A stretch of DNA of 64,000 bases, taken from contig NC_089587.1 in NCBI RefSeq assembly GCF_019320115.1, forward strand, positions 81,942,162-82,006,161, read 5' to 3'. The translations under genes were made by a program, and so were the position numbers. This document shows, one piece after another, positions 1-64,000 of this stretch (position 1 is the first letter of the stretch; each line of letters starts with the position of its first letter). This DNA is from Miscanthus floridulus. Its lineage: Eukaryota; Streptophyta; Magnoliopsida; Poales; Poaceae. The notes beneath the pieces are model-generated. The model did no database searches and was not told where the DNA came from. It saw nothing but the letters and a program-made list of their open reading frames with translations.

Positions 1-660
1 ACCTTTGAGAGTGCCAAGAAGAGCAAGGTCCTAGTGAGGTGATTGAGATTTGAGAATCCCAAAGAGAGCCCTCATTAGTGAGATCAAGAGTAGCAAAGTG
101 TGCATCCACCCTTCTCATTAGGCTTATCGTGGTCAAGTGAGAGTTCGTGCTTGTTACTCTTGGTGATCACCATCACCTAGATGGCTTGGTGGTGATTGGG
201 AGTTTGGTGATCATCCAACGGAGCTTGTGGATGACCCAACTCAAGTTGTGAGTGGTTGTGGGTGATTCACCGTGATGAAGTGTCGAAGAATCAACCCATA
301 GAGAGCACTTGATCCTTGCGCGGATCAAGGAGGAGCTACACCCTTGCGCGGGTGCTCCAACAAGGACTAGTGGGGAGTGGCGACTCTCTGATACCTCGAC
401 AAAACATCGCTGCGTTCCTCCTTCTCTATTTACTTTGAGCATTTACTTTGAGCAATTCAATTCTTGTCATTTACATTCATAGAATTGCCATGCTAGAGTA
501 GGATTGGAATATAGGTTGCTAAACTTTTGTGCGGTAGATCAATAGATACACTTTCTAGGCACAAGGGGTTAATTGGGCTAACCATAGGACTTAATTATTG
601 CAAAAAAATTTAGAATTAGTCCAATTCACCCCCCCCCTCTTAGGCATCTTGATCCTTTCA
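1..660 (+). mobile_element. 3' part of a copia-type LTR, truncated by the window edge
   Basis: The stretch ends in a run of C followed by tcttaggcatcttgatcctttca, the usual 3' end of grass Ty1/copia (SIRE/Maximus-like) LTRs, finishing in CA at 660. It is not followed by a tRNA-Met primer site. The next bases instead read as open frame that runs into the gag-like ORF at 740. The simplest reading is an LTR inserted into that ORF, with its left end outside the window. No coding function is seen; the short antisense ORF at 173-442 is LTR sequence. Confidence 0.7.
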
Positions 661-1824
661 GAGGGAGCCACCGGCTATTCAGATAAAATGCATTGATGCC
701 TATTCTCTTGGATTGTTCAAGGAGCTCAAGCTGGAGTAGATGGTTCATGATATGCGCTCCATGGGGCTGTCCTACTTGATGGAATCTAGGAAGCATTGGA
801 ACAATGAGATTATCTGTCAGTTTTATGCTTCCTATCACCATGAGAAAGACCCTACCGGTGCCATTGATATTATCCATTGGACCATTGAAGGCAAGCACTA
901 TAAGGTGGATTTTATTACTTTCTCTTGCCTTCTTGGTTTAAGTCACGCCGGCCGTACTATACCTGAACTCACTGAGTATGAGGATATGGCTTTGGAGGAG
1001 TACCAGCATATGTACCTTGATGGACATCCAGCTGATGGATAGACTGGGTATCTGAAGCCCTACTACTATGTTCTCAATAACATTTTGCGACAGATCTTGT
1101 ATCCAAAGCGAGGTGCTCCACTTTCCTTCGTGATGATTCTTAGAAGGCGCTTCAGCACTTTGGTGATGATTCTCAGCTATTCTCCATTAGCCGATACATT
1201 TGGAACAAGATACATGATGCTACTGAGGATCCTATGAGGCACCTTCCCTATGCCCCCTACATCATGCATGTGATTGAGCAAGTGTTCGACATCCGGTTCC
1301 CCATAGACATTCAGCACAATCTCCTCAATATCTCCAACAAGACATCTATCACAGCTACCAAAGAACTAAGGAAGACGGCTGATGTAGCCCAAGCCAAAGG
1401 CAAAGGTGCTTCGGGTTCTCGCTCTCGTCATGGTGCTTCACCACCTTCTGTTGCTCGCTCGTCTAGTGCTGAGCCACTCTCTTCTTCCTCCTCTGGTAAG
1501 AAGCCCAACAAGTTTAAGTTCCTCAAGACCTACATGTTTGGACAATGTTGTGCTAGTGCTCAATGTGAGCATGATATGCAAGAGATGCTCTATCGTTTGG
1601 AACAACAGGCTAGTATTGAGTCTTCTCCTCCACCGCTGTTCGTGCCTCCCTATGATCCTTTGGCACTCTATGATGAGGCTTGTGTGACATATGAGGGTGA
1701 TGCTACTTCTCGCCCTCATAGCAAGAGCAAGGCTCCTGAAGAAGATGAGGACTACATGGAGGAGGAGGAGGATGATGACGACGACGATGGTGGTGATCAT
1801 GGTGACCAAGATGATGATGAGGAC
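661..1824 (+). pseudogene. gag/transposase-like ORF of the outer LTR element, decayed and interrupted
   Basis: Open frame begins directly after the LTR end at 660, meets a TAG at 737-739, continues from the ATG at 740 to a TAG at 1040-1042, then changes frame and continues from about 1180 (ATG 1234). The first part (ICQFYASY, HWTIEGKHY, FSCLLGL) resembles the domain Pfam calls putative plant transposon protein. The second part has LPYAPYIM, a Ser-rich linker, and a strongly acidic Asp/Glu tail. The chromovirus at 1825 cuts the frame in its acidic C-terminus; on the far side (14245) the same frame continues for four residues to a stop at 14257-14259. The host protein was therefore almost complete at the insertion point. 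Family assignment is from recognition only. Confidence 0.65.
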
Positions 1825-4800
1825 TGTCGCACCCAATTTTGCAAAGCAAAACCAAGTACTCATATATGTGCGCCCAGGATGTCCAAACACACACATATAT
1901 CACAAATTGCAATAGTATCAAAGTAAAGTACTTATTACATCGCATATCTCATCATAAAGTTAAATACAAAGTTTGCTCGAAGGCAATATTATTACAAACA
2001 CAGCGGAATAACTAGCCCAACTGCCATAGGGACTCCAACTAGTGAACGTCTCCCTAGTAGTCCTGGACATCCTTCGAAAACTCTTCATATCCATTATCTG
2101 TTACCCATCTAGGATTTTCATTGGATGTAAAGCAAGTGTAAGCTCACCATGCTTAGCAAGTATAACAAAGGGGTCTATGAGGCTCAAATAGGCTTGACAC
2201 TGTTTGGCTGTGGTTCACAATTTTAGTTGATCAATTTTTAGCAACCTGAATTACTACTTTAATGAACAGTAGCAATTCCCAAGTGGTATTAAAGTATCAA
2301 AGCTTTATCTCATAACCCATCCATCCATCAACCACAGTAACCACTAATCTCGAAGGATCCAGACCGCTCGTATCCGTGAGCACGGCTGTTATAACAGGTT
2401 AATTATTTCTGTAGAAATGGTACATCTTTACCCATCGAGCTATGATTCCCAATGCTGGGGTTTGCGAGACCCACTACACCTCTTCCTAGGAAGTGTGGCA
2501 GAGTTTCACTATGAAACCCTTAGCTAGTTGCACTAACAGGTCGTAGCTACAAAGGAATAGCACACGTGGGCATCGTAGCACGGTGCACACCCTAACAGAA
2601 AAAGGAAAGATACCCTCTTACCCCTTACTGGAGCTACAGATGAGCTAGTACAAACTAGATAATAGGTTAAAGTCAGAGCCATTTGACACTCGGGGTTGTA
2701 CGGTCCCTCCTGGGTTGCCGCTTCAGGATTAAGTCCTTATGGAGAGGCACTAGAGTACTCAACCTTGTACTCCAGCCCCCTATCTGTTGCTAAAAAGTTC
2801 TATTTTATCACATTGCATATAGTCTTAAATATGTTTAACAATTACTTCATGTTAAGCGCTGCAGCATCTATCCAAAATGCATACCCAATAAACCCAGGTA
2901 TCAAGGATATGTGGTACAAGGAATCATCTAGGTAAAGTCCTTAAAGGCAATTCAAATTAAACTCATGCATGAATGTAAGTGGTAGTAGTTCATAGGTAAT
3001 AAGGGGCCTTTGGTACACTTGCCTTCCTCAAAGTCATCCTAGGAGTACTGCTGATCCTGCTGGGGGTCCTCAGTCACCTCGAATGGCTCACCCTCTAATC
3101 GTTATCCAATCATCAATCAAACATCATTCCAATCATTACATGCATACAAGATAGAACTCCATTAGAACAGTACACCAAACAGTGAAAACATATGTTGAAA
3201 AGCTTATAGATCTATTCTACGCATTACTACGAACACATGAGCGAAAGAATCACTCAAATCGGACTTAAAACGTGAAAGTTATGCATGAAATAAGATGTAA
3301 TGGCAATTCTGTAAATAAACTAACCTATTTTCAAATTAAAACAATTAAAAATCTGAATTTAAATGAAATTTGGACCTGGCATACTATTTCTGGAAATGAC
3401 AGGGTTCTAAACGAATAAAATCAGGATCGAAAAATAATTATTTTGAACTAACCAGGACTGCGGGTTGATTCACTAAAAACCGAGGGGCTATTTTGTAAAA
3501 CTGGCATGGCTGACCGCGTGTTGACCGGGGCTGCTGACTCATCTGACACGTGGCGCACTGTGGTTCGCTCGGTGCACCACATGGCGTGGACCAGTGCTGA
3601 CGCAGGCACGGTGCGCCGGGTCCATGGTTCACCGTGGACCGGCCACTTAAGTCCAACCGGTATCTAATCTGGGCCATCCATGCTAGATCCAACGGCGCAG
3701 GGGTGAGGGCCGGTGGTGGCTCGCCGAGGAAGAAGCCCATGGTGGCGGCGCCATGGCTGGCGATTCAGTGCTTGCGGAAACGACGTTCTAGGGCGCCATT
3801 TGACCATCTAGGGGCATGGAAAGATGGAGATGCTCATCGTGAGTCGTCTGGAGGGGAACGCGACGTCCGAGAAGGCTCCGAAGCTGGTCGTCGACGGTGG
3901 CCGCAAACTGGAGAGAGAAAAGGCACACGGGTGAAGGCGAATCCGGGCGAAACAAGGCCAATTCAAGTAATTATGGATACCTTTGGCTGCGGTGAAACAC
4001 GGTGAGGCCTCGGCTGGCTTCGGTGATGGCGTTCGTGCTCGGGAGGGGGGGATTCACCGGCGGCGGTGGCTCATGGCAGCGGGCAGGGGATGGAGAAGGG
4101 CAGAGGGGAGGGGCTCGGCCTTTATAGGCGGGCGGCAGCGGTGTACAAGGAAAGGGAGCGAGGCGGGTTCGGCGCTTTCCATACGGGCATTGGTGGCCTT
4201 CCATCAGAGCCGCGCCATTGACGACAGAGAAAAGGAAAGAGCGTCGGGGAAGAAAGGAAGGTGGATGACGCGGCTGACAGGTAGGACCAGCATGAAGCGA
4301 GGGAGAAGGGAGCGGTGCATGCAGGCGAAGCCGAGGTGGGCCGCGGCTAAGCTGGGCCAGGCAGAACGGTGGGCCACCGAGCTGGCTGGAAGGGCCGCGT
4401 GCGGGGGGGGGGGAAAGAAAGTCTCGGCAGTAGGCTGGGCCGCGCGGGGTGCGGGCCATAGTGCTGATGTGGGGTAGGCCGCTGGTTGATGCCAGCGCGG
4501 GAAAAAAAAGAAGGGCTGGGCTGGGCTGCTTCGGTTGGGCTGAAAAAAAGAGAAGATGAATTCTTTTCAAATCCAATTTTTTTTCCAATTCTATTTTCTC
4601 CATTTTAAGCCAAATTCAAATAAGTTTTGAATTCGATTTTCAAATCATCTAGCCCTACACTCAATCAAAAACCACATGATTCGGCATGAATGCAACAAAC
4701 AAGTTTCTAAACTTATGGTTTATTTTATTTATACAATATTTATTATTTGACCTATGTTAGAAATACCTAGAAAATGTATAAATAGGGCAAGAATTTAATT

Positions 4801-4830
4801 GCTAATTGCAGTAGAATTTTGGGTGTTACA
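1825..4830 (-). repeat. 3' LTR of the chromovirus
   Basis: About 3006 bp, matching 11230-14239 along its whole length. The plus strand starts TGTCGCACC and ends GGGTGTTACA, giving a TG...CA LTR on either strand. Open frames inside it (for example 3634-4005 and 3983-4477) recur in the other LTR only because the copies are homologous. The GC-rich part around 3600-4500 is likely the promoter/leader region, as seen in large Tekay LTRs. Confidence 0.93.
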
Positions 4831-4846
4831 AACCTACCCCCCTTAA
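4831..4846 (-). other. Polypurine tract of the chromovirus
   Basis: On the minus strand this reads TTAAGGGGGGTAGGTT directly before the 3' LTR. The stop codon of pol (TAA at 4846-4844) overlaps its start, so the coding region runs right up to the plus-strand primer. Confidence 0.8.
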
Positions 4847-6474
4847 GATAAATCTCGTCCTCGAGATTCGGATGGTTCAAAGAGATTGGGATAGTCAGTT
4901 CTCAGATCCTCCTCTCTTTCCTAAGTTGCCTCATCCACTGAGTGTCTGTTCCACTGAACCTTGCACATTCTTATTATTTTGCTCCTTGTGATTCTCTCCG
5001 CTATTTCTAGGATTCTTACTGGATATTCTATGTATGATAGATCCCCTCGGATATCCAGTTCTTCCAAAGGTAGTTGTTCCTCAAGTACTCTCAAACATTT
5101 CTTAAGTTGTGACACATGGAAAACATCATGAACACCTAAGAGCTGCTCCGGTAACTCTAACTGGTAAGCAACTTCTCCTCTCCTGTTGATGATCTTGAAT
5201 GGTCCCACATACCTGGGTGACAACTTTCCCTTAGTATGGAATCTCTTTACTCCTTTCATAGGTGAAACTTTGAGATAGACAAAGTCACCAATTTCAAATG
5301 CCAAATCTCTTCTTCTTGTGTCCACATAGCTTTTCTGTTGGGACTGTGCAACCTTTAGGTTTTGCCTTATTGTTTGCACTTGTTTTTCTACCAGCTGCAA
5401 AACATCTGGTCCAAAGACTTGGCTTTCCCCCGTTTGATTCCAAAACAATGGTGTTCTGCACTTCCTACCATACAATGCCTCAAATGGTGCCATCTTAAGA
5501 CTCTTTTGGTTGCTATTATTATAGGAGAATTCGGCATATGGTAAACTCTTATCCCAACTTGTCCCATACTGCAGAGCACAAGCTCTTAGCATATCCTCTA
5601 AGATCTGATTTGTTCTCTCGATCTGTCCATCTGTTTAAGGATGGTAAGCTGAGCTAAAGTTCAACTTCATATCCATTAACTCATGCAATTTCTACCAAAA
5701 ATGTGATGTGAACTGTGTACCCCTATCCGAAACAATCTTCTTTAGTACACCATGTAAACATACAATCCTTTCCATATATAACTCTGCTAACTTTGCACTC
5801 GAATAAGTTACCTTGACCGGAATGAAATGGGCCACTTTTGTCAGTCGGTCAACAATCACCCAGATAGAGTCAAATCCTCTCTGTGTACGGGGTAATCCAA
5901 CTATAAAGTCCATTCCAACTTCTTCCCATTTCCATTCGGGTATCTTCATAGGCTATAGTAAACCTACTGGCCTCTGATGTTCTGCTTTCACTCTTTGGCA
6001 CATATCACATATAGCCACATGTTCAGCTACATCTCTCTTTAGTCCATACCACCAGTATCTCTCTTTAAGATCAAGATACATTTTAGTACTTCCTGGGTGT
6101 ATGGAATAGGCTGAGTCATGAGCTTCCCTCAAGATAGACTCCCTAATAGATTTTACTTCTGGCACACAAATCCTTTTACCAAACCATACTATCCCTTGAT
6201 CATCCATATGGAATCCTGGGGCTTTACCAATCACTATACGCTCTGTAATATCCTTGATCCTCTCATCACCCAGCTGTCCCTTACGAATCTCTTGTTCTAG
6301 AGTGGGTTCCACCTCTAACTCCATGGTGTTGGCCACAATACCCAAATTCAAGTATTTGAACTCCTCACACAACTCTTCAGGTAATTGAGTTGTATAGGCC
6401 ATGTTCACATGACTCCTTCTACTCAAGGCATCTACTACTACATTAGCCTTTCCCGGGTGATAGTGGATATCCAA
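4844..6474 (-). pseudogene. Integrase with C-terminal chromodomain (pol, 3' part)
   Basis: Read on the minus strand from 6474: the HHCC zinc-binding region (HSAYSIHPGSTK ... CDMCQRVKAEHQ), then the catalytic core starting EVGMDFIVGLPRT with VSDRGTQFTS, the HP.TDGQ.ERTNQ segment, a GPF-like region (YVGPFKIINR), and a chromodomain-like end (EYPVRILEIAER ... KVQWNRHS). Chromodomain integrases of this lineage direct insertion to histone-marked chromatin. The frame is broken by TAG at about 5950, TAA at about 5636 and TAG at about 4921 (a Trp position in relatives), so no complete enzyme can be made. It lies in a different frame from RT, showing an indel between 6548 and 6474. Confidence 0.9.
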
Positions 6475-6547
6475 ATCATAATCCTTGATTAACTCGAGCC
6501 ATCTACGCTGCCTCAGATTTAGATCTAACAGTGTGAATATATATACT

Positions 6548-7780
6548 TCAGACTCTTATGTCCATATAAATCTTGCACTTATGACCAATCAAGTAGTGCC
6601 TCCATATCTTAAGAGCATGCACCACAGCTGCCAATTCCAGATCATGAGTCGGATAATTTAACTCATGTTTTCTCAGTTGTCTAGATGTGTAGGCAACAAC
6701 TCTGCCTTCTTGCATAAGAACACCTCCTAGACCTTGCCGCGAGGCATCACAATAGATAGAGAAACTTTTGGTGAGATCAGGTAAGATGAGCACTAGAGCA
6801 GAAGTTAGTCTCTTCTTCAACTCCTCAAAACTGCCCTAGCATTGTTTAGTCCATACAAATTTGGCATTCTTCTCTAACAACGCAGTCATGGGCTTGGCTA
6901 ACTTAGAGAATCCCTCGATGAATCTCCTATAATACCCAGCCATACCTAGAAAACTCTGAATCTCACTAACATCTTTGGGTGGCTTCCAACTCAACACATC
7001 TCTAACCTTCTTGGGATCTACTGCTACCCCTCCATTAGAGATTATGTGACCAAGGAAAGATACTTCTTTTAGCCAGAACTCACATTTGCTGAACTTGGCA
7101 TAAAGTTGATGTTCTCTAAGCTTCTGCAACACCAATCTCAAATGTTCTTCATGCTCTTCTTCATTCTTAGAATACACTAGTATGTCATCAATGAACACGA
7201 CGACAAACTTGTCAAGGTACTCCATGAACACTTTGTTCATCAGATACATTAAGTAGGCAGGTGCATTTATCAGACCAAAAGACATGACTATGAACTCATA
7301 TAGTCCGTAACGGGTCACAAAGGCGGTCTTGGGGATGTCAGTACGCCTTATCCTCAGCTGATGGTATCCAGATCGAAGGTCAATCTTGGAAAACACACAA
7401 GCCCCTTTCAATTGGTCAAATAGGTCATCAATTCTAGGTAATGGGTACTTGTTCTTAATTGTGACCTCATTAAGTGACCTGTAGTCTATGCACATCCTTT
7501 GTGTACCATCCTTCTTTTCTACAAACAGTACTGGTGCACCCCAAGGTGATGAACTAGGTTGAACATAACCCTTGTCTAACAATTCCCTTAATTGTTTCTT
7601 AAGTTCTGCTAATTCATTCACTCCCATTCTATAGGGTCTCTTAGCTATGGGTGCAGTTCTAGGTAAAAGTTCAATAATAAACTCGATGTCTCGGTCAGGT
7701 GGCATACCTGGCAATTCCTCAAGGAAGACATCTGGGTACTCATTCACTATCCTTATATCTTCTATGGTTGTGCCTTCCAA
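6548..7780 (-). pseudogene. Reverse transcriptase and RNase H (pol, middle part)
   Basis: Minus-strand translation from 7780 shows the RT region: [16 protein letters not shown], the template-grip stretch [47 protein letters not shown], and the catalytic [10 protein letters not shown]. It continues into [18 protein letters not shown] and the RNase H start ([25 protein letters not shown]). A TAG near 6837 separates RT from RNase H, and RNase H breaks off near 6548 before its later catalytic residues. The order RT, RNase H, integrase is diagnostic of Ty3/gypsy. Confidence 0.93.
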
Positions 7781-7877
7781 CTGATTAACCCAGCAGATTT
7801 TTATAGCTGACTAAGTTGCCACATACACCACTTCTTCTCTAGTTGAAGTGATAAGATTCACAGAACTATTACCACAG

Positions 7878-9281
7878 TTAATAACTGCTTTCTACAACCT
7901 TAGCCAATCCATACCTAAGATGACATCGATACCAGTAGAATTTATGACTACAAGATTTGCTTGAAATTCTACCCCCCCTTATGCTGAGACTAGCAGCTAA
8001 GCATATCCACTCTGCTTTCATTACCCCACTAGGTGAGCTTACTAACATGTGTTTCTTCATAACACTTACTGGAATACCATGCTTCTTTATGAATGTATAT
8101 GTTATGAAGGAATGCGAAGCACCAGAATCAAAAAGTACTGTAGCTGAGTTTGAGTTGACCGGAAACGTACCGATCACCACATCCGGTGCCTCCTGAGCTG
8201 TTTCAGCGGTAACATGGTTCACCTTTCCCCAAACGTAGTTCTACTGTGAATTAGTCTTCTTGGGGCATCTATTGGAGTAATGTCCTGGCTCTCCACAATT
8301 GAAGCACTTGTTGTCATTAACTGCATTTGGCGCTTTTGGTGCGCCATTCCTCTACGGAGCATTGGGGGCATTATTCATCACTGGTACATTGTTGGGTTGC
8401 TGCTGGCGCTGAGCTGGTGCCTTGTACTACTGTTGCTGCTGCTGTGCATGCTGTTGCTGCTAGTTATGGTTGGGACCTGTCTAACCTTGGTAGCACTGCT
8501 GAGGTTGAGTTTGTTGAGGGTTGGTACGGAAGCGAGAGTTGCTCCCGGATTGCTGTCCTTGAAATTTCCTCTTCTTGTCCTCCATCCGGCGGCACTTATT
8601 CTCAATCACTAAAGCTTTGTCCACCAGCTACTAAAAGTTAGCAAAGGTATGGGACAACAGCTGGTACTAGAGACCATCATTCAAGCCCTCCATAAACAGC
8701 TCCTGCCTCTTTCCATCCTCGTCTACCTTAGTAGGTGCATACCATGACAATTGTATAAACTTGTCACGATATTCAGCAATAGTCATGCTCCCTTGCTTAA
8801 GAGCCAAGAACTCCTTCTTCAGCTTCATCAGTCCTACAGGTACATGGTGAGTGCGGAAGGCACTGTGGAACTCAGCCCAAGTGATGGGATTAGCTTCGGT
8901 GCGGCCAAAGCGGAATGAGTCCCACCAATCCTGTGCAGCTCCCTGCAACTGTCCAGAAGCATATAAAACTTTCTCCCTATCATCACATTGGGCAATCTCC
9001 AGTTGTCTCTCAATGGCACATAGCCAATCATCGGCTTGGAGTGGGTCGGCAGAGTGCTTGAATACAGGTGGGTGTCCTTTCAGAAACTCTCCCCTCTTAT
9101 CTCTGACATGAGGGGGTGCATTCCCATTCCCTTGCCCCATGTTCTGCATGTTTTGGGCCATCTGTTGAAGCAACTGGGTCTGCATCATCATTACCTGCTC
9201 CTTGGTGACTGGGGGTGGTGGCGGCGGTTCCTCGCCTCCCTGGTTGTTCCTCCTGGTGTTCACCATCTGTAGAGGCATCAT
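7878..9281 (-). pseudogene. Gag nucleocapsid and aspartic protease
   Basis: One frame (lowest base divisible by 3) runs from ATG at 9281 (or 9266, MVNTRRN) through gag to 7878. Gag begins with a Pro-rich and Gln/Met-rich segment, then the capsid-like part (VFKHSADPLQADDWL, WWDSFRF, FHSAFRTHHVP, FLALKQGSMTIAEY). A Gln-rich linker leads to a CCHC zinc knuckle at 8306-8265. The protease follows, with the active site LFDSGASHSFI. Eight TAG codons interrupt this frame (lowest bases 8667, 8631, 8628, 8481, 8460, 8427, 8352, 8241), most within Gln-rich sequence. Gag packages the RNA; protease would process gag-pol. Neither can be made intact. Confidence 0.9.
8265..8306 (-). other. CCHC zinc knuckle of gag
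   Basis: Minus-strand translation is CFNCGEPGHYSNRC, a perfect C-X2-C-X4-H-X4-C nucleocapsid motif. It fixes the gag frame between two amber codons. Confidence 0.92.
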
Positions 9282-9999
9282 ATAAGTCTCACATGTCCAA
9301 GCATATAACTCTTACAAGGTACTGGTGTAACAAGAGTAGGTGTAGACAAGAGATATATGTAGGGTATGCAAGAAGATATTTGTTCTGAACTTTTCCAGCA
9401 AGTTGGATAACAGCTGTGCTGTAAAACGAGCATATCTTACTCTCTGATTATCATATGACTGCATAGCATACCTTTCTCGAAAGCTTATGAAATTCTCTAC
9501 AACTTTTGTTTAGGACACTTTTTCAGATTCTGACGTTTACTTAGTCAAATACAAATGATAAGTAGTACTATTCCGGAATCCTGACAGCGCAGAAACCTCA
9601 ACTTACAACAGCTGTATCTCATAATTTATAATAGCTATTGAGGTGATTCCAGAGCCAAAAGAAAGATGTTGAAGTCTACTTATCTCCATAAAAATTTCAT
9701 GACCTTTGAGTATCTAGATTACAAGATATGAACTGATAAAGACAGACTATTCCGAATGATACAGCATGATAAAACGAAACCCAACTATTTATTCATAATA
9801 TCCTTAAACCCTAACCTTAACTAGATGACCGTGGACATGCCCACAAGTCATCACAATCATATCAAAGATCCAAATCAAACATTATTCATAATGATAAACA
9901 TCCAACCATGCAACTAACATTTGTCCAACCATTAAAAGAAAGAAACTAAATACTCTCTCGCGTAGCTACGCGTGCTTATTACATATTTTTAAGACTCTC

Positions 10000-11046
10000 C
10001 TATGGGTATGGGTCGATGTTGGTGCTAGTGCTGGGGTCTCCAGATTCTCCTCTGGTCCTTGGGGGCGACTGAGCGGGTACTCCTGAATCTTCCACATCTG
10101 GACCTCCTAGCTGCTGCTTTAGTGTAGCGTTCTCACGAGCCAGCTGCATGTAGGCCCTCCCCATGACATCGAGCTCATCCAGGGCTTAATCCAAGTCAGT
10201 GTGGGTCTCAGCCAAGCACAACAGGGTAGGCCTCAGCCTCAGGTTTGCCTCTCCAAGTGGTGCAGCAATGTTGCACGTAGATTGTCCGCTCCGACGGTGG
10301 GGAAGATAGCGGTCATCCTCCTAGGCGATGTCGTCGAAGTGACGGTCGCGGTTGACCATCAACGCCTATCGAGCTGCATCCCTGATGACGGCCACACGTG
10401 TGAGCCATGTAGTGGTGGAACAGTGGATGTAGCGCACCCAAGTCCCCTCTTGGATGTACACTTCTGTCTCCCAGAAGTCGGTGTAGTCGGGGTGGGTCCA
10501 ATGCTCTGTCCTGTACTGTACAGTGCCTCCGGGGTGGTAGCGATGCACAAGTGCGAGAAGCCTAGGGTGGTAGTAGCCATCACCCTCCAAGTCGTAGTGG
10601 ATCTTCGTAGTCCATCCCTGAGCCAACGGTGCATTATGATCATCATCATTGTCATCATCCCCATCGTCTCCACCGTCTCCATCGTCTCCACCATCTCCAC
10701 CATCTCCACCATCATCAACATCAGAATCATCAGAACCATCTCCATCATCGGGGTCACCAGCTCCCTCCTGGCCACCTTGTTCCTGTACTTCCTTGGGATC
10801 TTCCTCAGACTCCTCTATCTCAATGGGTCCCTCAAACATGGGTCCCTCCTCTGTTTCTTCATCCATTGGATCCTCCAACAAGTCCTCCAGAGGTTCCCCC
10901 ATGGGCACCTCCACAGGTGGTTCCTCCTCTTGGTTCCTTAGAGCCTCCACAAGGTGTGCCGGGACACGCTTGCCCAAAGTGAACCTAGTCCTCCTAGTGG
11001 GCATTAGGATGGTCCTCTTGCGCGGGGTCTGCTTGGTACGGGCCAT
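10000..11046 (-). pseudogene. Extra ORF upstream of gag with a histone H3-like N-terminus
   Basis: ATG at 11046 on the minus strand, 165 bases after the PBS. The longest open part ends at 10366 (226 residues). The same frame then passes TAG at 10321 and TAA at 10186 and ends at 10000, so an unbroken ancestor would have had about 348 codons. The protein starts MARTKQTPRKRT; the first seven residues and ten of the first twelve match plant histone H3. A basic stretch follows (RRTRFTLGKR), then a Glu-rich and Asp/Gly-rich acidic region (about residues 48-135), a mixed region with YTDFWETEVYIQEGTWVRY, and past the stops a predicted coiled coil (ALDELDVMGRAYMQLARENA). I do not recognise the family. 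Possible roles (chromatin tethering, H3-reader decoy) are inference. Confidence 0.7.
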
Positions 11047-11214
11047 CTACAAGAATGAAAAGGTTGAGTATTATAACAAAATAATTTTTGGCAACAGATA
11101 AAGAACAGAATATAAGCAAAAATTTTATAGTAAAGTAAAGGTAGTAAAATAAAGATAATGAAATCCTAAAAATGTCCATTTCTATCTAGGTTGTTCATCC
11201 TACAGTCAGTTATA

Positions 11215-11227
11215 GCTCTGATACCAA
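11215..11227 (-). other. Primer binding site (tRNA-Met)
   Basis: The minus strand reads TTGGTATCAGAGC two bases after the 5' LTR end. TGGTATCAGAGC is the standard plant initiator tRNA-Met primer sequence. It fixes the element's orientation. Confidence 0.92.
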
Positions 11228-11229
11228 TT

Positions 11230-14200
11230 TGTCGCACCTAATTTTGCAAAGCAAAACCAAATACTCATATATGTGCGCCTAGGATGTCCAAACACACACA
11301 TATATCACAAATTGCAATAGTATCAAAGTAAAGTACTTATTACATCGCATATCTCATCATAAAGTTAAATACAAAGTTTGCTCGAAGGCAATATTATTAC
11401 AAACACAGCGGAATAACTAGCCCAACTGTCACAGGGACTCCAACTGGTGAACGTCACCCTAGTAGTCCTGGACATCCTCCGGAAACTCTTTATATCCATT
11501 ATCTATTACCCATCCGGGATTTTCATTGGATGTAAAGCAAGTGTAAGCTCACCATGCTTAGCAAGTATAACAAAGGGATCTATGAGGCTCAAATAGGCTT
11601 GACACTGTTTGGCTGCAATTCACAATTTTAGTTGATCAATTTTTAGCAACCTAAATTACTACTTTAATGAACAGTCCCAATTCCCAAGTGGTATTAAAGT
11701 ATCAAAGCTTTATCTCATAACCCATCCATCCATCAACCACAGTAACCACTAATCTCGAAGGATCCAGACCACTCGTATCCGTGAGCATGGCTGTTATAAC
11801 AGGTTAATTATTTCTGCAGAAATTATACATCTTTACCCACCGAGCCATGATTCCCAATGTCGGGGTTCGCGAGACCCACTACACCTCTTCCTAGGAAGTG
11901 TGGCAGAGTTTCACTATGAAACCCTTAGCTAGTTGCACTAACAGGTCGTAGCTACAAAGGAATGGCACACGTGGGCATCGCAGCACGGTGCACACCCTAA
12001 CAGAAAAAGGAAAGATACCCTCTTACCCCTTACTGGAGCTACAGATGAGCTAGTACAAACTAGATAATAGGTTAAAGTTAGAGCCATTTGACACTTAGGG
12101 TTGTACGGTCCCTCCTAGGTTGCCGCTTTAGGATTAAGTCCTTATGGAGAGGCACTAGAGTACTCAACCCCGTACTCCAGCCCCCTATCTGTTGCTAAAA
12201 AGTTCCATTTTATCACATTGCATATAGTCTTTAAATATGTTTAACAATTACTTCATGTTAAGCGCTGCAGCATCTATCCAAAATGCCTACCCAATAAACC
12301 TAGGTATCAAGGATATGTGGTATAAGGAATCATCTAGGTAAAGTCCTTAAAGGCAATTCAAATTAAACTCATGCATGAATGTAAGTGGTAGTAGTTCATA
12401 GGTAACAAGGGGCCTTTGGTACACTTGCCTTCCTCAAAGTCGTCCTAGGAGTACTGCTGATCCTGCTGGGGGTCCTCAGTCACCTCGAATGGCTCACCCT
12501 CTAATCATGATCCAATCATCAATCAAACATCATTCCAATCATTACATGCATACAAGATAGAACTCCATTAGAACAGTACACCAAACAGTGAAAACATATG
12601 TTGAAAAGCTTACAGATCTATTCTACGCATTGCTATGAACACATGAGCGAAAGAATCACTCAAATTGGACTTAAAACATGAAAGTTATGCATGAAATAAG
12701 ATGTAATGGCAATTCTATAAATAAACTAACCTATTTTCGAATTAAAACAATTAAAAATCTGAATTTAAATGAAATTTGGACCAAGCATACTATTTCTGGA
12801 AATGACAGGGTTCTAAACGAATAAAATCAGGACCAAAAAATAATTATTTTGAACTAACCAGGACTGCGGGTTGATTCACTAAAAACCAAGGGGCTATTTT
12901 GTAAAACTGGCATGGCTGATCATGTGTTGACCGGGGCTGCTGACTCATCTGACACATGGCACACTATGGTTCGCTCGGTGCACCACATGGCGTGGACTAG
13001 TGCTGACGCAGGCATGGTGCGCCGGGTCCATGGTTCACCGTGGACCGGCCACTTAAGTCCAACCGGTATCTAATCTGGGCCATCCGTGCTAGATCCAACG
13101 GCACAGGGGTGAGGGTCGGGCGGTGGCTCACTTAGGAAGAAGCCCATGGCGGCGGCGCCATGGCTGGCGATTCGGTGCTTGCGGAAATGACGTTCTAGGG
13201 CGCCATTTGACCATCTAGGGGCATGGAAAGATGGAGATGCTCACCGTGAGTCGTCTGGAGGGGAACGCGGTGTTCGGGAAGGCTTCGAAGCTGGTCGTCG
13301 ACGGCGGCCGCGAACTAGATAGAGAAAAGGCGCGCGGGTGAAGGCGAATCCGGGCGAAACAAGGCCAATTCGAGTAATTAGGGGTACCTTTGGCTGTGGT
13401 GAAACACGGTGAGGCCTCAGGTGGCTTCGGTGACGGTGTTCACGCTCGAGAGGGGGGGATTCACCGGTGGTGGTGGCTCACGGCAGCGGGCAGGGGATGG
13501 AGAAGGGCAGAGGGGAGGGGCTCAGCCTTTATAGGCGGACGACAGCGGCGTACAAGGAAAGGGAGCGAGGCGGGTTCGGCGCTTTCCATACGGGCGCCGG
13601 TGGCCTTCCATCGGAGCCGCGCCATTGACGGCAGAGAAAAGGAAAGAGCGTCGGGGAAGAAAGGAAGGTGGACGATGCGGCTGACAGGCGGGACCAGCGT
13701 GCAGCGAGGGAGAAGGGAGCGGTGCATGCGGGCGAAGCCAAGGCGGGCCACGGCTGAGCTGGGCCAGGCGGAACGGTGGGCCGCCGAGCTGGCTGGAAGG
13801 GCCGCGTGCAGGGGGGGGCGGGGAAAGAAAGTCTCAGCAGCAGGCTGGGCCGCGCAGGGTGCGAGCCATAGTGCTGATGCGGGGCAGGCCACCGGTTGAT
13901 GCCAGCGCGGGAAAAAAAAAGAAGGGCTGGGCTGGGCTGCTTCGGTTGGGCTAAAAAAAAGAGAAGATGAATTCTTTTCAAATCCTTTTTTTTCCAATTC
14001 TATTTTCTCCATTTTAAGCCAAATTCAAATAAGTTTTGAATTCAATTTTCAAATCATCTAGCCCTACACTCAATCAAAAACCATATGATTCGGCATGAAT
14101 GCAACAAACAAGTTTCTAAACTTATGGTTTATTTTATTTATACAATATTTATTATTTGACCTATGTTAGAAATGCCTAGAAAATGTATAAATAGGGCAAG

Positions 14201-14239
14201 AATTTAATTGCTAATTGCAGTAGAATTTTGGGCGTTACA
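11230..14239 (-). repeat. 5' LTR of the chromovirus
   Basis: About 3010 bp, homologous to 1825-4830 with scattered, mostly transitional differences and a few one- to few-base indels. Open frames such as 13390-13899 correspond to those of the other LTR and are not treated as genes. Confidence 0.93.
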
Positions 14240-14855
14240 AGGATTACGAGGACGAGTAGTCGGTTCTTCACGCAACCTACCCCTTTTGGGACTTGTTTAC
14301 AAAGGGGGAGTGTTAGGCTTTGATTTATCTTGTAAATAAGTTAGTTGGTCACTTAGTTTTGAGACTTTAAAACCTTTAGCTTGTGTGAACTATGTCATGT
14401 GTGGCTAATATGTGATGGACAACTATATATATGTGTTTGTGATGCATGATTGTAGGACAAGTAATGGTTATCTATCTACCTTATTAGCTTGTGTTTGTCT
14501 CTACTTGTGATGGTGGATGTATTTTGGATGGCCATGTGTTGCTTCAAGTTTCTACTTTGAAATATTGGCCATCATATTCTCTTTTACTTGTGTGAAATAA
14601 CATGTCATATTGCATCTCTTTTCACGAATATATATTTGTTCACACACACTTGTTGCACCCCACAGATTGCAAAATTTAGGTCGAGCTTTTGTCTTGATGT
14701 ATGCAAATCATGTATAGATGATTCTAATTGAAATTGAAATTCATGCATACATCAAGGGGGAGCTCTTCATAAATTTTGGGTTTCAAAAGCTTTAAATTCT
14801 TTCATTCTTATAAAAGCCTAAGTTGGTTATCATTAATTACCAAAAAGAGGGAGAT
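14240..14855 (+). other. 3' internal region of the outer LTR element
   Basis: The first five bases (aggat) are the right copy of the target duplication. 14245-14259 finishes the interrupted gag-like frame with a TAG. The rest has no long ORF: AT-rich sequence containing aaagggggag (about 14301) and ends caaaaagagggagat, a polypurine tract immediately before the LTR start TGAAAG at 14856. No protease, RT or integrase is present, so this element was non-autonomous or lost its pol. Confidence 0.7.
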
Positions 14856-16506
14856 TGAAAGTGCAATTGCCCCCTATGTGGGTTTTGGTGTATTGATGAC
14901 ATCCAAATTAGGGACTAATGTGATCTTAATGAGATATGTCGTAGCTATTAGTCCCATGAAAGATTCAAAGAGTTGATAAAGATGAAATGGTATCCCTCAA
15001 TTCTTGAAGTTGTAAAGGCAGACGAACTCAAAGCGCTCTCCAAGGGTTTTATTTTTGTTTTTGAGTTTAGGATCTGCCACACTATAAAGAGGGATGCAAA
15101 CTTAGTTGGTCTGAGGAAGATAGAGTGCTCAAGCATAAAAATAAAATCAAAAGAGAGACACTCTAGCACTCCATGAGCACGTAGAATATTTTTCGGTGAC
15201 TGTTGGTGTCGGAAGTCCTGACGTAAGTCAGAACTCCCGACCGTCGGAAGTCATGACTTATGACAGAAGTCCTGACGCCTAGTCACTTAGCCTATGTGGT
15301 GACCGTGGCCGTCGGAAGTCCCGACATAAGACAGAACTCCCAACCATCGGAAGTCATGACTCATGTCGGAAGTCCTGACGCCCAGTCACTTAGTCTGCGC
15401 GGTGACCGTGGCCATCGGAAGTCCTGATGTGAGTCAGAACTCCCGACAGTCGGAAGTCCTGACCCAAGTCAGGAGTCCCAACACCTAGGGTTTTGCTGGC
15501 TGGCTGACTGCGCCCGTCGGAAGTCCCGACGTATGTCGGGAGTCCCAACCGCAACATTGACTTGCTCGTGCGGACTTTTGACCCTACATGAATAGTGTTT
15601 TCTGTTAAGGTCAGAAGTCCCGAGATCTGTGTCGAAACTTCTGACGTAGATCTGAACGGTTAGATTTCTACTATGAGTATAAATAGACCTCTCCTTACTT
15701 CTAACCGGTACAAACTGATTTATAGCTTACAAACCTTCGTGCTCAACAGCTCCCAAGCATTCAAGGCACCCCTCTCCTCTCCCCTTTGCTCCAATCTTTG
15801 ATTCCCCTAGGGTTTTGAGTGAAAGGAGAGTGGATTAAGTGAGAGAACCACTTTGGCAAGCTTGAGCACTTGATTTCTTCGTCAAGCCGGTTGGATTTGC
15901 ATCTATTACTCTTGAGGCTTTGCCCCTAGCCGGCTAGGTGTTGCCCAAGAGCTTCCATCTTGTGGAAGAGCCCTGGGAAATTTGTATTAGCCTTTATTTG
16001 TTAGTGGAAAGCTCAAGTGGCCTTTGTGGTTGCTTTGAGAGAGGCAAGGAGGTGAAGGAGACTCTGACCTTTGTGGTCTCCTCAACAATGAGGACATAGG
16101 AGCTCCTTTGTGGGGTTGCCAAACCTCAGGATAAATCTTTATGTCCCATGTGCTTGTTGTTGTGTTTGCTCGAGATTACTTGTATTTGTTTGTCTCTCTA
16201 TCTCCCGAACTTTATTTTAGGGTTTGGACTCGATCTACGGTTTGGAGGCATTTCGGAGTCAAGGGAGTGACCCAACATCTTCACCAAACTACTAGTAAGT
16301 GGGGTTGTAAGATTATTTATCCGCAAAGTTAAATTTGGCACTGCTTTTGTAGTTCACGTAAGCGTTGGGACTTCTGACGACGTCGGGAGTTCCGACCCAA
16401 ACTACCAGGACTTCGGACATTGACTGACAAATTTGAACTTAGCATTTGTAGTTAATTTTTAGATATGCCTATTCACCTCCCCTCTAGGCATTGTTAGATC
16501 CATTCA
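14856..16506 (+). mobile_element. 3' LTR of the outer element (copia/SIRE-like type)
   Basis: It starts TGAAAGTGCAATTGCCCC after a polypurine tract and ends in the typical ...cacctcccctctaggcattgttagatccattca at 16506 (1651 bp). A TATAAATAG at 15678-15686 marks the promoter. The U3 part holds an array of short inverted repeats (15190-15660). It is not the partner of the LTR at 1-660, whose sequence differs. It ends 334 bases upstream of a host start codon in the same orientation. Confidence 0.85.
15190..15660 (+). repeat. Array of imperfect palindromes based on GTCGGAAGTCCTGAC
   Basis: GTCGGAAGTCCTGAC and variants alternate with near-complementary GTCAGAACTCCCGAC units, so neighbouring copies can form hairpins. 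More than ten half-units are visible between 15218 and 15650, separated by gtaa, gtga or gcc-cagtcacttag spacers. A last echo lies near 16373-16425. It sits in U3, directly upstream of the TATA box. Confidence 0.8.
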
Positions 16507-16545
16507 GTTGCTCTAAGAATCTTTGTAGTTTTCTCTTAGTCCACC

Positions 16546-16840
16546 TATATAATAGTTAGCTCTTCACTATTAATACATGGTCCACTTATCTCTCTCACAA
16601 AGTTTCTCAGTTCTTATGTCTAAGCCGGCCATAAACTTACATCCTGCTTCTCTTCTCTCTCATCTTTTTTCTCCTCCAGCTCAGCATCCAGCTACCTTAT
16701 AGCCTACTATTATACTTGCTCTAAGCCCCACCGCCGCGCATGGCCCCAGCCCGGCAACACACCACCTCGACACGCAGAGCAAGTGAGCAACCACCACCTC
16801 CATCACCAAGACGTAGCAAGAGCAGCAGCAGCCAGTAGCA
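16546..16840 (+). promoter_or_regulatory. Promoter and leader region of secreted peptide gene 1
   Basis: TATATAA occurs at about 16546 between the LTR end and the start codon. The leader from about 16740 (gccccagcccggcaacacaccacc ... gcagcagcagccagtagca) is similar in composition and ending to the leader of the paralogue at 20114, supporting a real transcript. The exact transcription start cannot be read. Confidence 0.4.
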
Positions 16841-17056
16841 ATGCCCCACGCCTGCACCATGGTCCTCATTGCCGCGCTCCTCCTGGCCGCTGTCACGGTG
16901 GCGCCGTGCGTGGGGGAGGCACGCGACATCGCCACCGACGAGGGCAGGGACCTATCGTCCGCCGACGCACCGGCCTCCGACATGCCCGCCCTGGGGCCCG
17001 ACGCCGCCTCGTCCCCAGACTCCTCGAAAGCACCGTCGTCGAGTTCCAATGCGTAA
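16841..17056 (+). CDS. Small secreted peptide, paralogue 1 (71 residues)
   Basis: The ATG is aligned with that of the paralogue 3.3 kb downstream (both after a gca-rich leader); a second in-frame ATG follows six codons later. Residues 1 to about 26 form a signal peptide with core VLIAALLLAAVTVA. The mature part is short, acidic and rich in Ser, Asp, Ala and Pro, with SADAPASD, LGPDAASSPDSS and APSSSS. These blocks are shared with the second copy while the linkers differ, which suggests selection on the C-terminal half. Ala-Pro and Ser-Pro pairs are possible hydroxyproline glycosylation sites, but no GPI signal is seen and there are no cysteines after the signal. I do not recognise a named family; an arabinogalactan-like or signalling peptide is possible. 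Confidence 0.65.
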   Translation: MPHACTMVLIAALLLAAVTVAPCVGEARDIATDEGRDLSSADAPASDMPALGPDAASSPDSSKAPSSSSNA

Positions 17057-17568
17057 CCGGCGCCGGTCCAGAGACCTATCTATGTACGAGCAAGATTCTT
17101 GGCCGGCATGCTCGCTCCTCGTCCTCGAGACGAGTGTATATATGGCGGCATGGATCAGTTCATTCCTTCCTTCCTTCCTTGTAATAACGGTGTGCACCTG
17201 ACGACGATGATACATATGGTGGTTTGAACGTTCATTGGGTGCTGAGCGTTCATTTTAATATGGAGTTTTTCCTTTACCTTTTTCATCATTCCTTTTCAAT
17301 TTTTCATATGTACTGAGCGCCCATGGTGCGATAAGAGAAAATTTTCAATTTGTTGGACTGATGGCTGATCGATCAAGGTGCCCATTGCGCAACTATCTCT
17401 AATCATAAGGTGTTATTTTTATTCATTATTCATACAGATACAATTAAGATTTAAGAGGTTGCTTGATACCTTTGCTCTGCTAAGTACTTTCTAGCGTCGT
17501 CGGGCGAGGATTTTAGAGCAGCCAACATCTTGGGTTTCGGTTTGGGGGAAAGCACATATCAGTTTCTT

Positions 17569-17572
<4 letters not shown>
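17057..17572. other. Downstream region of peptide gene 1
   Basis: It contains a short ttcc run (17163-17178) and AT-rich sequence typical of a 3' UTR and intergenic DNA. I see no gene. Confidence 0.5.

Positions 17573-17615
<43 letters not shown>
17573..17615. repeat. (TG)n microsatellite
   Basis: About 21 uninterrupted TG dinucleotides. Likely polymorphic in length. Confidence 0.97.
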
Positions 17616-17616
<1 letters not shown>

Positions 17617-17661
17617 GGCCAGATTGTGGCTGCTTTTTCATTAGGGCATCTCCAATGTATA

Positions 17662-17812
17662 GAACCAACCCCATTTCTATACTAAGATGTAACATCATGT
17701 GTTAAATTGCCCCCAATGTTTATAACCGGTACTTTTAGAACCAACTCCATTTCTATACTAAGATGTAACACCATGTGTTAAATTGCCCCCAATGTTTATA
17801 ACCGGTACTTTT
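17662..17812. repeat. Tandem duplication of a 75-bp unit
   Basis: The unit starting agaaccaaccccatttctat and ending aaccggtactttt occurs twice back to back with about two substitutions. The sequence resembles the terminal part of a DNA transposon. The second copy is cut by the MITE at 17814. Confidence 0.85.
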
Positions 17813-17813
17813 A

Positions 17814-17994
17814 GGGCATGTTTGGATCCCTCCTATAAACTTTAGAGCTCTAAAAGTTTTAGAGCACTTTAGCTCCATTTTGAGCTCTAACGCTTTAATG
17901 TGAGGTGGGCTAAAGTTTATAACTAACTTTAGACTACTTGTTTGGAGCTTTAGCTCTAAATTTTAGAGCTCGAAGAGGAAATCCAAACATGCCC
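17814..17994. mobile_element. Tourist-like MITE (PIF/Harbinger type)
   Basis: The 181-bp element has perfect 14-base terminal inverted repeats (GGGCATGTTTGGAT and ATCCAAACATGCCC) and is flanked by the 3-bp target duplication TTA (17811-17813, 17995-17997). The interior is internally palindromic (tttagagctctaaa), with no ORF. Confidence 0.93.
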
Positions 17995-17997
17995 TTA

Positions 17998-19334
17998 GAT
18001 CTATAAGTGGGCCCCATATATTATTTAAAAAATTGGACTACCCAACTCCTCTTCCATCTCTTCCCATCTCATCGCAACCCACGCCCTCCACGCCGCTTCG
18101 TTGAGCTCCGACTAACCCCATCCGCTCCGCTCCTGCCAACGCCACGACACCTCCACTCCTTGGAGGTTATCTGACGCCGCCTCCGCTCTTGTGAGGTTGT
18201 GCGACATTGCCTCCTTTCTTGCGAGATCATCTGGTGTTGTTGGATCTTGCGGGCGAGCAGTTTGGCACCAAATTCGGCGGACAAGGAGCTGCAACTCGAC
18301 ATCAGGACCTGTTGGCTTCACCACGGCCCGCCTCTGTTCCTCGGAGCCTTGTCACGCCACCTCTGCCGCTCCACCATGCCCTACCGCTGCTCCCCCAGAC
18401 CACCACACCTCCTCTTATATAGTCCGGGTGTAAGGTTACAGATGGAATGCCAAATAATATGATATACGGTTTGCTAGTTTGTTACAAGGTGATTAGATCA
18501 GCATGATTTACTTGGCTTCAAAGACTAACTAGTCGATATCTAACTTTTCAAGCAGTCGATGCACCTTGTTCGTCTTGAGCCTCTATCTTGGCAAGCTCAA
18601 ACCATCCCATCCTAATTGGACTTGGGGTTCAATCACCCCCCCCCTTTATTTCCTTAGCCTCCTGCCTCATCTCCGTGACTAGGGGATGTTTCACCGGGCC
18701 TACAGGACGGCTCGATGCGACTAAGGCCACGTCCAATGCTATGGCTAATAGTACTAGAGTCCACATCCGCGCAATGCATCCAGCTCAGCTTTGCTAGTGG
18801 CCTTGCGGGTTGCTAGATTTACCACGCATAAGACTGTCTCCAACAAGGAGGCCCATATGGACACCCAAACTCAAAATGGGTAACAGAGACCCAAAATCAA
18901 GCTCCTGCAGACTATCTATACGAGAGACTCATTTTGAGTTGCCTGATAGACACAACCTAAATATGAGCATCATCTCTCCTAGAAACTCATTTGCAGAAAT
19001 GATTCTCTTTTCGGTCCTGTTGTTGGAGAAGATGTCAAATGTGTATTAAACCCTTTGACTGTAGCACTACCTAAAGGTCAAATAGATCTTGTATTTTGAA
19101 TGTTATTGTTTGAGATGGTCTAAAGCACAAGCCACTGCTTGAGTCCACGTTGTAGGCTTGTAGCCAGCCGAGTCATGCACTTTCATGGGAACCAAGAGAA
19201 TCTCCCATGATAGAGAGAGGATTGAAAAGCAAAATTTATGTTAAATAGAATGGACGTATTGGTCTACATCGAGAATTTAATAACCTCGCGCCTTACTCAT
19301 CTCTGTGAATATATATCAATTTTTCAACGAGATC
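17998..19334. other. Intergenic region, no supported gene
   Basis: It has a C-rich stretch (18060-18420) with overlapping short ORFs on both strands, none with a recognisable domain, followed by ordinary AT-rich sequence. A transduplicated gene fragment is possible but not shown. Confidence 0.4.
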
Positions 19335-19595
19335 TACTTCCTCCGTCCATAAAAAAAATACAATTCTCACCTTTGGAGAAGTCAAATCATTTCAATTTTA
19401 ACTAAAATTATATGCAAAAGTATTAACACTTATGAAACAAAATAATTACCATTAGATTAGTTATCGAATATATTTTTGTAATATATTTATTTTGAGACAT
19501 AAATGTTAATATAATTTACTAATAAAACTTAATCAAAATTGAGCTCATTTGATTGACACGTTTTCTATAATTGTATTTTTTTTATGGAGGGAGTA
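19335..19595. mobile_element. Stowaway-like MITE
   Basis: The 261-bp AT-rich element has terminal inverted repeats tacttcctccgtccat and atggagggagta, each followed inward by matching poly-A/poly-T and aatt, and TA at both ends. The CTCC(C/G)TCC terminus is the signature of Tc1/mariner-type Stowaway elements. Confidence 0.92.
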
Positions 19596-19979
19596 CATTA
19601 CTGCGTGGCTCTGTTGGCCGTGCCTAAGCTGAAGACGTAGCCCGTAGGCAGACTGCAGACATGACACGGCACGATTAGTAATAACTAATAAGATTACTGA
19701 CCTGACTACTCATAGCCTCATAGGGCCGTGCCTCATCGAGCGCGTGCCATACTCGGTGACGCTGCTTTGGCCATCTATAACCACTGGCTGCAGCGTGTGG
19801 CTTCTCTGTTTCTTCGCACTAGTCCGTTTGGGCGTGTGGCGGATGGCCGAGACTCCTGCATGCGTGACCCCGGCCGTCCGAGTCGTGCGAGGGTCATGCG
19901 CGACCACGCGAGACGCGACACAAGGAGCTTGGCGCGCCTGAAGAAACGTCCTCCCCTAAAAATAGCCACACGGTCTTCG

Positions 19980-19987
19980 TATATAAA
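19980..19987 (+). promoter_or_regulatory. TATA box of secreted peptide gene 2
   Basis: TATATAAA lies 127 bases upstream of the start codon, and the leader that follows is C/A-rich, as expected for a short grass 5' UTR. The upstream region carries several GC-rich motifs but none I can name with confidence. Confidence 0.65.
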
Positions 19988-20113
19988 CAATGCGCGCCCC
20001 GCCCCGCACCCGTCATCGCAATCGCAACACACAGCAAAGCAACGCAAGAAGCAACCACTGCACCGCCACCAAGCCGCCAAGGCAAAGAAGGCAGCAGCAG
20101 CAGCAGCGTCGCA

Positions 20114-20329
20114 ATGGCCCGCGCCTGCGTGTTCCTCGTCGTGCTCCTCCTGGCCGCCGTCGCAGTGGCGCCGTTCGCGGGCGCGGCGCGCGTCGACGTC
20201 GTCGAGGGCAGGTCCATGAAGTCCGCCGATGCACCGGAGGCCGACGCGCCCGCTCCCGCTCCCGGGCCCGACTCCGCCTCGTCGCCGGACTCGTCGGAGG
20301 CACCCTCCAGCAGCAGCTCTTCCGACTAG
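20114..20329 (+). CDS. Small secreted peptide, paralogue 2 (71 residues)
   Basis: The ATG (gcaATGg context) follows a TATA box by 127 bases. Residues 1 to about 25 are a signal peptide (VFLVVLLLAAVAVAPFAGA). The mature part contains VDVVEGRSMKSADAP, ADAPAPAPGPDSASSPDSS and EAPSSSSSSD. Length is identical to paralogue 1 (71 residues), with the same order of blocks. The APAPAPGP stretch is a typical site for hydroxyproline-linked arabinogalactan, but a GPI anchor signal is lacking, so it is not a standard AG peptide. High GC matches grass genes. The function is unknown; a processed apoplastic peptide is the likeliest reading, by inference. Confidence 0.72.
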   Translation: MARACVFLVVLLLAAVAVAPFAGAARVDVVEGRSMKSADAPEADAPAPAPGPDSASSPDSSEAPSSSSSSD

Positions 20330-22284
20330 CCGCCCGGCAGAAATCTCGCTCCGATGATCTATCCGACCCGGCAAAACTATTTATTTCGCTCTTGATTCTC
20401 TGGAATAATGTGCTGCACCCTGATGACGTGTGTGTGCATGGGTGCGCGCGGCAAACGCATGCTGGAATGCGCTTGCCTAATTGTTATTTTGTTGTTGTTT
20501 CCTCTCTTTCCTATTTTATTAAATTTGTTCATGTATATGTAATATGTGTCACCCAATATAATACGTGCTACGCCCTTTAATTTTTTTGGTGATGATATCA
20601 TTTTTCAGTTTTTTGAATGAGCAATGCCACACATTATGTATAATCAGTTTGTATCAGGCTATATATCGACATCGGATTTCTGAAATTAAGCAACTTGTAT
20701 AATAATGTAACGCGCCGGGCATTGTGCAATTAAACAACTTGTATAACCAGCTTCTGAAATGAATCAATCTGTATAATCATTTAATAGGCACTGTCTCTGT
20801 TGGGATTTGTCTGCAAGTTCTCCTGGGACATGAGTTCTTCGGATTGGATTATTCCTGTTTCTTTTTAAACAAACCAGCACTATCAATGCTTATTTTTATT
20901 GGTGTAGAAGAAAATACAAACAAGTAATCATGAGGAGGTTACCTATATAGGGGTGAAAAAGTTACAATAGCAACTTTAACTCAGCAACCGGTCCGGTAAA
21001 CAACAACATGTGTGCGTACCACAAGCCACTACATTCAGCTCTCTAGCCACTACAACAACAAACTACCCAAACTTAAACTGGTCACCAAACCGATGAACCA
21101 TCAACGCCCAAACTTCTGCCAAGCATACAAGATAGCCACTGCTATATATGCACGGCCAACTGACGCCACGACATTAAATAGAATATGGGACTATAATTCT
21201 TTTTTAAAAGGTGGGTTAGAATTTAGAGACGCAAACAAACAAACAAGTGTTGCGATTATCTTGGGCGTTACACAAACTTTGAACAACTGACTTGAAATCT
21301 TGGTTCTAGATCCAAAGTCGGAAGTGGAAATGCTGAAATCCTTTAACTTCAATTTGGATCTATTGCATCCTCGAGTGTGGGATGGATCCACACTAAACCG
21401 ATTCACAATCAAAGATCAACTTTTGCATATGGGTTTTAATTTGTTCGAAATAGTGTTGTTTTCCTTTAGAAAAATCAAGCTTCTCAATATCAGATATTGA
21501 AATTGAAGTGAAACCTCAGCTGTGCTAATTGCCATCTTATGGACTGAAGGTATTGCACCTTTATCTCCTAGCCGACAAATCTCCTAGCCGTTTTTTACTT
21601 TTCAATTTGATACAAAACGAATGTGCAATGTCTGTGACATAAGTGCGCCCACGGTGATAATAACCCAACCCGAGTAATCTGAAACTTCTCCTTTAAAAAA
21701 AAGTAATTCGAAACTTATAGTGGATGCTATAGCACCTAGTGGCTCGATCATTACTCAATTATTTCTCTCTAGTCTAAAATTTATACTTTTGATTATCCTA
21801 TAAAACTATGGACTAGCTAGTCATGTGTAGTATTTTCATAGTGTGAAAATCATATTAACATATACATTGTTATTATTGAAACTTGTAGTACTTTGCTATT
21901 TGCTAATCTCCACGTTATGCCAATCCGTTGCATCAAACATCATGTATTTATCAGGTGGATCATTCCTTATTGTATAGTAACGCATACAGCACTTGCTTAC
22001 AGCCCATGTTGCAGATTTTAATGGCACCAAAAGCATTTTGTATTATGAAAAAGAAGATTAAAGAATTGGACATGCCATTTCAGCTTTGCTTTAAGCACCA
22101 AAATGCAAAATCAAAAGTTGGAACATACATGTCTAATTCCAATGATAATATTATAGCTAGTACTAGGCCAAAATATGACATCACACACAAAACACATCCA
22201 TATCTTGGGTTGTTTGTAACGCATGAAATTCGTAGTATTGATGCCACTCAACCAGTTTCCATGTATTAACTTTTATATCTACTA
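20330..22284. other. Intergenic region, no supported gene
   Basis: AT-rich sequence following peptide gene 2, with only short ORFs lacking recognisable domains. A possible polyadenylation region lies near 20530-20580. Poorly conserved transposon debris is likely but no termini were found. Confidence 0.45.
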
Positions 22285-22299
22285 TGCTAAATGACACAG

Positions 22300-22333
22300 C
22301 ATGCATTTGCATGAACATTCTAGCATACATGCA
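22300..22333 (+). promoter_or_regulatory. RY (CATGCA) motifs upstream of the repeat-protein gene
   Basis: CATGCA occurs at 22300-22305 and 22328-22333, with a further GCATG between them, about 310-340 bases upstream of the start codon at 22639. RY motifs are bound by B3 factors (ABI3/FUS3/LEC2 type) in seed genes. Two copies can occur by chance, so seed expression is only a suggestion. Confidence 0.35.
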
Positions 22334-22638
22334 CGAGGTTAGAAGAACCAACCAAATTTCTTATAGACTACGTCCCCAATAGACTGCATGAGCGTGAAGT
22401 GTGGATTCACCAAAAAATAACCTCAGCCATGACACATGGCGCGCATGACCACAAATGAAATTATGTCAGTTGTGGCGTGCCGCCATTCTCGCAGTCTTAC
22501 TCGGCTTCATAACTTTTGTACACACACTCGTGTTATTCGTTAGCAAGGCATCACCTTATCTAAATCTAAATAAAAACACACCACACCCGTCTCTCATACC
22601 ATTGAGTGATTTGCTATCAGAAGACACTTCAATAGACA

Positions 22639-23139
22639 ATGGCGCACAACCTCATTGTCACATTGTTCATTCTAGCGGTCTATGTCGCCGCGGTGGCGAC
22701 ACCATTAGTCTATGCTACCAAATCTCCAACGAGCACAATAGCCAAGGAGGACGAAGCAACCAAAGAAGGGGATGCAGCCGCCAAGGCGCCCGAAGCCGCC
22801 ACCAAGGGGTCTGCGAAGGACCACAAAGCAGAAGCTAAGGGGGATGCGCCCACCACGGCAACCGATGTAGCCACCAAAGGGTCTGCCAAGGACCACAAAG
22901 AAGAAACTAAGGGGGATGCGTCCGCCAAGGCGCCTGAAGCAGCCACCAAGGGGTATGCCAAGGTCCCCAAAACAGACGCTAAAGGGGCTGCTGCAAAAGG
23001 GTCCGGAGCACCCATGTCATGGCCGGATGGGGGGCCTGAGTTCGTCCAAATGGTCATCAAGAACCCCTTCTTGAAAACCACACCACCATCAAGTGATGAC
23101 CTCCCCATTGACCCCACTCCAGAAGGTAGCATGACCTAA
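22639..23139 (+). CDS. Secreted Lys/Ala-rich repeat protein (166 residues)
   Basis: Single exon with ATG in an acaATGg context. Residues 1 to about 26 form a signal peptide (LIVTLFILAVYVAAVA). From about 48 to 120 there are three repeats of about 25 residues: KAPEAATKGSAKDHKAEAKG, then DVATKGSAKDHKEETKG, then KAPEAATKGYAKVPKTDAKG. This part is highly charged, Lys/Asp/Glu/Ala-rich and probably disordered, resembling LEA or Lys-rich cell-wall proteins in composition. The C-terminal part (MSWPDGGPEFVQMVIKNPFL, then PPSSDDLPIDPTPEG) is distinct and could be a conserved functional end. There is no GPI signal or cysteine in the mature part. I do not recognise the family; the repeats could simply be expanding coding minisatellites. 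Confidence 0.65.
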   Translation: MAHNLIVTLFILAVYVAAVATPLVYATKSPTSTIAKEDEATKEGDAAAKAPEAATKGSAKDHKAEAKGDAPTTATDVATKGSAKDHKEETKGDASAKAPEAATKGYAKVPKTDAKGAAAKGSGAPMSWPDGGPEFVQMVIKNPFLKTTPPSSDDLPIDPTPEGSMT

Positions 23140-24630
23140 AAAGCAAAATTATGATCGACCAAATATTAAGGTAAGAATATGGAGGTATTATGATGTTTCT
23201 ATATTACATTTGGTTTAACTTCTCTAGTATGTTGAGAGTATTTGAGTAGGATTAGGAATATTTGTACTATGATAACATTTCGCACGTTTAATTAATTCCA
23301 TGTTTTATTTTACTAGTATATATAAAGAGAAGGTTCAATTATGCCTTTTTATATTGATTTTATACGATGTGATTTGTTGGTTGCTAAACCTTGGTGTCTG
23401 TGATGCTACAACTCCTATTGACACCATTTGAGGCTTATTTGAGCAATTACATTTATGCAAAATATTGCTTATGTGTTTGGTTAGGTGTCTAGGGACTTCT
23501 TTGTGATAATATACAGCTTTGGGGACATTTTCCAAAGTGTTCCAGCCAGCCCAAAAAGAGCATCCCGAGCTCCCTCTCCCTCTTGTGGTGCTTGTTCTTC
23601 TCCTTCTGGGGTTAAGAGAGGGATCTGAAATATTTGACGGGTGAGACTTTGATCTCCCGAATCTATCTATTAGAGAGTGAAATTGGTGGGGATTTAGAAC
23701 CTCCCCAACTTTGTTGGCTCGCACCTTTTTTATTTTCGTATTTACAGTGGACTGCTTCCTTGTCATTGCCTATGCTTTTTCCCACAAGTGGTTCCCAAGC
23801 AAATCCTTGCGTGTACGTGTGATTCGGTATTCCTCTTACGATATGAGTTGATTGGTTCCCATCTCGCTTTCTACCGGTGCCATTTGTTGAAGATTGGATA
23901 AATTTGCTCATGGTAGCTGGATCGACATACGAGGCATATGTGTTTTTTGATGTGTTGTTGATCTGCGGTGGGAATAGTTGTTGGAAGTACTTTGTGTACA
24001 GGTCACATGCAAAATTTAAACAATTCTTGATCTATGATTTTCATGTTCGTGGTCTATGCTAATAACTTATGGACTTATGCCCGGAAGTCCGGACCTCCGA
24101 AACGTCCAAAGAAATATCTTGAGGTTCTAGACTTCGCTACATCCTAAGTTTGGGTGTTAATTTTTGGTTCCTATTTATACAGCTGCTCCCGTTTGTCCTA
24201 TATACAGTGTCAGTGAGGATGACTCAGATTTACGCACATATTTAGATGTTATTTTGGATTCAAAGTTAGTACTCAATTTTGCTAAACGGAGGCCCTCTCA
24301 TATGGTATTGCCCTGTGGGCATTTTGTTGGAGGGTTTGTGGGCGTCACAAAATGCCACAAAAAATACACGGGTTGCATGTTGACATTATATTTTCTCATT
24401 TTTGAATATATAACGTATATGACAAACTAATGAAGTTATTTTTAGTGCATGTGTACTATGTTTAATTTCGTATTTCCACGCCGGGTGGGCAGTGGCGAGC
24501 CCTCCCATTTTTTCGCATTTGGTACTCGTAAGTCGTATGTCGTAGTATACCAACCGGACTACCGGAGCCTACAATCATCGGCGCCAAAAGAAAAAACAGA
24601 CAAATCAAAACTCCCGCCAGGTGCACACTT
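23140..24630. other. Intergenic region between repeat-protein gene and H2B
   Basis: After a short AT-rich 3' region there is sequence with short ORFs on both strands (for example 23335-23766 minus) and no domain I recognise. 24070-24130 contains ggaagtccggacctccgaaac, faintly like the repeats of the LTR at 15190, suggesting old retroelement debris. Confidence 0.4.
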
Positions 24631-24664
24631 CACCGCCTCCCACCGACGTCTGGGCCCTCATCCT

Positions 24665-24682
24665 CCACGTCACCGATCCGCG
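24665..24682 (+). promoter_or_regulatory. Plant histone type I element (hexamer plus octamer)
   Basis: The sequence CCACGTCACCGATCCGCG is an exact match to the known plant histone type I element (hexamer ACGTCA next to the octamer GATCCGCG), which confers S-phase and meristem expression. It lies about 158 bases upstream of the TATA box. Confidence 0.9.
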
Positions 24683-24720
24683 ACGCTCCCTCCACCCTTT
24701 CCCGCCCGAGCCACCTCAGC

Positions 24721-24798
24721 GATCCGCGTCGATCTGCATCCCGTTCGTCCACCGGAACGGCCGAACCCCATCGCACCCCTCCACGCCAGCGATCCGCG
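24721..24798 (+). promoter_or_regulatory. Two further histone octamers (GATCCGCG)
   Basis: GATCCGCG recurs at 24721-24728 and 24791-24798, giving three copies with the type I element. A CCAAT box follows at about 24813. This is the expected architecture of a replication-dependent plant histone promoter. Confidence 0.85.
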
Positions 24799-24839
24799 GC
24801 TCGCACCCTCCCACCAATCGCGTCTCACCTCCCACCCCC

Positions 24840-24846
24840 TATAAAG
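24840..24846 (+). promoter_or_regulatory. TATA box of H2B
   Basis: TATAAAG lies 93 bases upstream of the start codon and directly downstream of the histone octamers. Confidence 0.85.
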
Positions 24847-24938
24847 CCGCGCCCCAGCAACAATATATCCCCAAGCACCCACGGCCACACCCAGCCCGCC
24901 GAGAAGAAGCTCGATCCCGAACCCACCGCCCGATCCCG

Positions 24939-25397
24939 ATGGCACCCAAGGCCGAGAAGAAGCCCGCCGCGAAGAAGCCGGCGGAGGAGGAGCCGGCGAC
25001 GGAGAAGGCGGAGAAGGCCCCGGCGGGTAAGAAGCCGAAGGCCGAGAAGCGGCTCCCGGCCGGCAAATCCGCCGGCAAGGAGGGCGGCGAGAAGAAGGGC
25101 AAGAAGAAGGCGAAGAAGTCGGTGGAGTCGTACAAGATCTACATCTTCAAGGTGCTGAAGCAGGTGCACCCGGACATCGGCATCTCGTCCAAGGCCATGT
25201 CCATCATGAACTCCTTCATCAACGACATCTTCGAGAAGCTGGCGGCGGAGGCGGCCAAGCTGGCGCGCTACAACAAGAAGCCCACCATCACGTCCCGCGA
25301 GATCCAGACCTCGGTCCGCCTCGTCCTCCCCGGCGAGCTCGCCAAGCACGCCGTCTCCGAGGGCACCAAGGCCGTCACCAAGTTCACCAGCTCCTAG
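24939..25397 (+). CDS. H2B: Histone H2B
   Basis: 152 residues, single exon, as usual for grass core histone genes. The start [13 protein letters not shown] is in a gATGg context after the TATA box; the upstream open frame (from 24621) is promoter sequence. Residues 1-60 are the plant-type Lys/Ala/Pro/Glu-rich tail. The histone fold starts near [25 protein letters not shown], continues through [19 protein letters not shown] and ends with [20 protein letters not shown] and [16 protein letters not shown]. The near-C-terminal [15 protein letters not shown] carries the Lys that is monoubiquitinated in plants. It pairs with H2A in the nucleosome. There are no disruptions, GC content is high, and the S-phase promoter is complete, so this gene is probably active. 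Confidence 0.98.
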
Positions 25398-26149
25398 GCG
25401 AGCGATGGGATCTGCCTCAGTTCCGTTCAGGAATCATGAAGTAGTAGTGTGGTCGTGTGTTGCAGCGGCGGTAGTTGCCCCTGCGTCTGCTCTTTGTTCA
25501 TCTCTAGTCGTCTGATTTATGTAAGAAGTAACCTGGTGTGGTACTGTGGCTGTTCATATTTGCAATTTCTGATTGCAAATATATGTGAAATCTATCCTTG
25601 TATTTCACTGAATTTTGCTTTCGTTCTGAACATGTATTTGCCGCTGACTCGAAAATTTCGTGTCCTGTTATCATCTTCCTGCGGCCTGTTGTCAATTTCC
25701 ATTTTCTGAACTCGAGGTGGCTTGTTGGGAGATTGAGATTTAGTACAGCAAAACGCCCGTTCTTCGCTGTGTTGTAAACATGGTTTCTTGCGAGTGATTT
25801 GTTCACTGTAGCATTCAAAACTTCGCCCCCACTTCGCATCAGTTTCAAATTGTCCGCGTCACTTCCAATTTCTCTACTGAACTCGGCTTCTCCAAACGCA
25901 AAGTTCTCTGCATTCTGTTTGGGTTTAATTTCCAGTTTCTGAACTTGAGGTTGCCTTGGTGGGAGATGAGATTTGGCACGGAGCAAAATGCGAGCCGTTC
26001 AGCGATTCCTCACTGTGCTGGAAACATCAACATGGCTTCAGTTTCGAGCGTCTTGATTGCTTGAATTTCAATCTTTTGGGCTGCTTGGGCGCGATGTCCT
26101 CAGAAAGTCGAAAGCCGAAAATCTGGCGCGAGAGTTTCGGAAGCCACGC
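25398..26149. other. H2B 3' UTR and downstream region
   Basis: The first 200 bases or so (to the attgcaaatatatgtgaaatc stretch) look like a 3' UTR. Between 25690 and 26100 related phrases recur (tttccattttctgaactcgaggtggcttg near 25697; tttccagtttctgaacttgaggttgcc near 25929), so part of this stretch is a diverged direct duplication of about 230 bp. No gene is seen. Confidence 0.5.
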
Positions 26150-26367
26150 TAAGGCCTGGTTTAGACTGAGGTTAGGAACTTTTGTTGGTATTTGATAATT
26201 ATTGTTTAATTATAGTCTAACTAGGTTTAAAAAATTCGTCTCGTAATTTACAATTAACCTGTGTAATTAATTATTTTTTAATCTATATTTAATACTCCAT
26301 ATATGTGTTCAAAAATTTGATATGATAAAAAGAGAGTAAAAAAACTTGCAATGTAAACGAGGCCTAA
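26150..26367. mobile_element. Tourist-like MITE
   Basis: The element is bounded by TAA direct repeats (26150-26152, 26365-26367). The termini GGCCTGGTTTAGAC and GTAAACGAGGCC are imperfect inverted repeats. The interior has the common grass motif aaaattcgtctcgtaattta. PIF/Harbinger type, no ORF. Confidence 0.85.
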
Positions 26368-26511
26368 ATTTTTGCTTTGGCGCCGAGTGGGGAGAACTGG
26401 ACCTGTTGACAAATTATGCTGGGCCCAACCACCCTCAGCTGCTTAATTGCAGTCTCGCCTGACCCATTTTAAATGTTATTATATAGGCCCACTAGTACGA
26501 GTATACTGTAT

Positions 26512-26662
26512 TACTCCATGCGTTTTAAATTATAACTCGCTTTGATTTTTTTTCCGCACATTTTGCTATATATGTATCTAGACATATTATTATATCTATA
26601 TTCATAGAAAAATAGATGTACCAAAAGATCAAAACAACTTATAATTCGGAACGAAGTGAGTA
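26512..26662. mobile_element. Stowaway-like MITE
   Basis: 151 bp from tactccatgcgttttaaattataa to ttataattcggaacgaagtgagta, with TA at both ends. The two ends are inverted copies with a few mismatches, and the interior is AT-rich. Confidence 0.88.
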
Positions 26663-27942
26663 CTGTAAACTAGGTGTCTGCATTTTAGAGCCTCACGCTA
26701 TAAACAAGCCATCCCAAATAACGTACTAGACGATTGCCTACGCATGTATGTTCATCTTTATTAGGCAGTTGTTAGCGTCCGGACGTCTGGAGAGATGCGC
26801 GCGCACGGATGTCTGCGCTCGCGTTTCGAGGATGCGTCGACCTACCCGTACCATCCGCTCGCACACATGAACTGCCCGCTTCAGCACCGCTTCCTGTGCA
26901 CACGTGGGGACCGGCTGCACCCTGCTCCGTATCGAGCACACGGGGACTGCCTGTGCCTACGCCGGCTGCTTCCCATGCTCGCTTCACATTGGAACCGCAT
27001 GCACGATGCCCTAGCAGCTACAGCAGGGGGCATCGAGAAGTGGGGCCCATTGCAACATATGCAACACCCGATCTACTTTTACAACATCTAGATAAAACAT
27101 ATGCAACATACGTCCAAAATAACTGAAACATTTGCAATATAAGTCTAAAAACACTTGAAAGTCGTTGCAAGCATGTGCAACGACTAGATAAAACACTTGC
27201 AACATATGCGTGAAACATATGCCATATCTAGATAAAAAGCTTGCAACATATGACTGAGAAACAGATGAAATATTTGGAACAAACTCTTGCAACATACGTG
27301 TATGGCCATTGTAACATATGCAACATCCTGATTTACTTTTACAACATCCATGCGAAACACTTGCAATATACCTTTAAAACACCTGAAACAATTGAAACAT
27401 ACGTTGCAACATGCGTTTTCGCGCAACATCTCTTTGCTGCTTGCCACACGAAGGGAGCGTAGCTACGTGCGCAGCCCAGCTACACCAAGCCACCATGCCG
27501 CTCCTATCCAAGATCATCCACGAGCAAGCCGGCCATCAGTATGGCGACACGAAAGGCATCTATGTGAGGAGGCGGAGGCGCATCAAGGCAGCTGGTACAA
27601 CACGACGCCATAACAAACATGAGGGCTACACGGCTGTGTACACCTGTGGCAGAGGGTTGTGCCATGGGATGGTGTAGGAAGTGGTCGAAGAGGCAGCCAC
27701 ATCTAGCACCAAAGCAAGGCGAGGACGTCGCAAGTGCCACGAGGAAGACGAGCGGCCACGGTAGGCAGGAGGCGCGATGGAGAGGGAGGAAGGGGGCGAC
27801 CTCGGTGGAGATGTTGGCCGACGAGCGCCAGGACGCCGTGGCACGACGGAGCATGGTCACGTCTTTGGCAAAACTGTCCAAAATAGCACGCTTCCGGAGA
27901 CGCTCGTCTTCCACTAGACGCTAAGCACCTCGAAAATAAGCT
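26663..27942. repeat. Repetitive region with gcaacat(a) phrases, unclassified
   Basis: From about 27048 to 27430, phrases such as gcaacatatg, acatatgcaaca, acttgcaata and tgaaacac recur every 20-40 bases, flanked by GC-rich sequence on both sides (26770-27040, 27440-27930). Short ORFs on both strands reflect this repetition. The composition resembles non-coding parts of large grass transposons, but I find no coding domain or clear termini. ccggacg-containing ends (26776, 27946) might be element boundaries; this is speculative. Confidence 0.45.
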
Positions 27943-28242
27943 ACATCGGACGGTCCCGTCGAGCACACCCCAAGAGAGAACTCAAAACAATCCATATTTT
28001 TCACCCAGAATCCAATAATGAGAATGAGTTTACAATACTTAGTCCATTCTATACAACAAGAGTTCTCGAAAATACACTATTACAATACCAAGTTCAGAGT
28101 ACGAAATTTAAACAGCGGAATTGAAATAAACATCTAACGATAAGATACAAGGATCCGTCTGTGCCCATCAGAAGAATTCTCCACACAACAGCCACTCCTC
28201 AAGCTACACCTACAACAGGGGTAAATAAACCCTATGTACATA

Positions 28243-29961
28243 TGTAGGATCTCTGATACGCCTAGAGGGGGTGAATAGGCCTGTAAAAATTTAACTCAAA
28301 TCAAAGTCAAATTCACCCATGGCACTGCCGCCCTAAACAGTGGCACTACCGCACATGCAGGAGAGATTAGTTCACAGTTCAAAATCTACCCAACAAAATT
28401 TAGATCGGGTAAATTTCTTAGCTTCCTATAAGGTAGTATATCTCAGATCAACAACTAAAAGTGGTAGGAACACCACACACAAGTAGGTCGGCCTCACTCT
28501 AGAAATCACCTCAACAACAATAAGAACACAAGTGTAGCAACACAAGCACAAGATGACACAAGGATTTATCCTGTGGTTTAGCTCGCCACCAAGACTTGCC
28601 TAAGTCTATGTTGTTGAGGTATACCACTAAGACTTAGGGCTTTGCGACCCTACCTCATTCTCAAGTCAACAGAGTGAACTCTTGAGATGAGAGGTGGTTA
28701 TATTTGCTGCAAGAGGTGGTTACAAACCTCCCGGGGCTACCACACAAGTTGGCAAGCTCCACAGGCGACGCTCTAGCCGGCTAGGAGCCAACCTCCAAGA
28801 GTAACAAACACAACCATCGGCTAAAATATGAACCAAGTGCTCTTTAGAGTTTGGGAATCAATAGAGCTGCTCTCTAATCGAGTTTTGGAAACTTATCCCT
28901 CAAGGATTGATGGGGAAATCAATGGATTTGCTTAGGGGCTTGAGGTCAACAATGGAGTGAGAGAGAGCTCCTGCTCTATTTTGGGCGTGCGGAAGTGAGG
29001 AAGAAGAGAGCTGGTTGGTTACTATTGGGAAGGAAGAAGAAAGGTATATATACCCTGAGCCCCCAACGGTCACTTAAATCGTAGATAACCATTGGAGAGA
29101 AAAGAGAAAGGTATATATACCCCTAGCCCCCAACATACACTGCACCCAAGGGGTCAGGCGAGACAAAGCACGTGGCCTCGAGGTCGGGTGAGATGAAGCC
29201 CATAACCAAGGGGTTAGGCAAGACAAAGCCCACGGCCTCGAGGTCGGGCGAGACAAAGCCCATGACCAATGGGTCAGGCGAGACGGAGCCCGCACCTAAG
29301 GAGTCAGACAAGACGGAGCTCGCGGCCTTGAGATCGGGCGAGACGAAGCTCGCGACCAAGGGGTTGGGTGAGACGGAGCATGTGGCCTCGAGGTCGGGCA
29401 AGGCAGAGCCCGTGGCCTTGAGGTCAGGTGAGATGGAGCCCGCACCCAAGGGATCAGGCGAGATGGAGCACGTGGCCTCGAGGTCAAGAGAGACAAAGCC
29501 CGTGACCTAGGGGTCGAGCGAGATGGAGCCCGTGGCCTCAAGGTCGGGCGAGATGAAGCCTGCACCCAAGGGGTTAGGCAAGATAGAGCTCACACCCAAG
29601 GGGTTGGGCGAGTCGGAGCTCGCACCCCGCAAGACAGCAAGGGTAATAGCAAAGTGTAGACTGTTTTGGCTGTGAATCTGAGGATACATATGGTTGTTTG
29701 AGCACTTGGTAGCACATATTAGCTTAAACATTATGGTCCCCTTTATAGTACGGCTTTTCCTATACTCAAATTCAATATATAAAAGAATTTAAATCTCCTT
29801 TGAGTTTGAAGCCATCTACATTTATAATTAGGGGCTCCTCCGTTTCATATAGCATCCTCGAATATAAATTCTCAGCTTATCATCTTGATAAATCCCATTA
29901 GTTCTCTAATTGCGTGGTCATTATCATCAAAACCCATAATTAAGGCTTGATTGCGCTTTCA
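28243..29961 (-). mobile_element. Solo copia-type LTR with 5-bp target duplication
   Basis: 1719 bp. On the minus strand it starts TGAAAGCGCAATCAAGCC and ends with the typical cctattcaccccctctaggcgtatcag motif, finishing ATCCTACA. Perfect duplications ACATA flank it (28238-28242, 29962-29966). No PBS, PPT or coding region accompanies it, so the element was removed by LTR-LTR recombination. GTATATATAC boxes (29044-29053, 29111-29120) in a locally duplicated segment mark its promoter. Confidence 0.92.
29141..29630 (-). repeat. 30-bp minisatellite, about 16 copies, in U3 of the solo LTR
   Basis: The unit is ggcctcgaggtcgggcgaga plus cgaagcccgt, alternating with a variant starting accaaggggtc. 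The period is exactly 30 bases, so the plus strand reads open from 29172 to 29510 as a ten-residue repeat (SRSGETKPAT-like). Units differ mainly by transitions. It lies directly upstream of the TATA boxes in LTR orientation. Confidence 0.92.
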
Positions 29962-31325
29962 ACATAATGTACTCGCAAGACTTACCCGACTAGTGAGAAT
30001 AATTTCCCGACTCCAAAGGATATGATAAGCTTTATAGTTTGCTGTGTTTCCTTTTTGCAAAAAGCATTACTAGCAGTGAATCCTTATGTATGTGTTTTAT
30101 TAGCAGTCATGATTAGTTCATTAGCTAACCATTCTATGTAAGCACATGTTCTACTTTCAAGCAAGAGTTGAGCAATCAGATCCATTTCACTATCTTTTAT
30201 CTTCCAGTTCTTACTACGGTGCTAGATCATAGACAAGTCATACTGTATCACACGGCGATTCAACCAATGTATCCCAGCTGGGTACCTCGAAACACATGCC
30301 TCGCTTATACCCTAGGCACAAGCAAGATGAACCCATCACTCTCCTATCAAGGGGTCTAGGTCCCTGTCCAAACTTAGACTCCAAACCCCACTCCTGAGTC
30401 CCGGACTCAGTGTGATGCTTAGACCTCCACCATCCCCACCTCCAATACTCATACTCCTGCTCGCCCGCGGTCATGAACTCCACCAACTTGTTCTCTACAT
30501 GCATGCAATAATGATGCAACACTTAGTATTATGACAACAACAACTCTTAAAATAACAATACATCTACCAAGCTACTAAGCTAACTCTAATGACTAAGATG
30601 TTAAGCTACCCATCCTTTCCACTAAATAGGTATGAAACATTCAAGTATTATCTTAGCAACTAAAATGCATTTATTCTTTTATTAACGATTTAATGTATAT
30701 TAAAACAAGGAGCACCAAACTACCTTATTTCTCGGTCTATTCTAGGGCCACAAAAATTATAGTGAGCATATAATAATACAATGAACCTACTGTAAAAAAT
30801 TCATGAATACCAATTTGCCACAAAAATTCCTACAAATATTAACCTAAACAATATTAAACACTCTTAAATAATTTAATAAGCCTTAGCATCAACTCAGACC
30901 TGCATAATCTAGTCATACCATGAGATACACAACATTTTTAAGGAACTCAACAAAATTTATTTCACAATTTTTGGACACCTATGCGAATTGATATTAATTT
31001 TCAAAGTTCAGCTTCGAAATTAAAACATAAAGCTATTTCTAATTCCTTAAGAAAAGGAAAAATGAATTCACCAGCGCGGCCCACAACCACGCAGACTTGG
31101 TCCACTTGCGCGTAGCGTGAGTGCACACGCGCGGCCAGTAGGCGCGGCCCACGCACACAGGCCGACCCGCGGCGAGAGACAGCCCACGCGCTGGCGCTTT
31201 TGTAGAGACGCCCCTGCGCTACCTAGTATTCGCACGACGCTATTCGCACTATTCCTATAGACAGCAACTTTGCACGAACACCCTTGCAATCTCTCTCCTT
31301 TACAATGATATGGTCCTTGACCATC

Positions 31326-33097
31326 TGAAAGGTCCTAATGGCTAGAGGGGGGTGAATAGCCTAATAAAAATTTCTACAACAACACTTAACAAAAGGTTAG
31401 ATAATTATGAGGCGAAGCAAGTGTTGCGCTAGCCTACTCAAAATGCAAGCCACCTACCACAATTCTAGTTTAAATAGTGTCAATTCACACAAGAGGTATG
31501 ACACTACCCTATGTTAGTGTGCTCTCAAAGGCTAACTAAAGAGCCACACCAACCAAGCAAGCAAGCTCTCACAACTAGTTACACTAAAGAGCTTGTCAAC
31601 TAGTTTGCGATAATATAAAGAGAGCGATCAAGATAGTTATACCGCCGAGTAGAGGAGTGAACTAATCAATCACTAGGATGAATAACAATGAAGACCAATC
31701 ACCTCGGAATCAAAGGATGAACACAATGATTTTTACCGAGGTTCACTTGCTTGCTGGCAAGCTACTCCTCGTTGTGGCGATTCACTCACTTGGAGGTTCA
31801 CGCGCTAATTGGCTTCATACGTCAAACCCTCAATAGGGTGCCGCACAACCAACACAAGATAAGGATCACACAAGCCATGAGCAATTCACTAGAGTATCTT
31901 TTGGCGCTCCGCCGGGGAAAGGTCAAGAACCCCTCACAATCACCACGATCGGAGCCGGAGACAATCACCACCTCTGCTCAACGATCCTCGCTGCTCCAAG
32001 CCGTCTAGGTGGCGACAACCACCAAGAGTAACAAGCGAAATCCACAGCAAAACATGAACACCAAGTGCCTCTAGATGCAATCACTCAAGCAATGCACTTG
32101 GATCACTCCTAATCTCACTATGATGATGAATCAATGATGGAGATGAGTGGGATGACTTTGGCTTAGCTCACAAGGTTGCTATGTCAATGAAAATGGCCAA
32201 AGATATGAGCCACAGCCGGCCTTGGGGCTTAAATAGAAGCTCCCATGAAATAGAGCTGTTGTACCCCTTCACTGGGCACACTACGCTCTGACCGGATGCT
32301 CTGGTCCAACTGACCGGACTCTGGACCCAGCGTCCAGTCCACAGATGAATGCCACGCGTCATCAGCTTCAAACGTTGTTCGTCAGATTTCAACGGCTACG
32401 AAGTTGACCAGACACTCTGGTAGAGTACTGTAAGGGTCGAAACCTGGTTTTCCTCAATCGGACACGTCCGGTCCACCTCGACCGGACACAGCCCAGCGTC
32501 CGGTGGTAAACCCTAGCCTCTGTACCGCCAGTCAACATGACCGGATGCAGCTAGTCAGTGTCCAGTGCTTTTGGATCCAGCGTCTGGTCACATGACCGAT
32601 GCTGGCATCACCTCGGTTTTCACTTCTAACTTCTCCACCCTTGCTCCAATGTGTCATCCACAAAGTGTATCACCTTGTGCACATGTGTTAGCATATTTTC
32701 ATAAATATTTTCAAGGGTGTTAGCATTTCACTAGATCCTAAATGCATATGCAATGAGTTAGAGCATCTAGTGGCACTTTGATAACCGTATTCCGATACGA
32801 GTTTTACTCCTCTTAATAGTACGACTATCAAACCTAAATGTGATCACACTCTCTAAGTGTCTTGATCACCAAAACAAAAAAGCTCCTATGGTTTATACCT
32901 TTGCCTTGAGCTTTTTATTTTTCTCTTTCTTCCATTCAAGTTTAAGCCCTTGATCATCACCATGCCATCACCATTGCCATGCTATGATCTTCACTAGCTT
33001 CTCCACTTGAAGTGTGCTACCTATCTCATGATCACTTGATAAACTAGGTTAGCACTTAGGGTTTCATCAATTCACCAAAACCAAACTAGAGCTTTCA
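31326..33097 (-). mobile_element. Second solo copia-type LTR with 5-bp target duplication
   Basis: 1772 bp. The minus strand starts TGAAAGCTCTAGTTTGG and ends ...ctattcaccccccctctagccattaggacctttca. Perfect duplications CCATC flank it (31321-31325, 33098-33102). The U3 region (about 32270-32620) is rich in CCGGA/TCCGG palindromic phrases. The TATA-like CTATTTAAG (32236-32228) follows in LTR orientation. No internal region is present. Confidence 0.93.
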
Positions 33098-34800
33098 CCA
33101 TCCCTGTGCGTGCCGGCACGGCGAGCGGTGGCATTGGCGCTTGCGCACATAGGACCCATGCTAACCTATGTACGAGGCCGACGCTCACCTAGGGTTTGAC
33201 ACAAAGCGATGGGTGGCGGCTGCACGAATTGAGACATAGTAGAAGGGCCTCTCTATGACGGCGGGCACCCTATGATAATGGTGACGATGTTCTGGTGAGC
33301 CACAGTATTAAGAAGGCTGTAGGGATAGCGGGTGAGCAACAGGGACTCACCACTGACCTAGTAGAGGTGATGGTTCAGCCGGAGATGCCCTAAGCGAGCC
33401 TGACCACGTGCACGCGACGAGCTCGATGACGAACCACAGCGACATGGTCGTGCCAGCGATGAGGAGGCAATGGTAGAGGTGCGGCTTAGGTGTGCATGAT
33501 GAGGAGGGGTTCTAGGTGGGGATAGTGGTGCAACTAATTTGGCTCGAGACATTGAGGAGAGGGCTAGCCATGGTGAGGGCGGTGATGGGTATTAATGGCT
33601 AGGTGGTGGGGCAAAGCTCCAAATTGGAGCTTAGCCTTGCACGGTTCAAGTCTGGGTGGGGTAGGCAGCAAGAGGACATGAGAGCGTATGCGCATGCATG
33701 TGGAATTGATGGGGGATGGCTTCTCGAATGCAGGCGGGCTAGCGTGGCTCGTTGATGGCAGCAAAGAAGGGGACAACGGAGGGGCGGGAGACGGTGGGGA
33801 CACAGTTAAGGCTTGGCCTGTGCTTGCTTGGTAGGACACGATTGACGCAACCAGAGTGACCATGGCCGGCACTACCCGATGACACACGCTCGAGGTCGGT
33901 GTGGCCTGCACGCCGTAGTGCCATAAATGGCATGGCGACGGTGGTTCAGCCTCGTGCATGTAGCATCTAGGCAGGCCAGTGGCGTAGCGCAACACAATGA
34001 TGCGACGATAGTGGTAGTGGCATGGTTGTGGTGCGGCATGGAGGGCAGTGACAACGTGTGGCAATGACAACAGGCGGGGGCAGTGCGATGTGGTGAGTCG
34101 GGTAGCCATGGCTCCGTGCGGTGGTAGCCTGAGGCAGCCAGTGATGTGGCCAGAGCTTGGCCACGTGCGTGCTTCCACGCACCGAGCGCCACGACGTCGA
34201 GGCCGCTCGGCATGGTGATCGCGTCCAACCGGGAAAAAATAGCCTAAGAACACGCTGTGCACGGATTTTAAAGCATTTGAAACAACTACACAGTTGATCC
34301 TATCCCCAAACCACCTTCACTACTCTAATGAGGGCATCTTAGTCTATCAACAAGAGCTAAAGAGCGACACCACTCCTAAACTCAATTTTAACAGAATAAA
34401 TTACCAAATATAGCTTTGTCAATCTGTTTTTAGACTTAAGAAATTGACTAAGTCTTGAGTTGGATTTGCTTCAAATTTGATTTCCATGCTATTAGAAATG
34501 TTAGCTAGCGTTATTATCTTGTTAAAACAAAAGTTGCACTATCTTCTACAAAATGTGTACTTCAAACTATATTAAGGCGTCACATATATGTTTTATAGTG
34601 TTTTTGTTGAATAAAAATTAGTTAACATCTCTACTTGCTAACTTTATAAATCATGAATTAACTTTTCGTTTTATGTTTTTATGACTTGTTTAAGTTACAA
34701 TGCTTTACCTATCCACCACACCACATGCAATATCACTTAAGTATGATGCTCATGACATGTTTTAGCAAGTGATTCACTATGTAACACCGAGGGTGTTACA

Positions 34801-35651
34801 ACATCTACGGTGATTTCTGCATGACTGGTTCTAGAGAAATAAATGATGAGAGTTGGCGCGCAGGTGGTTTCTGGTATGTGTATATCGCCATCGACAAGTT
34901 TTCAAAGTGGATCGAATACAAGCCGCTTATTTTGGTCAAGCTCTTCAAAGATATCATCCACAGATCTGGTCTCCCGAACAACATTATCACCGACCTTGGA
35001 ACTACATTCACTGGTCATCATTTTTGGGACTTCTACGAAGACCGATGTATCTCCGTTAAATACGTCTCTATTGCCCATCCTAGAGACAATGGTCATGTCA
35101 AACGAGCGAATGACATGATCCTTGATGCCCTCAAAAAGGCTATATTAGAAAGAGGAAAAGCATCTAGGTAGATAGCTCAAAGAGCTCCTAGCTGTGATCT
35201 GGGGACTGCGCATTCAAGCTAGTCGCAGCACCGGTGTGTCTCCATATTTCTTGGTCTATGGCTCAGAAGCCATACTTCCAGCGGGCATTGCCTTCTAAGC
35301 ACCTAGGGTGGAACATTATAATGAAGAGCAAGCCACAACTGTTCGGACAGAGGACGTCGATAGGGCCGAAGAAGAATGCCTGATCACTTGCATGCGCACA
35401 GCCAAATACCTAGAAGGCTTATGAAGATACTACAATCGCAACATCAAAGGTCATTCATTTGCTGTCGGTGACCTCGTTCTCCACATAAAATAGAAAACCG
35501 AAGGGATGCACAAGCTCTCCTCCCCTTGGAAAGGGCCTTACGTGGTCAAAGAGGTTACCTGACCAGGGTCTTATCGGCTATGTGACTTGGATGGAATCGA
35601 TATCCCCAATTTATGGCACATCGAGCACCTTATACGTTTCTATCCTTGAAA
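34801..35651 (+). pseudogene. Integrase remnant of a Tat-lineage gypsy element
   Basis: Plus-strand frames give the integrase core: AIDKFSKWIEYKPL, IIHRSGLPNNIITDLGTTFTG, AHPRDNGHVKRANDMI (the catalytic acidic residues lie in this pattern), then FLVYGSEAILPA-like sequence, EEQATTVRTEDVDRAEEE, a GPYVVKEV segment and the end LWHIEHLIRFYP before a stop. The wording (VDKF.KWIE, ERAN, W.IE.LRRFYP) is that of the Tat lineage (RIRE2/Grande/Cinful type), not of the chromovirus upstream. Several stops break it (35170, 35299 and later). The 5' part of the element is missing, cut by the LTR ending at 34800. Confidence 0.85.
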
Positions 35652-36254
35652 TACTCTAAATATGTATTCTCCACTCCATAATGAATGAAGTTTTTGTCGC
35701 CATAATTTGTCTCCATTATTTCTCTATTATGGTTTAATCTCCATTTACGGATGCCAGCTCTAAGCTACTCCTTTACAAACTCCAATACATGATCTCTATA
35801 AACACTCCACCACGTTTCTTCATATCTCTAAGATATTTTGCCAACTGCTGAGCATCACACATTTTGCTCTGTGTTCTTTGGAGAAAACCTAGTCTTCGAT
35901 CTCTCCCTACACGTGCTACGGGCTCTGCGCTCTGCGTATTGGTGGTCGGCTGCGGTTCCTTGGTCACGTCTGTTCCTCCTACACGTGCATGGGCTCCATG
36001 CTTGATGTTATGGAATATGAGCTAGCCAAGGCCAAGAGCTCAGTAATGAACTAACTTCTCGGACACTACTTATACCACGTATAATCACGTTAGGGTTAAC
36101 ACTACAACGATTTTTTCACTAAAATACTGGCAAACTGCATAAACATGCACATGTCACTTTACAACATTTGTACACATACATGAATGTTTGTCTGCGCCCT
36201 CACACATTTTAACTATCCTCTCCAGCAGTTATAGATTATTCTTTGAGCAGGTCA

Positions 36255-39200
36255 TTATGTTTGGCCATCACCATCCACCTCACCGAATAGGTCGATGTCT
36301 CCGGCTAGCCTCTTCGTCGCATCCTCCACCTCATCTTCTAGCTCATGCTGCTTCATTGCACCAGTCCCTTTGGTGAATCCAACCCCTATCGCTTGCAGAT
36401 TGATGGTAGGGTAAGAGACTAGACTACCGCTAGGGCATGGATCACAACAGAGATAGTGGCATCGCGATTGAAGCTTTTGAAGTTCTCCCATGCCACCTTG
36501 CACCTGTCGATGATGGTGTTTGGACGAGGCGGCCTGTCATCGAGCTAAGGAGCTGCCTCCATGTCGATGTAGTCAAGCACCAGCCTGACTCTGGCCACCA
36601 CGGCATCAAGCTTTCACCTCTAGGATTGCGCCTCCAGCTCTAGCACATCGAACTAGGCCTTGGTCCTTCAACGGTATTCTACAAGCACCGAGAAGATCCG
36701 TCAAGCGAATAAGTCACTTAAGCAACAACTCCGACCACAAACTACTTACCTTTCAGCTCCTTAGCCAGTTTCTCTGCTCGTCGAGATGCCTTCTTCTCCT
36801 CCTCTTGGAGTTGACTGACGACCTGACACAACTGGCCAAACTCCACCTCTTGCTCGGCAATACAGAACAAGTTCACCGATCCATAGTACCTTTTTTCTAC
36901 TCGGATAGGCTTCTCAGCTGCTCGGAGCTACGCTCCAGCTGCTCAGAGCTGCCACGCAACTGCTCAAACATGGTCACCAGCTACTCGAATAAGGCCCCCT
37001 TTTGGTATTCTAGATCCCGCACATTAGATTCGACAAGATCCCACTCGCGCTGGGCCCTATGGTTGTTTTTCTCCATAAGCTTCACAGCATCCTTCAGCTT
37101 TGTGTTCTCCTCAGCGAGGGGCTCTATCCTCTTGATCAGCTGCCACCGTTGTTCGGCAGTTCGTGCTATGCCCTGTAAAAGCAACAAGATTATGAAGAAC
37201 TACAATCTCCAACATCAAAGACGAACATTGATGATGCAATACTAACCTTGATCTGCTTCATCGCCATGGAAAGGGTGGACTCTAGCCTCCTGACCTCCCT
37301 AGTGGTGTCCTCCTCCTCCACGACCACCACTTTATCGCCCCGCTTGTGGAGGATCTAGACGGCTTAAGGTCGTGTTTCCTCATGCTCAATCTCTTCCACC
37401 TCATCCTCTTCCCTCGCAGCCAGTGGTGCCACCTAGGGGCTTGGTGGTCGCATAGCGTGTCCGACCACGCCCTTCGATGTCTCCAGGAATGTCGCCTGGT
37501 CCTCTAGCACCACCAGTTTCTCCACCCCAGACTTCGGCGTGGCATCGACAACTCTAGCATCCGCCTCCGAAGACCCGGCGGCTCCCGCTGTTGCCTCGGG
37601 CATCACCGCCGACTCATCTGTCGTCAGCGCCAACCGTTCTCTGCCGCCAAGTCCATCAGCAGCGGCGGTCAACTCCTCTATAGGCCACCGAGCGCCCGAG
37701 GACTCTAGGATGGGGTTTGCCTGTATTGCCTCCATGCTAGGGCTAGCCCCCGGCTATTCGCTAGTCTGGACGGATGGATTCAAATAGTCCGGATGCTTCG
37801 CTCTACATCAGATTAGCTCGTCAATCACCGCAAACTATAAGGATCCGATAGCAAAATGAATTCAAGGCAAGGATACTTACACGTCGGCCTCCTAGTACAC
37901 GGTTCTAAACCAGCGCTGCCTCCCCGAACCCCCAAGCATGGCTCTAGGATCAACCCGCGTGCCCTGGGCTAGAGGTCTCGTGGCCCTAGTCATCGGCCTC
38001 TCCTCCGCCTGTCGCTTGGGGACTCCCTCCGCTTGTTGCTCAGGGACTCCCTTCTCCTGCTGCTCGGGGACTTCTTTCGCCTGTTGCTCGAGGACTCCCT
38101 CCCCTCCTTTCGATGGCACCTCTGCGTGTGTGTTGTGCGGTGGTGCCTCAGTGCTCGGAGGAGGAGCTACTGGAGCCCTGTCATCGTCCAACCACTCAGA
38201 CATTGCCGCACTCTATGTCTGAGTGGTTAGGTCACCACCAAGCGAGATGCTGCCTGGCTTGCGGGGAGCTACACCCATGGTCTTCCTCTTCTTCTGGCCT
38301 GGCTCATATGTCGCCGCCCTTTTCCCCTAGACTTTCTCCAACACCAGGGGGACTCTCCGTCCAATCAACGCCTACGCCTCTAGACTCCGACGAGGCACTG
38401 ACGGCACCCTCCTCAGGTTAAGTTGTTGGCCGGGCATCCACTGCCTTCGGCCAATCGCTCCTTGGCACGCTCGAGAAGTACGCCGCTCGTTCCTATGAAT
38501 GGATCTTTCCACAAGTGAATTAGTTCACTGTTCAGTAATGGTACAGGATAAAAAGCATAAGAAACAAATAGTTGAGACTTTTACCTAAGGAGGCGGGTTC
38601 ATACAGTTGAAGGCTCTCGTCTACCCTTGCACGCTGAATGACGTGTTCGGAGCGAATAGTTTAGCTGCTCGACGTATCACATCGTCTGTCGACAGTCTCT
38701 CCGTCCTCTCCCGGGTGCCGTTAGTGTCCCCCTCGAAGTCAAAGCCTGCATTTGCCCTCTCCTTATAGGGATGGACACGGCGCACTATGAAGCTCGTCGC
38801 CACCGGTGCGTCGTTCATCTTCACACCCTTTATCAGGACGAGGAGCTCGTTCACCTGATCCATATCACCACTGCTTGGCTTCTCCAACTAGCTCTTTTGG
38901 TTTTCCTGGATGTGGTCGACGTCGTAGCGGATGGAAGGATGGCTCTGCTTCATGTAAAACCACCTAGCATTCCACCGATTCAGCGAGGTGTTCAGCGGTA
39001 GAGTGATGTACTCGCCCACCATCCCATCATGGAGTTACAGATACACGCCGCCGACCACCCTAGAACCACCGCCGCCCTTCTTCTTCAGCCATAATAGGTG
39101 ACGAAAGAGGTTGAAGTGGAGAAGAATCCCGAGATACGCCTCACAGAAATGGATAAAAATCAAGATGTGCAAGATGGTGTTTGGGTGGAGATTGCACAGA

Positions 39201-39484
39201 CTAACTCCCCAGAACTCCATCTGATCTCTCAAGAAAGGATGAACAAGAACTCCCAATCCACGCCAGAAGTAATCTTCAAAAACTACAGCTTTGTCGGTAT
39301 GAGGCACTGGGTAGGGCTCACCGTTGGTCGGTCGTCATCCGGCGGTGACACGATCTGGAAGAACGCCCGCCTCCACCATCCTGTTGATCTCTGCCTCCCC
39401 CATGAGCGATGGCACCCACTCATTGTCATGACTTGCTCCGGCGGTCGCCTTCTTTGGGTTATCGGATCCCTTCTTCGACGCCAT
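36255..39484 (-). pseudogene. Antisense ORF of the Tat element (putative gypsy type transposon domain)
   Basis: Reading from ATG at 39484: MASKKGSDNPKKATAG, then EWVPSLMGEAEINRMVEAGV and a TGA where relatives have Trp. The main domain follows (FEDYFWRGLGVLVHPFLRD, LHPNTILHILIFIHFCEAYLG, NLFRHLLWLKK), then WNARWFYMKQSHPS. This is the domain known as putative gypsy type transposon (Pfam PF04195). Further downstream come Pro/Ala/Gln-rich linkers and a coiled coil (residues encoded 37187-36981: LAEENTKLKDAVKLMEKNNH). Tat elements often carry such an ORF opposite to pol, between pol and the 3' LTR, exactly as here. Stops at several points make it a pseudogene. Its role in the element is unknown. 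Confidence 0.75.
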
Positions 39485-40530
39485 CTCTCAGATTTGGATT
39501 GGGACTAGCGACGGAAGAGCATGCGGATGTGAACCGGGAAGCGCTAGGGCTAAGGAGGAAGATGAAGTGATGAAGTGGCAAAGTTGGGAGCGCGGAGTGC
39601 GGCGGCGCAGTTATAAAGCACTCCCGCCACTTTTTACATTCAAGGGTTTTGGAAAACCGCTCCATGATTTGCGCCTCTCCGAATTATCCGAAGTGGCAAT
39701 ATGGGCCGTTACCTGGGCTTTCACGCAACTACAACCCTTATCGCTCATTTTTTTACCGTAATTTGTTACTGCTCACTGAATATTTGCCGACTTCTCCGCA
39801 ATCCATTAAGGCTCAGTAACTCCTACTGTACAACTATTATTCTAGTTTTTTCTCCACGATTTGATTTCTCTATGATTTCCACTTGTGGCTCAGGGACTGC
39901 GTCATCAATACGACTTGTTTCCTCACCACACTAGGACTTTCTTCTATTCACTATTATTTCTGACCCTGGCACCATGTGACCACATCACCTACTGTCAGGC
40001 TTGGGGACTAAGTTGGCACACTTCATCTTGCGGTGAATGTGCTTTTTAGGGCTTCGCCCGAGGACTAGCTGCCTGCTCGGCTGGTCTTTTGCTTTTATTC
40101 TACTTTAGACCCTAGCACCACGTGACTACGTCACCTACTGTTAGGCTCAAGGACTAAGTGGGCACACTTCACCTCGCGGTGAGTGTGTTTGCTTAAATCT
40201 GGAAGACTCCGCGCCTCCTAAAGTTGAAGAAGACTATCTCCCTTTCTTGTGGACGGGCTCTAAGTGGACACATTTGATCCACTGCAAGGAAATTTTCGAT
40301 TTTGAACTTGAGCTCCTTACATCCTTATGGCAAGCCTTACTTGGATACATTGTTCGACGATGGTTCACACTGCTCGGCGACGGTTCACAACTACTCGGCG
40401 ATGGTTCACAACTGCTCGACAACTCATCACGGTGGTTGGACCATGAGTCTGACTGCTCGGCTTTGTTTGCACCTGCTCAGACAAGTTTAAGACGGCGTTG
40501 CACAACGGATACAAGGCGCTCGGAGCTAGC
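39485..40530 (+). other. Non-coding 3' part of the Tat element
   Basis: It includes a ttataaagc near 39611, possibly within the promoter of the antisense ORF, and two copies of a phrase cctagcaccacgtgactacgtcacctactgt (near 39966 and 40112), a diverged tandem duplication of about 145 bp. ctcggcgacggttcacaact is repeated three times near 40370-40420. No sense ORF. Confidence 0.55.
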
Positions 40531-41004
40531 TGTGGGGGGTACGACCCCGGATACCCATGGCAGACCACATGGGCTGCACCCTAGGGGTGGCTCAGCCCAC
40601 AAGACGAATCCTTGCAGAGCACGGCGCTGCTCGGCGCGTCCCGCAAGACACCGAGAAGATATCATGAAGATACTAAGAGATCTGTTAGGATACGTATGAT
40701 CCTATGATTCCTATAATCTGTTATTACTTTCCGGTTATATCTTAGATCTAACCGACTCGTAACCCTGCCCCCTAGACTATATAAGGCGGGCTGGGACCCC
40801 CTTCAAACACGGGTAATATCATACGATAGCAAATACAATCCAACAGACCACAGGAGTAGGGTATTACGTTGCACTGACGGCCCAAACCTGTCTAACTCTT
40901 GTGTCTCTGCTGCATTCTTATTTTTATTACATGTATCTCTGTCGATCAATGTACCTTCGTAGGATACCTCTCGGAGGACTGCCGACGATATTCTGTCGAC
41001 AACA
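40531..41004 (+). mobile_element. 3' LTR of the Tat-lineage element
   Basis: 474 bp from TGTGGGGGGTACGACCCC to CTGTCGACAACA. The start TG and end CA, a promoter ACTATATAAGG near 40776 and the ending ctcggaggactgccgacgatattctgtcgaca are typical of RIRE2/Cinful-type LTRs. The 5' LTR is not in the window. Confidence 0.8.
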
Positions 41005-41763
41005 GATAGGATAGGATGAAAGTTGAAAAAAAGATAGGATAGAATGGAGAAATGAGTGGACGAGAAGATATGATATGATGCGATAGGACAGGAGGGGGTC
41101 GTTGGTTTCACGGCCCACTAATTAGAGCATTTGGATAGACGGACGTCCTACATGAAGTATTACCGTCTTTATGGACCTATGACACTGCTTACCCTTTTGA
41201 GCGCCTTAGAAAGATTTGAGAAAAATCTTTGGATTAGCAATGATGACACTGCTTACCAACATTACCATTGAACCAAATGCACATGCACGTCCGCGATTGC
41301 CTGAAGCTATCAACACGACATTCGTTCCAACGAAACTCAGCGAGGCTGAAATACACAGGATCATGGACACTTTTAATCCCCAAATGTTGCGCTACGCAAC
41401 CAATCCTATGTCTTGTCAAAGTTTAATAGACCAAAACTCTCGTTTATCCTTTTTGTTTTGCGTCTTTTTATTTTAATAAAATTTATAGACCTTTATATCT
41501 ACTAATATAGTTTTATCTGTAGTAGCTCAAATTCAAGCTATATACTACTTTTCATCAACTTTGCGATTAAAGCGTTACGACTTTACGAGCTTGTAGCACT
41601 GAATGGTGTACTCTGTCACCGTTCTCCCTCTCGCCGTTTCTCGCTTCATCAAAATTCGAATTCGAATTCAGTCCAACCGTTCCGAACTGCGCACCCCACC
41701 CTACCGGCCACCGCGCCGCGCCACCGCATGATCAAACCCTAACCGAACCCGCCGGCCACCGCC
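41005..41763. other. Region upstream of the INCENP-like gene
   Basis: It begins with gataggata-rich low-complexity sequence (41005-41090). A short ORF at 41216-41476 has no recognisable domain. The promoter of the gene at 41764 must lie here, but no convincing TATA box is visible within 150 bases. Confidence 0.4.
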
Positions 41764-42211
41764 ATGGAGACGCTGTTCATGCGTGCCTTCGAGCGCCGGG
41801 ACGCAGCGGAGGCGCAGATGCGGCAGCAAGCGGCGTCCTACTCCCGAACCCTCGCGTGCGGCCTCCTCGCCGCGGGGCACCAGCCTCCGCCGTGTCTCCT
41901 CCCGCACCCCGCGCCGTTCGCGGCCCTCTTTCGCCGGGGCGCGGCGGAGGAGCAGATGCAGCTGCAGGTGGAGGCCTACTCCCAGTCTATAGCCTGCGCC
42001 CTCATTGACGCCGGCCACCTGCCTCCGTCGTGGCTCCTTCCGCACCGCGCTGCTGGAGTAGGGACCTCTGAGCGTTCGGTGCCGGCGGACGCGCGGATGC
42101 GGAAGCAGGTGGTGTCCTACTCGCTCTCCATAGCCTGCGCCCTCCTCACCGCCGGCCACCGCCCCCCGCCGTGGCTCGTCCAGTCCCCTGCAGACGTGGC
42201 CACCACCGAAG
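41764..42211 (+). CDS. Exon 1 of the INCENP-like gene, with three N-terminal repeats
   Basis: 149 complete codons, no stop. Three copies of a 36-39-residue motif lie at about residues 11-49, 57-95 and 107-142: QMRQQAASYSRTLACGLLAAGHQPPP, QMQLQVEAYSQSIACALIDAG, RMRKQVVSYSLSIACALLTAG, each followed by PP..LLP or PPPWLV. In the INCENP proteins I know this motif occurs once near the N-terminus, the region that localises the complex to centromeres. Kozak context gccATGg. Confidence 0.65.
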
Positions 42212-43172
42212 GTAGCTACCTCGATTTCTCCCCCCTTCGTCGTGTTCTGGAGTAGTTGCTGGGGTTCTGCGCTTTGATTCCATTGTGGGAGCACTTGTTT
42301 TATTAGATTTTGGTTCGTCATGTCAAATATTTGATAATCGTGCCCCGTGATTTGGTACTAGTACATATTGAAACAGACGATAGTGTTTTGAGGTGTCAAG
42401 CTAACGGTTCATCTTTCTATTTGGTGGAGATTGTGTAAGAGAGCATTCGAATCGTGGGTTGAAATGACAATGCAGTATCAGAATTTTCTTCTATGCTTTT
42501 CATTTGGAGATGCTGAGTTTTCAATTTCTATTTAGGCTGTGATTTAGAGATGATGTATTTAGTAGCCACTGAGATTTCCATTTTGTTGTTCTTCTAAATC
42601 TTTTCGCTATAGTCTTGCCTGTTTTCGTGTGCTGAAAAAACATAATGTGTTGTGATTTTGTTTTTATAGTTTGGACTAGAATACTTTGTCATTATTCTTC
42701 CCATTTATTTGAATGTGAACTTGTCCATTGATTTTTTCCTGTCTTTCTGAGAACACAAGGATGTCAACTTTGGATATTCTTTTGCAGGAAATACTGTAAG
42801 GAAGGCATCAGTTTATCTCGCTGACCCCCAAAGTGCAGACCATATGCAACAGGGATTGACTGAAATCAACCATCAGGTCAAACAAAACACTCTTGAAGCA
42901 CCAAGGTTTTAAACCTTTGAAGCATCAAATTCTATGGCCAGCCCACCGCTTGAAAATGGTTTATCGCACTCAACTAAATCTAATTTTGTGGAAGGGATTG
43001 ATTGTGTATCCTGTCCACTGCCCGAAAATAGAGCAATTGATATTGTTGATAATGTTTCTATTGAAGCATCTCAGGGCTGGCCTCAAATTGATGTTCCTGA
43101 AGAGACTTATTCTATGCCCATTGTACTGCTTGATAAGGAAGGAGGACACAATTTTGAAACCACTTCTCTTGA

Positions 43173-46111
43173 GTCAACGGGTGTGAAGGGTAAGGAAGCT
43201 AGTCGAACTAATTAGGATCCATTTAGATAGTTGGAATGTAGGGTCGCTTGCAGGTAAGTTAAGAGAATTAGTTGATACCACGACTAGAAGGCGTGTAAAT
43301 ATATTATGCATTCAAGAGACTAAATAAAAGGGTCAGAAGGCAAAGGAGGTGGACAATACAGGTTTCAAGCTTTGGTACACAGAGACGGTCGCGAATAGAA
43401 ATGGAGTAGGAATTTTGATTGATAAGAGCCTCAAGAATGGTGTGGTGGGAGTGAGAAGGCAAGGAGATAGGATTATCTTAGTCAAGCTTGTCGTTGGTGA
43501 TATGGTCTTGAATGTAATTAGTGCGTATGCCCCCCAAGTAGACCTCGACGAGAGTGCTAAGAGACAGTTCTGGGAAGACTTAGATGGCCTGATTAGAGCT
43601 GTACCTAGTAGTGAGAAGCTTTTTATAGGAGGAGATCTTAATGGGCATGTAGGTACTACAAGCGTAGGTTTCGAGGCAATTCATGGAGGTTTTGGGTATG
43701 GTAGTAGGAATTAGGAGGGAGAGGAAGTTCTGGACTTCGCGGTAGCTTTTGACCTGATGATAGCCAACACTTTCTTTATAAAGAGAGAATCTCATCTAGT
43801 GACCTTCAGTAGCGGACAACACTCTAGCTAAATTGACTTTGTCCTCGCAAGAAGAAAGGACAAACGAGCATGCTTGGGTTGCAAGGTGATACCAGGGGAG
43901 TGTGTTGTTTCTCAACATAAGCTTTTGGTGGCAGACTTTCGTTTTCAGGTGCGTGCCCGTAGGGATAAATAAGCTAAGATTGAAAGAACAAAGTGATGGA
44001 AACTGAAAGGGGAGACGTCAGAGGTATTTAGGGAAAGGGCTATCAAAGAGGGCTCTTGGAAGAAAGAAGAGGACATAAACAACATGTGGGAGAAGATGGC
44101 AACCAACATTCGGAAGGTGGTCTCTGAGGTGTGTGGAGTAACCAAAGGAAGTGGAGGTGAGGCTTAAGATGTTTGGTGGTGCAACGAGGAAGTCCAAAGG
44201 GCTATTAAGGAGAAGAAAGAATGCTATAGACGCTTGTACCATGACAGGAGTGTGGACAACATAGAGAAGTACAAGGTGACAAAGAAGACTGCAAAGCGAG
44301 CTGTAAGTGTGGCAAAGGATAGAGCGTACGAGGATCTTTACCAATATTTGAGTACGAAGGAAGGAGAGAAGGACATTTATAGGATGGTTATGGTTCGTGA
44401 GAGAAAAACAAGGGACTTTAACCTAGTTAAGTACATTAAGGATGAAAGAGAGCATCTCTTGGTGAAGGCGGATGAGATCAGACATCGATGGCAAGAGTAT
44501 TTTGACAAATTGTTCAAGTGTGAGAATACGGACACAACCTTTCAGTTGGATGACTCTTTTGATGACACCAATAGGCGTTTTGTGCGGAGAATCCAAGAAT
44601 CTGAGGTTAGAGAGGCGTTGAAAAGGATGAAAGGAGGTAAGGCGATGGGACCGGATGGTATCCCAATCGAGGTGTGGAGATGCCTCGGGGACATAGCTAT
44701 AGTATGGCTAACTAAGTTGTTCAACCATATTTTTCGATCAAACAAGATGCCTGACGAGTGGAGGAGAAGTATATTGGTACCGATCTACAAGAATAAAGGG
44801 AATATTCAAAGTTGTTCTAATTACCGGTGAATTAAGTTGATGAGCCATACTATGGAGCTATGGGAGAGAATTATCGAGCATCGCTTGAGAGCAATAATGC
44901 GGGTCTCTATGAACTAATTTGGTTTCATGCCCGGAAGATCAACCATGGAAGCCATTTTATTAATAAGACAAGTTATGAAGCGGTATAGGGAGAAGGACTT
45001 ACCCATTGTTTTTATTGATTTGGAGAAGGCTTATGATAAAATACCAAGGAATGTTATGTGGTGGGCTTTGGATAAACATAAAGTCCCAACAAAGTACGTC
45101 GGGCTCATTAAGGACATGTATAACAATGTTGTGACTAATGTTCGAACAAGTGATGGAGACACGGATGACTTTCCGATTAGGATAGGACTACATCAAGGGT
45201 AAGCTTTGAGCCCTTATCTGTTTGCCTTAGTGATGGATGAGGTCACAAGGGACATACAATGGGACATCCCTTGGTGTATGCTTTTTGCGGACGATGTAGT
45301 GCTAGTTGATGAAAGCTGGACATGAGTAAATCAGAAACTGGAGTTATGGCGGGAGACTTTGGACTCCAAAGATTTTAGACTCAGTAGAACTAAAACTGAG
45401 TATATGAGATGTGACTTCGGCACTACTACTTGGGAGGAGGAAGATATTAGTTTGGAAGGTCAAGTAGTGCCTAGGAAGGATACCTTTCGATATTTAGGAT
45501 CAATGCTACAGAGAGACAGGGATATTGATGAAGATGTTAGCCATAGAATCAAAGCAGGGTGGACATCTGGTGTCCTATGTGACAAAAGGGTACCACAGAA
45601 GCTAAAAGGCAAGTTTTATAGGACGACGATTAGACCTGCTATGTTGTATGGTGCAGAATGTTGGCCTACGAAAAGACGACATGTTCAACAGATAAGTGTC
45701 ACGGAAATGCGTATGTTGCGTTGGATTTGCGGTCATACAAGAAGGGATCGAGTTCGGAACGATGATATACGTGATAGATTAGGGGTAGCACCAATTGAAG
45801 AAAAGCTTGTCCAACACCGGTTGAGATGGTTTGGATATATCCAACGGAGACCTCTAGAGGCACCGGTGCGTAGTGGAATCCTAAGCCAGGATAGTAATGT
45901 GAAGAGAGGCAGAGGAAGACCGAAGTTGACTTGGGTCGAGGCAATAAAAGGAGACTTGAAAGGATGGAATATACCCAAAGACTTAGCCTTAGATAGGAGT
46001 GCTTGGAAAACAGCTATTCACGTGCCTGAACCTTGATGGCTTCTGCTGGGTTTCAACTCTAGCCTACCCTAACTTGTTTGGGACTTAAAGGCTTTGTTGT
46101 TGTTGTTGTTG
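43173..46111 (+). mobile_element. RTE-type LINE inserted in exon 2 of the INCENP-like gene
   Basis: 2939 bp flanked by ttctcttga (43164-43172) and ttcttttga (46112-46120), a 9-bp target duplication with one change. The order is an APE endonuclease (NILCIQETK, GVGILIDKSLK, VISAYAPQVDLDE, FIGGDLNGHVG, stop, then DFVLARR), an RT ([61 protein letters not shown]), and a C-terminal part ending HVPEP before the stop. The 3' end is the phrase WLLLGFNSSLP plus (TTG)n, characteristic of plant RTE LINEs. Several stops and frame changes disable it. It is nearly full length and in the sense direction of the gene. Confidence 0.9.
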
Positions 46112-46120
46112 TTCTTTTGA

Positions 46121-48600
46121 AGGACCTTTTTGTTTGGTCAGTCCAAAGATGGAAAATGATCTTTTGCACACAATCGAAAAGAGTAGAAAATTAAGAAAAA
46201 GAAGTAGTCTTTTGGATAGATGTGACAATGAAAGCTCCAGAACTCTTGAACAGCAAAGCTCAGGATGTCATGTGCTGTTTGCTCCAATCAATGAATCTGC
46301 TCTGCGGCTCTATCACCTTGCTGATACTACTGAGGCGCATAACGTCTGTGTCTGGAATAACATAGATATAGCTGAAAGGTCAGGAGCTCTGAGTGCTGCT
46401 TCATCTAAGAGGGCAAGTGTATCGCACACTTTAGAAAGGAATGGTATAATGTTATCAAGCAAAAATGCAGATCATGTGCAACATGAATTGTCTGAAATCA
46501 ACCATCAGGTCAAACAAAACACTCTTGAAGCACCAAGGTTTCAAACCTTTGAAGCAAAAAATTCCATGGCCAGCCCACCGCTTGAAAATGCTTTATCGCA
46601 CTCAACTAAATCTAATTTTCTGGAAGGGCTTGATTGTGTATCCTGTCCACTTCCCGAAAATGGTGCAATTGATATTGTTGATAATGTTTCTATTGAAGCA
46701 TCTCATGGCTGGCCTCAAATTGATGTTCTTGAAGAGACTTATTCTATGCCCATTGTACTGCTTGATAAGGAAGGAGGACAGTTTTGAAACCACTTCTCTT
46801 GAAGTGACTTTTTGTTTAGTTAGTTCAAAGATGGAAAATGATCTTTTGCACACAACCGAAAAGATTGGAAAATTAAGAAAAAGTAGTCTTTTGGATAGAT
46901 GTGACAATGAAAGCTCCAGAACTCTTGAACAGCAAAGCTCAGGATGTCATGTGCTGTCTGCTCCAATCAATGAATCTGCTCTGCAGCTCTATCACCTTGC
47001 TGATATTACTGAGGCGCATGATGTCTGTATCTGGAATAACATAGATATAGCTGCAAGGACAGAAGCTCTGAGTGCTGCTTCATCTAAGAGGGAAATTGTA
47101 TCGCACACTTTAGAAAGGAATAGTATAATGTTATCAAGCAAAAATGCAGATGATGTGCAACATGAATTGTCTGAAATCAACCATCAGGTCAAACAAAACA
47201 CTCTTGAAGCACCAAGGTTTCAAACCTTTGAAGCATCAAATTCTATGGCCAGCCCATCGCTTGAAAATGGTTCATCGCACGACTAAATCTAATTTTCTGG
47301 AAGGGCTTGATTGCGTATCCTGTCCACTTCCCAAAAATGGTGCAATTGATATTGTTTATAATATTTCTGCTGAAGTATCTCAGGGCTGGCCTCAAACTGT
47401 TGTTCCTGAAGAAACTTATTCTATCCCCATTGTACTGCTTGATAAGGAAGTGGGACAGTTCTGAAATCACCTCTCATGAAAGGCATTTTTGTTTGGTGAG
47501 TGCAAAGATTGAAAAGGATCTCTTGCACACAATCGAACAGACTGGAAAATTAAGAAAAAGAAGCAGTCTTTTAGATAGATGTGACAATGGAAGCTCCAGA
47601 ACTATTGTACAGCAAAGCTCAGGATGTCATGTGCTGTCTGCTCCAATCAATGAATCTGCTCTGCAGCTTTCTCACCTGGCTGATACTACTGAGGTGCATG
47701 ATGTCTGTGTCTGGAATAACATAGATATAGCTGCAAGGTCAGAAGCTCTGAGTGCTGCTTCATCTAAGAGGGCAAGAGTATCACACATTTTAGAAAGGAA
47801 TAGTGTAATGTCATCGGACAAAAGTGTGCCAATGCTAGAATGCCAGAGCTTCGGCATCCCTGTTTCATCTGACAGCCCGACCATTACTGAGAGGGCACTT
47901 CAGGGATTCTGTGAGTCTAAAAAGCTTGTTAACTTTTGTTCCAGCCTTTCTGTAAAGTATAAGATAAAACCACTAGACAGTGTGTATCAGTCACTACCAT
48001 CTAGGTTCGAGAATCTCATGAATCGATCCCTTTCCTATTCCGTAGACACTAACCTTCTGGATCCAAGTTATGCTAGCAAATGTAGCTTGGATTTTGATGG
48101 TGCTTTTATGATGTCCAATGGTCAGACTTCTGGTTCATCAAATGTTTATAGTGTACAAGAGGATAGTGATGTTCCTTTGACCCTTTCATTTGAGAAGTAT
48201 GACCTGAAAAAGCTCCCTGCAACGATTGGATCTAGTTCGGATTATCGTGGCTCTATATCAGGATTTGGTTGCTCTAAAATTGATGAAGATAGCACCATTC
48301 TAGGGGGAAATGAGAACCAAGCGAAACCATCTCATTCTATTGGTAGAAATTATTCAAGGCAATGCTTGGGTGGCAAAAGGCTGCTTGGTTATGCTACTAA
48401 TATATATCAAAGCAAAGGAACAAGCAGCCTAGACTTGATAGCTGGGAAATCTTATATAAGGGAGCCTGATCAGAATGTGCATATCAGAGTTAATCAGGAC
48501 ATAAAGAACCCGAAGGAGGTTCTTGCTCTTTCGATTACAAATGTTGGAAAAATTACTTATTCGCTCCATTGTATTTTTTGCAAACTACCGGGAAGGTTCC
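46121..48600 (+). repeat. Repeated modules of about 650 bp in the large exon of the INCENP-like gene
   Basis: A module with ENDLLHT.EK..KLRK, SSLLDRCDNESSRTLEQQSSG, AHDVCVWNNIDIA, NHQVKQNTLEAPRFQTFEA and CVSCPLPENGAIDIVDNVSI recurs from about 46134, 46830 and 47500; the end part also occurs before the LINE (42840-43172). Copies are very similar at DNA level, so the expansion is fairly recent. Reading frame changes between copies. The last copy passes into unique sequence (MLECQSFGIPVSSDSP, SLPSRFENLMNRSLSYS, LTLSFEKYDLKKLPATIGSSS) ending near 48600. Confidence 0.85.
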
Positions 48601-49484
48601 CCTATGACAGGTTCTGCCTAGACGTGCCAACAACAATTTTCTAATAATTCCAATTAAATTCTCTATAGTGCCTATTAGAATTATACTAAAAATACAACTG
48701 AAGTTTCAAATACAAGCATAGTTTTTACATTATCTAGTCATTCTCTTGCAAGGAGAACACATCATGGCAAAGAATCTTTGCTCTGTGACTGTACACATCA
48801 AAATATCACACACAGTCCAGATGTACATCTGGTACCAAAACTTGAAACAGTTGAGATGCTGAGTAATTTTAGAACCAAAAATACAGGGTGAAAAGAAGTG
48901 GGATCCTTCGATTCGCACAATGCATTATATTGATTAACAAATCTAGTGGCTTTCCTTGTGGTTCCATAACTTTGTGTTCCCACCAGTTCATCACAGATGG
49001 CACTGAACTGCGACAGCTGCACTGTGTGCTACTTTGAAAGTTTGATTTTCTTTCATTTACCAGAACTTTGTAAACATTATGGTTTGAGAAATATTGTGCT
49101 TAACGTTCATTCTGTAAACATATCGCAGTCCTATGGAATGACACCTTATGAAGATTCTGATGCAAAGGATTTCGAAACCTTGGAGCATCAAAGGGAAATA
49201 AGGCGTAGACATAAGTTGATTCCATCATGGGCTCAGTAAGTACTCTATACCAATAAGTTATAGCTATCAATGACCAATTATGTTTCCAAAATAAGTCAAG
49301 TACATTAGATAATACACTGGGCACACTATCAAACTTGTTATAGGACAGCGGTGCTCTAGTTGAAGTTGCTTATGTTTTTATTTTTATTTTGTCATCCTAA
49401 CTTAATGTGAATTTGCTTAGAACATTTCCTGTGAGCAAATGCTCCTCTTTTGAAGCAGACATGGAAAAGTCATTCCTTGTAGAA

Positions 49485-49905
49485 TGTCAAGGGCGTTGGT
49501 GCTCAAGGTAGCTGGCCCTTGACTACGAAGCTCGTAGCTTGGGTTGATAATGGCGTGGGGTTTCTCCCCTGTACGCCCTATGGTGAAGGGGATGAGATTA
49601 AGAGAGAATAGAGAGATTAGGAATAGGTTTGTTCTTGCTTGCCTCATCATAAACTGGTTGCAGGGTATAAGTAGAGGCGCCCAACCTCTAGCTCCTCGTT
49701 TCTCTCTCCATCATTAACTCTAATCTCTCAACCATAACTCTAATCTCTCAACCAACTCCTAAACTCCATTGATTACAGCCGCCTATGCCTCCTTGGGCTC
49801 TTGCACGCCCTTGGTAGCTCCCCTGGCGGCATCTCGTGTCCTGGTCCGGCGGGCGGCCATACTGCCGCCCCCACATGACATAGAAACTGGGAATGTCCTG
49901 CCATG
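49485..49905. repeat. Unclassified insertion-like segment in the IN-box intron
   Basis: This stretch lies between the two IN-box exons. It has gaatgtc near both edges (49482, 49893) as a possible target duplication and a tandem aactctaatctctcaacc repeat (49713-49757), and is followed by a duplicated atagaaact phrase (49879, 49910). I cannot assign it to a family. Confidence 0.35.
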
Positions 49906-50038
49906 ATAATATAGAAACTAGGGATCCTTGTGATACATGTTCCAGCGCCGAATTCATATTTATCTTGCTAACTGCATTTTGTTTGTACTTATTTTCAGGG
50001 AAGAAAACTTAGATAAAATCTTGGTATCCAATCTGATG

Positions 50039-53000
50039 GTAAGCTCCAATGTACCACACTATTAGTAGTAACACTATTTTTAGTTATTGCTGTGACTGAA
50101 GTTGCAGCCCTCCTTTTGGTGCAGTTCTTACGCGTGGCAATGCTCATCGACCAATCTATTAGCTGGCCATTAACAACTATTGAAGTCTGTAAAAATAATA
50201 ATGCTCGTTCTCCTGCTTCACGGAATTCTTTCTTCTGCAACAAAATGTACAGGCAAATCTCCTCTCTCCCTCTCTCACTACTAATTATCTTCAGTATGCT
50301 CTACTGTAGGAGTAGCGCATTGAAAACATTTACTGTGTTTCACGGATGCTGATCTTAAGCGTACGGAATTACTGTAGTACATTGTATGACTTTGGTTATG
50401 TGGAATAACAACCTTCTGTGATGCAATACCCCTAGGTGCAAGTATAGCATGTCTAAAATTTTAGTATCAGGGTATGCTGTTAGATTTTAGCCAGTATTAG
50501 TGCAGCATAACTGGCCTTGCTTTTACTCATTTTTACAGCATGGGACCAAAATGTGTTTTTGCTGAGAGAAAAAAAAAAGCTAAGTGCCTAATGTGTTTGG
50601 GCACCTAGGGGAAACTTTGTAGTTTTTTTTTTTAATAAAGAAATTTGAGCCAGACCAACATTGCATTTTTACTCAATAGCAGTAACCAAATGAGCCAAGG
50701 TTCTGACTTCTGCCTGTTATTGAGCCCAGGCTTGACCTAAACCAAACTATCTTTTTGTAACGGGCAGATGAAGCTGTTGTGTGCTTTGATGCCCGAAAGT
50801 AGGCAGGCCATCTTGCAACCCTGTCAGCACATGTGATATGTATCTTGATACCCAAACAACAAAACGGCTGGCAGAGTGCCACGTAAACACTATATCCTGT
50901 TAGGACCATTGCCAACTTGTTGCTGTTTCCATTGGCCTAATTGCTGTTTAGATCAGCATTTGTAAGACTGCAACCCTTGACCCCCTCTGTGGTCCGTGCT
51001 GATGAGTGTGGTCATAAACTTCTGTCTCCGGAGTTAGTTTCTTGCAGTGCAGAGATTGTAATGTCACACTACTTTTTTTTTTCTTCCTGCACTGCATCTT
51101 CTATGGCATATGATGTTGAATCTGAATGTAGCGTTGGTGTCATCGCGTGTGCTTTTCCCAGAGGCCCTTTGGGCTAACCCTTTCCCTTTTCCAGTTGCAG
51201 GTGACTGATGATAAAATAAAAGGCTGGCGGTTCTGTCTGTCGGCAGCATTTTGTTTTGCACAGAGACAATAGGGGTGTGGAGCCTCCATCAGCTCCCGCC
51301 CGAATTCGTGGTTCACGGTACCGTATCTATACTCTGATGATCAAGTTGCGCTCTGCTCATTTCAACACTGTTATGGTACATGCATTCTGCACAAACACTG
51401 GCACGACCTTGTTGGTTGGTCCATGCATGGGATTTGGATCCAGCCTGGTCAAAGATCAGTTGGACGTACAGCTAGTTTAGTGGACATATTGGTACCGAGG
51501 ATCCTGTTGTATCATCACCACTGACTAATCAGTGGTGTTTGTAGGAAAAATCCAGGTCCAGCGTGGACGCTGGCGGGGCATGTGGCTTCTGGATTAGAAC
51601 AAGTACTTGTAGGGCATCTCCCTCAGATGCCCTTGGGCCGCATTGAGGGGCTCCATGTGCCGGCGGGGGCGGGGCTCATGGCTCCAAACTGAACCTAGCT
51701 AGGCTTTTGTTCTCGTGGCAGCCGAAGCTTAGAGTCACCTTCATTTGTTTACGCCGGCACTTATCATCTCTGATCTCTCACCGTCACTTGTGAACTAGTA
51801 TTATACTATAATCAGCCTTTGGACTTGTACATGGCTGCCTACACATGTTAAGGGTTTCTGGGTTTGAATGCTCGATCAGAGCATGCATGTTGGCTGTGCT
51901 GTGCTGCATAAATAAACTATAACCCTCGAGAGATTCCTATCGGGCAGCAGTTGCCGTTGGCCCTGAAGATGCATGGACCACGTGGAGTAGAGTGGCTGGC
52001 TGGGCGGGGAACTTTTTATGGAGATATATATATTTGGTAGCCAGAAGAGATTGGCGAAGCGTGTAGGTTTGGCAGAGGGAGAGGGGCCGGCGCATGCTCT
52101 CTACTGTTGTACCAGCAGTGTACGTTAGGGAGGAATGTGACTGTTGCGAGCGTGCTCTCGCCCTTGCCTGCCGCCGGCCCTGCCGACCTCGTGTCGATGT
52201 CGTCCACCTGTGCGGTGCGGCGGCCCTTGCAAAAACTTGGCTGGAAAATCCCTGCGCCAACGGGCTCGTGTCGTGTGAGTCGCCGCTACCGTCTGCATGG
52301 CGGCACTGTTCGCGATAGATGGTCATGTCTTGCAGTCTTGGCACGCTGCAAGCCACACAAATGGCGGCACTGTTCGCGATTAGAAGTAGTAGTAGATGCC
52401 CGGCCCCCGGCCTGAATAGGAGTCGTTGGAATGCTACGGGGGCAGGACGGGCACGCTTCGTGCTGCTCGCCGGAGGGAGAGGCAACATGTCTGTCAGCCT
52501 GCAGAGGTCCTGCGTTCTTGGGGGCCCGCGTGGATCTGGCTGTCGCCCCCCAAAACGACCGACTCTCTCTTCGCTGGAGCTGCTTTTCATTTGTATTTTT
52601 CTCTAACAATATTTTAAAATAACTATCAGCATAAGTCAAATTTCAGCGTAAGCCAACACGTTGCAAATATAAACTGTTATCGGAGCTCGATCGATGTACA
52701 CGCGCCTGTCCGTATGTTTGTAGATACGGACGGACCTCTGACATGTGGGATGCTGCTACAGGTAATAGGAGGAGTATTAGTAATGCCGTCGATAATTTAA
52801 TTAATTACAATTGATGAATTGAGAGGCCGGCGAAAAAGAAAAGCCCGTAAATATATGTATGGATGGGGCTGAGTCAGATCTGAATACGTGATCCAGATCC
52901 ACGTCAGACAGAGCCTGCAGGATTAATGGCCGCGTCACTCTCGCAGCAGGCGTGTAGGCGCCTCGACACAAATACGCCTCTGTTCGGTGAAGGCGACCTC

Positions 53001-53130
53001 CATGCTCGTCTCGCAAAAATAAAATTAAAAAGAAGCCCTCGCTACTGGTTAGTACTCCGTCCGTCCAGAAAATTATCCACCATCTCGGATGATCACTTTT
53101 TAGTTTGGTTCAGCTTATTCTCTGTTACAG
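50039..53130. other. Intergenic region after the INCENP-like gene
   Basis: No supported gene. A possible remnant of the last INCENP exon (PKCVFAERKKK-like, near 50550) has an acceptor but the wrong phase. Poly-A/T runs occur near 50570 and 50625. The 20-base phrase ggcggcactgttcgcgat(a/t)ag is directly repeated at about 52301 and 52366. Overlapping GC-rich ORFs at 51937-52640 on both strands show no domain. Confidence 0.4.
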
Positions 53131-53344
53131 AATATCAGCGGCGGAGCGTGGCATCAAACAAAGGAGGGGCTAATTCATCTTGCCTCTAACTTCTAGCTAC
53201 TACAGTCTGCCTGTGTTCTTAGTTAAATATTTTTCCTCTCTCTATCGCACGAAACAATGAATGCATTCACAGGAATAACAGTGGAGCATAGTCAAGCAAG
53301 GGGGGCCGATGCCCAGTTTGGCCTCCACGAGGCTCCGCCACTAT
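53131..53344. repeat. Possible small transposon with GCGGAGC ends
   Basis: The left end gcggcggagcgtgg and the right end cgaggctccgccac are imperfect inverted repeats about 210 bases apart, and the interior includes gaggggctaattcat. (A)GTGGCGGAGCC is a common terminal or near-terminal phrase of grass repeats. No ORF. Weak call. Confidence 0.35.
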
Positions 53345-53401
53345 AGAACACTACTGAATCAGTCAAAATCAGCCACGACTGGATCAGCCAAACTAGCCCT
53401 A

Positions 53402-53636
53402 TGTAATTTTAGCATAGTGTCATAGTTTAGTATCACAAGTTCATTCAATTATAAATAAAAAATATCAATATTTATAATATCAAATAAATATTATTAGATT
53501 AATTATGAAATATATTTTTATAATAAATTATTTTGGAGCTATAAATATAAATAGTATTTACTAAAAAATTGATTCAACGTGAACTATTTTTGCTGGCACT
53601 TAATTGGTAGTTATATTCTTTTGGACAGAGGGAGTA
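53402..53636. mobile_element. Stowaway-like MITE, left end lost
   Basis: The AT-rich sequence ends ttcttttggacagagggagta. Its body (gtaattttagcatagtgtcat ... ttattttggagctataaat) matches the complete element at 63018-63276, so it is a member of the same family lacking a clean left terminus. Confidence 0.75.
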
Positions 53637-56456
53637 CGGCAAAGCTCTCGACCATTGCCCAATGGTTATGTCTTTTTTGTTTATAATATAAAATTGTTTT
53701 TCAAAAATAAAAGACAGGCGGGCACGAATTCCCGAGGCATGGGCGGTGCTTTGTGCCTCGAGGTTAGCGCGCAAATTACTACCATTGTTTATTAGCGGCG
53801 GCTCTAGTACAGGTCTACTCGCAGTCCGACAGTTTCTTTCCAAGAGAGAAAAAGAGTACTAGGTAATACCTAGTAGAAACTACGCTTCTCAACCCACGAT
53901 TTCCATTGCTTTGTACATACAAAGGATAACTTAAATACAGCATAAAAAAGATAGATCAACTGTGGCAACTATTTCTGTAGAACACACGCCGCCACATTTC
54001 AGAACACACGCTGACACATTTCTGCAGTCCACGACATGTTCTAGAAGACCATAACACACGCAATTACTCGGCCTGTTAAAACACTATTAACTGGCTGGTT
54101 TGGGCTGGATGAAACCAATAAGTGAACGGAGTGACTAAATTGAGGATCGATGCATGCAGCTCAAAAATACAAAAATGTCTCACCGAAAGTCATCTCGGTG
54201 ACGGTGAGGGGGGTCGATGCAGGTAGGACACTAGCAGGAGGCTACCCTGGCGTTTTCCCACCGCCGCTGAACTGTAGACGCGACCAAAGGGGATGGAGGC
54301 TTCCACCGCGCCGTGTCCGTGGCTGCGGCTGGGCCTGTTCATTTGAGCTTATCGGCCAGCTTATCTGCTACAGTATTTTTTCCCTCCTACAGAAAAATAG
54401 CTTTAGTCAGCTTGTGAGCCGGATTTAGAGCTCGTTTTATCGGCCTCCGGCTCCTCTCCTATTCATCTCTTATAGCGACACGGTTCATCGGAGCCGTTTT
54501 TCTCTCTCCTCCTTTTCTCTTTCACGGAGAGCGCCGGAGCCTAAGAAGCTCGTTTTTTTCTCTTCTCCCGCTCCAACTCCTGCACGCTACAGTACGCTAT
54601 AGTGTATAGACATAGAAAACCATCACTAATAACGTATTGGAACTGTCCTATTAATATCTATAGACACTATGTATAGAAACCATGGTCCTAATAAATAATT
54701 TTTACCGAATAATTTTTTATCCAATCACGTATATTCTCTCTGTTCTCTACCAATCATATCTCTTCATTTCTGATTTTCGTATAGACATAGTTTCTAACTT
54801 AGATCTGATTTCTATGATTTTTATTCTTTCTCTTTACATCAGTAAAAACGCTTAGATAACTATACAATTAGTGTCCATAGAAATTGGCTTTTTACGTCTG
54901 GGAGTGACGGCTATCCATCCCTCCAGAGAGAGAGAGTGAGAGCGAGAAGAGAGAGGGCGAAAAGAAATGAAAGGTGCGGGCGGGGGGGCACGGGCGACTG
55001 GGCGAGGGGACAGCGAGTGATTCAAGGCTGTCAGGAAATGCGCCATGTCGAGCCGTTTACTAGCTGACTGAAGCACGGTACACACCTGCTGACAAGAAAC
55101 GCTACTCACTCACTGCTAAAAGAATACATTTCGGTTGATAGTTTATGTAGCTGATAAGTCGATTGATGCTGATTTGTTATGAGAGAAAAATGCTATACTC
55201 CCTAAAAAGCTAAATATTTCTTAGTTTGATCACTTATATATAGAGTATTAGTATTTTTTGTGCTAAAAAATATATGAAATCTAGTTTACATTATTAAAAG
55301 ATACTACAGTTTTTGATACTACCATGCACATAAACCTAGTCAATTTTGAGATTGTTACGATCTTGAGAAACCATATTTTCATTTTTTCTAGGGTTGAGGG
55401 AGTTGTATCTCGGCCATTTATTTTGCTGTTTTTCTTGTTGAGGCTTCTTTATCAGTCTAATCAAAAAGCCTTGCTAAACATGCGCGCGCACACAAAAACG
55501 ACTTTTGAAGAAAAAACGGTGAAGCCAAAACTATTTTTGACTAGGCCCTGTTCGCTTGAACTTATCAGTACGATTTATCATCCATGGTACACTATTTTCT
55601 CTCACAATAAAACAATATCAACCAGCTTATCAACCAAAAGAACATAATTTTTTTCTAGCTCCACCAATTTTTAGCCCTGCCATTGCTAAAGAGTAGGACT
55701 ACTCCTACCTAGTGTTACTTTTTTTTTTGAGAAGTAGAGTACCACTATACCAGTAGCTCAGTAACTACGGTAGCAGTAATTACTGTTGGATAATACAGTA
55801 ATCACCTTGGGGTCTGCACCCAAAAGTGACCCTGGGCCTGTTTACTTCCTCTCAAAATGCCAAATTTTTTAAGATTTTTCGTCACATCGAATCTTTAGAC
55901 GCATGCACGAAGCATTAAATATAAATAAAAAATAAAACTAATTACATAGTTTAGACGAAATCCACGAGACGAATCTTTTAAGCTTAATTAAACTATGATT
56001 GAACACTAATTGTTAAATAACAATGAAAACGCTATAATGTCGTTTTGCCAAAAATTTCGACGACCAAACCGTCCCTGTTTTTTTTTTTTTTTTTGCCAGA
56101 AAGTGACCCTGGGTTGGGTGGGTCAAAACTGAAAACTGGGACGGTTGCCCAGGCCTCGAGGAGGGTGAGTGAATGAGTGAACATCTGACATGTGAGTAAA
56201 AAAAAGGAAAAAGAAAGGGGAGCAGAGAGAAAAGAACAACAGAGCACCACCTAAGTGCTCTCTGGTCTCTGACAGTGGGTCAGCAGAGCACGCCCGGATC
56301 GATTCGACATTTCGACGCCACTTGTATATAGGCCTACAGGGGCACCCCAAGGCCCAACAAGCCATAGCTTTGACCCTTCTCGTCTTTGCACAACCTTGCC
56401 CCCTCTGACTGACCCTGACCGCAGCCCTACTCCCTCCCCACACCGCGCACCGGCAG
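53637..56456. other. Intergenic region with several MITE fragments
   Basis: Fragments of the GTTCGCTTGG / CCAAGCGAAC family occur at about 54331-54420 (gttcatttgagcttatcggcc) and 55546-55648 (gttcgcttgaacttatcag). A Tourist-like body (acgagacgaatcttttaagc) occurs at about 55834-56075. agagagagagtgagagcgag is at 54923. No gene is supported. 56400-56456 is probably part of the kinase promoter. Confidence 0.5.
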
Positions 56457-57853
56457 GTGGCAGCGCCGCCCCCACTTTATTTATCTGCTGCCTTTCGCCA
56501 TCCCCAACATGACCACCACCACTCTGCAGCGAAATCCTGTATAGGAGTCGCTCGCGCATCAGCGGAGGCAGAGGCAGGCCGGCCGCCGGGCAGGACGCAG
56601 GACCGCATTCCGTTCCGCCGCCACGGCCGCCTTCCCCTAGCAGAGGTACGCTCGCTGCCCTTCCTTCCTTCCTTCCCATCCCGCCCTGGCTATGGTTGCT
56701 TCTTGCGTCCCTGACTGACTCTGATTGATTTGACTGATTGGGGGTGGGGTGGGTGCCGTCCGTCCCTCCTTCCCCCATCACTTCCTCCAACGTTGGTTTC
56801 TTTCTTTCTCGCGTTTCTTGTTTGTTCATCTGTCGATGCAATGCCGCCGCCGCCGCCGACCGTCACTTTCTTCATCTGCTCTGTGCCTCTGTTCCCCTTT
56901 TCTTACGCATTTAATGGCCTCCCTCCGCTCCACGTTCAGCGCCTAGCAGATGTCCGATGTCGATGTGCTTGCTGCTCGTAGCCTGCCTGCCGTGCCTACC
57001 TCCTGTGATTCCGGTGTGATCCACTTCCTTTCCTTTCCAAGGGGAGGGGAGAAAGCGGGGAGGCGCTCGTGATTCCGCCACCTGTTCCGGTCCAGGTTGC
57101 AGCTAGCCAGCGCTTTTCTTGCTAATCTTATTAATCTCCTGTTCCGGCCTGGCCACTCGTGGAGCCACGCCCACATTCGTCCCCCACCCCCGTCTCCTTT
57201 CCTGCCAAACGCTGGCGCCTCTCTGTGATCTTTGGGGCCTTGTTCATAGTGCTGTGCCGGGTGCCATTTGCTGCTTCTTCTTCGCTGATGCAATGGGCCG
57301 GGTGCTGGATCTGTGCGGTGGTTCGGGCTTCCTCTAGGTGCGGCTGCTTGCTTGCGCCTATCTCCTTGCTCCCTGCCCGCAAATCTTGCGTGCAGCTGCA
57401 GCAGCTTGTTATTTGAGCGTTTCTATGAATGCTTTAGGTTTCCCAGTTCTCACCCGGTGGGTGGGCTGCTAGTCTCTCCCAGCAATTTTGTGGTGTTTGA
57501 TATGTGTTCCTGTGTCCGCTGTTAAATTCAAATTCCTGTACAGTTACCAGTTCTTTGTCAACAACTCTGCTTTTAAGACGGCTCTTATCAGTATACTACC
57601 TGCTGATATAAATACTGTTCTTTGTTCTTCATTGTTTCTGTAGATGCCAAGGAACTCAATTGAGAAGTGACCAGTCTTGCTAGATTTTGTATAAAGTGAA
57701 GTTAAAATTGGATCTTCACTCGTCTGATTGATCTGCACTGCTGGAACTCCTTGTGACCAGACCGTGGAGGCTGCCAAGCACAACGTGCCTGGGCACCAGG
57801 CTACTAAACCAGCGGCTGCGGATCCAGTTCCTGCAAAGGAGGAGAAGAAAGCA
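56457..57853 (+). promoter_or_regulatory. 5' leader of the kinase gene with a probable leader intron and uORF
   Basis: Consensus splice sites (cagag|GTACGC at 56645/56646 and ttctgtAG|atgcc at 57643/57644) suggest a leader intron of about 1 kb, common in this kinase family. The second leader exon begins with a nine-codon uORF (57644-57670, MPRNSIEK and TGA). The frame of the main ORF is open from 57728 but has a TGA at 57725 and no ATG before 57854, so the leader extends to 57853. Confidence 0.55.
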
Positions 57854-59839
57854 ATGGACGGGGCGCCGGAGCTTGCTGCCGCTAAGAATGTCTTGGAGGA
57901 ACAAAAGGCCTCCCATCGGCGGCAAGAGTCTTCTGCGTCAATGCTGGACAAGGGTCCTTCCAGTGTTTGCTCAGACTGCGGTGTCCTGGACGAGCCGCCA
58001 ACCCCGCACGGCGATTCTGGGGAAGTGAAGGATATCCAGAGCTTGGACTGCAGTGGTGGTAATCAGGAGAAGAATACGTCGCAGAAGAGCAGCATGAGTG
58101 AGAGCTTTGCTTCTGCCAAGGCCAGCGATGGGGCCAACAGCCTGAGGAAGACCAGCGGCAGTGCTAAGATCAGCGACCGGGCTGATTTTCCAGAGAGTGG
58201 AAAGAGTAGCATGTGCCGCCCGAGCGCGGGCAGCAACATCAGCGATGAGAGCTCGTGCAGCAGCATGAGCAGCAGCACGACGAAGCCGCACAAGGGGAGT
58301 GATTCTAGGTGGGAAGCCATCCGAGTGATAAGGTCGAGGGATGGCATCTTGGGTTTGAGCCACTTTAGGCTGCTTAAGAAGCTGGGCTGTGGTGATATTG
58401 GCAGCGTGTACCTCTCTGAATTGAATGGCACGAAGAGTTACTTTGCCATGAAGGTCATGGACAAAGGGTCATTGGCGAGCCGGAAGAAGCTTCTTCGAGC
58501 GCAGACAGAGCGGGAGATACTGCAATCTTTGGACCATCCGTTTCTTCCTACACTGTATACCCACTTCGAGACAGATAAATTCTCATGTTTGGTGATGGAG
58601 TTCTGTCCAGGAGGGGACCTGCACACCCTTCGACAAAGGCAGCCTGGAAAATACTTTTCAGAGCAAGCAGCCAAGTATGTTTCAACTCTTAAAATTACAG
58701 TACTTGTATATATATTGCAAATATTAATTTTCTTTTGAAGTTTACTAGTCCTATATTGATTATTTTTCTTTGCTGCTTCCATTTTCTCCTTTTCTGTTAG
58801 TACTGTCCAGTGTAGTAGCTTGATCATATTTAATTATCCTCGCATTCGCCTCTGAATGTATCCCTTACTTTGAGCTTGTATTGTAGTATATTTTTACTGT
58901 TACATATAATCCAACACCTCAGATCATACTACAAATATGCTCATAGTCATTTCCTCAAGGTTCTATGTAGCTGAAGTTCTCCTCGCACTGGAGTACCTGC
59001 ATATGCTTGGGATTATATACCGTGATCTGAAGCCGGAGAACGTCCTTGTTCGGGAGGATGGGCACATCATGCTCTCTGATTTTGACCTCTCACTTCGTTG
59101 TGACGTAAGCCCTACTGTTGTCAAGTCTGCCAACCCTGGACCAGATGCACTGCAGAGGAGCAACCAAGCATACTGTGTGCAGCCTGCTTGTATCGAGCCA
59201 TCCTGCATCCAGCCCGCGTGTGTTGCTCCGACTACTTGCTTTGGTCCCCGTTTTTTCTCCTCCAAATCCAAGTCCAAGAAGGAGAAGAAGCCAAAGCCGA
59301 AGCCTGAGATTGTCAACCAAGTTAGCCCGCTGCCCGAGCTCATTGCGGAGCCGACCGATGCTCGCTCTATGTCATTTGTTGGCACCCATGAGTACTTGGC
59401 ACCAGAAATAATCAAGGGAGAAGGCCATGGCAGTGCTGTGGATTGGTGGACCTTTGGTATATTCCTTTACGAGCTCCTATTTGGTAAGACCCCTTTCAAG
59501 GGGTCAGGAAACCGGGCTACACTCTTCAACGTTGTTGGTCAGCCCCTGCGGTTCCCAGAGTCCCCAATTGTGAGTTTCTCAGCTAGGGACTTGATAAGAG
59601 GATTGCTGGTCAAAGACCCGCAGCATCGTCTTGGCTACAAACGAGGGACTACAGAGATCAAGCAGCACCCGTTCTTTGAGGGCATGAATTGGGCGTTGAT
59701 ACGGTGTGCAAGCCCTCCAGATGTACCAAAGCCTGTTGAGCTGGATCGCCCACCGAAGCCGGCCCCAGCTAACGATAGGGTTGCTCCAGCCGCCAACCAG
59801 AAGGGCCCAGATAACTTTCTGGAGTTTGAATTCTTCTAG
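57854..59839 (+). CDS. AGC-VIII protein kinase (D6PK/G11A type)
   Basis: Exons 57854-58674 and 58960-59839 (intron GTATGT...CTCAAG, splitting a Lys codon) encode 566 residues. A Ser-rich N-terminal part ends with a basic [13 protein letters not shown]. The kinase domain starts [20 protein letters not shown] (Gly loop 178-183), with catalytic Lys 200 (FAMKVMD), YRDLKPEN (Asp 296) and DFD at 314-316, the AGC-VIII hallmark in place of DFG. An insertion of about 95 residues before GTHEYLAPE contains a Cys-rich run ([11 protein letters not shown]) and a basic run ([14 protein letters not shown]), which in relatives targets the plasma membrane. Ser 412 in SFVGT is the expected PDK1 site, and the protein ends in FEFF, a PDK1-docking end. 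Relatives phosphorylate PIN auxin exporters. No defects; likely functional. The exact subfamily is not certain. Confidence 0.95.
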
Positions 59840-61621
59840 AGTAGTTTTCCTTTCAGTTTTGTAATGTGGGTCAGTGCATGCAAGCTGGTGTATGAAAGGA
59901 GGAAGATCAGTTCGGAGGCGTATACTGTGATGACTGGTGATGCTCTGTTGTAAGCTGTAGCTCTATTTCAAGTAGCTCTTCTTCTTTTTTCCCTCACCGT
60001 TGAACTGCTAATGACCCAATTTATACCGGGTCAATGTTGAAATTTTAAGAAAATCTTGTGGTGCTTAAAGAACACAGGGGAATACTTTCACCCTGGCATT
60101 GTAAATCCTGTTTGATTTGGCATATCAATTGCAACTGAATTTCTTTTCTTGAGCTTGTCTGATACTACATAGACACTTGATAGTTCTTGTTTCTTGTAAT
60201 CTTTTATGTGAAATCCAAATCATGCATGTCTGGTTGCTGCAGTCTATTGGCTGGAATGAGAGAGAGCTGCGATTATAACCAGCATCTGAACTCAACTATT
60301 TGATTGGTCTATTTCCATGTGTTCGATTGATGCAGATGGCATCTGTGTGAGAAATAGAGCATGTATAAAACTGGGAAGGAAAATGGCACAGACGTTTTTT
60401 TTTTGGAAGATGCTCAGGTGTACCGATGAACAGATCCAAAGTTAGCAGCTATGTTGAACAAGGTGGTGACGAACCAACTCTGTACAGGAATCCGCAAACT
60501 GGAAACACCGTAACTTTGTTATTATGAAACTCGAGCGCAAGCGGGGCAAGTAATGCTGTTCAAGAAAAATTCTCTCAAACATAAGTATAATAATTATGTG
60601 TAACATTGTGGGAATTACGCAGTTAGCAATTTGAAAACTGTTAACTGAAACAGCTTTGCGTATATAACAAAGAACATGCCAAGATATACCATCATCATGG
60701 CACAGTTGAAGATTTCAACGAACAACAAGAAGAAGAGGAATTCTGGTTTGGTTGAAGACGAAGGAGGCGATGGGACGACGACATTGTTGTCGTATATATA
60801 TCTTCTTCTAGTCGGACTATAAAAATGACAACCGATCCAATTTTGTTTCCTCATCACGGTGGTGGGCCGACCGGATCGGGTCCCTTTTAGGCGTAAACGG
60901 TCTGGGCCTCCATGAGGTAGTGCTAGTGGCCCAACGCAGTATCCCAATTCTTTCCATCCCCTGCCCCCGTTTCAATTTGGGTTTCAAGTCCTCGCGGCAT
61001 TGCCGGCTTGCCGCGGTGCAGCGTGGGCCGCGTGCCACATGCCCAGTTATTTATTTGAGGTCCATGAGCCAAGAGGGCCACAGAATCTGCAGTGAAACGC
61101 GGGATGAATAGTCGCATCTGCGTGTGCATGCTCAATCGCCTTATGATTTAATCTCCTTATTTTGCTCCTTTCTTTCCTTTTTTTTAAGACTAGTATTCAG
61201 AAAGGAGAGAGCAACCGTATGCTTTTTCCGAGGTCAAATAGATGGTTGTTTATAGGGGGTGAGTACTTGCGCTATCAGACCCGATCTGGCTAGTCAACTA
61301 AGCTAGAGTAGACAAAGAAAAAGAGTAGACAAAGCCTGGTTCCCGCGATGCAAAAGCCTGGTTCGGCGAGGATGGCTCCTCGGCGACGAGGCCGCGTTGG
61401 CGAGGAACCCTCTCGATGAGGACAATGCGTCGACAAGGGGTAGAAGCGAAGGTGGGACTTGGGGGTGCTGAGAAGACATCATACAACTATGTAGCCAAGC
61501 CTGATCAGCTAGGAATGCTCACCCCTCGCATTTCCAGCAAGCCTAGCCTGGGATGGTCGGTGGCTTACCTAGCTAGGCCAGGCCTCAGGCTCTAAACAAA
61601 AAACCAAACAAGACGCCCTAT
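59840..61621. other. Kinase 3' UTR and intergenic region
   Basis: 3' UTR features extend to about 60150. Beyond it lie AT-rich sequence and a GC-rich stretch (60830-61060) without a recognised gene. The minus ORF 60615-60947 contains a hydrophobic stretch but no family resemblance. Confidence 0.45.
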
Positions 61622-61729
61622 TTCTTTGGCTTATAAGCCGTACTTTTTCAACCAACGAACAATATTTTTCTCTTACAACAAATCAGCCAACAGTACTTTC
61701 AGTCATGGTTTATCAGCCAAGCGAACAAG
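61622..61729. mobile_element. hAT-like MITE of the CCAAGCGAAC family
   Basis: The segment ttggcttataagccgtactt ... ggtttatcagccaagcgaac shares the whole body (accaacgaacaatatttttctc, caacaaatcagccaacagtac) with the element at 63811-63916. Its left end is shortened. Confidence 0.8.
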
Positions 61730-61993
61730 GCAATAGTATTAATTGTTGGAGCCTAGGCAAGAGGTAGACTGAAAAACCAAACACACCTCTAGTGTATGCC
61801 GCATCACCGCACACAACGGCGATGCCGTGCCCCACCCTCCTCTCACCTCTCGCTACAGGAGTGACGAATGAACGAACCATACAAATAGATATACCCCTTT
61901 GATACAACAATGGTTTTTAAATTCTGCGCCCCACGTTTAAATAGGTCGCATGGTCGATCCGATCGTTCCATTTTATTATAAACGTTTCATTAC

Positions 61994-62345
61994 TATAGGG
62001 GTATTTAGTTCTTTAGTCGCTCCTAAAATTTATGTCACATCAAATATTTAGATACTACTAAGGAGCATTAAATATAGATTAATTACAAAACCAATTACAT
62101 AGATGGAAGTTAATTTGCGAGGCGAATTTTTAAGCCTAATTAATATGTCATCAGAACATGTTTACTGTAGCACCACGTTGTCAAATCATGGACTAATTAG
62201 ACTTAAAAGATTCGTCTCATAAATTAGTCGCAAGTTGTGTAATTAGTTTCGTAATTAGTCTATATTTAATACTTCATGTATGTGTCTAAATATTCGATGT
62301 GATAGGAATTTTAGTAGGTCACGTAGAAACCAAACAAGTCCTATA
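61994..62345. mobile_element. Large Tourist-like MITE
   Basis: Ends ataggggtatttagtt and accaaacaagtcctat are imperfect inverted repeats. The interior contains both orientations of the grass MITE phrase agacgaat/attcgtctcataaatta and ...gaggcgaatttttaagcct. About 350 bp, no ORF. Confidence 0.7.
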
Positions 62346-62632
62346 TTTGCCAATGCCAAGAATAAAATAATATAGACTGTGTTTGCTACCGGGCACTGTC
62401 GCCAAGAAACAACTAACCACTGCTTCCCGTTTTCCCCTCGGGCCATGCCCATGGATGTCTTTTTCTAAGACAAATGGACTGACAAGTGGCAAAGCAAAGC
62501 CAGTGGATGTGAGCGAGCCATGGCATATTTGACATTGCAAGAGTCACGGTTAGCTAGCTCATGGCATATTTGGCATTGTCGTTGCCACATTCTTGGTGTA
62601 GACGCCTAGTCAGCTGAGCGTCACTAGAGTTT

Positions 62633-62739
62633 CCTGCAGGCTTTCACATTCAGCTGATGAGAGAGAGAGAGAGAGTTTTCTGCAGGGTTTTTTTTTTTGG
62701 AAAAGGTTTTTTTCTGCAGGCTTTCACATTCAGCTGATG
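62633..62739. repeat. Direct repeat of 27 bp, 80 bp apart, with (GA)n and poly-T
   Basis: ctgcaggctttcacattcagctgatg occurs at about 62634 and 62714. A (GA) run (62659-62675) and a run of T with ggaaaagg lie between the copies, suggesting a local tandem duplication. Confidence 0.8.
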
Positions 62740-63017
62740 CGAGTCTCATCTGAATCTGTGACTAGCTAGCTATTGTTGAGCCAAAAAGAGAGCTAGGGGA
62801 CCCAAACCAAACCAAAATATGCTGGCTCAAGGATGAAGAAACAGAGTCACGTGCCGAGGCCAGTAGTAGCCAGTTGGCAGTGGCATGGCCGACGTGTGGT
62901 CACTCACTCTGAAGGATCCGTGACAGCCGTACGCGTAGTACCAGCGTACTTACCGGCTGCATGCATTGCATGCTGCTGCACCGACGCAATGCTGCAGTGT
63001 TCTTATTTTGCTGTTGT

Positions 63018-63276
63018 ACTCCGTTGCAAAGAATGTAATTTTAGCACGGTATCATGATTTAGTATCTTAAGTTAAGTTTGATCAGTTATAAATAAAAATG
63101 TATTAATATTTATTATATCATATGAATATCATTAGATTAATTACAAAATTTATTTTCATACTAAATTATTTTGGAGCCGTAAATGTGAATAGTATTTACT
63201 GAAAATTTAGTTAAACGTGAACTACTTTTATCGGCGCGTAACCCATAGTTGTATTCTTTTCTAGACGGAGTGAGTA
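63018..63276. mobile_element. Stowaway-like MITE
   Basis: 259 bp from tactccgttgcaaagaatgtaa to tattcttttctagacggagtgagta. Both ends are TA-bounded and broadly inverted. It shares its body with 53402-53636, showing a small family in the window. Confidence 0.85.
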
Positions 63277-63810
63277 CAAAACTCAACTTCACCTCAAAGA
63301 CTATACTATATTATTTTCATGCTTTGGATCCAGTGCACTGTGCACAGCTGTGCCCCCCGTCGTCCCCGGCAGAAAGAATCGTGGAATACGCATGCATGCG
63401 TTGCTACTTGCTTGCTAGCGAGTGCGAGTACGTTAGTTCACAAGGAGAACCAACCAGCTAGCTAAAAACTTGTGGCTTCAATTAATTTCTTGCGATTCGA
63501 CACGTCCTCTCATTTTTTGTTGCCGAACCAGTAATAGCTAGGCAACTATAAGGAGAAAATAAAGTAGCTCTTGGACTTGTCATCAGTTGCCACCCTTGCT
63601 ATCAAAGTATCATCATCAATGAAGTCCTCTCCTAGCTCTGAATTCTCTTTGATTGAGCCTAATGTATGTATAGTACTCCAACTAGATAATACTCCGTACC
63701 CACCGAGGTTTGCAGCAAATGGGAATCTGTTCGTACCCATATAGACCGTAGCAGCGCCTAGTAGCCTATACCAGTGCAAATGCATGCTCTACCATGCATG
63801 CTTTCGCCCC

Positions 63811-63916
63811 GTTCGCTTGGCTTATAAGTCGTACTTTTCAGCCAACGAATAATATTTTTCTCTCACAACAAATCAATCAATAGTACTTTCAGCCATGGCT
63901 TATCAGCCAAGCGAAC
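63811..63916. mobile_element. hAT-like MITE (GTTCGCTTGG termini)
   Basis: Terminal inverted repeats GTTCGCTTGGCTTATAAG and CTTATCAGCCAAGCGAAC (one mismatch) enclose an AT-rich body. It matches 61622-61729. Confidence 0.88.
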
Positions 63917-64000
63917 ATGGCATTGGTGTCACAACAGTCCGGCAGCAGCAAATTAGAGCAACCAATCACACTCAGAAGGTTCTTCATCATCAGATCAAGG

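Follow-up and report, generated by a model that had tools for sequence, protein, structure and literature searches.

Extra open reading frames (ORFs) in plant Ty3/gypsy elements were reportedly described by Steinbauerova in 2011. In grasses, proteins encoded by the 5′ additional ORF (aORF; eORF-5′F) of Tekay chromoviruses are known from maize Tekay, sorghum Sb7 and rice Retrosat-2, and a weak similarity of these proteins to DRBM domains, with TM values of 0.35-0.37, has already been reported (PMC11728184). As a class, eORF proteins are highly divergent, and their function has been questioned (PMC6317226). Mimicry of the histone H3 tail is known for viral proteins, and in the accessible text of a review of that subject plants and retrotransposons each occur 0 times (PMC10208167). 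Here we describe a grass Tekay 5′ aORF whose predicted protein begins like histone H3, together with a family of relatives in which this start is kept.

The window, by which we mean the whole 64,000-nucleotide stretch of Miscanthus floridulus DNA that was analysed, contains a 12.4 kb LTR retrotransposon on the minus strand whose LTRs are 95.15% identical. Gag, protease, reverse transcriptase and integrase are found in gypsy order together with the LTRs and a primer binding site (PBS), and on the basis of these features and of its chromodomain motifs, compared by eye, the element is a Tekay (Del) chromovirus. It comprises:

1820 to 1824 and 14240 to 14244: likely target-site duplication (AGGAC/AGGAT, one mismatch)
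1825 to 4830, minus strand: 3′ LTR, 95.15% identical to the 5′ LTR over 3,013 columns
4921 to 5592, minus strand: C-terminal part of integrase (SH3_Tf2-1), running into a Tekay-type (type II) chromodomain with a stop inside it (motifs by eye)
5953 to 6474, minus strand: integrase zinc-binding domain region (Pfam Integrase_H2C2)
6836 to 7780, minus strand: reverse transcriptase (Pfam RVT_1)
7878 to 8222, minus strand: protease (RVP_2)
8667 to 9281, minus strand: gag (Pfam Retrotrans_gag, E 6.5e-18)
11215 to 11226, minus strand: PBS TGGTATCAGAGC, just inside the 5′ LTR and of a type which we take to be tRNA-Met
11230 to 14239, minus strand: 5′ LTR

Type II chromodomains of Tekay elements carry the motifs (K/R)-X-(L/T)-R-X-(K/R) and EEXTWEXE (PMC3350952). 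Read by eye, the window element has R-I-T-R-S-K followed by D-E-A-T-stop-E-R-E, with D replacing E and a stop replacing W in the second motif; a Pfam scan of the chromodomain piece preceding the stop returned no match. The preliminary description of this DNA had credited the integrase with a chromodomain that reads H3 methyl marks, and had proposed that the element pairs such a reader with a mimic of the H3 tail. A chromodomain was indeed found, albeit interrupted; a reader role is weakly founded, as in type II chromodomains, including those of Tekay, the first aromatic-cage residue is missing, the third mostly so too, and no partner is known for them (PMC6317226; PMC3350952). Lacking a full methyl-lysine cage, the element's chromodomain is an unpromising partner for the tail, which leaves the proposed pairing weak, and we downgraded the idea that the chromodomain reads its own element's tail.

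Elsewhere in the window, several further features were noted, all but the repeats by eye: an ORF with a histone H2B-like protein roughly 10 kb from the element (24621-25397, plus strand); a stretch resembling the 3′ end of a LINE-type reverse transcriptase ORF (45359-46036, plus strand); two ORFs resembling exons of a plant AGC-type protein kinase (57728-59839, plus strand); and possibly coding tandem repeats of 72 bp and about 30/60/90 bp at 22768-22991 and 29142-29626.

Between the PBS and gag, and on the same strand as both, lies the aORF, in the position that had been claimed for it:

10000 to 10365, minus strand: same frame beyond the premature stop, homologous to the family's C-terminal part (helix region) and outside this copy's ORF
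10366 to 11046, minus strand: 5′ aORF, 226 aa, truncated copy
10366 to 10623, minus strand: predicted dsRBD-fold domain, its C-terminal end lost to the premature stop (approximate limits, from the homologous region of structure models and fold matches)
10633 to 10932, minus strand: acidic D/E/G-rich linker (from translation and alignment; limits approximate, by eye)
11011 to 11046, minus strand: H3-tail-like N terminus MARTKQTPRKRT, its pattern present in 22 of 23 fetched relatives covering the start

The 226-aa product begins MARTKQTPRKRTILMPTRRTRF, and because the codon preceding the ATG is an in-frame stop its start is unambiguous; read on the plus strand in frame 1, the same interval contains stops and no open frame. 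Immediately upstream of the ATG is TTTTCATTCTTGTAG (11047-11061, minus strand), which by eye resembles a splice acceptor; the accessible text of a 2005 paper gives introns upstream of gag as unreported for LTR retroelements (PMC1142308). The long acidic Asp/Glu/Gly region described earlier is visible in the translation. Two more in-frame stops lie in 10000 to 10365 (minus strand), upstream of the family's own end. Relatives that are complete at both ends, with the H3-like start and the conserved C terminus, measure 314-381 aa and, aligned with these, the window aORF is a decayed, truncated copy of their protein family; since this copy is broken, the family rather than the copy is the unit to study. 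The preliminary description had noticed neither this truncation nor the predicted dsRBD-fold domain and long C-terminal helix of the protein. In its sense orientation and its position between PBS and gag, the window ORF agrees with the grass Tekay 5′ aORF proteins, which likewise lie upstream of gag in sense; according to models, its family also has their build of long disordered regions, a part made of helices and sheets, and a long helix at the C terminus. An H3-like N terminus is absent from the account of those proteins, where 'histone' occurs 0 times in the accessible text (PMC11728184).

Comparing MARTKQTPRKRT with H3 MARTKQTARKST reproduces the counts first given for this match, with 10 of 12 residues equal and the first seven identical (7/7). 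The probability of at least 9 of 11 matches to H3 residues 1-11 is 1.5e-10 if residues are drawn with the frequencies of the remaining protein and 1.0e-8 with those of the family's N terminus, a harsher background, both figures referring to one N terminus before conservation in relatives is counted. Elsewhere in the protein, matches to the H3 peptide never exceeded 4/11 in any of 20 rows, and a six-frame pattern scan of the window found no H3-tail motif besides the aORF start. When the family profile was run against all PDB sequences, a histone H3 peptide ranked second, aligned 1-19 to 1-19 (E 0.31), behind a ribosome-quality-control subunit (E 0.16, columns 4-111), a match that we put down to amino-acid composition in the acidic region. 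The consensus 22-mer matched histone H3 chains or peptides only, among the 60 listed of 81 PDB matches; its reversal matched nothing there, and a control with another conserved 22-mer found one unrelated chain. Capture of a whole histone was considered and rejected, since PDB alignments to H3 stop at residue 17-19 and Pfam scans of the window ORF and nine relatives returned no histone family. Taken on these comparisons, the H3-like start is real, and a chance origin for it very unlikely. It may go back to capture from an H3 gene, as the preliminary description suggested, or to convergence.

Three protein searches led to at least 149 fetched relatives; one search scored 7,983 candidates sharing most words, and relatives may be missing from it, while another listed 120 of 135 matches. 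No DNA of aORF relatives was found in viral and prokaryote contig collections. The family divides into a near branch around the window, with Miscanthus floridulus as named source and P0014 (start MARTKCTPRKSTGG) as outermost member in the tree, and a distant branch with Urochloa humidicola and Digitaria exilis as named sources; in the pairs compared between them, the folded domain is 32-44% identical. An N-terminal profile run on 149 fetched proteins identified 23 that cover the motif, and 22 of these carry it, keeping the pattern M-x-x-[TN]-[KR]-x-T-x-x-K. The exception, P0146 (a Digitaria gene model whose first part differs), covers the motif region in degraded form and is evidence against complete conservation. 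Neither P0008 nor P0011 is informative, both beginning just downstream of the motif; P0131 gives a weak profile match elsewhere in the protein, and the remaining 123 of the 149 do not match the profile. Our main alignment (A2) holds 28 of the 149 and the window, with 20 of its 29 rows including the start; for residue counts, P0020, P0026 and P0028 were added beside the A2 rows with the start, giving 23 rows (22 motif-bearing relatives and the window; H3 numbering, Met not counted), and P0019 was dropped from the rate tree on account of a frameshift in its C-terminal part.

Two of these proteins are of interest as gene models. P0020, a Miscanthus floridulus model whose annotation reads putative disease resistance protein RGA3, has as its last part aORF-family sequence including MARTKQTPRKRT, which may reflect a TE insertion or a wrongly joined model. 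In P0146 (Digitaria exilis, labelled DUF8039) the aORF family runs, by eye, into gag-like sequence, and at least one host gene annotation therefore includes such an element.

Conservation within the motif is strongly uneven. T6 and K9 are present in 23/23 rows and T3 and K4 in 22/23, followed by R8 (21/23), A1 (20/23), R2 and T11 (18/23 each), S10 (10/23), A7 (9/23) and Q5 (4/23), positions 5 and 7 varying freely, though as the rows are related these counts are not independent events. Relatives lacking the start had been sought, and with the pattern kept by all but one of those that cover it, the H3-like start is not private to this copy; what was too narrow in the preliminary description was the exact MARTKQT, which is rarer, few rows having Q at residue 5. 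Family-type N-terminal peptides include ARTKQTPRKRT, ARTKLTPRKST and ARTKCTPRKSTGG, and some distant members are nearer to H3 than the window, P0143, with MARTKQTCRKST, agreeing with it at 11/12 residues. Alignment column 17 is P in 19/20 rows, which may be compared with P16 of H3, although the register of this P in the rows of the window's branch hinges on alignment gaps. Eight distant pairs, selected by us, share 67-92% identity over their first 12 residues, against 32-44% for the folded domain and 15-29% for the linker. In a rate model (19 rows, 314 columns), M1, T3, K4, T6 and K9 fall under the 10th percentile, positions 5 and 7 evolve fast (95th and 72nd percentiles), and rates lower than that of the motif occur in 12 of 305 ten-column windows. 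We are confident that the motif is real and under selection. That one decayed element should simply resemble H3 by accident is scarcely credible: the motif is short, and nothing else speaks for accident, whereas the probabilities calculated above for one N terminus speak against it and the pattern in relatives already contradicts it.

Selection need not act on the peptide's likeness to H3. The constraint could lie in RNA or DNA around the start codon (a splice acceptor, packaging or translation signal), with the peptide match as a by-product, and the splice-acceptor-like stretch adjoining the ATG would suit this. However, among the 23 rows codon 6 (H3 position 5) specifies Q, L, M, I, W, C or R although the codons on either side hardly vary, and a nucleotide signal should not skip one codon amid fixed neighbours, making this explanation improbable. 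Somewhat better placed, but still unlikely, is a basic patch at the N terminus that serves nuclear import or binds RNA, with the H3 match arising from shared import receptors or basic composition and no mimicry of marks. The motif stretch is basic, and the tails of H3 also have a role in import. Other Tekay 5′ aORF proteins are predicted to localise to the nucleus (PMC11728184). Against a basic patch, the threonines T3 and T6 vary no more than the lysines do, the alignment to H3 keeps exact register, and a second basic stretch (PPRKRxRYG or similar) is present at the C terminus in most distant-branch rows. K/R exchange, at 1/75 motif cells against 14/310 in other basic columns, does not discriminate mimicry from a basic patch.

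Beyond the motif, the family protein continues with the acidic linker, a middle domain predicted to adopt a dsRBD fold (alpha-beta-beta-beta-alpha) and a long C-terminal helix. Structural matches of the modelled domain are plant DRB proteins (HYL1, DRB2, DRB3, DRB4, DRB7.2) and the DCL4 dsRBD, at 8-20% identity; Foldseek alone gave no significant match for the model, Pfam dsRBD matched none of the nine proteins scanned, and the aORF proteins scanned had no match above curated cut-offs in Pfam and NCBIfam. In dsRBDs, the dsRNA-binding motif at the second helix is KKxAK, and the start of this helix in the family, S-D-R-[DE]-T-Q-E-A or T-A-R-x-T-R-A-A, is less basic than KKxAK. The modelled domain may bind protein instead of dsRNA.

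We suspect, with somewhat more conviction than doubt, that the aORF protein acts by binding partners of the H3 tail. An initiator Met is removed when residue 2 is small, and because residue 2 is small in 22/23 rows the Met should be removed and ARTK exposed. The protein would then present ARTKxTxRK as an H3 N terminus with its K4 and K9, a bait for those host factors that bind this tail or modify it. Residues 2, 4, 6 and 8 of an extended peptide point the same way; in the family these are largely fixed and K9 is fixed too, with 5 and 7 free, a pattern that fits readers of unmethylated K4 together with K9. Among such proteins, SHH1, which has been connected with the recruitment of Pol IV, recognises H3 that is unmethylated at K4 and methylated at K9, and ZMP recognises H3K4me0 (PMC7617993). 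Candidate targets would be H3K4me0/H3K9me readers (SHH1), H3K4me0 readers (ZMP) and H3K9 methyltransferases, and the decoy would engage those readers or writers that silence the element, while the dsRBD-fold domain and helix would anchor the protein to the RNA of the element, to dicing/DRB proteins or to itself.

That the H3-like start is kept while most of the protein changed suggests that the element may imitate a histone to handle host silencing machinery. As an overall explanation, an anti-silencing H3-tail bait held by the dsRBD-fold domain or helix is the best we have, with its chances evenly balanced; that silencing evasion in particular is the purpose of the tail is a more tentative proposition. 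The same conservation, rates and chance probability could also serve a chromatin tether, in which the H3-like tail brings the particle or preintegration complex to H3-reading complexes and steers integration, leaving silencing unblocked, and short targeting peptides in retroelements have a precedent in Ty5 integrase and Sir4 (PMC4176367). Against this, integrase does not carry the motif, which belongs to a separate ORF preceding gag, and there is no evidence for aORF protein in particles; tethering is doubtful, and we infer that the decoy is the leading reading, with tethering second. If the tail works, it would give a purpose to the grass Tekay 5′ ORF and a direct handle on element life under H3K9-based and RNA-directed silencing.

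The ORF class is already known. In the open-access PMC literature we found no mention of the H3-like start of a Tekay aORF, in keeping with the earlier suggestion that it is undescribed, and no case of H3-tail mimicry in a retrotransposon or plant mobile element. As expected of the sequence of an H3-tail mimic, the aORF match goes beyond chance and is conserved. NS1 binds dsRNA, with an RNA-binding domain of a fold other than the dsRBD. Influenza A H3N2 NS1 and the aORF protein would each be a parasite protein pairing an H3-tail mimic with a dsRNA-binding part, which in the aORF is a predicted fold. A speculative extension, which we hold to be rather unlikely, would make the aORF product a two-handed anti-silencing protein, its H3-tail mimic occupying H3K4me0/H3K9 readers or writers and its dsRBD-fold domain disturbing the DCL/DRB small-RNA machinery, blocking the chromatin arm and the RNA arm as a plant retrotransposon counterpart of NS1 reached independently. 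The NS1 mimic consists of four C-terminal residues, ARSK, with binding shown, being read by PAF1C and CHD1 (PMC10208167), whereas the aORF likeness comes from sequence alone and without claimed homology. With plant DRB proteins and the DCL4 dsRBD, the aORF shares a predicted fold, but at the low identity given above and without a Pfam dsRBD match. SARS-CoV-2 ORF8 (ARKS) and other viral H3 mimics share with it a short H3-tail motif in a parasite protein (PMC10208167); ORF8 has a four-residue K9-type motif, whereas the aORF match stands at the true N terminus and covers H3 1 to 11, with a P near 16.
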